This document shows positions 1-38,985 of a stretch of DNA of 38,985 bases, one piece after another. Under the pieces are notes generated by a model that ran no database searches, was not told the DNA's origin, and saw nothing but the letters and a program-made list of their open reading frames with translations. Position 1 is the first letter of the stretch, and each line of letters starts with the position of its first letter. The stretch is from Ralstonia sp. ASV6. GTDB lineage: Bacteria > Pseudomonadota > Gammaproteobacteria > Burkholderiales > Burkholderiaceae. A program made the position numbers and the translations under genes. The DNA is taken from the NCBI RefSeq assembly GCF_016429285.1, contig NZ_JAELUI010000045.1, forward strand, positions 1-38,985, read 5' to 3'.

Positions 1-17
1 GTCTTAGGCGTAGTCAT
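1..17 (-). CDS. Start of a further phage early gene (five codons only)
   Basis: An ATG on the minus strand at position 17 opens a frame reading M-T-T-P-K before the window ends. It lies 9 bases after the stop of the DUF3164 gene, the spacing seen elsewhere in this operon. AAGG lies about 15 bases upstream, a weak and rather distant ribosome site. Nothing can be said about the product. Confidence 0.3.
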
Positions 18-26
18 TGCGCGCGC

Positions 27-650
27 TCAGACCTTGGCGATATCGAGCAGCACCGCCTCGTACTCGTCGCTGCCCTCAATGCGCTTGTAGAACCGCACGT
101 AGCTCTTGGTGCCGACCACCTGGAGGCTGTCCCCAATGGCCTTCATGGCCTGTTTCCAGCGCTCGTCCTTGATGTCCAAGTTGCGCAGCGACAGCACGCG
201 GCCGGTGTTCAGTTCGCCTTCCTTGTCGGTGTCGAAAGCGCGCTGGATGATGGCTTGAATCTCCGGGCGCGATCCCTCGGCCCACTCGGTCAGCAGCTCA
301 TCGATGATCGCCTTGGCCGCCTGCAGGCGCTCGTCGAATTTCAGGTTCTCGGCGCGCGAGAGTTGCACCTTGTACTTGCCGTCGAAGCTGTGCAGCGTCA
401 CGTTGCCTTTGGCGCCGCCACGCTTGACGCCATACTCCTCGGCTGACATCTCCACGAATGCCTCGAAATCTTGGAAGGCTGTGTTCTTGAGCCTGCGCAG
501 AATTTCCTGCACTGAGTCGGCCTTCTTGAACAGTTCGCACACGAGCTGATCGCGCGCCAGATCAATGGGTTTAACCAGTTCTTTCGGCACGAGATGCCCG
601 TGGGCGTTGGTCATGTAGGCCCCTTGGGTGGGGGTGTGTTGAATGGACAT
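27..650 (-). CDS. DUF3164 family phage protein
   Basis: A 207-residue protein of the DUF3164 family, which occurs in the early regions of Mu-like phages. Its function is not established. Family-like features are the YGVKRGGAKGNVTLHSFDGKY segment, the repeated acidic helices, and SLQVVGTKSYVRFYKR near the C terminus. I chose the ATG at 650 because GGAG lies about 7 bases upstream. The frame stays open to 737, but that extension is not family-like. The gene follows the 122-residue gene by 22 bases and is probably part of the same early transcript. Confidence 0.85.
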   Translation of the reverse strand: MSIQHTPTQGAYMTNAHGHLVPKELVKPIDLARDQLVCELFKKADSVQEILRRLKNTAFQDFEAFVEMSAEEYGVKRGGAKGNVTLHSFDGKYKVQLSRAENLKFDERLQAAKAIIDELLTEWAEGSRPEIQAIIQRAFDTDKEGELNTGRVLSLRNLDIKDERWKQAMKAIGDSLQVVGTKSYVRFYKRIEGSDEYEAVLLDIAKV

Positions 651-672
651 GAGTTGCTCCTGAGTGAATCGT

Positions 673-1041
673 TTAGTGCTTGGTGACGCCCTGCGGTACT
701 CCATCGCCACGGCCGGCTCCACGGTGGACAGTGACAACCTTCCCGGCCCACTTCCTCATGGCCACGCTTCTGGCGTGGCGACCGAAGTCGACCAACTCAT
801 CTGCGGCCTTATCGCTGATCCAGCCGATTGCGGCGGCATAGGTGAATAGCGCCGTGGCACCCGCGAAGTCTTCCAAGACGCGCATGGGGTCTTCTCGCTG
901 GTCCTGCTGGGCCAGGATGTGAAACGCGCAATCCATCAGGACGGAAAGCTCTTGGTTCCACTCAATGGGCTGGCCGACAATATGTTCTGCGAGCAACCGC
1001 ATCTCAGCTCGGCGCGCTTCACCTTCCGGGGTCGTTTTCAT
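673..1041 (-). CDS. Hypothetical Mu-like phage early protein (122 aa)
   Basis: I do not recognise this 122-residue protein. It is mostly helical in composition, with acidic and basic stretches and a basic, glycine-rich tail. The start at 1041 is supported by AGAGG upstream and by a four-base ATGA overlap with the stop of the preceding gene, a pattern typical of translational coupling. The open frame continues upstream to 1341, but that part is a shadow of the neighbouring gene. Position in the early operon suggests a role in phage replication, transposition or takeover of the host; this is inference from context only. Confidence 0.7.
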   Translation of the reverse strand: MKTTPEGEARRAEMRLLAEHIVGQPIEWNQELSVLMDCAFHILAQQDQREDPMRVLEDFAGATALFTYAAAIGWISDKAADELVDFGRHARSVAMRKWAGKVVTVHRGAGRGDGVPQGVTKH

Positions 1042-1628
1042 TGCGTTGCCTCTTGGTTTTCCGCGCGCCTGCTCCCCGCCGCGCGCAGTAGGTTTTGACG
1101 AATCTCCGGTGACGGGGCGGAGCGTTTCGGTGCATCGACGGTGACGGCCTGCACGCGCTCTGCCTGGGTGCCCATGCCGGCGTGGCCCGCGCGCTGCGCC
1201 TCGGTGTTGCGCTCGGCCGTCGCTGCTGCCTTGCTGGCCAGGCCGACGACGACGGTCTGCAAGTAGCCGTGCGACTTCAGCGGCAGTTGCAGATCGCCGG
1301 TATCGCGGCGCGCGATCATCTCGTCCAACGCTTGGCGCCAATACTCAAGCGGTGCAGCGTGGGTAACGCAGTGTTTGTCGCGCACGGTGCCGGCATTGAT
1401 CATTGGCACCAGTTCGCGCAGGAGCGCGGCCACGCGGTCACGTCGCATTTCGGTCTTAACGGGTGCAAACATGCCCACGTATGCCAGCAGCGGTCGCAGC
1501 AGTTCGCCGCCCTTCGGGTGCGCATTGCACAGATGCCGAATGGCCTCATTGATACCTTCGTGGGCGAACACCACTTCCGCTGACATGAAGCAACGGCAGA
1601 CAGGGCACGTGAACGTCGGCAACGGCAT
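1038..1628 (-). CDS. Hypothetical phage protein with N-terminal CxxC (196 aa)
   Basis: A 196-residue protein not recognised as a named family. The N terminus has CPVCRC, and C33 and H36 follow (HLCNAH); these could form a small zinc-binding knuckle. The C-terminal third is rich in alanine, arginine and glutamine and is probably flexible. The start codon overlaps the stop of the upstream gene by one base (TGATG), and the end overlaps the next start by four bases, so it sits firmly in a coupled operon. The zinc-finger idea is inference from residue spacing alone. Confidence 0.7.
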   Translation of the reverse strand: MPLPTFTCPVCRCFMSAEVVFAHEGINEAIRHLCNAHPKGGELLRPLLAYVGMFAPVKTEMRRDRVAALLRELVPMINAGTVRDKHCVTHAAPLEYWRQALDEMIARRDTGDLQLPLKSHGYLQTVVVGLASKAAATAERNTEAQRAGHAGMGTQAERVQAVTVDAPKRSAPSPEIRQNLLRAAGSRRAENQEATQ

Positions 1629-2068
1629 CAGGCAACCCCCGCCGCCTTCATGACCTGGTCGACGTTGATGCGGTCAAGGTAGGCGATCAGCTGCGTGGTA
1701 CCGGCGGCCGTCAGGTGTACTTCCTTGCGGCCATCGTTGATGGTCAGGTCACCGCGCGAGGACAATGCAAAGCTGCATTCCTCCGTGCCTGCAGCCTGGC
1801 GTTTGCCAGCCGCCTTAACTACACGCTGACGCGGATTTAGCGTCAGGTCTGGCGGGTTGTCCGGATTGATCCGGTACGCGTTGACCGGCCGGCCGCCGTG
1901 TTCGCTAGGCACGTTCTTAACCAGGATCTCCTCGCGGTCCAGCTCCCCGACGATGTAACTCTGCGGATTGGAGAGCTGCAGCGCGTCTGCGATCTCGGGC
2001 GTGCGGATGTCAGGGCGTTGCATGATTAGCTCGATGATCTGCACGCGGTTGCTTTTGATGTCGCTCAT
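1628..2068 (-). CDS. Putative winged-helix phage protein (146 aa)
   Basis: A 146-residue protein. Residues 1-60 read like a winged helix-turn-helix: an IIELIMQRPDIRTPEIADAL helix pair, then a turn and a basic wing ending HGGRPVNAYRI. The C-terminal half carries a second small domain of unknown type. The start at 2068 has AAGG upstream and begins MSDIKSN; an upstream extension to 2179 is unlikely. It may bind DNA as a regulator, but no partner or site can be named. It lies between a small membrane protein gene and the CxxC protein gene. Confidence 0.7.
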   Translation of the reverse strand: MSDIKSNRVQIIELIMQRPDIRTPEIADALQLSNPQSYIVGELDREEILVKNVPSEHGGRPVNAYRINPDNPPDLTLNPRQRVVKAAGKRQAAGTEECSFALSSRGDLTINDGRKEVHLTAAGTTQLIAYLDRINVDQVMKAAGVA

Positions 2069-2082
2069 TGCCTTGCGTCCTT

Positions 2083-2235
2083 TCAGAGGGTCACGCGCGG
2101 CCGGCTGTACGCCTGACCTTGCGCCGGGTTGGAAATCTGGCCTGCGTTGAAGGCCAGGAGAGCCACCACGAGCGTCCAAACGACGAAGCCCAGGCGGGTG
2201 TGGAGAAACTGGCGGATAGTCATGCGCTTGCGCAT
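2083..2235 (-). CDS. Small single-pass membrane protein (50 aa)
   Basis: A 50-residue protein with a basic N terminus (MRKRMTIRQFLHTR) followed by one hydrophobic segment at about residues 15-33. The tail is short and polar. The start codon overlaps the stop of the upstream coiled-coil gene by one base (TGATG), which supports both the small size and this start. The topology suggests an inner-membrane protein with the N terminus inside. No family is recognised; small membrane proteins in phage early operons sometimes act in exclusion, but nothing here shows that. Confidence 0.6.
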   Translation of the reverse strand: MRKRMTIRQFLHTRLGFVVWTLVVALLAFNAGQISNPAQGQAYSRPRVTL

Positions 2236-2597
2236 CACAGCCCCCGGTCCAGTTGTGCGAGGCGCGCCAGCAGCTTCTCTTCGTTCTGGCGGTACAACAG
2301 CTCCAGGGCGGATTGATTGCGCTCGGCCTTCATCAGCTCTTCGCGCATCCAGTCGACCTCGCGGTTTCCACGCGTCAGCTCTTTCGTCTGGCGGCGCAGC
2401 TTGCGTTGGATGGCCATGCGTTCCCGCATCAGCTTCCATTCCGCTCCCAGGCGTTTCGCAGCAGCGGCAACCTCGCTGCGAATGCGGGCCAGGCCGGTGC
2501 GCAGCTCGGCCGTGACCAGGTTGTCGAATTGCGGGCCTTTGGTGACGACCAGGCTGCCGTGGAGTGCCCGGGGCACTGTTCGTTGATTGCGCTTCAT
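2235..2597 (-). CDS. Hypothetical coiled-coil phage protein (120 aa)
   Basis: A 120-residue, highly charged protein. From about residue 30 to 118 it is a near-continuous run of Lys, Arg, Glu, Leu and Ala that should form one long helix or coiled coil. GGAG precedes the ATG at 2597, and the start overlaps the preceding stop by four bases. Function is unknown. It may oligomerise or act as a scaffold for a neighbouring early protein, which is inference from composition. Confidence 0.7.
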   Translation of the reverse strand: MKRNQRTVPRALHGSLVVTKGPQFDNLVTAELRTGLARIRSEVAAAAKRLGAEWKLMRERMAIQRKLRRQTKELTRGNREVDWMREELMKAERNQSALELLYRQNEEKLLARLAQLDRGL

Positions 2598-3103
2598 TGC
2601 GAGGGCTCCTTAACGGTTAAGTCGATTTGGGGGCCGCCCACTTCGGGCAGCGGCAGGGTCTTGGTGTCCAATGCGGCCATCGGCATGTCGGGCTGCTTGC
2701 CTGATTTGCTCGGCGCACGCTTGACGACGACCGGCGGCGGTGCTTTCGGCTTCGGCTTGTACTGGCAGCCCTGGCACGCTTGCCAGTGGTGCATCTTCAT
2801 TGGGTTGTGATTCGGCGCCTTGCCCAGGGCCTTCTCGCGGCAGTGCTCGATATCGACCTGCTTGCCGTCATACGTGCACGTGATGCGCTCGAATGCCTGG
2901 CGGTAGCGCATCTCGATCCGGGCGGTGCTGGCGGTGCCCTTGCCGTACTCGCCGAGTCCGTTCAGCAGGATCGAGAGCGTTGGCCGCGAGACACCCATGC
3001 GCTCTGCAACCTTGGCGGTCGTGCTGGCCTTGACCTCGCGCTGCAGGCCGATGAACCAGCTTTCGACCATGTATGCCGGCAGTGGCTTAACGTCATTGCT
3101 CAT
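2594..3103 (-). CDS. Phage helix-turn-helix protein (169 aa)
   Basis: A 169-residue protein. Residues 20-55 contain a helix-turn-helix-like stretch (TTAKVAERMGVSRPTLSILLNG), a Cro/Xre-like pattern. The middle carries H-C and C-x-x-C residues (IEHC, then HWQACQGC) that might bind a metal. The proline- and lysine-rich C terminus looks disordered. The start overlaps the end of the upstream gene by 11 bases, with GGGG upstream. It is plausibly a DNA-binding early protein, with target unknown. Confidence 0.75.
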   Translation of the reverse strand: MSNDVKPLPAYMVESWFIGLQREVKASTTAKVAERMGVSRPTLSILLNGLGEYGKGTASTARIEMRYRQAFERITCTYDGKQVDIEHCREKALGKAPNHNPMKMHHWQACQGCQYKPKPKAPPPVVVKRAPSKSGKQPDMPMAALDTKTLPLPEVGGPQIDLTVKEPSQ

Positions 3104-3734
3104 CGTCCATCCCCTTTTGCTCGGTCCACATCACCCGGTTGTATTTGGGGTTGGGATCGAAGACCTGGCACGCGCGCTGGATCATCGGGGCACGCGGGCC
3201 GGTGTCGAGCTTGAGGAAGTACCGAGCCGGCACAGGGCAACTGCCACGTACGGCAGGCTTCGTTTCTTGCAGGTAGCCAGCCGCAGCCAGGTACAGCACA
3301 TAGTTCTTCGCGGTCTGCACCAGTACCGGGTGCGAGGCCGTGCTGCACATGCCCGCCAGCTCCCGATAGTTGAAGTCGTTGCCCGGCTTGCTGAACATGC
3401 GGCGCATCGTTCCCCACATGGCTTCGTTACCTCGGCCTTTGGTCACGATCTCCCCGGTCCTACGGACGCGGGGGGCCTCAACGCCGTTATCCCGGACGAG
3501 ACGGTAGGACTTGCGCACCGCAATGCGGCCGGCCCTCTCGTCCGGGATAACCTCGATGAATCCAGCCTTGAGCAGGTTCCTGACGTAGTCTTCGATGACG
3601 CCTTCCAGGCCACCCACGACCTCGGCAAGGTCGCGTTGCGTAAAGCACTCGCGGTGGCGGCGCATGGCTTCCCAAACGCGCTGGCGCGGAGACTTGCCGC
3701 CTTTCATTTCGAGGTGGGCGGGCTTACGCGACAT
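3093..3734 (-). CDS. Hypothetical phage protein with winged-helix-like repeats (213 aa)
   Basis: A 213-residue protein that seems to contain two related winged-helix-like units. One is at about residues 15-75 (RQRVWEAMRRHRECFTQRDL, then YVRNLLKAGFIEVI). The other is at about 103-160 (WGTMRRMFSKPGNDFNYREL, then YVLYLAAAGYLQE). Such pairs are typical of DNA-binding proteins. It directly follows the B ATPase gene with an 11-base overlap and so belongs with the transposition genes. I do not recognise the family. The repeat is my reading of the spacing and needs a structural comparison. Confidence 0.7.
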   Translation of the reverse strand: MSRKPAHLEMKGGKSPRQRVWEAMRRHRECFTQRDLAEVVGGLEGVIEDYVRNLLKAGFIEVIPDERAGRIAVRKSYRLVRDNGVEAPRVRRTGEIVTKGRGNEAMWGTMRRMFSKPGNDFNYRELAGMCSTASHPVLVQTAKNYVLYLAAAGYLQETKPAVRGSCPVPARYFLKLDTGPRAPMIQRACQVFDPNPKYNRVMWTEQKGMDDEQ

Positions 3735-4494
3735 GGGCGTCCCCCTCCGCCTTCTGGCGCTTGCTGCCCGTTGCTGCAGGCTGGTACAGCTCGCGGTCGC
3801 CCCACAACGCCAGCGTCATTTCCGACTCGGCCAGCATCATGGCTTCCTCGTGAATGCGAGCGAGGTTCACGCAAACGCGGCGCACTGAGCCGGCGGCCTT
3901 GGCGACCACGTGTTCGAGCAGATCGTCGGCGATGGTGACGCCGCCGTGGCAGTAGATCGGCACGAGCTTGCGCGCGTCATCGAGCGAAACCGGGGCCGCT
4001 TCGATGCGGGCCATGACGCGGCTATCGAACGCTTCCCAGCTCCGGAGCTTGGCCGGGATGCGCTGGTCACCCACAAGCAGCAGCGTGCCGTGGCTGGCTT
4101 CGTAGATGTCGCGTACCAGCTCGATCATCGAGCCGTTGCGTAGACAGTTGTTGAACTCATCGATGATCAGCGGACGGCGGCTGCCGCGCAGTTGGTCGGC
4201 CACCTGGTCGAGCATCGCCGGGATGGTCTTCTCGGGCTCGATGCTCATTTCGGCCAGGATCTTGGCCAGCAGCGTCTTGCGATTCCAGGCGCTGCGCACC
4301 TGCACGTAGTAGCCGCGCATTTCGGTGGCGACGGTATTGCAGGCCACTGTCTTGCCCGTGCCGGGCGGGCCAAACATCACGCCGATGCCAGGCAGGCCAT
4401 TGACGCGTGCGAGCAGCTTCTCCAGCGTGACGGCAACCAGGTGCAGGTTGGTGATGGGGGCGACCAGATTGACGGTCGCGGGGCGTTGGGTCAT
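3724..4494 (-). CDS. MuB-like AAA ATPase, transposition target selection
   Basis: A 256-residue AAA-type ATPase in the position of Mu gene B. In Mu, B polymerises on DNA with ATP, picks target DNA and stimulates the A transposase. Visible motifs are Walker A GPPGTGKT (residues 42-49) and Walker B LIIDEFN (D112, E113). A likely arginine-finger region (DSRVMARIE) follows, then a C-terminal helical domain. The start at 4494 has AGGAGAG upstream. It follows the transposase gene by 67 bases on the same strand. The length fits the short MuB/TniB/IstB-like class rather than the 312-residue Mu B itself. Confidence 0.92.
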   Translation of the reverse strand: MTQRPATVNLVAPITNLHLVAVTLEKLLARVNGLPGIGVMFGPPGTGKTVACNTVATEMRGYYVQVRSAWNRKTLLAKILAEMSIEPEKTIPAMLDQVADQLRGSRRPLIIDEFNNCLRNGSMIELVRDIYEASHGTLLLVGDQRIPAKLRSWEAFDSRVMARIEAAPVSLDDARKLVPIYCHGGVTIADDLLEHVVAKAAGSVRRVCVNLARIHEEAMMLAESEMTLALWGDRELYQPAATGSKRQKAEGDAHVA

Positions 4495-4523
4495 GATTCA
4501 GGCTCTCCTGTTGCTAATGCGTT

Positions 4524-4540
4524 GCTGCTGCTACAGCAGC
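4524..4540. repeat. Hairpin between the A and B genes
   Basis: Arms GCTGCTG and CAGCAGC form a perfect seven-base inverted repeat around CTA, in the 67-base gap between the transposase and ATPase genes. There is no T-run, so it is unlikely to be a full terminator. It could adjust the ratio of A to B or stabilise mRNA. Confidence 0.35.
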
Positions 4541-4561
4541 GCGTTGGTTAAGCGGGTGTCT

Positions 4562-6691
4562 TCAAGCGGTCTTCCGCTGCCATGTCCGGAACTCGGCGGT
4601 CTCCTGGTAGGTGTGCCGCCATTTCCTTGCCTTCTCGCTGTCGATTTCCTCCTCTTTCAGGTTGATCAGCCGCTGCCATTCGGCGTAGCGGGCTTCTGTT
4701 GTCGTTGGCACTGACCAGACCGGCGCATGGGCCGTGCTCATCGGGGTGGCCACCGGCGCCTTAACGTCTATGGTTTCCACGTCCAGTGCCGCCTTCGCGC
4801 GCTCTTCGAGCTGGTCGCGGCGAATGTTCATGAAGCCGGGGATGACGATGGTGTCGCTGGGGTTCAACTCCAACGCAGGGGCGCCGTGCAGTTCCTCGCG
4901 TACTTCGGTGAGCTTTGCCTGCAGGCGCTTCTCGCGGCCCTCGGCGCGCTTCTCGCGCGCACGCTCGATGACCGACATCGGCATGTAGTCCCGCTTGTTG
5001 GCGTCCAGCTCGGCGGTGCAGATGAAGCGGCCGGTGTCGTCGTACACCCACACCGTGCTGGGGTCGTGGATGTCGTATCCCACGGCAAGCTGCTCGCCGT
5101 GGAACTCCTCCAGGTCGCGGTTGAAGTAGCGATTGCCGAACACCTCCAGCTCGGCGCGGCGCACGGTGCGCAGCACTTGCGGGCGGAACAGCGGCAGCGC
5201 GTCGTCGTCGTGCACGCGCGCCGGCTCGAAGCCCTTGTCTTCAAAGGCTTGCCATTGCTCGTTCGGCGTCATGTGGCGGCGGCGGCCGGATGCCGGGTCA
5301 ACGATCTTGGGCAGCGAGCGGTGCGGGCGGTCGTTGTACTCGTCCACCTTCTGCTGCGCGAAGGTCACGAACTGCTGCCAGGCCATCAGAGGCATGGCCA
5401 CCACCTCGCCGCGCGTGGCGATTGCCTTGCGGGACAGCTTGAAGGTGGCCAGCTTTGCCTCGCGGTCCATGTCGTGGCCGATGTAGCCTTCCACTTCGCG
5501 TGCAGCCTTAACCCAAATGGTCTGGTGCAGCTTCTCAATGACGCCGCGCGCTTGCGAGTTGTAGGGCAGGCTGTTGACCATCTCCATGCCCAGCCGACCC
5601 ATCAGGCCGGTGGCTTCGTCGGTCATCATCGAGTTGACGTAGCCGGAGCCGTTGTCGACATAGAAGATCGCGCAGATGCCGCGCTCGATGCAGGCCATAC
5701 GCAGGGCATCAAGCACCGCGAGAGCGCTCTCGGCCAGGCCGACCGACCAGCCCACCACCTTGCGGGTGGCGATGTCGACCACCGTCGTGATTTCCGGGCG
5801 GAAGGGGCGACCGTGCAGCGGGTGCTGGACTTCAGCGTCGAAGGTGTGGCCGTCGGCGCTGTAGATGTCGCCCGGCAGCAGGCTCTCGAACCCGCGCCGG
5901 ATGAACGGCTTAATCGTCTTCAGCTCGCGCGCACCCATGCGGCCGGCTTCGCGGCTCACGTTGCCGATCTTGGCCAGGAAGCGGCGCACCTGGTGCACGC
6001 TTGGTACCTCCACGCGTGGCACCTGCGTCCATTCCTTGAGGAACAGTTCGTAGGCGTGTGCCACCGAAGGCTTCTCCGGCCGCTGGAAGTGGCCCAGGAA
6101 GAACGGCGCCCATGCCGGCACGGACATGTCCCGCTCGGGGAGCTTGGGCACCAGGTTGCCGCAGCGCTCATATTCAACGAACCGCAGAATGCTACGAACC
6201 GAAGGCAGACCGTCCGCGCTGCTGCGCCCGCGTTCGTCGCGGGCGAGCTTGAGCATGGCGACCAGCTGCTCGCTGGCGGTGCCGATGCGTGCCATGTCGA
6301 GCAGGACCGTGGCGGCGCGCTTGCGGGTGTAGTGCGAGCGCTCCATCAGGGCGTTAAGTGCTGCCAGTACTCCCTTTCGTGCATCGGCCTTCAGCGTCTG
6401 TGCGCGGGTTTCGTCGCGGCGCTGGTGCGGCGTGAGTTCGCGGGCCGCAGCGGTCGGGGCGGCGACGGCCACCAACTGCTGGGCTGCCTTCGCGCGGATC
6501 GAGTCCATCACCTCGGCAGGCGGTGTGTACTCGCGGCGGGTACCGCCTACGCCGGTCGTTTCGACAAACGGCCAAGATTCGCGGGCAGCCTTTGCAATCA
6601 GCTTCCCTTTGGACGTCGGTAGGACAGGAAGACGCAACTCAGCAAGTTCGCTCGCGCTGTAGCTGGCTTTCACGACGACAGTGGAGGCCAT
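4562..6691 (-). CDS. MuA-like DDE transposase
   Basis: A transposase of about 709 residues that cuts and joins the phage ends during integration and replicative transposition. The N terminus (residues 10-60) is the Mu-type winged-helix DNA-binding domain (YSASELAELRLPVLP, then GVGGTRREY). The core holds the acidic triad D280 (SADGHT), D346 (YVDNGSG) and E386 (GVIEKLH), followed by the MuA C-terminal beta-barrel and a basic tail. The start is uncertain: ATG at 6691 begins MASTVVV, while ATG at 6709 would add MDGKFN; neither has a strong ribosome site. The divergent gene at 6728 begins only 18 bases beyond 6709. Length is slightly above the 663 residues of Mu A. Confidence 0.94.
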   Translation of the reverse strand: MASTVVVKASYSASELAELRLPVLPTSKGKLIAKAARESWPFVETTGVGGTRREYTPPAEVMDSIRAKAAQQLVAVAAPTAAARELTPHQRRDETRAQTLKADARKGVLAALNALMERSHYTRKRAATVLLDMARIGTASEQLVAMLKLARDERGRSSADGLPSVRSILRFVEYERCGNLVPKLPERDMSVPAWAPFFLGHFQRPEKPSVAHAYELFLKEWTQVPRVEVPSVHQVRRFLAKIGNVSREAGRMGARELKTIKPFIRRGFESLLPGDIYSADGHTFDAEVQHPLHGRPFRPEITTVVDIATRKVVGWSVGLAESALAVLDALRMACIERGICAIFYVDNGSGYVNSMMTDEATGLMGRLGMEMVNSLPYNSQARGVIEKLHQTIWVKAAREVEGYIGHDMDREAKLATFKLSRKAIATRGEVVAMPLMAWQQFVTFAQQKVDEYNDRPHRSLPKIVDPASGRRRHMTPNEQWQAFEDKGFEPARVHDDDALPLFRPQVLRTVRRAELEVFGNRYFNRDLEEFHGEQLAVGYDIHDPSTVWVYDDTGRFICTAELDANKRDYMPMSVIERAREKRAEGREKRLQAKLTEVREELHGAPALELNPSDTIVIPGFMNIRRDQLEERAKAALDVETIDVKAPVATPMSTAHAPVWSVPTTTEARYAEWQRLINLKEEEIDSEKARKWRHTYQETAEFRTWQRKTA

Positions 6692-6698
6692 GTTAAAT
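6669..6698 (+). promoter_or_regulatory. Possible promoter for the divergent gene at 6728
   Basis: TTCACG at 6669-6674 and TTAAAT at 6693-6698 are separated by 18 bases on the plus strand and end 29 bases before the ATG at 6728. Each box matches sigma-70 consensus at four of six positions. The promoter would lie inside the 5' end of the A transposase gene, as it must given the short gap between the two genes. Confidence 0.3.
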
Positions 6699-6727
6699 TT
6701 GCCGTCCATTTTTGAACCGAGCCAGCA

Positions 6728-7165
6728 ATGGGACTAGGCAACTACGCGTCAGCCAGCAGAACGCTCGCGGAAGAACTTGAAGCGCTTCTAAGCGAAGAAG
6801 ACGTAGTCGAACTCGCAGACGAGTTAGGGCGCCTAGGATTCGATGCGTTGCTGGCGTGGACCGAGCAGAATGAGTTGGCGATTGCGCAGTTCGCTGCCGC
6901 AACACCGTCTGTACGCAAGCGGAGGAAGTGGAGCAGCCCGTTTGAGCGCTCACTTTTTGTGCTTGCCGCCGCAACGCATTGCCGCATGGGGCAGGCGCTG
7001 CTTGATGTGCTTGTCCGGAGCGAACCCTATCTGCAAGCAGGCGGCTCCTATCGTGACACCACATCCAGTGCTGGGTCGATATACCTAGAGCTTTGGCGCA
7101 CGCGCATTCCGTACTGGCCAGAGGCCTTTCTTCGTTGGGCGCCGTCGCCTTTTGATTCGGATTGA
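6728..7165 (+). CDS. Unrecognised gene on the opposite strand within the Mu-like early operon
   Basis: A 145-residue protein I do not recognise. The first 60 residues are acidic and helical (EELEALLSEEDVVELADEL); a basic patch follows (VRKRRKW) and then a more hydrophobic half containing aromatic-rich YLELWRTRIPYWPEAFLRW. There is no signal peptide or clear membrane segment. It is transcribed against the surrounding operon: it starts 18 bases from the longest transposase start and ends 7 bases from the stop of the next gene (7173). Base composition is not strikingly different. The layout is that of an accessory cargo gene that could be expressed in the prophage state, such as an exclusion or fitness gene. 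That role is inference only. Confidence 0.7.
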   Translation: MGLGNYASASRTLAEELEALLSEEDVVELADELGRLGFDALLAWTEQNELAIAQFAAATPSVRKRRKWSSPFERSLFVLAAATHCRMGQALLDVLVRSEPYLQAGGSYRDTTSSAGSIYLELWRTRIPYWPEAFLRWAPSPFDSD

Positions 7166-7172
7166 GCACGAC

Positions 7173-7691
7173 TTAACCCCGCTTGATCCGTTCAGCGATC
7201 TGACCGAACAGCTTCTCGTCCATCTGGCCTTCGATGGCCTTGGACTTCGCAGTCAGATGGCGCCGCAACACCTCCATGGCGCCGAACTCGGCGCACAGGA
7301 CTTCCTCGGCGGTGAGCACCTTGCGTGCGAACTGCGCAGCAAGCCAGTCCAGCGGCGTGAAGTCCTGGCAGACCATCATCACCGCCATGAAGGCGTCCAC
7401 AGGAATGCGGCGGTCGGCCTGGCTCGGGGCAACCCACAGGTCCAGGTGCGCCTTGGTGACCGGGCGGCAGAGGATGTCGGCCATGCCATCTGCAACACGT
7501 TCGCGGGACAGGCCCTTGCCGAAGGCGGCATCCAGCGCGGAGACGAGCGCCTGGCGGATGCCTGCGTCCAGAGCGTTCTCGCCTTTGACGGCAACCACGC
7601 CGGCGGGCGTCTCGACGGCGAAGACGTCGAAGTTAAGAGCGAGCTGGCCGGCGCTGTGCGCGGCGCGGCTGGATTGACGGCGCTTGTTCAT
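7173..7691 (-). CDS. Hypothetical Mu-like phage protein between Ner and A (172 aa)
   Basis: A 172-residue protein in the slot between ner and the transposase gene, where Mu-like phages of Pseudomonas and Burkholderia commonly carry one or two unknown genes. The N terminus is basic (MNKRRQSSRAAH). The rest is a mixed fold with a DAFMAVMMVCQDFTPLDWLA helix and a charged C terminus. GGGG precedes the ATG at 7691. It starts two bases after the 63-residue gene, so the two are probably coupled. No catalytic motif is seen. Confidence 0.7.
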   Translation of the reverse strand: MNKRRQSSRAAHSAGQLALNFDVFAVETPAGVVAVKGENALDAGIRQALVSALDAAFGKGLSRERVADGMADILCRPVTKAHLDLWVAPSQADRRIPVDAFMAVMMVCQDFTPLDWLAAQFARKVLTAEEVLCAEFGAMEVLRRHLTAKSKAIEGQMDEKLFGQIAERIKRG

Positions 7692-7693
7692 GG

Positions 7694-7885
7694 TTAAACC
7701 CCGTCGATCCGGTTACGGGCTTCCTCGATCGACATGCCGCCGCTCAACAGCTCGGCCAGCATGTGCGTGAGATAGCCGACCTTCATGTTGGCGCGAATGT
7801 CTTCGGGCATCTGCTGCTGCCACTTGGGCAGATCAGCGTCGGCGCGGTCGCTAATGCGCTTAGCCAGGTCTTGGACGTCGAACAT
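7694..7885 (-). CDS. Small phage early protein (63 aa)
   Basis: A 63-residue helical, acidic protein (MFDVQDLAKRISDRAD, then EEARNRIDGV). The ATG at 7885 is preceded by GGGGGAA at good spacing, which supports a real gene despite its size. It lies 33 bases after ner and two bases before the 172-residue gene. Function is unknown. Confidence 0.65.
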   Translation of the reverse strand: MFDVQDLAKRISDRADADLPKWQQQMPEDIRANMKVGYLTHMLAELLSGGMSIEEARNRIDGV

Positions 7886-7918
7886 GTGTTCCCCCGGTGC
7901 TAAAAGTGGATCGAAGTA

Positions 7919-8215
7919 CTAGGCAGCGGCTTTAACCGTGTCGAAGTGCGCCGTCCCGCTATACTTCTGGGCGTAGCGAGGGCGGATGCGCCGGCCTTCC
8001 GGCGTCCAGCGTTCGGGCCATAGTTCATGGCCCGGAACGTTCAGAAAATGCATGATGGCCAGTTCACCGGAGTAGGCGGGGCGGGTCAGAGCATTGCGGA
8101 CGGTCGAAGGCGGCAAACCGTTCTCCCGCGCCAGGTCGTTCATCGTGCTGCCCTTCTTGCGGATGGCGGCCTTGATGTCTTCGCGGTGCCATCCGGCGGC
8201 TTGTTTTTTGCTCAT
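7919..8215 (-). CDS. ner: Ner-like DNA-binding regulator
   Basis: A 98-residue protein of the Ner/Nlp winged-helix family. In Mu, Ner is a Cro-like repressor that turns down both the early promoter and the repressor promoter. The fold signature is WHREDIKAAIRKKGSTMNDL followed by NGLPPSTVRNALTRPAYSGE, then HELWPERW, a pattern close to the family's LWPSRY segment. GAGA lies upstream of the ATG at 8215. As expected for ner, it is the first gene of the leftward early operon and sits beside the operator block and divergent repressor. It is longer than Mu Ner (75 residues) by a C-terminal tail. Confidence 0.88.
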   Translation of the reverse strand: MSKKQAAGWHREDIKAAIRKKGSTMNDLARENGLPPSTVRNALTRPAYSGELAIMHFLNVPGHELWPERWTPEGRRIRPRYAQKYSGTAHFDTVKAAA

Positions 8216-8233
8216 GGCGGTCTCTTCGCATCC

Positions 8234-8254
8234 ACCGGCATTCGCCGGTTTTTT
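8234..8254 (+). terminator. Rho-independent terminator pointing toward the repressor
   Basis: ACCGGC and GCCGGT pair around ATTC and are followed by TTTTT on the plus strand. It lies just upstream of ner, in its leader. No plus-strand gene ends here, so it would stop antisense transcripts, including read-through from the gene at 6728, before they reach the operator and repressor. On the minus strand it is only a leader hairpin. Confidence 0.6.
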
Positions 8255-8289
8255 GGTCGGGGCGTAGTCCCGAAGGTCTGGTTTAGCGA

Positions 8290-8318
8290 AGATTAAGTGT
8301 TCCGAAGAGTTCCGTCAA
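8290..8318 (-). promoter_or_regulatory. Likely early promoter of the Mu-like prophage
   Basis: On the minus strand TTGACG (8318-8313) is followed after 17 bases by TAATCT (8295-8290). The box lies 75 bases upstream of ner and is overlapped by TTCCG repeats, so it fits the early promoter under repressor and Ner control. Assignment is by inspection only. Confidence 0.55.
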
Positions 8319-8341
8319 GACTATTCCGCATGGGAACACTT
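8295..8341. promoter_or_regulatory. Operator block: TTCCG repeats and a 9-base inverted repeat
   Basis: A perfect inverted repeat, AAGTGTTCC at 8295-8303 and GGAACACTT at 8333-8341, frames three direct TTCCG copies (8300-8304, 8310-8314, 8324-8328). It overlaps the early promoter. In Mu the repressor and Ner bind repeated sites here; which protein binds which repeat cannot be told from sequence. Confidence 0.55.
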
Positions 8342-8459
8342 GGATGATTCGCGCCCTTAGCGCGTAATCCATGTAACCCATTGATTTTATTGATGCGAAA
8401 GCATCTGCCCCTTGGCGCATGAAGTGTGCCTTGACGGGAATACTTTTAGGGGATTGAGT

Positions 8460-8906
8460 GTGCCGCCCGAAAAGCTCTACTCGGCAGCCGAAATAGCCAA
8501 GATGCGCCTGGAAGGCTTGCCCACGACGAAGGGCAAGGTCATCGAGCGTGCCGCCTCTGAGGGCTGGCAATTCGAGGAGCGCAAAGGCATAGGTGGCACG
8601 CGCCGCATGTACGAGATACCAGCCCGTTACCTGCCGCGTAGCGGCGGGGCTGGGGTGGCGGACGTTACCGAGGCGCCTAGGCAGCCCGCCAAGGTTGTCG
8701 GCACCGTCGTGGCTGGTACATCAAAGGTTGACCCCAAGCTGTTGCAGCTCGCTGAGGAGGCTTTGGAGGAATGGCAGCGCGAGCGTGGCTTGCGGCTGGA
8801 CGCTCAGCGCCGGTACGCGGTGGTTGCTGTACTGTACGACTACCTCGCCCGTGGTGCCGACCAAGCAGACGCCGCCGATATGCTCAGGGTGATTAGCGGG
8901 GAGTGA
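8460..8906 (+). CDS. Mu-type c repressor
   Basis: A protein of about 148 residues with the Mu-type DNA-binding domain at residues 5-60 (YSAAEIAKMRLEGLPTTKGK, then GIGGTRRMYEIPARYL). It is clearly related to the N terminus of the transposase in this same phage. Phage Mu shares this domain between repressor and A, so that both bind the operator/enhancer. The C-terminal half is helical and probably carries oligomerisation. The GTG start at 8460 is chosen because AGGGG lies seven bases upstream; a longer frame to 8412 lacks a good site. Divergent from ner, as in Mu. Confidence 0.85.
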   Translation: MPPEKLYSAAEIAKMRLEGLPTTKGKVIERAASEGWQFEERKGIGGTRRMYEIPARYLPRSGGAGVADVTEAPRQPAKVVGTVVAGTSKVDPKLLQLAEEALEEWQRERGLRLDAQRRYAVVAVLYDYLARGADQADAADMLRVISGE

Positions 8907-9425
8907 TGCCGCTGCATTAACTCCCCCCGATCGGGGGCGGTTATACCGCCGGGCAAACGCTAGGTTTTTCCCCTTTTGGGGGATTTCCCGGTGGTTAATC
9001 TGCAAGAAAATAAGAACAGACTTAAGTCTATTTTAGATGACGTGGTTTGCGTTACTGCAGTGGGTGCCGGGAAACCCGCCAGGGGAGCGCTTCTTGGGGT
9101 AGTCGGCGACGGTGGCGCAGAAGCTGCGAACGACGGCAGATTCAGGGGTTTCTTGGTGTCTCGACTGCGTTTTGCCGCTCGCCGCGCACTTTCCAACTGG
9201 TTCTGGGACAAAACGCGCGCAAAAACGCGCATTTTGTTCGTAGTTTTTTGCGAAATTTCTGGGGAGCTGTTTAACGTGTGGGAACCCGACAACCCTTGCA
9301 GTCAGGCCGTTTTCGGCTTTTTGGGCCGTTTTGGTTGAGAGGTCAAAACGAGCACCCCCCCACAGGCAGGGGTACGGCCACCCCGTCTGGGGGCATGTGC
9401 TGACGCTGAGTGTGCTTGGCGGAGA
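8907..9425. other. Phage left-end region and boundary with host (519 bases, no gene)
   Basis: No convincing gene is present. Just after the repressor are a perfect 14-base palindrome, CCCCCGATCGGGGG (8925-8938), and a second hairpin of CCCC/GGGG around TTTT (8971-8982), which may end repressor transcription. Further on, CAAAACG-type motifs recur in both orientations (near 9170, 9209 and 9328), as expected for transposase end-binding sites, but I cannot fit a firm consensus. Mu-family ends finish in CA on the strand leaving the phage; CA at 9299-9300 is one candidate. Bases after about 9345 probably belong to the host. Confidence 0.45.
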
Positions 9426-12400
9426 TCAATCCAGTTTTTGCTCTTGCGCGGTGGCTTGCGGCACCTTGCAGTTGAACGCGGGCGCTGCGTCGGCCAGATC
9501 CAGGTAGCCCATCAGGGTGGGGGCCAGCACCTTGAGTACTTGTACCGTCAGTGCGCTGGTGAACTTGTACTTGGCCGCATCTGCGCCGGCCACGTAGGCG
9601 ACTACGGTGCCAAAGTAGCGATCGCCAAGATAGAAGACGAAGGCGCCTGAGCGGCTGACCACGCGCTCGGAAATCAGCCCGCCGCCGCGGCTGAAGGTCT
9701 TGAAGCGGTTGTCGCCGGTGCCGGTCTTGCCGCCCACGGTGATGGGTTTGCCGTTTGCGTCGACAAAGGTGCCGTCGATGCGCTTGGCGGTGCCGCCTTG
9801 CACCACGCCGGCCAGCGCGGCTTTGACGATGCGTGGAATCTCGGGCGGCAGCACGCGCTCACCGGCGCTTGGGTCGCGGCACAGCAGCACTTCGTACGGG
9901 GTATTGGCGGCAAAGCGCAGGCGGTCGATGCGTACGCTGGGTAGGCGTACGCCGTCGTTTTCGATAATGCCCATCAACTCTGCCAGTGCGGCGGGGCGAT
10001 CTGCCGAGGCACCGATGGCTGTGCCATATGACGGCACCAGCGATTCAAACGGATACCCGAGCCGCTTCCACATCGTGTGGATGGACTGGAACGCCTCGAT
10101 CTCCAGCAACTGCTTGATGCGCTTGTCCTGCGCGCCCTTGCGGTGGGATTGCAGCAGCCACTTGTAGACCGCCTGCCGCTCGGCCGCGCTGTCTTGGTTG
10201 ACCTGCGCCAGCGTCGCCTGCGGATGCTCGCGCAGGTACGCCACCAGCCACAGCTCCAGCGGATGCAGCCGTGCGATGTAGCCGCGGTCCGCCAGGTCGA
10301 AGCGCTGGACCGAATAGTTGTTGTAGAGCTTGGCGAGCGTCACTGCATCCAGCTTGGCGCCCGGCAGATAGGCACGAATGAATGCGGCCAGCTTGTCGGG
10401 CCCGGCTTGCGGGTTGATGCTGCGGAAGATCGTGGCCAGTCGCACTGGGGTCGCATGCGTGCTCTGCACGAGCGTGTCTTCCTGCTCTTCGGCAGTCTTG
10501 CCCCGGTATTTCTTATAGAAGCGACCCATGAACAGCTTGCCTTCGCGGTCGGCAAAGCGCTGCAGGTAGACCTGCCGTTGGGGGGAATCCGTGTCCTCCA
10601 GTGCCTCTGCGCCGGCGCTGGGCAACTGGTGCTGAAAATAGCGCGAGATGTCGCGCATGATCCGCACGAACACGAGGTTGACGGAGTGCTTGAGCCCCTC
10701 GCGCACCGTGAAAAACTGCGTGCCTTCCCATTTCTCGAAATTCTCGAAACTCTGCATGCCGCCGCCGGTGGCAAACCATTCACCGGCGTTGCCGGAGTAT
10801 TTGCGCTCCATCGATGCCTCCAGCATGGCGTTCAGCGAGCGGTCCTGCGCATGGGCGAGGTAATCGACGGCCCATCGCTCGATCGGGTTCTGCGGGGGGA
10901 TATTGAGTTTGCGCAGCATGGCAGGCGTCTGGTCGACATAGCGCTGATGCAGTTCCGCCACGATCTCCAGATAGGTCACCAGCGTGCGCAGCTTGGCGGT
11001 GGAGCCCAGATCCAGCTTCACGCCTTCGTTGATATCGAACGGCTGGTCGAAGGTATCGGCCTGCACCAGCACGCGGTTGCCGCCGGGCGCGCGTTCATAG
11101 AGCGTGAAGCTGTAGGTGACGCCGCGCGGGTCGCCGTGTTCGAGCATCTTGTCGCCGACGAGGCCCGCGGCCTTGGCACGTGCTGGGTCTTGCAGCTTGC
11201 GCAGCTCGGTGGTGATCTCGTGCTGCAGCGGCGCGTCGAGCGTGCTGCTGGCCGTCAGGTCCAGCCGGTCGAGTGCATACATGCGCGGCACCCCCAGCAT
11301 GCCTGCCAGGTTGACGCGCACGGCGTTGGTGCCTTTGTGCTCGATGGGTGCGGCGGGTGGGCGCACGCGCTGGGCCTGCTGCTTGAGCGATTGTGCGAGT
11401 GCTGAATCACGCAGGTCCGCCGGAACGACGCCTGCCGTGGCCAGGATGCGCAGGTAGGCGTTCGTCAGCGATTCGAGCTCGTCAAGATTCTCCTGGTAGT
11501 ACGACGGCCGCCGCTGCGATACCAGCAGGCTCAGGGCCTCCTTGTACGCGAGCGCACGGGCGGCCACCGGCGCAGTCGAGTCTGGCGCCAGCAGTTTGTT
11601 CACCTCCGCAAAGTCGCGCCCGTACCAGACCCACAGTGCATCGCCAATGCCTTGGATTTCACCAAAGCCAGCGCGCGCGCCCAGCGGCACGGTGTTCAAG
11701 TACGTAACGGCGAGTTGGTGACGTGTGGCCGTGGTGTCTTCGCCGTTCAGATAGGCGCGTACCGAGGCGGAGGCCATCTGCCGCAGCTTCTCGCTGGGGG
11801 AATCAGTGCGGCCCTCGGGCGAGTGGCGGTACTTTTCGATTTGCGTGGCGAGCGTGCTGCCGCCAGGGGATTCATGCTCCGAATCGGCCATGCGCACGGC
11901 GCGGTCCCACACGGCGCGCGCCAGGCGGGTCCATTCAACGGCGGGGTTGCGCTTGGGATATTCCGTTTGGAGCAGGGTGCGGTTCTCAATCCCGAGCAGC
12001 GAATTGACCAGCAGCGGCGGAACGGCGTCAAAGCGGTCGTAGATGCGTTCGGGGTGGCGCACGTGGTAGATCGGGCGGCCGTCATCGTCGAGCAGTTCCA
12101 GGCCGGCCTGATCTTTTTCGTGGTAGGGCGCATTCAGGCCGCGCTCCATGAGCGAGAGCATGTCGTTTGACGGCACGGCCTGCTGGGCGACGATATAGCC
12201 GCGCGCGTGCAGGCGATCCAGAAACGTGGAGAGCTGGTGATAACCGAGGCGCTCGTCGTACGGGCCTGAGTTCGGGTAGCGCGCGGAGGCGTTGGGCCCC
12301 GGCTTGACAGGAAAGGTTTGCGACTTGCCGAGACGGGCGAGGTAGCTGGCCTGCCACGCGGAGGTCTTCAGCTCGCTGGAGACAAGCCAAGCAGCCACCG

Positions 12401-12464
12401 CAAGCAGCAGGAGTGGCGCGGCAATCAGGGCCAACAACTTGACGGGGCGGCGTATTCTTTTCAC
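9426..12464 (-). CDS. Penicillin-binding protein with degenerate GT51 and intact transpeptidase domains
   Basis: A 1012-residue inner-membrane protein for peptidoglycan assembly. It has a membrane anchor at about residues 8-30, a GT51-like domain at about 140-270, and a transpeptidase domain with S488-T-A-K, an SVN motif near 593, and K913-T-G-T-G. In the GT51 part, motif one keeps E160 but reads IENRTLL instead of EDRxFxxHxG. GGSTLATQ (201-208) is kept. The motif-three Glu expected in RKxxE appears as Q229 (EKLRQ). Glycosyltransferase activity is therefore doubtful, while the transpeptidase looks active. It is longer than usual class A proteins, with an inserted helical region before KTG. 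It follows the regulator gene by 120 bases. Confidence 0.85.
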   Translation of the reverse strand: MKRIRRPVKLLALIAAPLLLLAVAAWLVSSELKTSAWQASYLARLGKSQTFPVKPGPNASARYPNSGPYDERLGYHQLSTFLDRLHARGYIVAQQAVPSNDMLSLMERGLNAPYHEKDQAGLELLDDDGRPIYHVRHPERIYDRFDAVPPLLVNSLLGIENRTLLQTEYPKRNPAVEWTRLARAVWDRAVRMADSEHESPGGSTLATQIEKYRHSPEGRTDSPSEKLRQMASASVRAYLNGEDTTATRHQLAVTYLNTVPLGARAGFGEIQGIGDALWVWYGRDFAEVNKLLAPDSTAPVAARALAYKEALSLLVSQRRPSYYQENLDELESLTNAYLRILATAGVVPADLRDSALAQSLKQQAQRVRPPAAPIEHKGTNAVRVNLAGMLGVPRMYALDRLDLTASSTLDAPLQHEITTELRKLQDPARAKAAGLVGDKMLEHGDPRGVTYSFTLYERAPGGNRVLVQADTFDQPFDINEGVKLDLGSTAKLRTLVTYLEIVAELHQRYVDQTPAMLRKLNIPPQNPIERWAVDYLAHAQDRSLNAMLEASMERKYSGNAGEWFATGGGMQSFENFEKWEGTQFFTVREGLKHSVNLVFVRIMRDISRYFQHQLPSAGAEALEDTDSPQRQVYLQRFADREGKLFMGRFYKKYRGKTAEEQEDTLVQSTHATPVRLATIFRSINPQAGPDKLAAFIRAYLPGAKLDAVTLAKLYNNYSVQRFDLADRGYIARLHPLELWLVAYLREHPQATLAQVNQDSAAERQAVYKWLLQSHRKGAQDKRIKQLLEIEAFQSIHTMWKRLGYPFESLVPSYGTAIGASADRPAALAELMGIIENDGVRLPSVRIDRLRFAANTPYEVLLCRDPSAGERVLPPEIPRIVKAALAGVVQGGTAKRIDGTFVDANGKPITVGGKTGTGDNRFKTFSRGGGLISERVVSRSGAFVFYLGDRYFGTVVAYVAGADAAKYKFTSALTVQVLKVLAPTLMGYLDLADAAPAFNCKVPQATAQEQKLD

Positions 12465-12584
12465 TCGCTACGCTCCAATCGCAGGCAGACGGGCGCTTCA
12501 CTCCAATCTAGCCCATGCGGCCGTCGTGTCCAGTCCGCCGACGTGCCTGCGCGTGTGTAACTTTGCGCGCCCGTATTGCAAGGC

Positions 12585-13496
12585 TTACGTCGGCCGGTAG
12601 TGCGGAATCTTCTGCTCTTCGTACAGCCGGTAGGTCAGGTTCAGCATGGCCTGGATGTCTTCCGACTCATCCAGCAGACGCGTGCTGAAGATAATGGGCG
12701 AGACCAGCTGCGGGTCGTCCAGTTCCATATAACTGACATCTTCGCGCTGCAAACCGGCCACGCTGCGCGGCACCACCGACACGCCTTCGCCTGCCGCCAC
12801 CAGCCCCAGGGCGATTTGCAACTCTCGTGCCTCGTAAATCCTGGCCGGCTCCAGGGCGCGGTCGTGGAAGAGCGCGAGCACTTGGTCGGCATAGCTCGGG
12901 CGCGGCGCGCGGGGGTAAATGATGAGCGTTTCGCCCACCAGATCGCGCAGAGAGACCGCCGGCTTGGCGTCAAGCAACGCGTGCCCCGAGGGCAGGGCAA
13001 CGATCAGGCGCTCATCGCGCAGCAGGATGCGGCGCACGTTCGGGTCTTCATAACGGATGCGACCGAAGCCCACGTCGATCCGGCCATCCTTGAGTGCCTG
13101 GATCTGGTCCATGGTGGTCATCTCGTGCATGGACAGATCGACCATCGGGTACTCCGCCCGAAAGCGCCGGATGACCTTCGGCAGCATCCCGTACAGGGTT
13201 GAGGCGACGAAGCCGATCGACATGCGGCGCTCGATCTGCCCGACGCGCTGCGTCATCGAGGCCAGCTCGGCTGTCTGCGCCAGTAACTGCCGTGCATGCG
13301 CGTGGAAGAAGCGGCCGGCTTCCGTCAGCTTGAGCGGGCGGCTGCCGCGCTCGAACAGCAGCACGCCGATCTCCTCTTCCAACTGCTGGATCTGGCGGCT
13401 CAGGGGCGGTTGCGCGATATGCAGACGCTCGGCCGCGCGGGTGAAGTTCAGCTCTTCGGCAACGGCGACGAAGTAGCGCAGGTGGCGTAACTCCAT
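12585..13496 (-). CDS. catR: LysR-type regulator of the cat-ben genes (CatR/BenM type)
   Basis: A 303-residue LysR protein. The N-terminal helix-turn-helix (FTRAAERLHIAQPPLSRQIQQLE, residues 18-40) and the inducer domain (SIGFVASTLYGMLP onward) closely match the CatR/BenM/CatM group, which responds to cis,cis-muconate and, in BenM, benzoate. AAGG lies upstream of the ATG at 13496; a longer frame to 13589 runs into the promoter and is rejected. It is divergent from catB across 110 bases, the usual arrangement for activation of catB and autoregulation. Whether it is nearer CatR or BenM cannot be decided here; because ben and cat are in one run, one regulator may serve both. Confidence 0.88.
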   Translation of the reverse strand: MELRHLRYFVAVAEELNFTRAAERLHIAQPPLSRQIQQLEEEIGVLLFERGSRPLKLTEAGRFFHAHARQLLAQTAELASMTQRVGQIERRMSIGFVASTLYGMLPKVIRRFRAEYPMVDLSMHEMTTMDQIQALKDGRIDVGFGRIRYEDPNVRRILLRDERLIVALPSGHALLDAKPAVSLRDLVGETLIIYPRAPRPSYADQVLALFHDRALEPARIYEARELQIALGLVAAGEGVSVVPRSVAGLQREDVSYMELDDPQLVSPIIFSTRLLDESEDIQAMLNLTYRLYEEQKIPHYRPT

Positions 13497-13606
13497 ATCC
13501 AACCTTATAGGTATGAAACTGATACTAAATCGGTGTTGGACGCAATAAATCGCACTGCGTAATCTGGTTTCCAAGTTGATCACCATCACTCTGATACCTG
13601 GAAAAC
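13497..13606. promoter_or_regulatory. Divergent catR-catB control region
   Basis: The 110-base gap contains a dyad GTAT (13511-13514), seven bases, ATAC (13522-13525), which also satisfies the T-N11-A rule for LysR sites. A further ATACC lies at 13593-13597 close to catB. CatR/BenM recognise interrupted dyads of GTAT/ATAC elements, so 13511-13525 is the best primary site. It lies next to the regulator start, consistent with autoregulation. Confidence 0.6.
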
Positions 13607-14716
13607 ATGATTCGCTCGATCGAGGCCATTCTAGTGGATGTGCCCACCATCCGTCCGCACAAGCTCTCTGTCGCCACCATGCACACCCAGACGCTGGTTC
13701 TCGTGCACGTGTGCTGCGAAGACGGCATCGAAGGCTGGGGCGAAGCGACCACCATCGGTGGCCTGAACTACGGCGAAGAGAGTCCCGAGAGCATCAAGGT
13801 CAACATCGACACGCATATCGCTCCGCTGCTGATCGGCATGGATGCGCGCAACGTGGCGGCTGCCATGGCACGCGTGCGCAAGACCATCCAGGGCAACCGC
13901 TTTGCCAAGTGCGCGCTGGAAACGGCGCTGCTCGATGCGCAGGCACGGCGGCTAGGCGTGCCGCTGTCGGAGCTGCTCGGCGGCCGGCTGCGTGATGCGC
14001 TACCGGTGGCCTGGACGCTCGCCAGCGGCGACACGAAGAAGGACATTGCCGAGGCAGAGGCGATGCTGGCCGAGCGCCGCCACCGTATCTTCAAGCTGAA
14101 GATCGGCCTGCGCCCAGTGGCCGACGACGTGGTCCACGTGCTGGCGATCAAGCGCGCACTGGGGGATGCGGTCAGCGTGCGTGTGGACGTCAACCAGGCC
14201 TGGAGCGAACTCGACGCCGCCAACGGCATCGCGGCACTGCAAGCCGGCGGCATCGACCTGATCGAGCAACCCGTGCGCGCCGAGAACCGCGCCGCGCTGG
14301 AACGCCTCGCCCGCCAATTCGCCGTGCCGATGATGGCCGACGAAGCGCTGCACGGTCCGCTGGATGCGTTTGAGCTGGCCCGCAGCGCCAGCGCCGATGT
14401 CTTCGCCGTGAAGATCGCGCAATCCGGCGGCCTTGTGCCGGCCATGCAGGTGGCGGCCATTGCGCAGCTTGCCGGCATCAGCCTGTACGGCGGAACGATG
14501 CTCGAAGGTGCAGTCGGCACGGCGGCATCCGCGCATGTGTTCTCCACCTTTGGCGATCTGCAGTTCGGCACCGAGCTGTTCGGCCCATTGCTGCTCACGC
14601 AAGAACTGCTGACCGAGCCGCTGCGGTACCGCGATTTCATGTTGCAGGTGCCTACCGGCCCCGGCCTGGGCATCCAGATCGACCGCGACAAGCTCGATCG
14701 ACTGCGCCGGCAATAA
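13607..14716 (+). CDS. catB: Muconate cycloisomerase
   Basis: A 369-residue enolase-superfamily enzyme converting cis,cis-muconate to (+)-muconolactone. The capping domain (1-125) is followed by the barrel with family residues in order: KLKIG with the catalytic lysine, metal ligands D (VRVDVNQAW), E (DLIEQPV) and D (MADEAL), and the second catalytic lysine in VFAVKIAQSGG. IGGLNYGEES near residue 50 is the 20s/50s loop typical of muconate cycloisomerases. Length matches the family (about 370). First gene of the catBCA-benABCD run, 110 bases from the regulator. It may be a chloromuconate-type enzyme, but the benzoate context favours CatB. Confidence 0.93.
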   Translation: MIRSIEAILVDVPTIRPHKLSVATMHTQTLVLVHVCCEDGIEGWGEATTIGGLNYGEESPESIKVNIDTHIAPLLIGMDARNVAAAMARVRKTIQGNRFAKCALETALLDAQARRLGVPLSELLGGRLRDALPVAWTLASGDTKKDIAEAEAMLAERRHRIFKLKIGLRPVADDVVHVLAIKRALGDAVSVRVDVNQAWSELDAANGIAALQAGGIDLIEQPVRAENRAALERLARQFAVPMMADEALHGPLDAFELARSASADVFAVKIAQSGGLVPAMQVAAIAQLAGISLYGGTMLEGAVGTAASAHVFSTFGDLQFGTELFGPLLLTQELLTEPLRYRDFMLQVPTGPGLGIQIDRDKLDRLRRQ

Positions 14717-14761
14717 GAACAAGAACAACCCCAACCAAGACAACCCACCAAGGAGACCACG

Positions 14762-15052
14762 ATGCTGTTCCACGTCCGCATGGATGTTCACCTGCCGGCC
14801 GACATGCCCGCCGATGTCGCCAACGAGATCAAGGCGCGCGAGAAGGCCTACTCGCAGGAGCTGCAGCGCAGCGGCAAGTGGCGCCACATCTGGCGTCTGG
14901 TTGGCGAGTACGCGAACGTCAGCATCTTCGACGTGCAGAGCAATGCCGAGCTGCACGACATCCTGGCGGCGTTGCCGCTGTTTTCGTTCATGCAGATTGC
15001 CGTGACGCCGCTGTGCCGTCACCCGTCGTCGATTCACAGCGATGACGCCTGA
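14762..15052 (+). CDS. catC: Muconolactone delta-isomerase
   Basis: A 96-residue cytoplasmic enzyme that isomerises muconolactone to beta-ketoadipate enol-lactone. The whole chain matches the family: MLFHVRMDVHLP start, E (ANEIKAREKA), KWRHIWRLVGEYANVSIFDV in the middle, and LPLFSFMQIAVTPLCRHPSS at the end. Length equals the usual 92-96. AAGGAGA lies upstream of the ATG. It follows catB by 45 bases and precedes catA by 54. Confidence 0.95.
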   Translation: MLFHVRMDVHLPADMPADVANEIKAREKAYSQELQRSGKWRHIWRLVGEYANVSIFDVQSNAELHDILAALPLFSFMQIAVTPLCRHPSSIHSDDA

Positions 15053-15106
15053 AGCTGAAAGATCGCTCGGACATTTCCCCAATAGAACCCAGTGGAGACA
15101 CCCCTC

Positions 15107-16042
15107 ATGAACGCGCACGTATTCCAAACGAAAGAAGTGCAGGACCTGTTGAAGGCCGCCACCAACCTGGATGGCAAGGAGGGCAATGCCCGCCTGAAGC
15201 AGATCACCCACCGTCTGCTGGCCGATCTGTTCAAGGCCATCGACGATCTGGATATCACACCGGATGAAGTCTGGGCGGGCATCAACTACCTGAACAAGCT
15301 TGGCCAGGACGGCGAGGCTGCACTGCTCGCTGCCGGTGTGGGCCTGGAGAAGTACCTCGACATCCGCATGGACGCTGCGGACGCGGCGCTTGGCCTCAAC
15401 GGTGGCACGCCGCGCACGATCGAAGGCCCCCTGTACGTTGCAGGCGCAACGGTGCGCGATGGTGTATCCCGCATCGACATCGATCCGGACCCGGCTGCAG
15501 GCCCGCTGATCATTCACGGTACGGTGGCTGGCCCGGACGGCAAGCCTCTGGCCGGTGCGCTGGTCGAGTGCTGGCATGCGAACTCGAACGGCTTCTACTC
15601 GCACTTTGATCCAACCGGTGAGCAGAGCGCGTTCAACCTGCGTGGCGCAGTCCGGACCGGCGCCGATGGCAAGTATGAATTCCGCACGCTCATGCCGGTG
15701 GGTTACGGTTGCCCGCCGCAGGGTGCGACCCAGCAACTGCTGAACGGGCTTGCCCGCCATGGCAATCGTCCGGCGCACGTGCATTTCTTCGTCTCCAGCG
15801 ACGGCCACCGCAAGCTGACGACGCAATTCAACATCGAAGGCGATCCGCTGATCTGGGACGACTTCGCCTACGCCACTCGCGAAGAGCTGATTCCGCCCGT
15901 GGTTGAAAAAACCGGCGGCGCCGCACTCGATCTGAAGACCGATGCGTACAAGGACATCGAGTTCAACGTCGTCCTGACGCCGCTGGTGCAGGGCAAGGAC
16001 AACCAGCGCGTGAACCGCCTGCGTGCTTCGGCCGAGGCCTGA
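15107..16042 (+). CDS. catA: Catechol 1,2-dioxygenase
   Basis: A 311-residue intradiol dioxygenase that opens catechol between the hydroxyls to cis,cis-muconate using Fe(III). The N-terminal helical dimer domain (1-100) is followed by the catalytic domain, with iron ligands in GPLYVAGA (Tyr), MPVGYGCPP (Tyr) and RPAHVHFF (two His). Length agrees with the family. I chose ATG 15107 with GGAGA upstream; an upstream GTG would add METPL and is less likely. It lies after catC and before benA, so the enzyme making catechol-cleavage product is encoded together with the enzymes making catechol. Confidence 0.94.
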
Positions 16043-16070
16043 GACCCGACGCCTCAACGTGGAGAAGACC

Positions 16071-17429
16071 ATGTCCGCCTTGATCGACAAAGCCAACGAA
16101 CTGGATCACCTGCTGTCAACCGCGGTGGTGGATGACGAGGCGGCGGGTATTTTCCGCTGCCGTCGAGACATCTTCACCAACCCGGACCTGTTCGAACTGG
16201 AGATGAAGCACATCTTCGAGAACAACTGGGTGTATCTGGCGCACGAGAGCCAGATTCCGAACAACAACGATTACTACACCACGTGGATCGGTCGCCAGCC
16301 GATCGTCATCACCCGCGACAAGACCGGGGGGTTGAACGCGGTCATCAACGCCTGCGCGCACAAGGGAGCAATGCTTTGCCGCCGCAAGCATGGCAACAAG
16401 GGCAGCTTCACGTGCCCGTTCCATGGCTGGACGTTCTCCAACACCGGCAAGCTGCTCAAGGTGAAGGACGAAAAGACCACCGAGTACCCGGTCCAGTTCA
16501 ACACGCATGGCTCGCATGACCTGAAAAAGGTCGCGCGCTTCCAGAACTACCGCGGCTTCCTGTTCGGCAGCCTCAACGCCGACGTGCTGCCGCTCGAGGA
16601 TTACCTTGGCGAAGCGCGCGTGATCATCGACCAGATTGTCGATCAGGCGCCAAACGGGCTCGAAGTGCTGCGCGGCAACTCCTCCTACATCTACGAAGGC
16701 AACTGGAAGATGCAGATGGAGAACGGCTGCGACGGCTACCACGTCAGCACCGTGCACTGGAACTACGCCGCGACGATGGGCCGACGCAAGGAAGGCGGCA
16801 CCCAGGCTGTGGATGCGAACAGCTGGAGCAAGTCGGTAGCGGGCGTCTACGGCTTCGAGAACGGCCACATCCTCTTGTGGACGCAGACGATGAACCCGGA
16901 AGTGCGGCCGGTCTATGCGCACCGTGAGGAAATCCAGGCACGCGTGGGCGAAACCCAGACGGACTTCATCGTCAATCAGACCCGCAACCTGTGCCTGTAT
17001 CCGAACGTGTTCCTGATGGACCAGTTCAGCACGCAGATTCGCGTGGTACGGCCGATCAGCGTCGACAAGACAGAAGTCTCAATCTTCTGCTTCGCGCCAA
17101 AGGGCGAGAGCGCCACCGATCGTGCAACGCGCATCCGCCAGTACGAGGATTTCTTCAACGTCACCGGCATGGGTACCGCAGACGACCTGGAGGAATTCCG
17201 CGCCTGTCAGAACGGCTATGCCGGCACGACCGCCCTGTGGAACGACCTGTCGCGCGGCGCGCCGCTGTGGGTGCGCGGCCCGGACGAGAACGCTACGAAG
17301 ATGGGCTTGAAGCCGCTCATCTCGGGCGAGCGCAGTGAAGACGAAGGCTTGTTCGTCTGCCAGCACGAATACTGGGTGCAGGTTATGCGCGACGCATTGC
17401 AGAAGGAAGGTGAAGAGGTGCCGGCATGA
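16071..17429 (+). CDS. benA: Benzoate 1,2-dioxygenase, large (alpha) subunit
   Basis: A 452-residue ring-hydroxylating oxygenase alpha subunit. It holds a Rieske cluster with C95-x-H97 and C115-x-x-H118 (CAHKGAMLC, then CPFHGW), and a mononuclear iron site around H224 and H229 ([13 protein letters not shown]) with a distal acid ligand near the C terminus. Sequence and length match BenA, which with BenB and the BenC reductase makes the cis-diol of benzoate. The start at 16071 has GGAGAAG upstream. The end overlaps benB by four bases (ATGA), giving coupled subunit synthesis. The related XylX or AntA are possible but the neighbours fit ben. Confidence 0.94.
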
Positions 17430-17914
17430 ACACCGATTACCAGAACATCTGCGCGGCGCTTTACCGCGAGGCGCGCTTGCTCGACGACCGCCAGTGGGAT
17501 GCATGGTTGGCGTGCTACGCAGAAGACGTCACGTACTGGATGCCGGCATGGGATGACGACGATCAATTGACCGACGATCCGCAGAGCCAGATCTCGTTGA
17601 TGTACTACCCCGATCGCTGTGGGCTGGAAGATCGCGTCTTCCGCATCAAGACCGAGCGCAGTGGTGCTTCAACGCCGGAGCCGAGAACCAGCCACAGCAT
17701 CACCAACGTGGAAGTCATGACCGAGCGCGACGATGCCGTTGACGTGCGCTACAACTTCCACACGCTGTGCCACCGCTACAAGGCCACCGACCACTTCTTC
17801 GGCACGATGTTCGTCACCTTGCGCAAGTCCGGTGATGGCTTCCTGATCGCATCCAAAAAGATCGTCCTGAAGAACGACTACATCCGGCAGGTGCTCGACG
17901 TCTATCACGTTTGA
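17426..17914 (+). CDS. benB: Benzoate 1,2-dioxygenase, small (beta) subunit
   Basis: A 162-residue beta subunit of the cystatin/NTF2-like fold that supports the alpha trimer. Family features are [20 protein letters not shown] near the N terminus, [11 protein letters not shown] in the middle and an [11 protein letters not shown] strand. It is the usual length. Its ATG overlaps the benA stop by four bases and it precedes benC by 48 bases. Confidence 0.94.
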
Positions 17915-17962
17915 CCTCTGGTCCGGGCACAGCGCACGCACAAGAGGCAGTGGAGGTATCCC

Positions 17963-18991
17963 ATGTCCAGTTTCACAGTTGCACTGAATTTCGAGGACGG
18001 CGTCACGCGGTTCATCGATTGCAAAGCGGGGGAGAAGGTGCTCGATGCCGCCTTCCGCGCCAAGATCAACCTGCCGATGGATTGCTCCGATGGCGTGTGC
18101 GGAACCTGCAAGTGCCGCGCAGAGAGCGGCAGCTACGACCTCGGTGACGACTACATCGAGGACGCACTGACCGAAGACGAGAAAAACACCGGCCTCGTGC
18201 TGACGTGCCAGATGGTGCCGCAAAGCGATTGCGTGATCGCGGTGCCAACCACGTCGACCACGTGCAAGACCGGGCAGAGCAGCTTTGGCGCAACCCTGTC
18301 CAAAGTCGAGCTGCACAACGATGCCGCCGTCGTGCTCGAACTGGATGTGGATGCCACGGCGCCGGTGTTCCTGCCTGGCCAGTACGTCAACATCGGGGTG
18401 CCTGGGAGCGGCCAACACCGCTCGTATTCGTTCTCATCGGCGCCCGGCGAAGCGAAGGTCAGTTTCCTGATCAAGAAGATTCCCGGCGGCGTGATGAGCA
18501 ACTGGCTGGAAGCCGCGCAGCCGGGCGACAAGCTCGATCTGCAAGGCCCGCTGGGCAGCTTCTATCTGCGCGACGTACAGCGGCCGCTGTTGTTCCTGGC
18601 CGGCGGCACGGGTCTCGCGCCGTTCCTGTCGATGCTCGAGGTGCTGGCGCGCAGCCATGCGCAGCAGCAGGTGCATCTGATTTATGGCGTGACCCGTGAC
18701 CTCGATCTGGTGCAGGTCGACGCGATCGAGGCCTATGCGGCGCGGCTGCCGAACTTCAGCTACGCCACCGTCGTGGCCGACGCCGCTTCGAGCCATCCGC
18801 GCAAGGGTTGGGTGACGCAGCACATTCCAGCCAACGCGCTGAACGATGGCGACGTGGATGTCTATCTCTGCGGACCGCCGCCGATGGTGGATGCCGTGCG
18901 CACCTACTTTGACGACGCAGGCGTGAAGCCCAACAGCTTTCACTACGAGAAGTTCACGCCCAACGCCACACCGAATGCAAAGGCGGCATGA
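17963..18991 (+). CDS. benC: Benzoate 1,2-dioxygenase electron transfer reductase
   Basis: A 342-residue one-component reductase that passes electrons from NADH to the oxygenase. The N-terminal plant-type [2Fe-2S] ferredoxin domain has C41, C46, C49 and C82 (CSDGVCGTC, then LTCQ). The FAD domain carries HRSYSFSSAP (RxYS motif), and the NAD domain has LAGGTGLAPFLSML and the terminal CGPPPMV. GGAGG lies upstream of the ATG. The stop overlaps benD by four bases. Confidence 0.95.
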   Translation: MSSFTVALNFEDGVTRFIDCKAGEKVLDAAFRAKINLPMDCSDGVCGTCKCRAESGSYDLGDDYIEDALTEDEKNTGLVLTCQMVPQSDCVIAVPTTSTTCKTGQSSFGATLSKVELHNDAAVVLELDVDATAPVFLPGQYVNIGVPGSGQHRSYSFSSAPGEAKVSFLIKKIPGGVMSNWLEAAQPGDKLDLQGPLGSFYLRDVQRPLLFLAGGTGLAPFLSMLEVLARSHAQQQVHLIYGVTRDLDLVQVDAIEAYAARLPNFSYATVVADAASSHPRKGWVTQHIPANALNDGDVDVYLCGPPPMVDAVRTYFDDAGVKPNSFHYEKFTPNATPNAKAA

Positions 18992-19770
18992 GCATGCAAC
19001 GATTCTCAGACAGGGCCGTGATCGTGACCGGCGCGGCGCAAGGCATCGGGCGCGGCGTTGCGATGGCCGCAGCGGAAGAGGGTGCCCAGGTGCTGCTGGT
19101 GGACCGCGCGGAGCTGGTCTACGAAGTGCAGGCGGAAATTGCCGCAGCCGGCGGCCAGGCCCACGCCACCACCGCGGATCTGGAAACCTATGCAGGTGCC
19201 CAGCATGCCGTGCAGACCGCACTCGACACCTTCAGCCGCATCGACGTGCTCATCAACAACGTCGGTGGCACGATCTGGGCAAAGCCGTACCAGCACTATG
19301 AAGAGGCGCAGATCGAAGCGGAGATTCGCCGCTCGCTGTTTCCAACACTGTGGTGCTGTCGCGCCGTGCTGCCGCACATGGTGGAGCGCAAGCAGGGCGT
19401 GATCGTGAACGTGTCATCCATCGCCACGCGCGGCATCTACAGGATTCCGTATTCGGCAGCCAAGGGTGGCGTGAACGCGCTCACGGCCAGCTTGGCGCTT
19501 GAGCATGCGGACGACAACATCCGCGTGAACGCCGTTGCCACCGGCGGTACGGAAGCGCCGCCGCGCAAGATCCCGCGCAATACGGCGCCCCTGTCGGAGC
19601 AGGAAACCACTTGGTACCAGGGGATCGTCGACCAAACCATTGCCAGCAGCCTGATGCACCGCTACGGCACGATCGACGAGCAGGTGCGGGCGATTCTATT
19701 TCTGGCTTCGGACGAGGCCTCGTACATCACCGGGACGGTGCTGCCGGTTGGCGGTGGAGACTTGGGCTAG
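18988..19770 (+). CDS. benD: Benzoate cis-diol dehydrogenase (SDR)
   Basis: A 260-residue short-chain dehydrogenase that oxidises and decarboxylates the benzoate cis-diol to catechol. It shows the cofactor motif TGAAQGIGRG (residues 15-24), NNVGG, catalytic S (NVSSIA), and Y-x-x-x-K (YSAAKGG). The C-terminal GTVLPVGGGDLG segment is typical. The ATG overlaps the benC stop by four bases. This is the last gene of the run; no benK, benE or other transporter follows. Confidence 0.93.
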   Translation: MSMQRFSDRAVIVTGAAQGIGRGVAMAAAEEGAQVLLVDRAELVYEVQAEIAAAGGQAHATTADLETYAGAQHAVQTALDTFSRIDVLINNVGGTIWAKPYQHYEEAQIEAEIRRSLFPTLWCCRAVLPHMVERKQGVIVNVSSIATRGIYRIPYSAAKGGVNALTASLALEHADDNIRVNAVATGGTEAPPRKIPRNTAPLSEQETTWYQGIVDQTIASSLMHRYGTIDEQVRAILFLASDEASYITGTVLPVGGGDLG

Positions 19771-19833
19771 CCAGGGCTGCACTTTCCCCTCACGGCGTTG
19801 GCAAGCAAGTGATGAGGGGAGGGCGAAAAAAAA

Positions 19834-19858
19834 CGCCAAGCGGACACGCCGCTTGGCG
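19834..19858 (-). terminator. Hairpin with T-run on the minus strand
   Basis: CGCCAAGCGG and CCGCTTGGCG form a perfect ten-base stem around ACACG. An eight-base A-run (19826-19833) on its left is a T-run when read on the minus strand, so it looks like a minus-strand terminator. No minus-strand gene lies to its right within range. It may still act at the end of the benD transcript as a 3' stabilising hairpin. Confidence 0.55.
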
Positions 19859-19870
19859 CTGCACAACGTG

Positions 19871-19890
19871 GCATGAATGGACATTCATGC
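19871..19890. repeat. Perfect 9-base inverted repeat
   Basis: GCATGAATG and CATTCATGC flank GA, twelve bases after the preceding hairpin. No T-run follows. It could be a protein site or an RNA hairpin at the 3' end of the ben transcript. Confidence 0.4.
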
Positions 19891-20392
19891 GACGGGGAAC
19901 CGAACGGCTAAGGGGGGCAGCAGTTCGATTCGTTCAGGTTAAGCATTGCGATTGTTAGGAAAGCAAGGCTTTGTCAAATGCCGGCGCCTATCCGCTGAAG
20001 ACCTGCAATGTCCTATCACGCCCTATCCCAATGTCGAAAGCCTTGCCAAGGTCGTGATATCCACGGTCGATTCATATTGTGATTTTTCTTTCATTCACAG
20101 CGGTACCTATGGTTCGGTAGAGCCACCGCCTGCCATTCGTCTCGTTTCTCATGAGGCCAGACCTCAAAGCGCCTTCGCGAAAGTGACTGAATGAGCATTT
20201 GCGTAAAGAGCCATCGACGAAACGCTTGTGCTGCCACCCGATTGAAACGGTCGCCTGACCATAGGTGGAACGGGCTCGAAGCGATCTTGCAATTGTTTAA
20301 AATTCCTCGCGAGGCACGTGCTATTTCTAACCTTGTCATGCCGCTTCAGCGGGGAATTTTCCCAGACGAGAAAGCGGCTGACTGGTGTCGTA

Positions 20393-20408
20393 GATAATAT
20401 CGATTATC
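20393..20408. promoter_or_regulatory. AT-rich inverted repeat upstream of the response regulator
   Basis: GATAAT and ATTATC surround ATCG, 41 bases before the ATG at 20449, in an AT-rich stretch. It is well placed for promoter or operator function. ATAACGATATC a little downstream (20419-20429) partly repeats the same bases. Confidence 0.35.
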
Positions 20409-20448
20409 AAAAATAAATAACGATATCTAAGTCAACGGGGAAGTGGCA

Positions 20449-21129
20449 ATGCGGATCGCTGTATTGGAAGACGATCCTGGATTTCTTTCACTGATGGAAT
20501 CAGTGATTGACCGTCTAGGACATATCCTTGTCTCATTCTCAGACGGCATGCAGATATTCAAGAATCTGCAGCGCGAGTCTTATGATCTCTTGATTCTCGA
20601 TTGGCATGTTCCAAGAATGTCAGGGATGGAGATACTGCTCTGGCTGAGACAAAAAAAGGAAGACCGAACGCCCGTCGCCTTTGTAACAAGCGCGGCGTTC
20701 GAGTCGGAAATCGTAGCAGCCCTGCGCCAGGGCGCAGATGACTACATCATCAAGCCGGTCAGCGCCGCGGTGCTGGAGGCTCGCATCGAAGCCATTCTGA
20801 GAAGGTCATACCGCGAAGAGGCGCAGAGTACGCTTGAGCTGGGGGCATTCAAGTTCGATAGTGCGCGTCGTGTTGCCTTTCTGGATGGTCGGGAAATCAA
20901 GCTCACAAGCAAGGAGTACGAGCTTGCCTACAAGCTTTTCTCGCGCAAGGGCAAGCTTCTGACGCGAGACTATCTTGTGAGCGCAATCTGGGGCGAGTCC
21001 TATGCGGGGGAGTCCCGTACGCTGGACACCCACATCTCGCAGATCCGGCTGAAGCTTGGGCTGAATCCAGGAAACGGCGTGAAGCTGATCTCGGTGTATG
21101 GTGCCGGGTACCGACTGGAGAGCGCATGA
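20449..21129 (+). CDS. Orphan OmpR/PhoB-type response regulator
   Basis: A 226-residue two-domain regulator. The receiver domain has the acidic pair at residues 8-9, phosphoacceptor D51 (LILDWHVP), T80 and K102 (IIKP). The C-terminal winged helix (from about 130) has the LTSKEYELAYKLFSRKG and RTLDTHISQIRLKL signatures. The ATG at 20449 follows GGGGAAGTG (20437-20445). No sensor kinase is nearby, so its partner is elsewhere or absent. The stop overlaps the next gene by four bases (ATGA). GC is low: 54 of 120 bases at 20461-20580 by hand count, against 41 of 60 in benC at 18481-18540, suggesting acquisition. A role in controlling the downstream adhesin is inference. Confidence 0.88.
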   Translation: MRIAVLEDDPGFLSLMESVIDRLGHILVSFSDGMQIFKNLQRESYDLLILDWHVPRMSGMEILLWLRQKKEDRTPVAFVTSAAFESEIVAALRQGADDYIIKPVSAAVLEARIEAILRRSYREEAQSTLELGAFKFDSARRVAFLDGREIKLTSKEYELAYKLFSRKGKLLTRDYLVSAIWGESYAGESRTLDTHISQIRLKLGLNPGNGVKLISVYGAGYRLESA

Positions 21130-21653
21130 CGCATGATGTGCAAGCTTTTCGGAGCGGTCTTCTTGCTGTGGCCATGCTCATGTCGACGACCGTCCAGGCA
21201 CAGGTACAGGCAACGCCCGGAACATCCGCCGATGAAATCCTGCAACTGGCGGATCGTGTTGTCGCCCAGCTGGAGACGGGGCAATACGGTGCCGTCTGGG
21301 AGGGGGCCGCCCCATTGGTTCGAGCGGCAGTTAGCAAAGAGGCGTTTGCCCGGCAGATGCAAGCCACCCACCGGAGCGGCGGCATACAGGATTATGGCTG
21401 GGCATCCATCGTTCGTATCGAATATAAGAATGATCGAGATATTCCGGATGGCCTCTATGCCAATGTCGATTACGCAGCGCACCTGAAAATGGGTGGCATT
21501 ACATATAAATTGCTAAGCTTTCGAGTGGAGTCGGATGAGCGCTGGCATTTTGTCGGCGACTCCGACCGGAGGGGTTCAAACGAAATCCCTACGCGACCAG
21601 CAATATTCTCGTTATCGCCACGTTCCTCCAGCGGCCACACTTCAGCACCTTGA
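21126..21653 (+). CDS. Secreted DUF4019-like protein
   Basis: A 175-residue exported protein coupled to the response regulator by a four-base overlap. A signal peptide is visible (LLAVAMLMSTTVQAQ, cleavage after about residue 25). The core at about 38-145 resembles DUF4019: a helix with ETGQYGAVWEGAAPLVRAAVSKEAFARQM, then strands ending ERWHFVGDS. The family function is unknown; it has a small NTF2-like shape. The last 30 residues are Ser- and Pro-rich and look disordered. Probably periplasmic or surface associated, and possibly a partner or sensor for the neighbouring regulator. Confidence 0.7.
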   Translation: MTHDVQAFRSGLLAVAMLMSTTVQAQVQATPGTSADEILQLADRVVAQLETGQYGAVWEGAAPLVRAAVSKEAFARQMQATHRSGGIQDYGWASIVRIEYKNDRDIPDGLYANVDYAAHLKMGGITYKLLSFRVESDERWHFVGDSDRRGSNEIPTRPAIFSLSPRSSSGHTSAP

Positions 21654-21791
21654 GGCGATTTCTGCGGCCAACATGCCAAGGATAGCCACCGTGCCGCTTT
21701 GTACCTCATTCCTCAACGCATCCTCTTTCGGGTCGCTGAATCCGCCTGTCGATTATTCAATTTTTCTACATTTTTGATTTGAGAAAACTGT

Positions 21792-21806
21792 AGAGTGAGT
21801 CACTCT
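21792..21806. promoter_or_regulatory. 15-base palindrome before the adhesin promoter
   Basis: AGAGTGA and TCACTCT flank a single G, nine bases upstream of a perfect TTGACA. The position is right for an activator or repressor site. The neighbouring response regulator is an obvious candidate, although OmpR-type sites are usually direct repeats. Confidence 0.45.
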
Positions 21807-21814
21807 GCTAAGAT

Positions 21815-21844
21815 TTGACATTGCATTACAGTTGCTTGTAGATG
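21815..21844 (+). promoter_or_regulatory. Possible adhesin promoter
   Basis: TTGACA at 21815-21820 is a perfect -35 box. The best -10 candidate, TAGATG at 21839-21844 with an 18-base spacer, is poor. Transcription would give a leader of about 170 bases containing the GGCA tract. Confidence 0.35.
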
Positions 21845-21933
21845 TTTTGCATTGAGCGAACTTCCCCTTATTACATTTGTTTCAAGAATGCGAGCGCCAT
21901 CGACTCCAGCTTAATCGGAGGCGCGTCACGTGC

Positions 21934-21953
21934 GGCAGGCAGGCAGGCAGGCA
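21934..21953. repeat. Tetranucleotide repeat (GGCA)5
   Basis: Five perfect tandem GGCA units lie 71-91 bases before the adhesin start. Simple repeats in the promoter or leader of trimeric autotransporters (such as nadA and uspA2) cause phase variation, so this tract is a possible switch. Five copies is short. Confidence 0.8.
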
Positions 21954-22024
21954 TTCAATAAATAAAGCAGAAAGGCGAATTGTTTGGCGTCGCTTCTGAG
22001 TAATGCGTTTTTTGGGGAAGTGAA

Positions 22025-25000
22025 TTGAACCTGATCTACAAAACCAAATACAGCAACGTTAGACACCTGACGATTGTGGTGGCTGAGACATGCCGCGGCG
22101 GAGGCAAGACCGGCAAGACCGGCACGACACGGGGCAAGACCGTTGGTGCACATGTCTTGAAAGCAGGTGGGGTTCGGCACAGGAAGTCCGTCGTCGTGTT
22201 GGCGTTGGCGGCTCTGCTCAGCGGTACCGCCCATGCGCAATACACGAATGGCACGTTTGGCTCGGCGACGGGCACAGCAGTGGCAATCGGCAGCGGTGCC
22301 GGTGGGAATGCCGCAAGCGCATCGGGTGCGGCTTCTGTTGCAATCGGCAGCGGCGCGACCGCTACGGGCGGCTCAACGAGTGCTGGCGCCATCGCCATCG
22401 GTAGTGCAAAGGCTGGTACGTCGGGCATTGCCTATCAGAACGGTGCCATCGCCATCGGCCAAGGCGCCCAAGCGTTGAGCAGTAACCCCACTGGCGGCAC
22501 ATCGCCGATTGCCATCGGCGCGACCTCCAATGCGAACGGCACGGGTTCTCAGGTCGCCATTGGTGACCAAGCGGTGGCAACGGGCGTGGATGCGATCGGG
22601 ATCGGCGGTCATGCGAACGCCGCTGGCGTCAAGGCAACCGGCAACGAGTCCACCGCAATCGGCCAGTCTTCTGCCGCCACAAATACAGGTTCTGTTGCGC
22701 TGGGCTACTCCGCTACTTCGTCCGGTGTCGGCTCGGTGGCGTTGGGCGGCAACGGCACGGTTGGCTCCAGTGCGGCGGGCGATGCGTCGTTTGCCGTGGG
22801 TGGTGGCGCTTCGGCCGCGACGGCGGGGGCAATTGCACTGGGTTCCGCTGGCGCGGGAGGGGTCGCTGCGGGTGGCGCTGGCGCGCAGGCGAAATCGGGT
22901 GTGGGCGTGATCGCGATCGGTGCTGGCGGCACAGGTGGTTCGGCCGCGGGCGCAACCGGAGGTGCAGGTGCCACGGCAACTGGCTCGGGCGCGATTGCGC
23001 TGGGTGATGGCGGTGCGGGGGGCTCTGCAGCGGCAGGCTCGGGTGGCGCAGGCGCCGTGGCCAGCGGCACAAGCGCTATCGCTATTGGCTCGGGTACGGC
23101 GGGGTCCACGACTGCGGGCTTGGCCGGGGCGTCGGCCACGGGCAGCAGTGCAATTGCCATTGGAGCTGGCTCTTCGAGTGCGGGGGCCGGTGCATCGGCG
23201 ATCGGCACATCCGCATCCGCCGTCGGGGGGAACAGTCTTGCTCTTGGCAACGGCGCGGTCGCCAACTTTACGAAGGATGTGGCACTGGGCTCGGGTTCCA
23301 CCACGGCGGCCGCCGTAAGTACCCCAAGCGTGACCGTGGCAGGCGTGACCTATGCCGTCGCAGGCACGGGCCCGACCAGCACGGTCAGCGTCGGCGCATC
23401 CGGCGCGGAGCGCACCATCACCAATGTGGCAGCGGGACGTGTCAGTGCAACCAGCACGGACGCAGTGAACGGCTCGGAACTGTATGCCACCAATCAGGCC
23501 GTCGGCGCAGTCAATACGGTTGCCAACATGGGGTGGAACCTAACCACGGCGCAAACCGGTACGGGCACGGCCACAGGCACCTCCGTGACCAATGTGTCCC
23601 CCGGTGGCACTGCGACGTTCACCGCAGGCAACAACATTGCCATCGCACAAAACGGTTCCAACATTGAACTGGCAACCAGCATGACGCCGACGTTCACGAG
23701 CGTGACGACTGGCAACAGCATGCTGAACACCAATGGCCTGACGATCACGGGCGGACCGAGCGTGACGAGTACGGGCATCAATGGCGGCGGTCTGGCGGTG
23801 ACCAACATCGCGCCGGGCGTGAACGGCACCGATGCGGTTGACGTGAACCAGCTCAATGCCGCCGTGCAGGCAGCCTCAGGTGCTGGTTGGAAGGTCAGCG
23901 CGCAGGGTGCGAACGCTACCGCCGTCTCATCGGCGAGTCCGACGGGGGCAATCGTTGACCTGAACAACACAGATGGCAACGTCGTGGTGAGCAAGTCATC
24001 GACGAGCAACAACGTCACCTTCAACCTGGCCAACAACGTCAACGTGGCAGGCAGCGTGACGGTGGGGCCGGCAGCCAGCGGCACGAGCATCACCTCGACA
24101 GGAGTGACCACCAATGGTGGTAGCGGTCCAAGCCTGACCATTACGGGCATCAATGCAGCCAACACTGTCATCACCAACGTGGCAAAAGGGCAGGTTTCTG
24201 CTACCAGCACGGATGCCGTCAACGGCTCGCAGCTCTACGCGACCAACCAGACGATCAACAATCTTGTCAGTTCCGTGGCAAATGGCGGAGTGGGGCCGGT
24301 GCAATACAGCAATCCGTCTTCGCCCACGACACCCAATGGAGGTACGCCGTCGCAAGACCTGACACTGGTGGGCGCCGCAACCGGGCCGGTGACATTGCAC
24401 AACCTGGCCCCCGGCGTAGCGCAGACGGATGCAGTGAACGTCGGGCAACTCGGCAGCGCTGTGGCTGGTCTGGGCGGCGGGGCATCCATCAACCCGTCGA
24501 CCGGAGCGGTCACTGGGCCAACCTACACCGTCAGTAACGCCAACGGTACAACGTCCACCGTCAATAACGTGGGTGCGGCGCTGGACGCAATCAACAGCAC
24601 GGGCATCAAGTACTTCCATGCCAACAGCACGGCTCCGGACAGCCAGGCATTGGGCATAGATAGCGTGGCAATCGGTCCGAATGCCATCTCCAACTATGCC
24701 GGTGACATTGCACTGGGCGCTGGCAGCGTGACCGCTGCCACGGTTGCTACGCCCTCTGCCACGATCAACGGAACGCTCTACACGTTTGCCGGTGGTGCCC
24801 CGACCAGCACAGTCAGCGTAGGCGTGCCGGGTGCTGAGCGCACCATCACCAATGTGGCAGCGGGGCGGATCAACTCAAGCAGCACGGATGCAATCAACGG
24901 CTCGCAATTGAGCGCCGCCGATCAGGCCATTACAGCGCTGAGCGACAAGGTCAACAGCCTCGGCTCGACGGTGGCAAACAACCTTGGGGGCGGTTCGAGC

Positions 25001-25684
25001 TACAACACGTCGACCGGCGCGGTGACTTCGCCAACGTACGGCAACGCAGGTAACGGCAGCGGCGGGTTGGGTAACAACGTCGGTGGGGGGGCGGGGCCAG
25101 CGGCCAATGTGTCGTCAGGCCTGCTGGCTGCGGCCAATACCTGGATCACCGGCAATCCGACCACCTATACGGCCCCCCTGGCCACCGGAGCAAATAGCAC
25201 TGCTGCTGGCAGCGGTGCCGTCAGCACGGGCAACAACTCTGTTGCGTTGGGCAGCAACTCCAGCGATAGCGGGCGGGCAAACGTCGTGAGTGTGGGGGCA
25301 GCCGGAGCCGAGCGGCAGATCACCAATGTTGCTGCCGGCACGCAGGGTACGGATGCAGTCAACCTGAGCCAGCTCAACTCCGCGATCGGCCAGTCGAATG
25401 CCAACGTGACGCAGCAACTCAATGGCTTGCAGCAGAACGTCAACAACGTGGCACGTAACGCCTATGCCGGGGTTGCGGCGGCAACCGCGCTGACGATGAT
25501 CCCCGACGTCGACAAGGACAAAACGCTCTCGCTCGGCATCGGCTCGGGCTTCTACCACGGCTATCAGGCCGTGGCCGTGGGTGGCACTGCCCGTGTGACC
25601 GAGAACATCAAGGTTCGGGCCGGAGTCAGCACGAGCCCCGGCAATGGCACGACATTCGGCATGGGCGCATCAATGCAGTGGTAA
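22025..25684 (+). CDS. YadA-like trimeric autotransporter adhesin
   Basis: A 1219-residue surface adhesin. It opens with an extended signal peptide region (LNLIYKTKYSNVRHLTIVVAE, then basic Gly/Lys-rich residues) and a hydrophobic core ending AHA at residue 71. A long head of YadA-type repeats follows (AIAIG, SVALG patterns, about 85-420). Neck/stalk modules read TSTVSVG..GAERTITNVAAG (near 460, 936 and 1094) and VNGSQLYATNQ. The membrane anchor is residues 1144-1219, ending MGASMQW. The start is TTG at 22025, supported by GGGGAAGTG upstream and by the extended-signal motif. The usual terminal residue is aromatic, and W satisfies this. It probably mediates attachment or autoaggregation. Confidence 0.93.
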   Translation: MNLIYKTKYSNVRHLTIVVAETCRGGGKTGKTGTTRGKTVGAHVLKAGGVRHRKSVVVLALAALLSGTAHAQYTNGTFGSATGTAVAIGSGAGGNAASASGAASVAIGSGATATGGSTSAGAIAIGSAKAGTSGIAYQNGAIAIGQGAQALSSNPTGGTSPIAIGATSNANGTGSQVAIGDQAVATGVDAIGIGGHANAAGVKATGNESTAIGQSSAATNTGSVALGYSATSSGVGSVALGGNGTVGSSAAGDASFAVGGGASAATAGAIALGSAGAGGVAAGGAGAQAKSGVGVIAIGAGGTGGSAAGATGGAGATATGSGAIALGDGGAGGSAAAGSGGAGAVASGTSAIAIGSGTAGSTTAGLAGASATGSSAIAIGAGSSSAGAGASAIGTSASAVGGNSLALGNGAVANFTKDVALGSGSTTAAAVSTPSVTVAGVTYAVAGTGPTSTVSVGASGAERTITNVAAGRVSATSTDAVNGSELYATNQAVGAVNTVANMGWNLTTAQTGTGTATGTSVTNVSPGGTATFTAGNNIAIAQNGSNIELATSMTPTFTSVTTGNSMLNTNGLTITGGPSVTSTGINGGGLAVTNIAPGVNGTDAVDVNQLNAAVQAASGAGWKVSAQGANATAVSSASPTGAIVDLNNTDGNVVVSKSSTSNNVTFNLANNVNVAGSVTVGPAASGTSITSTGVTTNGGSGPSLTITGINAANTVITNVAKGQVSATSTDAVNGSQLYATNQTINNLVSSVANGGVGPVQYSNPSSPTTPNGGTPSQDLTLVGAATGPVTLHNLAPGVAQTDAVNVGQLGSAVAGLGGGASINPSTGAVTGPTYTVSNANGTTSTVNNVGAALDAINSTGIKYFHANSTAPDSQALGIDSVAIGPNAISNYAGDIALGAGSVTAATVATPSATINGTLYTFAGGAPTSTVSVGVPGAERTITNVAAGRINSSSTDAINGSQLSAADQAITALSDKVNSLGSTVANNLGGGSSYNTSTGAVTSPTYGNAGNGSGGLGNNVGGGAGPAANVSSGLLAAANTWITGNPTTYTAPLATGANSTAAGSGAVSTGNNSVALGSNSSDSGRANVVSVGAAGAERQITNVAAGTQGTDAVNLSQLNSAIGQSNANVTQQLNGLQQNVNNVARNAYAGVAAATALTMIPDVDKDKTLSLGIGSGFYHGYQAVAVGGTARVTENIKVRAGVSTSPGNGTTFGMGASMQW
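23408..23436 (+). repeat. 29-base direct repeat within the adhesin, copy 1
   Basis: These bases are identical to 24836-24864. They encode the start of the neck module (ERTITNVAAG). Surrounding bases are also similar over roughly 100 bases, so recombination could delete about 1.4 kb in frame (1428 bases, divisible by three). Confidence 0.85.
24836..24864 (+). repeat. 29-base direct repeat within the adhesin, copy 2
   Basis: Second identical copy of 23408-23436. The distance between copies is a multiple of three, so unequal crossing-over would keep the reading frame and the anchor. Confidence 0.85.
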
Positions 25685-25727
25685 ACCGCAAAACCCAATC
25701 CACAGAGCTCCTCAGCACACATCCACC

Positions 25728-26411
25728 ATGAAGACATCCGCTAGTTGGGTATTGACCCTTGCCGTACCGCTGGCCGCGTGTTCAAGCGCGTCAGGGCCAA
25801 CCTTCAACGCTTACCAGATCAACCCGCAAGACGGCGTGCCAACGTACCGCGTCGAATGCCATGGCCTGCTCCAGGGGCAGGGCGTCTGCACCGACAAGGC
25901 GAAAGAGATTTGCGGCGACCAGCCTGTGCACCCGCTTGAGCCGGTGACGCCGTTCGGCCGCAGCACAGATGTGCGTACATTGACCTTCCAGTGCGGGCCG
26001 ACTCCTGCCAAACCCGTCACGGCGATGGAGCCGGCGCCAGTGCCAATTGCTATGCCGGCTGTGGTCAAACGGCTTGATCTGGGTGGGGATGCCAACTTTG
26101 ATACCGACAAGGCCACGCTCACGCCTGCGGCCAAACGCAAGCTGGATCAGCTTGTTGCTGATAGCCGTGGCATCACCTTCAAGCACGGCGAGATCAGCGG
26201 CTATACAGATTCGCGTGCCTCCGCTGCGCACAACCTTGCACTCTCACAGCGCCGTGCCGACAGCGTGGCGACCTACCTGCGCGAGCAAGGCCTGCAATGC
26301 GACGATTTGATCGTGCGTGGCTTCGGTAAGGACAACCCGGTTGCTTCCAACACCACGGCAGCAGGGCGCGCGATGAACCGCCGGGTCGAGATCCGCCTGA
26401 TCCCGTCTTGA
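25728..26411 (+). CDS. OmpA-domain outer membrane lipoprotein
   Basis: A 227-residue protein with a lipoprotein signal (LAVPLAAC, lipid-bearing C18). A linker with Cys residues (about 40-100) precedes a C-terminal OmpA-type peptidoglycan-binding domain from about 115: FDTDKATLTPAAKRKLDQL, SGYTDSRASAAHNLALSQRRA and the terminal NRRVEIRL. It should anchor the outer membrane to the cell wall. It follows the adhesin by 43 bases and is probably cotranscribed; similar pairs of trimeric adhesin and OmpA-like protein exist (SadB/TpgA-type helpers), so it may assist adhesin placement. That last point is inference. ATG 25728 chosen for the signal peptide. Confidence 0.88.
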   Translation: MKTSASWVLTLAVPLAACSSASGPTFNAYQINPQDGVPTYRVECHGLLQGQGVCTDKAKEICGDQPVHPLEPVTPFGRSTDVRTLTFQCGPTPAKPVTAMEPAPVPIAMPAVVKRLDLGGDANFDTDKATLTPAAKRKLDQLVADSRGITFKHGEISGYTDSRASAAHNLALSQRRADSVATYLREQGLQCDDLIVRGFGKDNPVASNTTAAGRAMNRRVEIRLIPS

Positions 26412-26450
26412 CCGATAGCGTGAGTCAGCACGGTGCTGCCAAAACAAAAA

Positions 26451-26473
26451 CGGCGCCAATGCGCCGTTTTTTT
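26451..26473 (+). terminator. Strong bidirectional terminator
   Basis: CGGCGC and GCGCCG pair around CAAT, with AAAAA before and TTTTTTT after. It separates the OmpA-like gene from the small convergent gene at 26519 and works in both directions. Confidence 0.9.
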
Positions 26474-26518
26474 CGAGATGTGCCTTTGCGGCTGGGCTGA
26501 AGATTCAGCCGCGGGGGG

Positions 26519-26686
26519 TTAGCCGAGGTACGAGCCCGACTTGCCAACCACTTCAGCGTATTGCAGGTTGTCGTCCCAACCCTTGCGGAAGTAGTGGATC
26601 ACGGCTTGCAGCAGCGACGGGCGGCGAGCGGCTTGAACTTGGGCTTGGCCGGCGAACTTCGGGGTGTAATAGGCTTGCTGGATCAT
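26519..26686 (-). CDS. Small conserved-looking protein (55 aa)
   Basis: A 55-residue protein of unknown function (MIQQAYYTPKFAG start, ALIHYF-like helix QAVIHYFRKGWDDNLQYAEVV). GAGAGA lies upstream of the ATG at 26686, and a terminator lies 46 bases after its stop, so it is a complete single-gene transcript. A long upstream extension of the frame to 26950 lacks a ribosome site and overlaps the gene next door. No signal peptide or membrane segment is seen. Confidence 0.65.
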   Translation of the reverse strand: MIQQAYYTPKFAGQAQVQAARRPSLLQAVIHYFRKGWDDNLQYAEVVGKSGSYLG

Positions 26687-26807
26687 GATGTTTTCTCTCG
26701 TTGCGTTATCTAGGGTTTTCCCGAGTATAGGGTTATCCCTAGGCTTGAGCAATGATCCGGCGCAACCTTTCAGTCCATTCTGAACATCACTGGAAGTAAA
26801 TAATCGG

Positions 26808-27947
26808 TCAGGCGGGCCATTGCTGCGTGGTGCAGTGGATTCCGCCGCCGCCCGCCGCAATCGGGTCAATGTTGACCTGCACCACGCGGCGACCCGGAAA
26901 AGCCGCCGCAATGCGTTGCTTGGCCAGTGCATCCGCCTGACTGTCGCCAAACTCAGGGATCACCACACCGCCGTTGCACACGTAGAAGTTGACGTAGCCG
27001 GCCGCAAAGTCACGGTTGTCGAAGGCCGGGCGGACTTGCTGCGGCGCCGGCAACTCAATGACGGTAAGTGGCTTGTTGTCCGCATCCGTGGCCTGACGCA
27101 GGATCTGCAGGTGCTGGCGGGTGACTGCATGGTCGTACGACGTGGGATCGGTATCGCTGGCGGCGAACACCGTGCCCGGGCGCGCAAACCGTGCATAGAA
27201 GTCGATATGGCCGTCAGTGATGTCGCGGCCGGCAATGCCCGGCAGCCAGATGATCTTGCGCAGGCCCAGCAGATTCTTGAGCGCCTGCTCGCAGTCGGGC
27301 TTGGTCAGGCTCGGATTGCGGTTGCGGTTGAGCACGCAGCTTTCCGCCAGGATGGCCGTGCCGTTACCGTCCACCTCGATGGCGCCGCCCTCCAGTACCA
27401 GCTTGGTGCCGATCAAGCGGGCGTGGGTATGGCTCGCCACACCAGCCGCCACCTGGCTGTCGAGCGTGTGCACCTGCTTGCCGCCCCAGCCGCTGAAGTT
27501 GAAGTTGACGGCACCCAACTCGCCGCGCGGGCCCTTTACGAAAACCGGGCCGGAATCGCGCATCCACAAGTCATCGACGGCCTGCACGATCAGATTGACG
27601 CGTGAATCACATTTCTGGCGTGCCGTGGCCAGGTCGTGTTCCCCGACCAGCATATGTACCGGCTCGAACTGGATGATCGCGTTGGCGATGCGAGCCAGCG
27701 CATCCTGCACCGGCCCCTTGAGCCGATTGCCCCAGATGGCATCCGATGCGGCAAAGGCCATCCAGGTGCCGACGTGCGGCTGGGCCTCGTCCGGCATGGT
27801 CCAGGCCTCCGACGATGGCAGGGGCCTGGAGGCGGGCCCGTCTTCCTGCCCGATGCTTTCGCCGCAGGCGCCGAGCATCGAGGCAGCCATGACGGAGTAG
27901 GCGGTGGAAATGGAGGTATGGAGGAACTGGCGTCGGGTGCGGGACAT
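26808..27947 (-). CDS. Exported agmatine deiminase / PAD-family lipoprotein
   Basis: A 379-residue member of the peptidyl-arginine deiminase/agmatine deiminase family, which hydrolyses guanidino groups, turning agmatine into N-carbamoylputrescine and ammonia. Visible residues are DDLWMRDSGP, GGAIEVDG, DGHIDFYARF and the catalytic Cys in GGGGIHCTTQQ (C372). The N terminus is unusual: SRTRRQFLH is a twin-arginine pattern, followed by a hydrophobic stretch and LGAC with C28. It is thus predicted to be folded before export and lipid-anchored. Substrate (agmatine or peptide arginine) is not settled by sequence. Divergent from a LysR gene that may control it. Confidence 0.85.
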   Translation of the reverse strand: MSRTRRQFLHTSISTAYSVMAASMLGACGESIGQEDGPASRPLPSSEAWTMPDEAQPHVGTWMAFAASDAIWGNRLKGPVQDALARIANAIIQFEPVHMLVGEHDLATARQKCDSRVNLIVQAVDDLWMRDSGPVFVKGPRGELGAVNFNFSGWGGKQVHTLDSQVAAGVASHTHARLIGTKLVLEGGAIEVDGNGTAILAESCVLNRNRNPSLTKPDCEQALKNLLGLRKIIWLPGIAGRDITDGHIDFYARFARPGTVFAASDTDPTSYDHAVTRQHLQILRQATDADNKPLTVIELPAPQQVRPAFDNRDFAAGYVNFYVCNGGVVIPEFGDSQADALAKQRIAAAFPGRRVVQVNIDPIAAGGGGIHCTTQQWPA

Positions 27948-28052
27948 GGGAAAACGACGGGGCAAGTCACGTGTTGTTAAGTTGGCGCATTGTGCCCATG
28001 ACAAGTCTTGAAGAAAATTGAGCTTTATTGCCTCTATTAATCAATTTATCTC

Positions 28053-28958
28053 ATGGCTAATCCAAAGATCCCTTCACTCCGCTTGCTGATGGGTTTCGAG
28101 GCGGCTGCACGTCACGGCAATTTCTCGCGCGCTGCCGATGAGCTGTGCCTGTCGCAATCGGCCGTCAGCCATCAAGTCCAGCAGTTGGAGGAGCAACTGG
28201 GGCAGCCACTGTTCCGGCGCCTCGGCCGCGGGGTGGAGCTGACGGTGGCCGGAGAGGTACTGCAGCGCAGCGTGCAACGCTCGGTCGACACCTTGCGCAG
28301 CGGCCTGGGGCGCATTGCCACGTATCTCGACCCCGGGCTGGTGACGTTGGTCGCGCCGGCGCCGCTGCTGCACGGTTGGCTCATGCCGCGTATCGGCGCG
28401 TTGCGCGCGGCCGTGCCGGGCCTGTGCCCCTTGTTGTCTTGCGATGAATCTGCGCGGTTCGTTGACGAGATCGACGTGGACATCGTCATCAGCGATCGGC
28501 CATTGCCGCAAGCCAACCTGCAACAGCAGCCGTTGCTGACTGACGCCTGGGTGACCGTTGCCAGCCGCAGCGTTGCCGAACGGCTCGCGCAGGTGCCCCT
28601 TGAGCGCCATCCAGAACACACCGGGGTGGTCTGCTCGGAGCATGACCTGACCAGCGACCAGACTGCCGCCGTATTCCGTGGACCACTGGCCGGCTTTGCG
28701 CGGCATGCCATCTTTGATGACACCCGGCTTGTGCTCGACGCCGTTGAACGCGGAGAAGGCATCGCCTGCCTGTCACAGACCCTGGCCGAGGGCGGGCTGC
28801 GCGCGGGCACGCTGGTTGCACTGCCGGGCTATGCGCGCTCGCAAGGCGTGACGTGGTGGATGTCGCGCGTGGCGGGCGAGCCGCGGTCTCCATATGTGGC
28901 GCAGTTCTTTGATTGGCTGGCGGTGCAGGGCGCCGCTCACACCGAGCAGATCGACTGA
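28053..28958 (+). CDS. LysR-type regulator (GcvA-like)
   Basis: A 301-residue LysR protein of the GcvA-like group, which starts IPSLRLLMGFEAAARHGNFSRAADELCLSQSAVSHQ. The helix-turn-helix lies at residues 24-45, with an effector domain from about 95. It diverges from the deiminase gene over 105 bases, so that gene is the likely target. The effector is unknown. No ribosome site better than weak TTTATC is seen before the ATG. Confidence 0.87.
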   Translation: MANPKIPSLRLLMGFEAAARHGNFSRAADELCLSQSAVSHQVQQLEEQLGQPLFRRLGRGVELTVAGEVLQRSVQRSVDTLRSGLGRIATYLDPGLVTLVAPAPLLHGWLMPRIGALRAAVPGLCPLLSCDESARFVDEIDVDIVISDRPLPQANLQQQPLLTDAWVTVASRSVAERLAQVPLERHPEHTGVVCSEHDLTSDQTAAVFRGPLAGFARHAIFDDTRLVLDAVERGEGIACLSQTLAEGGLRAGTLVALPGYARSQGVTWWMSRVAGEPRSPYVAQFFDWLAVQGAAHTEQID

Positions 28959-29185
28959 GTGGCGGCTGAATGTGATTTAAAAATATCTTTTTCGAGAAAT
29001 ACCAAAGATTTTTTAACTGCGCGTTCTGTGCAGGAGCTTGGGTGTCCGGCGAAGAAGTGCGCTTCTTCTTGCTTTTTCTTTTTATGTGACGCCAATTTCA
29101 TTCAACGTGCGGGCTTGTTCTTTGATCAACATGCCCCCTACCATACGCCGCCGAATCCCCCGGTTCTGTTTCGAGGAGGCCTCGT

Positions 29186-30592
29186 ATGGCGTACCCCCCC
29201 ATTCCCGTGCCCGCCGACGGTACGCCCAGCGCCAACACGGCGTGGCAAGCGCGCAGCCGTGCGGCCGTCTGGCACCCGTGCACGCAAAACGCACGGCTCG
29301 ATGCCATGCCGCCGCTGCCCATCGCACGCGGCCAGGGGCCCTGGCTGATCGACTTTGACGGCAAGCGCTATCTGGACGGCACCAGCTCGTGGTGGGTCAA
29401 CCTGTTCGGTCATGCCAATCCGCACATCAATGCGGCACTCAAGACGCAGCTCGATTCGCTGGAGCACGTGATGCTGGCCGGCGCCACGCACCGCCCGGCG
29501 GTGGAGTTGGCGGAGCGCTTGATTGGTCTGACTGGCGGTGCGCTTGGCCACAGCTTCTTCGGCTCGGATGGCGCGTCCGCGGTGGAAATCGCGCTCAAGA
29601 TGAGTTTCCACGCGCACCGGAACGCAGGGCAGGGCGCGCGCAACCGCTTCATCTGCCTGGAACACGGCTACCACGGCGAAACGCTCGGCGCGCTGGGTGT
29701 GACCGATGTGGCGATCTTCCGCGATGCGTATGACCCGCTGATCCTGCAATCGCACCGCGTGCCGTCACCTGACGCGCGTCTGGCCGGTCCGGGGGAAACC
29801 GCCGCTGATGTGGCAGAGCGTGCACTGGCGGCGTTGCGCGACTGCCTGAGCGCGAACGCCGGCACCATCGCCGCCGTCATCATTGAGCCGCTGGTGCAGT
29901 GCGCGGCCGGCATGGCCATGCATGACGTGAGCTACCTGCGTGGCGTGCGTGCGCTGTGCGACGCGTTTGGCGTGCATTGGATTGCCGATGAAATTGCTGT
30001 CGGCTGCGGCCGCACCGGCACCTTTTTCGCGTGCGAGCAGGCCGGCGTGTGGCCGGATCTGTTGTGCCTGTCCAAGGGCATCAGTGGCGGGTATCTGCCG
30101 CTGTCGATCGTGCTGTCGCGCGATGCCATCTACAACGCGTTCAACGACGACGCACCGGTGCGCAGCTTCCTGCATTCGCATTCGTACACGGGCAATCCGC
30201 TGGCCTGCCGTGCGGCGCTTGCCACGCTGGACCTGTTTGCGGAGGAGGACGTATTCGCCCGCAACCGCGTGACCGCCGCGCGCATCGCGCAGGGGCTGGC
30301 GCCGCTGTCGCACGATGCACGATTTGCACATCTGCGGCAGACCGGGATGATCACCGCATTTGACGTGCACCCCGATGTGGCCGGCGCGCGCTTTGCCGAA
30401 CGCTTTGCGTTGACTGCACGCACGCACGGCCTGCTGCTGCGCCCCATCGGTAACACCGTCTATCTGTTGCCGCCCTACGTGTTGACCGACGAAGAAACCG
30501 ACACCCTGGTCGAGCGCACGCTGCAAACCCTGGAAGACACGCTCGCCCATGCTGGCGATGCGTACGAAGGAGAAGCCTATGCGATTGCTTGA
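29186..30592 (+). CDS. bioA: Adenosylmethionine-8-amino-7-oxononanoate aminotransferase
   Basis: A 468-residue PLP enzyme of biotin synthesis, moving an amino group from S-adenosylmethionine to KAPA to give DAPA. Features are WHPCTQ and the [15 protein letters not shown] region, [21 protein letters not shown], the acidic PLP contact [13 protein letters not shown] and the Schiff-base lysine K297 ([10 protein letters not shown]). Length is slightly above the usual 430-450 through an N-terminal extension. GAGGAGG precedes the ATG at 29186. The stop overlaps bioF by 14 bases. Confidence 0.95.
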
Positions 30593-31829
30593 CGACCTGC
30601 AGGCGGGCCTGGACGCCATCGACGCCGCTCACTTGCGTCGCGTGCGCCGCACCGCGTACAGCCCGACCGACCGCAGCCAGCGCATCAGCGTGCCCGGCTC
30701 CGAGCCACGCGACATTCTTGGCTTCTGCGGTAACGACTACCTTGGCCTTGCCGCGCATCCTGCCTTGGTTGAGGCGATGGCGGAGGGCGCGCGGCAGTAT
30801 GGTTTCGGCAGCGGGGCATCGCACCTCGTCAGCGGGCATTCCATTGCCCATGCCCGGCTGGAGGCCCGCATGGCGGCGCAGCAGTCACCGCACATTCCCG
30901 AGGCCGACGCGCTGTTCTTCTGCACCGGCTATATGGCCAACCTGGCTGTGGTGAGTGCCATGGCGCAGGCCGGCGGCATTCGTCCGGCAGAAGAATGCTC
31001 GATCTTTTCCGATGCGTTGAACCACGCCTCGCTCATTGACGGCGCGCGGTTGTCGCGGGCACCCGTCAAGGTGTATCCACACGTTGATCTGGCTGCGCTG
31101 GAAGCGCAACTGGCCGCCAGCACGAGCCGCAACAAGCTGATCGTGACCGACGGCGTATTCAGCATGGATGGCGACATCGCGCCGCTGCCCGCGTTGCTGG
31201 CGCTTGCCGAGCGCTTTGACGCGTGGCTGATCGTGGATGACGCACATGGATTGGGCGTGCTCGGCACGGACGGCGTAGGTGTGCTGTCGCACTTCGGCTT
31301 GCACTCGGAGCGCATCCTCTACATCGGCACGTTCGGCAAGGCGGCCGGCGGATCGGGAGCGGCCATCGTGGCACACTGCAAGGTGATCGATTGGCTGGTC
31401 CAGCGTGCACGCACCTATATCTTTACGACGGCCACACCCCCGGCAATCGCCTGCGCTGTTGAGGCCGCACTCGACGTGATTGCGAGCGAGGAGGGCGCTG
31501 AACGCCGTGCGCGCCTTAACCGCCATATCTCTGTGTGGAGCGCACACGCACAGCGCCTGGCAACCCGCTTCGGCTGGCAGTGGATGCCATCGCCCACGGC
31601 CATTCAGCCCATCGTCATCGGCGAGAACGCGCCTGCACTGGAGCTGGCTGCCGCACTGGAGCGCGAAGGCATCCGCATCGCGGCCATCCGCCCGCCGACG
31701 GTGCCGGCCGGTACGGCGCGACTGCGCATCACGCTGTCGGCCGCGCACACTGATGACGACATCGAGCGGTTGGCACAGGCGCTGGAAGCGGCCGGCCAAG
31801 CGCTGCACTCGCCTGCCAAGGCTGCCTGA
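30579..31829 (+). CDS. bioF: 8-amino-7-oxononanoate synthase
   Basis: A 416-residue PLP enzyme that joins pimeloyl thioester and alanine to give KAPA. Seen are [14 protein letters not shown] near residue 50, [22 protein letters not shown] with the PLP-binding Asp, and K254 ([11 protein letters not shown]). AAGGAGAAG lies before the ATG at 30579, inside the end of bioA. One base separates it from bioD. The family is usually about 385-400 residues, so this is slightly long. Confidence 0.95.
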
Positions 31830-31830
31830 T

Positions 31831-32520
31831 ATGCCACCTCGCTTCGACTGTTTCGTGACCGGCACCGATACCGAGATCGGCAAGACGCTGGTCAGCGCCG
31901 CATTGCTGACCAAGTTGGCAGATGCTGGTTACCGCAGCGCCGGCCTTAAGCCGATTGCGGCTGGAACGCTGCCCGGCGCGCCAACGCGCACGAATGAAGA
32001 CATCGAGCAACTACGCGCCGCCGCCTCGATTGATCTGCCGCTTGCAACGATTTGCCCGTGGCTGCTGGATGCGCCGATGTCGCCGCATTTGGCGGCTGCA
32101 CGCGAAGGCGTAACGATTGCGCTGCCGCCCATTCTCGATGCGTTCGTGCAGGCCAAGTCGCTGGCCGACGCGGTGGTGGTGGAGGGCGTAGGCGGCTTTC
32201 GCGTGCCGTTGTCCGACGACTTTGATACGGCAGAAATGACGGTGGCGCTGGGCCTGCCGGTGGTGCTGGTGGTCGGATTGCGTCTGGGCTGCCTGAACCA
32301 CGCAGCGCTGACCGCCGAGGCGATTGCCGCGCGTGGGCTGCATCTGGCGGGCTGGGTTGGCAACGTGGTCGATCCGGCCATGGCCGGCCTGGACGATAAC
32401 GTCGCCACCCTGCGCCGCTGGATCGGGGCGCCGCATCTGGGCACCATTCCCCGCCTGCCGCGGGCGGACGCACGCCTCGCTGCAGTGCATCTCGACATCG
32501 CACCGTTGCTCGCACGCTGA
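31831..32520 (+). CDS. bioD: Dethiobiotin synthetase
   Basis: A 229-residue ATP-dependent enzyme that carboxylates DAPA to dethiobiotin. The P-loop is GTDTEIGKT (residues 10-18), followed by [22 protein letters not shown] and the substrate loop [10 protein letters not shown]. The length fits. It begins one base after bioF. bioB, which often closes this cluster, is not the next gene; a lipoprotein gene starts 56 bases on. Confidence 0.95.
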
Positions 32521-32576
32521 ACCGCCGGCCGGCGCTACACTGTCCACCCTCGAAAGACTGGACGGAGGCGGTTGTC

Positions 32577-33092
32577 ATGCGCGCAATGCGTTGGCTGGCA
32601 GCGATGACGGTGGTGGTGCTGGCAGGATGTGCGGCGTTGGAATCCCCCGTGACGAAGGGGCAGCGCCTGGTCGGCAGTGACCAGTCTGCGGTGCAGGCGC
32701 AGTTTGGTCCGCCGCGCGAGTCCTACCCGCTGGATGGCGGCACGCGCTGGCTGTATCCCACGCAGCCTTATGGCCAGTTCACCTACGCGGCGGATTTTGA
32801 TGCCGGCGGCAAGCTGATCGACTTCAAGCAAGTGCTGCGCAGCCTTGAGTTTGCCCAAGCCAAGATTGGTGTCTGGACCAAGGATGACGTGCTGCGGCAT
32901 TTCGGCAAGCCGGTCGAAACGGCGTACTTCCCCCGCATGGACCGTCTGGTCTGGTCATACCGTTTCAAGTCGGACGACGTCTGGCCGTCGCTGATGCATT
33001 TCTACTTTGATCCGGCTGGCGTGCTGCAACTCACGCAGATCACGCCTGACCCGCTGTACGACCCGGATCGCCCGCGCCTTTTCCGTCGATAG
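32577..33092 (+). CDS. Lipoprotein, BamE/SmpA-like fold
   Basis: A 171-residue lipoprotein (VVVLAGC, C18). Two tandem BamE-like units can be read: RLVGSDQSAVQAQFGPPRE at 31-48 and DDVLRHFGKPVET at about 100-113, each a short helix followed by a strand. It does not match BamE itself closely. GGAGG lies upstream of the ATG. Role unknown; envelope location is expected. Confidence 0.75.
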   Translation: MRAMRWLAAMTVVVLAGCAALESPVTKGQRLVGSDQSAVQAQFGPPRESYPLDGGTRWLYPTQPYGQFTYAADFDAGGKLIDFKQVLRSLEFAQAKIGVWTKDDVLRHFGKPVETAYFPRMDRLVWSYRFKSDDVWPSLMHFYFDPAGVLQLTQITPDPLYDPDRPRLFRR

Positions 33093-33255
33093 GCCGCGCG
33101 TTGATCCAGCGCAACCCATTTGTGCGCTCAGGGTTCCTCCGGCATTGCGCGCCTTGTCCGACGACCTAAGCTAGGAAATAGGAGAGACAGGTATCGCTGG
33201 GTACCTGCCAAAACAACCCGCCATCAGAACGGGCACGCGTTGTTGGGGGTGCATC

Positions 33256-33780
33256 ATGCTGACGCATCGCTGGGTCGACATCGACCCGATCGAAGCAGAA
33301 CACCATCCGCTATATGGCATTGCCGGCTGGCTGCCATGGGTGCTGGCCGTTGCCATTGCGGGGCCGACTTGGGTGTTCTGGCAGGGCTTGTCTATTGATG
33401 CGCTGCAGTTGGCTGGCTCTGATCTTTTTGACGCCAACACACCAGGCAGCGGGGCCGTCAATCTGACCACGTTGCTTTACTTGATCTCCTGCGTGACGGT
33501 GCTGGTGCTGGCCACCACGCACGACAGCGCATTTCGGCCGGCCATGATCGTACACATGGCGCTGCTGCCCCCGCTGATCGGGCTGATGCTGATGGTGGGT
33601 GGTATTCCGGGGGCACGGGCCACCGTGATCGACGGCGTGGTTGTGGCCGTGGCGATGCTGCTGACCTGTGGTGTCTACCTGCAACTCTCACGCCGCGTGC
33701 GCGTGACGTTCGAACTACGCGATCGAGCGCCTGCTGAACAGGCCAATCTCAAGCACCCTCAACGGACCGCGGCGGGTTGA
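33256..33780 (+). CDS. Multi-pass membrane protein, DUF2569-like
   Basis: A 174-residue protein with four hydrophobic segments (about 21-43, 70-88, 95-115, 122-142). The start of the first, LYGIAGWLPWVL, resembles the GIGGWL signature of DUF2569. Function unknown. GGGG lies before the ATG at 33256. The 3' end overlaps the convergent DUF817 gene by 32 bases. A small hairpin (CAGGTA/TACCTG, 33188-33207) lies upstream. Confidence 0.65.
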   Translation: MLTHRWVDIDPIEAEHHPLYGIAGWLPWVLAVAIAGPTWVFWQGLSIDALQLAGSDLFDANTPGSGAVNLTTLLYLISCVTVLVLATTHDSAFRPAMIVHMALLPPLIGLMLMVGGIPGARATVIDGVVVAVAMLLTCGVYLQLSRRVRVTFELRDRAPAEQANLKHPQRTAAG

Positions 33781-34621
33781 CCAGCGTCACCATCACGTAG
33801 CTCATGATGGTCAGCAGGAACCACGCGCCAAGCTTGGCGATCGACACCATTTCCCAGCCCTGCAACTGGTTCGGATAGAGCCAGGTACGTGTGAATGTGC
33901 CGATGTTTTCTGCCAGCCAGATGAATAGCGCCACCAGCGTGAAGCCGAGCAGGAATGGCATGCGCCGATGCACGCAATCAATGCGGAAATGAATCCAGCA
34001 GCGGCGGAACGCCACGGCAATCAGCGCCATCAGCACGTAGCGCAAATCCCACCAGTAGTGATGCAGGAAAAAGTTGGCGTAGATGCCCAGCGAGAGCAGG
34101 GCAGTGACCACCAGCGGCGGGTGGTGCGAGAACCGCAGATCGAATTCGCGCCATGCCCGCGCGATATAGCTGCCCACCGAGGCATACATGAAGCCGGTAA
34201 ACAGCGGCACACCTCCGATGCGCAGCAACGACGCCTCCGGATAGATCCACGAGCCGACGGCTGTCTTGAACACCTCCATGCCCGTGCCGGCGACGTGGAA
34301 CATCAGGATCACCTTGGCTTCATCCCACGTTTCCAGCTTCAGCCAAAGCAGGGCGATCTGAATGATGACCGCAGCAATCGTTAGCGCGTCGTACCGGGCA
34401 ATTGGCGCATTGGCCGGATACCAGAGGTGTGTAACGATCAGCAGGGCGACCATCAACCCACCAAACAGACAGGCCCATGCCTGCTTGATGCCGAAAACGA
34501 CAAACTCGTGCAGACCCGCTGCCAGCCGGCCGTGGCGCGCGGCCCAAGCGCCACTCAAGTCGCGCCAATACGTAAAGCGGGCCCGCAGGCCCGCTCGTGC
34601 TGAAACAATTGCTGCTGGCAT
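33749..34621 (-). CDS. DUF817 family membrane protein
   Basis: A 290-residue integral membrane protein of DUF817, with about eight hydrophobic segments. Family-like motifs are FGIKQAWACLFGG, KLETWDEAKVI, FHVAGTGMEVFKTAVGSW, YPE and GWEMVSIAKLGAW. Function unknown. The start at 34621 abuts the stop of the DUF1653 gene. An internal TTG at about residue 21 is an alternative start, since the first 20 residues are not conserved-looking and carry a GC-rich hairpin (34576-34595). Convergent overlap with the 33256 gene. Confidence 0.82.
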   Translation of the reverse strand: MPAAIVSARAGLRARFTYWRDLSGAWAARHGRLAAGLHEFVVFGIKQAWACLFGGLMVALLIVTHLWYPANAPIARYDALTIAAVIIQIALLWLKLETWDEAKVILMFHVAGTGMEVFKTAVGSWIYPEASLLRIGGVPLFTGFMYASVGSYIARAWREFDLRFSHHPPLVVTALLSLGIYANFFLHHYWWDLRYVLMALIAVAFRRCWIHFRIDCVHRRMPFLLGFTLVALFIWLAENIGTFTRTWLYPNQLQGWEMVSIAKLGAWFLLTIMSYVMVTLVNPPRSVEGA

Positions 34622-34831
34622 TCAGTCGATGCGCGCGAATCGCGGCACCTGACGGCCGTCAACTTCCACCATCTCGTGGAACATCGTCGACGGGCGTGTC
34701 CAGATTGTGCCGTTAGCAGCGCGATAGACCGTCATCTTGATGGATGGATCAGGCTCGTACGTGGCCTCGCACAGCCATTCATATTCGCCGCCCTTGTAAT
34801 GGCGGTAGCGGTGCACCGGGGTGTCTTGCAT
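34622..34831 (-). CDS. DUF1653 family protein
   Basis: A 69-residue protein of the DUF1653 family: HRYRHYKGGEYEWLCEATYEPD, VYRAANGTIWTRPSTMF and a C-terminal VDGRQVPRFARI. It is a small beta fold of unknown function. The start at 34831 lies 14 bases after the zinc-ribbon gene, so the two form a small operon. The frame is open further upstream, but that part is antisense to no known family. Confidence 0.82.
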   Translation of the reverse strand: MQDTPVHRYRHYKGGEYEWLCEATYEPDPSIKMTVYRAANGTIWTRPSTMFHEMVEVDGRQVPRFARID

Positions 34832-34845
34832 GGCGGGTTCGGTGC

Positions 34846-35193
34846 TCAATGTTGCGTGGGCTTGTCTTCTTCGTCCACGTAGGGCGTGTGCTTGCCTTCC
34901 TGCGTCTGTGCGCCGAGCTTGGCGTTTTCCATGGCGTCCTGATAGGCCAGCATGGCGGCGGCCACGGCTTCGGGCTCGCCGTTGAACGAGATCACGCTCT
35001 CGCCGCAGTTCGGGCACTCGCCACCGAAGATGGCGTGGATGCCGGGCATGTCGCGCGGCTCCATCCCTTCGAATTCGGTAAAGGCAGTCTGGCAGGCGCC
35101 GCAGACCAGCTTTTCAGGACGCAGCGCGTCCAGCCGGGCGTGTGCCTGAGTAATGCGTTCGGCTTGCGAGCCGCGTCGTTTGGCTTCGCCCAT
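34846..35193 (-). CDS. Zinc-ribbon-like protein (115 aa)
   Basis: A 115-residue protein with CGAC (about residues 31-34) and CPNC (about 60-63), which together can bind one zinc. The N terminus MGEAKRRG is a common start in small SEC-C-type and related proteins. AAGGAGA precedes the ATG at 35193. The acidic C terminus is probably disordered. Function unknown; it lies upstream of the DUF1653 gene. Confidence 0.75.
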   Translation of the reverse strand: MGEAKRRGSQAERITQAHARLDALRPEKLVCGACQTAFTEFEGMEPRDMPGIHAIFGGECPNCGESVISFNGEPEAVAAAMLAYQDAMENAKLGAQTQEGKHTPYVDEEDKPTQH

Positions 35194-35288
35194 GGTGGTC
35201 TCCTTGATCGGGTGTGCGGGTACGAACGTTGAAGACGGGATCATACCGAAGGGCGATGCCAACAAGATGATTGCGCGGTGATGCCGAC

Positions 35289-36539
35289 TCAGCGTGCAGG
35301 GCAGGTTTCGGCCGACACCGCCTCGGATTGCCGTGCCAGGCGCAGCGAAAGCGGAAATGCGATGCATCCGAAGGCGGCTACGCAGGCCACGAATGCCGCC
35401 AGTGCGGAAACGGTGCCAGGCAGTGCGGCAACGGTGTAGATGGCTGCCGATCCGGCGGCCAGGTGCATCGCCCCCATCAGGCCCGACGCTGCACCCGCCG
35501 TAGACGGAAAGCTCGTCACGCCGCCCGCAAACGACAGCGGTATCAGCACGCCATTGGCGAGCGTGATGATGGAGATCGCAAAGATCACCGGCCAGGGCGT
35601 GCTCACGCCAGCCAGCGCCACACCCACCAGGCATGCCGCACCGAGCGCAAAGAATGCGTAGCCGATACCCAGCAGCCGATCGAGCGCATACCGGCCTGCA
35701 AAGTGCCGCGACACCAGGTTGCTGAAGATGTACGTGACCGACAGGCTGATGTAGCACGTGCTGGCGGCCCTGGGCCCCAACCCCATGTGTTCAAGAATCA
35801 CGGGGGACGCTGCCAGATAGCCGAGGTAGGCCGCATAGCCGACGCACAGGTTGAGCGCGTACGTCCAGAAGCGCGGCTGACGCAGCAGCATCGGGTAATT
35901 GCGGAACGTCATGAACGCGCTGCGCTGCCGGCGCGCCTGGGGCAGGGTCTCCGGGATGTAGAGCAGCATCAGCACGACTGCAGCGACACCCAGGGCGGCT
36001 GTCAGCAGGAAGGGCGCACGCCACGAGACGGCATCCGTCAGGTAGCCGCCCACCAGCGGTGCCAGCGCGGGCGACGCCCCGACGATCGGCATGATGGTGG
36101 TGAAGATGCGCGCGGCCCGCTTGGCATCGAAGATGTCTCCGATGATGGCGCGGCCGATCACCATTCCGGCCCCGGCGCCGAGCGCCTGGAACACGCGCGC
36201 CAGGCCGAACAGCGCCACGCTGGGCGCCAGGGCACAGGCGATCGAAGCCAGCGCATAGACCGCCATGCCGCCAATCACCAGACGTCGGCGCCCGTAAGTG
36301 TCCGACAGCGCGCCATACAGCGCCTGCGCGACCGCCAGCCCGATCACGTACACGCTGAAGGTCTGCTGCAAGGCTGTGATGGGGGCATCCAGCGCTTGGG
36401 CAGCGAGCGGCATGCCGGGCAGGTTGATGTCCGAGGCAACCAGGCCGGACGCACTCAGCAAGACGAGCGTGGTCAGCAGAATGCCCTGGGGAATCGTCAG
36501 ATGCGGAGTCAGGCCGTGCCGATGTGTGGCGGTATTCAT
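35289..36539 (-). CDS. Bcr/CflA-type drug efflux transporter (MFS)
   Basis: A 416-residue major facilitator with twelve predicted membrane helices. Family marks are SDINLPGMPLAAQALDA in the first loop, YGALSDTYGRRRLVIGG between helices 2 and 3, and AGAGMVIGRAIIGD in helix 5. It probably exports drugs such as bicyclomycin or other small molecules by proton antiport; the substrate is not shown. AAGGAC precedes the ATG at 36539. It is divergent from a LysR gene. The frame runs on to 36959 but overlaps that gene. Confidence 0.9.
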   Translation of the reverse strand: MNTATHRHGLTPHLTIPQGILLTTLVLLSASGLVASDINLPGMPLAAQALDAPITALQQTFSVYVIGLAVAQALYGALSDTYGRRRLVIGGMAVYALASIACALAPSVALFGLARVFQALGAGAGMVIGRAIIGDIFDAKRAARIFTTIMPIVGASPALAPLVGGYLTDAVSWRAPFLLTAALGVAAVVLMLLYIPETLPQARRQRSAFMTFRNYPMLLRQPRFWTYALNLCVGYAAYLGYLAASPVILEHMGLGPRAASTCYISLSVTYIFSNLVSRHFAGRYALDRLLGIGYAFFALGAACLVGVALAGVSTPWPVIFAISIITLANGVLIPLSFAGGVTSFPSTAGAASGLMGAMHLAAGSAAIYTVAALPGTVSALAAFVACVAAFGCIAFPLSLRLARQSEAVSAETCPAR

Positions 36540-36650
36540 TTCAAGTCCTTTCGCAATCGGTGCGAAGTCGCGATGCGTTGACTCTATGGCCGACCCTATA
36601 ATGCTGTCCAAGACTGAATTTGGCAGACTTGATGCATCACAGGACTTACC
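36540..36650. promoter_or_regulatory. Divergent control region of efflux pump and LysR gene
   Basis: The 111-base gap contains a perfect TATAAT at 36597-36602 on the plus strand, and the palindrome TGATGCATCA at 36630-36639, just upstream of the LysR start. A clear -35 box at the right distance from TATAAT is missing, consistent with activator dependence. Confidence 0.45.
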
Positions 36651-37535
36651 ATGGAACTGCAACAGCTCCGGTATTTCGTCGCCGTGGCAGAGACGGAAAA
36701 CGTTGGGCGTGCCGCTGAGCGGCTGCACATCTCGCAATCGCCGCTCTCGCGCCAGATCCGCCAGTTGGAAGATCACCTCGGGCTGCAATTGTTCGAGCGC
36801 GTCAAACAGCGCGTGCGACTGACCACCGCAGGCCGGGATTTTCTCCAGGAGGCTCGCAACCTGCTCGCCCAGGCCGAACGGGTGGAAGAGCAGGCGCGCC
36901 AGGCGGGCAGGGGAGAAGCCTGCACGCTCGGTATCGGCTACTGCGAAGGAGTGATCCACAGTGGGAGGCTGCCGGCCGCCCTGCGGCAGTTCCGGGCGGC
37001 GTATCCGCGTGTGAACCTGAAGCTGTCGACCATGCGCTCGGGCGAGCAGGCCGAGGCGCTGGAGCGTTCAGCGATCGATGTCGGCTTCGTCTACAACCCG
37101 CCAAAACCCGATGGCACCCTGGCCAGTCGTCTGCTGACGCGCGAGCCGTTCGTGCTGGTGGTGGCCGAAGATCATCCGCTGGCCGCTCGGCCCACTGTGA
37201 CGCCGCAAGACCTGGATGGCTTGCCGTGGATCGCGTTTCCCAAGACGCTCAATCCGGCGGGGCGCGTGCGGCTGCTGGAAGCGTGTGAATCGAGCGGATT
37301 CCGCCCGGATATCCAGTTCGAGGCGCCACAGATCTCGATCATTCTGGGGCTGGTCAGCGCCGGTCTGGGGGTGGCCGTCATGCAAGACAGTATCCGGCGC
37401 ATGAACCCGCCCGGCATCGTGTTCAAGCGGGTCGACTGGCTGCCGCTGGCGGTGGAAGTCCATTTGCTATGGCGGGCACAGGCGCAGAGTGCGGCGCTGT
37501 GCAATTTCATGGATGTGCTGGGCGCCCCGGTGTGA
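36651..37535 (+). CDS. LysR-type regulator
   Basis: A 294-residue LysR protein. The helix-turn-helix is at residues 18-40 (VGRAAERLHISQSPLSRQIRQLE), of the BenM/CatR-like subgroup that starts MELQQLRYFVAVAE. The effector domain begins about residue 90 (CTLGIGYCEGV). Divergent from the efflux pump gene, its likely target. The ligand is unknown. Confidence 0.9.
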   Translation: MELQQLRYFVAVAETENVGRAAERLHISQSPLSRQIRQLEDHLGLQLFERVKQRVRLTTAGRDFLQEARNLLAQAERVEEQARQAGRGEACTLGIGYCEGVIHSGRLPAALRQFRAAYPRVNLKLSTMRSGEQAEALERSAIDVGFVYNPPKPDGTLASRLLTREPFVLVVAEDHPLAARPTVTPQDLDGLPWIAFPKTLNPAGRVRLLEACESSGFRPDIQFEAPQISIILGLVSAGLGVAVMQDSIRRMNPPGIVFKRVDWLPLAVEVHLLWRAQAQSAALCNFMDVLGAPV

Positions 37536-37612
37536 CGATCGTCAACCGTTGGGTGCCATCACGGCTGCTATAGTGCGGCCCCGTTTCGCCAATTTCACGC
37601 AACTCGATCGAT

Positions 37613-37951
37613 ATGTCCGCCATTCCAGCCTGTCCGCTATGCGCTTCTGAAAACACCTATCAGGATGGCGAGCTCTTCATCTGCCCGGATTGCGCGCATG
37701 AATGGAACCCTTCGGCGCAGGAAGCCGAAGTGGAAGCCGAGCCCGTGATCAAGGACAGCAACGGCAACATCCTGAACGTTGGCGACTCAGCCACGCTGGT
37801 CAAGGACCTCAAGCTCAAGGGTGGGTCGGGCGTGCTCAAAGCCGGCACCAAGATCAAGAACATTCGCTTTGTCTCAGGCGACCACCCGATTGATTGCAAG
37901 ATCGACGGGGTGAGCTATCTACTGAAGCCGGAGTTTCTGAAGAAGGCTTAG
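37613..37951 (+). CDS. yjdM: YjdM/PhnA family zinc-ribbon protein
   Basis: A 112-residue protein with an N-terminal zinc ribbon (CPLCASENTYQDGELFICPDCAHEW; Cys pairs at about 7/10 and 24/27) and a C-terminal small beta domain (VKDLKLKGGSGVLKAGTKIKNIR). This is the YjdM (PhnA) family, once linked to alkylphosphonate use; the link to phosphonate cleavage is not established. Full length. It is the last host gene before the dif-like site and phage genes. Confidence 0.92.
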   Translation: MSAIPACPLCASENTYQDGELFICPDCAHEWNPSAQEAEVEAEPVIKDSNGNILNVGDSATLVKDLKLKGGSGVLKAGTKIKNIRFVSGDHPIDCKIDGVSYLLKPEFLKKA

Positions 37952-37990
37952 TTGAGACTGGGTCGGGGTCAGCATGTGCTGGCCCGCATG

Positions 37991-38020
37991 TTATTTAACA
38001 TAATGCAAAGCGTTGGCCCG
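37991..38020. other. dif-like site (one good Xer arm)
   Basis: ATTTAACATAA at 37993-38003 is the exact reverse complement of the XerD arm of E. coli dif (TTATGTTAAAT). A six-base spacer, TGCAAA, follows. The next eleven bases (38010-38020) do not resemble a XerC arm, so this may be a hybrid attachment junction or a chance match. The repressor stop codon lies inside the arm. Confidence 0.5.
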
Positions 38021-38381
38021 CTGCAATGGCGTGGCTAAAGGCTTGCAGGGTAGTTGGTGTCACAAAATTTGTGACACCTGCGGTCGCCAGCACGAGGATG
38101 GTCGCTGCGCTATGCGCCATCCTCGGTGAAAAAACTTCCCACAGCGACCGCTGGCCAGCTCGTTCTGCGCGGTCGGCGTCTGCTGCCATGATGATTGGCA
38201 GCGGGTTCTCCATGCTTAGCTCCAGGGCAACGCGCATGCACTGCTCGTTGTCCATGATTCGCAGGCCTTTCCGGTAGTTGTTGACGGCACTATGAGACCA
38301 GCCCATGTGTTCGCATAGTGCTTTGTCTGTTTTCAGGCCGTGGCGCTCCATCACGGCGTCCAGGTATTTCACGCTTTTCAT
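37995..38381 (-). CDS. Inovirus-type helix-turn-helix repressor (DUF3693-like)
   Basis: A 128-residue protein. Residues 4-45 form a helix-turn-helix unit (YLDAVMERHGLKTDKALCEHMGWSHSAVNNYRKG), followed by an acidic segment with PLPIIMAADADRAERAGQRSLWEVF. This is the DUF3693-like arrangement seen in regulators of filamentous phages. The tail (about 88-115) is hydrophobic and may reach a membrane. The ATG at 38381 has AGAGGGG eight bases upstream; a GTG at 38390 is possible. The stop sits in the dif-like arm. It should bind the repeated sites upstream and hold the divergent phage promoter. Confidence 0.75.
   Translation of the reverse strand: MKSVKYLDAVMERHGLKTDKALCEHMGWSHSAVNNYRKGLRIMDNEQCMRVALELSMENPLPIIMAADADRAERAGQRSLWEVFSPRMAHSAATILVLATAGVTNFVTPTTLQAFSHAIAAGQRFALC
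38056..38078. repeat. 23-base palindrome within the repressor gene
   Basis: GGTGTCACAAA and TTTGTGACACC are perfect eleven-base arms around one A, inside the 3' part of the repressor reading frame. It is far longer than expected by chance and is not needed by the protein sequence. Confidence 0.85.
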
Positions 38382-38398
38382 AGTCGGCACCCCTCTTG

Positions 38399-38453
38399 TT
38401 AATCCACAGTGTGTGGATTAATCTACGGTCCGTGGATTCACGGGACGTGGATT
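38399..38453. promoter_or_regulatory. Cluster of three repressor operators
   Basis: A perfect ten-base inverted repeat, TTAATCCACA/TGTGGATTAA around GTG (38399-38421), overlaps an imperfect one, AATCTACG/CGTGGATT (38420-38438). A half site CGTGGATT follows (38446-38453). The GTGGATT units start at 38413, 38432 and 38447. The block lies between the divergent repressor and the 38513 gene, as in RstR-type control. Confidence 0.75.
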
Positions 38454-38512
38454 TAGCCGAAATATAACCGGTTTACCCCTTTGGGAGTAGGCCGGGCACA
38501 AGGGGGTACGGG

Positions 38513-38890
38513 ATGGCTATTCGCATGGTGTCGATGTTGCCTCGGGACGGTAAGTCTCTGAAGGCGCTTTCGGCTGGTGTTTCTTCCGATCCCACCCCCT
38601 TTCTTGACCGCGAGCTCGCAGCTCGTGATTCCCATGGCGTGATTAAGCCGCTCTGGTTGCGTCAGTTGTTGGGACGCAAAGCTGCAGAGCACCGTGCGCG
38701 TCTGGCTGAGCAGGCTTACCGCGAAGCGTCCGGTGGTCGTGTGTCTTCACCCCGCCGTTCCCTTTCCCTTGACGAGGTCAATGCAGCACTTTCTGACGCT
38801 GCCGACGACTCGTTTTTGGCCTCGCGCAGTGAGGCTGCTTTTTGTCAGGCGGGCGTGGTAGCACCGCCTGACAGTCTCACGGATGAGACT
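38513..38890 (+). CDS. Truncated phage gene, first 126 residues
   Basis: The first 126 residues of an unrecognised protein, cut by the adapter. AGGGGG lies before the ATG. The visible part is charged and helical (LWLRQLLGRKAAEHRARLAEQAYREA) with a Ser-rich stretch. The apparent ending LSLIHI and stop are adapter sequence, not the natural end. Position as the first gene under the operator block suggests an early function such as replication; that is inference. Confidence 0.65.
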
Positions 38891-38985
38891 CTGTCTCTTA
38901 TACACATCTGACGCTGCCGACGAAGGCCGTGGAGTGTAGGTCTCGGTGGTGGCGGGGTGGGTGAAGAGGGGGGGGGGGGGGGGGG
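38891..38985 (+). other. Illumina Nextera adapter, index and poly-G tail (artefact)
   Basis: Bases 38891-38909 are the 19-base Tn5 mosaic end CTGTCTCTTATACACATCT. Bases 38910-38923 are the rest of the Nextera read-1 adapter (GACGCTGCCGACGA). Ten bases (38924-38933) look like an index. GTGTAGGTCTCGGTGGT is a slightly corrupted P5 flank, and the end is a run of G typical of two-colour sequencing when signal is lost. None of this belongs to the organism. Confidence 0.97.

Follow-up and report, generated by a model that had tools for sequence, protein, structure and literature searches.

When a Nextera/Tn5 read runs through into its own adapter, the mosaic end, the read-1 adapter, the sample index and the P5 sequence follow one another in that order, and the read-1 adapter string has been printed, with an 8-nt index, as a trimming parameter (PMC5170597). 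G is the unlabelled base on two-channel instruments, of which the NextSeq 2000 is one (PMC11140927), so that errors toward G and a terminal run of G are expected from a read that continues past the end of its molecule. The window analyzed here, which is the whole of contig C419 (38,985 nucleotides) in an assembly of 5,897,561 bases and 718 contigs, ends in 95 bases in which the same elements occur in the same order. This tail differs from the string given in PMC5170597 in that its index has 10 nt rather than 8 nt, in that it finishes in poly-G, and in that it lies inside an assembled contig.

For the DNA in front of these bases, the closest described systems are the filamentous Inoviridae found at dif, of the CTXphi type; a filamentous phage has been described as both integrating and excising at this site (PMC5666396). 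The prophage of Cupriavidus taiwanensis STM 6018 (PMC10011098) has a replication protein, a single-strand binding protein (SSB) and a Zot-like pI, as does contig C480 of the present assembly, and the prophage ends identified here likewise lie at dif or dif-like sites. The present genome differs from that account in having two related prophages, which would lie on two replicons.

The adapter tail of the contig

We regard it as virtually certain that bases 38891 to 38985 are Nextera/Tn5 adapter read-through followed by no-signal G and are not bacterial or phage DNA. The tail is made up of the following parts.

38891 to 38909, + strand: Tn5 mosaic end (Nextera transposase end, read-through orientation), 19 of 19 bases matching
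38910 to 38923, + strand: remainder of the Nextera read-1 (i5-side) adapter, 14 of 14 bases matching; the same 33-nt string is found in PMC5170597
38924 to 38933, + strand: i5 sample index of 10 nt, as read AGGCCGTGGA, between adapter and P5
38934 to 38962, + strand: P5 flow-cell sequence, reverse complement, degraded, 21 of 29 bases matching
38963 to 38985, + strand: a 5-base remainder (38963 to 38967), then the terminal G run of no-signal calls (18 G at 38968 to 38985)

The oligonucleotide strings used for comparison are also found in PMC5170597. The mosaic end begins directly after genomic sequence, at 38891, and mosaic end and read-1 adapter together agree with the Nextera read-through sequence at 33 of 33 bases (38891 to 38923). 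A read-1 adapter in such an orientation is reached by a read from the opposite end, i.e., by Read 2. In the P5 part, the first 6 bases are exact and the contig has G at all eight of the mismatched positions. The sequence-only reading had described a mosaic end, a read-1 adapter, a 10-base index, a degraded P5 sequence and a G run in immediate succession and had proposed aligning the contig end to Nextera adapters; both the succession and the alignment held. The 10-nt index was taken from the tail itself and is thus by itself no test of the adapter reading. The index pair of this sample would be TCCACGGCCT for i5 (or its reverse complement, depending on the instrument) and ATGGCGCCTG for i7, and no paper containing both was present among the 20 best-ranked of the 85 that contain at least one of them.

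When the mosaic-end 19-mer was searched for across the assembly with up to 2 mismatches, three matches were obtained (none with the backwards control), and all three adjoin an index and poly-G at a contig end. The two further contigs, one showing the i7 side of the library and the other the i5 side, carry their tails near their first bases.

C105, 1 to 184: adapter tail, i7 side, with a 34-nt adapter exact, an index, 22 of 24 bases of P7 and 111 G
C282, 1 to 167: adapter tail, i5 side, with a 33-nt adapter exact, an index and 113 G

The G runs of both tails end in the same orientation as that of C419. The i5 indices of C282 and C419 agree at the first 7 of 10 bases, the last three being AAA in C282 and GGA in C419. 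Next to the tails, the genomic sequence of C105 is, for exactly 97 bases, the reverse complement of that of C282, which marks the two tails as the two ends of one short library insert; an 87% block of 167 bases is also common to the two contigs beside their tails. Insert and tail on C105 amount to 281 bases, so that reads would have been at least 281 bases long if a single read produced this tail. The adapter tail is therefore an ordinary library artefact and not a real feature of the genome, and the last 95 bases of C419, like the tails of C105 and C282, are unfit for annotation or use.

The truncated phage gene

The open reading frame at 38513 to 38911 runs from phage sequence into the adapter, which supplies its final six codons and its TGA.

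38513 to 38890, + strand: genuine phage part (126 codons) of a phrog_20884 gene of unknown function, cut by the adapter (PHROGs E value, 5.7e-41)
38891 to 38911, + strand: artefactual gene end of six codons (LSLIHI) and a stop, derived from the adapter

The match to phrog_20884 stops at profile position 122 of 130, and the false end contributes nothing to the matched stretch. We compared the gene with ten relative loci, namely, C213 of the same genome, OL791267 and PP701473, one locus of Cupriavidus neocaledonicus and six IMG/VR contigs. In all ten, the stop comes 8 codons past the residue aligned to residue 126 (for IMG/VR contig L048, the stop was counted from residue 121, giving 13 codons), and LSLIHI occurs in none of them. 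These comparisons represent at most eight independent loci, since OL791267 and PP701473 are one phage and an exact 500-mer is common to the Cupriavidus locus and IMG/VR contig L049, which are probably one phage as well. The claim, made earlier from the letters alone, that the adapter had given this gene a false C terminus is thus confirmed, and the C terminus of the gene as it stands in this contig should not be trusted.

Adapter sequence has also entered public records, where it lies beneath phage-protein annotations, such as that of a portal protein in OY978796. Among 50,697 phage records, 42 matched the C419 tail, as did 9 of the 72,556 plasmid records (E ≤ 1e-5), with at least 80% of the tail covered in 6 of the 42 phage records and in none of the nine plasmid records; by tallies, the matching phage and plasmid records are mostly from Escherichia, Salmonella, Listeria, Klebsiella and the like. 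An exact search of viral_contigs with the first 49 tail bases, index included, gave no matches. In OY978796.1, MK170160.1, MK373775.1 and LR595870.1, the annotated features that overlie the adapter match are called portal protein, tail fiber protein, long tail fiber or terminase.

The dif-integrated prophage and its relative

Judged from its sequence, the DNA just before the tail is the left end of an Inoviridae prophage integrated at dif. Three features of the window mark this end and the approach to the adapter tail.

37993 to 38009, + strand: left part of the chromosomal dif site and junction of chromosome and prophage, the same 17 bases with which dif begins in four of four relatives read
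37995 to 38390, − strand: prophage regulator gene (phrog_638 transcriptional regulator; E value, 8.8e-35)
38816 to 38890, + strand: stretch of 75 bases that the second prophage (C213) has unchanged, at the end of which contig C419 stops

Beyond 38009, the four relatives read all carry the other dif arm, and the sequence of the window diverges from them. The dif site of Ralstonia solanacearum ends in this same arm, in reverse complement (PMC2731167). A search of 60 other genomes for the region found matches in 26, including 12 of the 15 genomes from the genus, and in none did the match extend past 38009. Hits to Cupriavidus and Burkholderia suggest that the host belongs to the Burkholderiaceae. 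The regulator and the phrog_20884 gene are the only genes of the window's own prophage that lie inside the window. The right flank of the window's dif is found on C115 from base 402, where the sequence matches the right flank of dif in the relative G006. C115 also carries, at 329, a dif-like sequence whose left arm has a single difference and whose right arm has further ones, and bases 36 to 348 of this contig resemble the end of the second prophage at 82%. The start of C115 is overlapped by C168, which encodes a protein linked to the Zot-like pI by tblastn (25% identity).

The second prophage runs from C213 to C480, where the inovirus replication protein, SSB and Zot-like pI genes are located, and ends at another dif-like site. 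Two blocks of the prophages align with each other, one at 71% identity and the other at 98%. The DNA beyond the right end of the second prophage was present in all 16 of the genus genomes searched (own genome included). In G006, this right-flank DNA lies on C2 (1.98 Mb), 35 bases from a dif-like site, and the first dif lies on C1 (3.76 Mb). Synteny in this relative therefore suggests that the two prophages of the window's genome reside on two replicons, at their dif sites. The biological point is a modest one, namely, that C419 shows the left end of a filamentous prophage that reads as integrated at dif, and that the genome contains a relative of it elsewhere.

One of the related phage records merits separate mention. 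OL791267.1, named “Lentisphaerae phage WC36-1,” has 85% DNA identity to the second prophage over 1.6 kb. Its 16-kb version (1 to 9350 and 9352 to 16080) has a dif-like site at 9357, after ~9.3 kb of DNA with a G+C content of 63 to 71%, and 1.6 kb of this ~9.3-kb part is 68% like contig C53. Bases 2000 to 9300 gave partial matches in 103 plasmid records, among which the best was from Burkholderia (72% over 18%) and Klebsiella was the most frequent. The same inovirus is described in PMC11361711 as occurring in two Lentisphaerae strains, outside the host chromosomes; from the sequence comparisons, a proteobacterial source of this phage seems worth checking.

Why the contig stops at 38890

Neighboring contigs overlap by exactly 127 bases at the joins C53/C213, C213/C480 and C168/C115, which looks like the work of a k=127 assembly graph breaking at repeats. 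C419 has no 127-base overlap with either C213 or C480; before its tail, it has 75 bases in common with C213, and the last 34 of these are also common to C480. Both C213 and C480 continue past the homologue of 38890 with phage sequence. The break in C419 is probably linked to the repeat that the related second prophage creates. The sequence-only reading had placed the break inside the phage and had suggested that the phage might be multicopy or circular. The location stands, and the multicopy suggestion has partial support, in that the prophage has a related second copy with 75 identical bases; the copies differ elsewhere (71% and 98% identity), and a high copy number found no support.

We propose that a Tn5 (Nextera-type) library molecule was shorter than the read length, so that the read would have run past the insert into the molecule's own adapter, index and P5 end before continuing into no-signal cycles, which a two-channel Illumina instrument would call as G. 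A k-mer assembler may have kept this untrimmed read as the end of C419. Because the two prophages become identical here, there would have been no unambiguous genomic path onward, and the contig would for that reason have ended in the adapter read. We infer that the tail came from one or a few reads, that the reads were untrimmed and that the repeat was the reason for the stop.

Searches of the assembly contigs did not recover the part of the window's prophage that should lie between 38890 and C168. A replication-protein search for the middle of the prophage matched only C480 and a short piece of C213, and the window prophage's own replication gene was absent from the matches. C480 DNA as a query matched only C213 and the window, and the Zot-like protein as a query matched only C480, the distant C168 relative (25% by tblastn) not being among the matches. 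The first bases of C168 shared no prefix of 15 bases or more with the examined parts of C480, C213, C53 and C115, and the longest prefix common to the C168 start and the window was 9 bases. Since the middle of the prophage was not recovered, a simple lack of coverage may have contributed to the stop.

Another feature close to the tail bears on the alternatives.

38792 to 38808, + strand: exact copy, in phage sequence, of 17 nt of the read-1 adapter (adapter bases 17 to 33)

This copy ends 82 bases before the real adapter tail. Against the two adapters, 60 Markov copies of the window gave longest matches of 9 to 14 nt, and the reversed window gave one of 11 nt, so that the exact 17-nt identity exceeds both controls. 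The copy could have cost honest reads, through trimming or through internal priming by the i5 PCR primer, and so stopped the contig and left an adapter-bearing read at its end. The second prophage keeps just the first 14 of the 17 bases, and its contig, C213, continues through that place, as this account would have it. If the account were true, genomes with chance adapter copies would break reproducibly at fixed places. A causal link between copy and break is possible, but we think it improbable. C419 itself passes through the 17-mer, and all 33 nt of the adapter are still present at this contig end, which implies that the read in question was not effectively trimmed; moreover, the first 1,500 genomic bases beside each of the C105 and C282 tails contain no adapter match longer than 8 nt, and such a copy is therefore not needed for a tail to form.

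Slightly less probable still is a stop caused by circular or high-copy-number replication of the phage. The replicative form of the Inoviridae is circular, and the relatives of this prophage are Inoviridae, for which the described integration and excision at dif (PMC5666396) would also be in keeping with such an origin. At three of the four prophage ends found (those on C419, C115 and C480), however, the phage sequence adjoins, at a dif or dif-like site, DNA that relatives have in the chromosome. The suggestion that the tail is genuine DNA of the strain, e.g., a laboratory Tn5 insertion or the end of a cloned vector, concerns the origin of the tail itself and draws on the fact that laboratory transposons also use the Tn5 mosaic end. 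Here, however, the mosaic end is followed by the read-1 adapter, an index, P5 and poly-G, an i5-side or i7-side structure recurs on two other contig ends, and the tail is missing from C213, from C480 and from the other relative loci that were compared. On the anatomy of the tail and on the sister contigs, we reject this origin and assign it a negligible probability.

The rest of the window contains several features at a distance from the prophage. A Mu-type transposase (Mu-transpos_C, rve) at 4562 to 6709 may belong to a Mu-like element in the left part of the window. An ordinary-looking aromatic-degradation cluster at 13607 to 19770 includes a muconate-lactonizing type enzyme, a catechol dioxygenase, a Rieske dioxygenase, a reductase and a dehydrogenase. 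A trimeric autotransporter adhesin with YadA stalk, head and anchor lies at 22025 to 25684, and the DNA just before it, at 20001 to 22000, has a low G+C content (51 to 54%).
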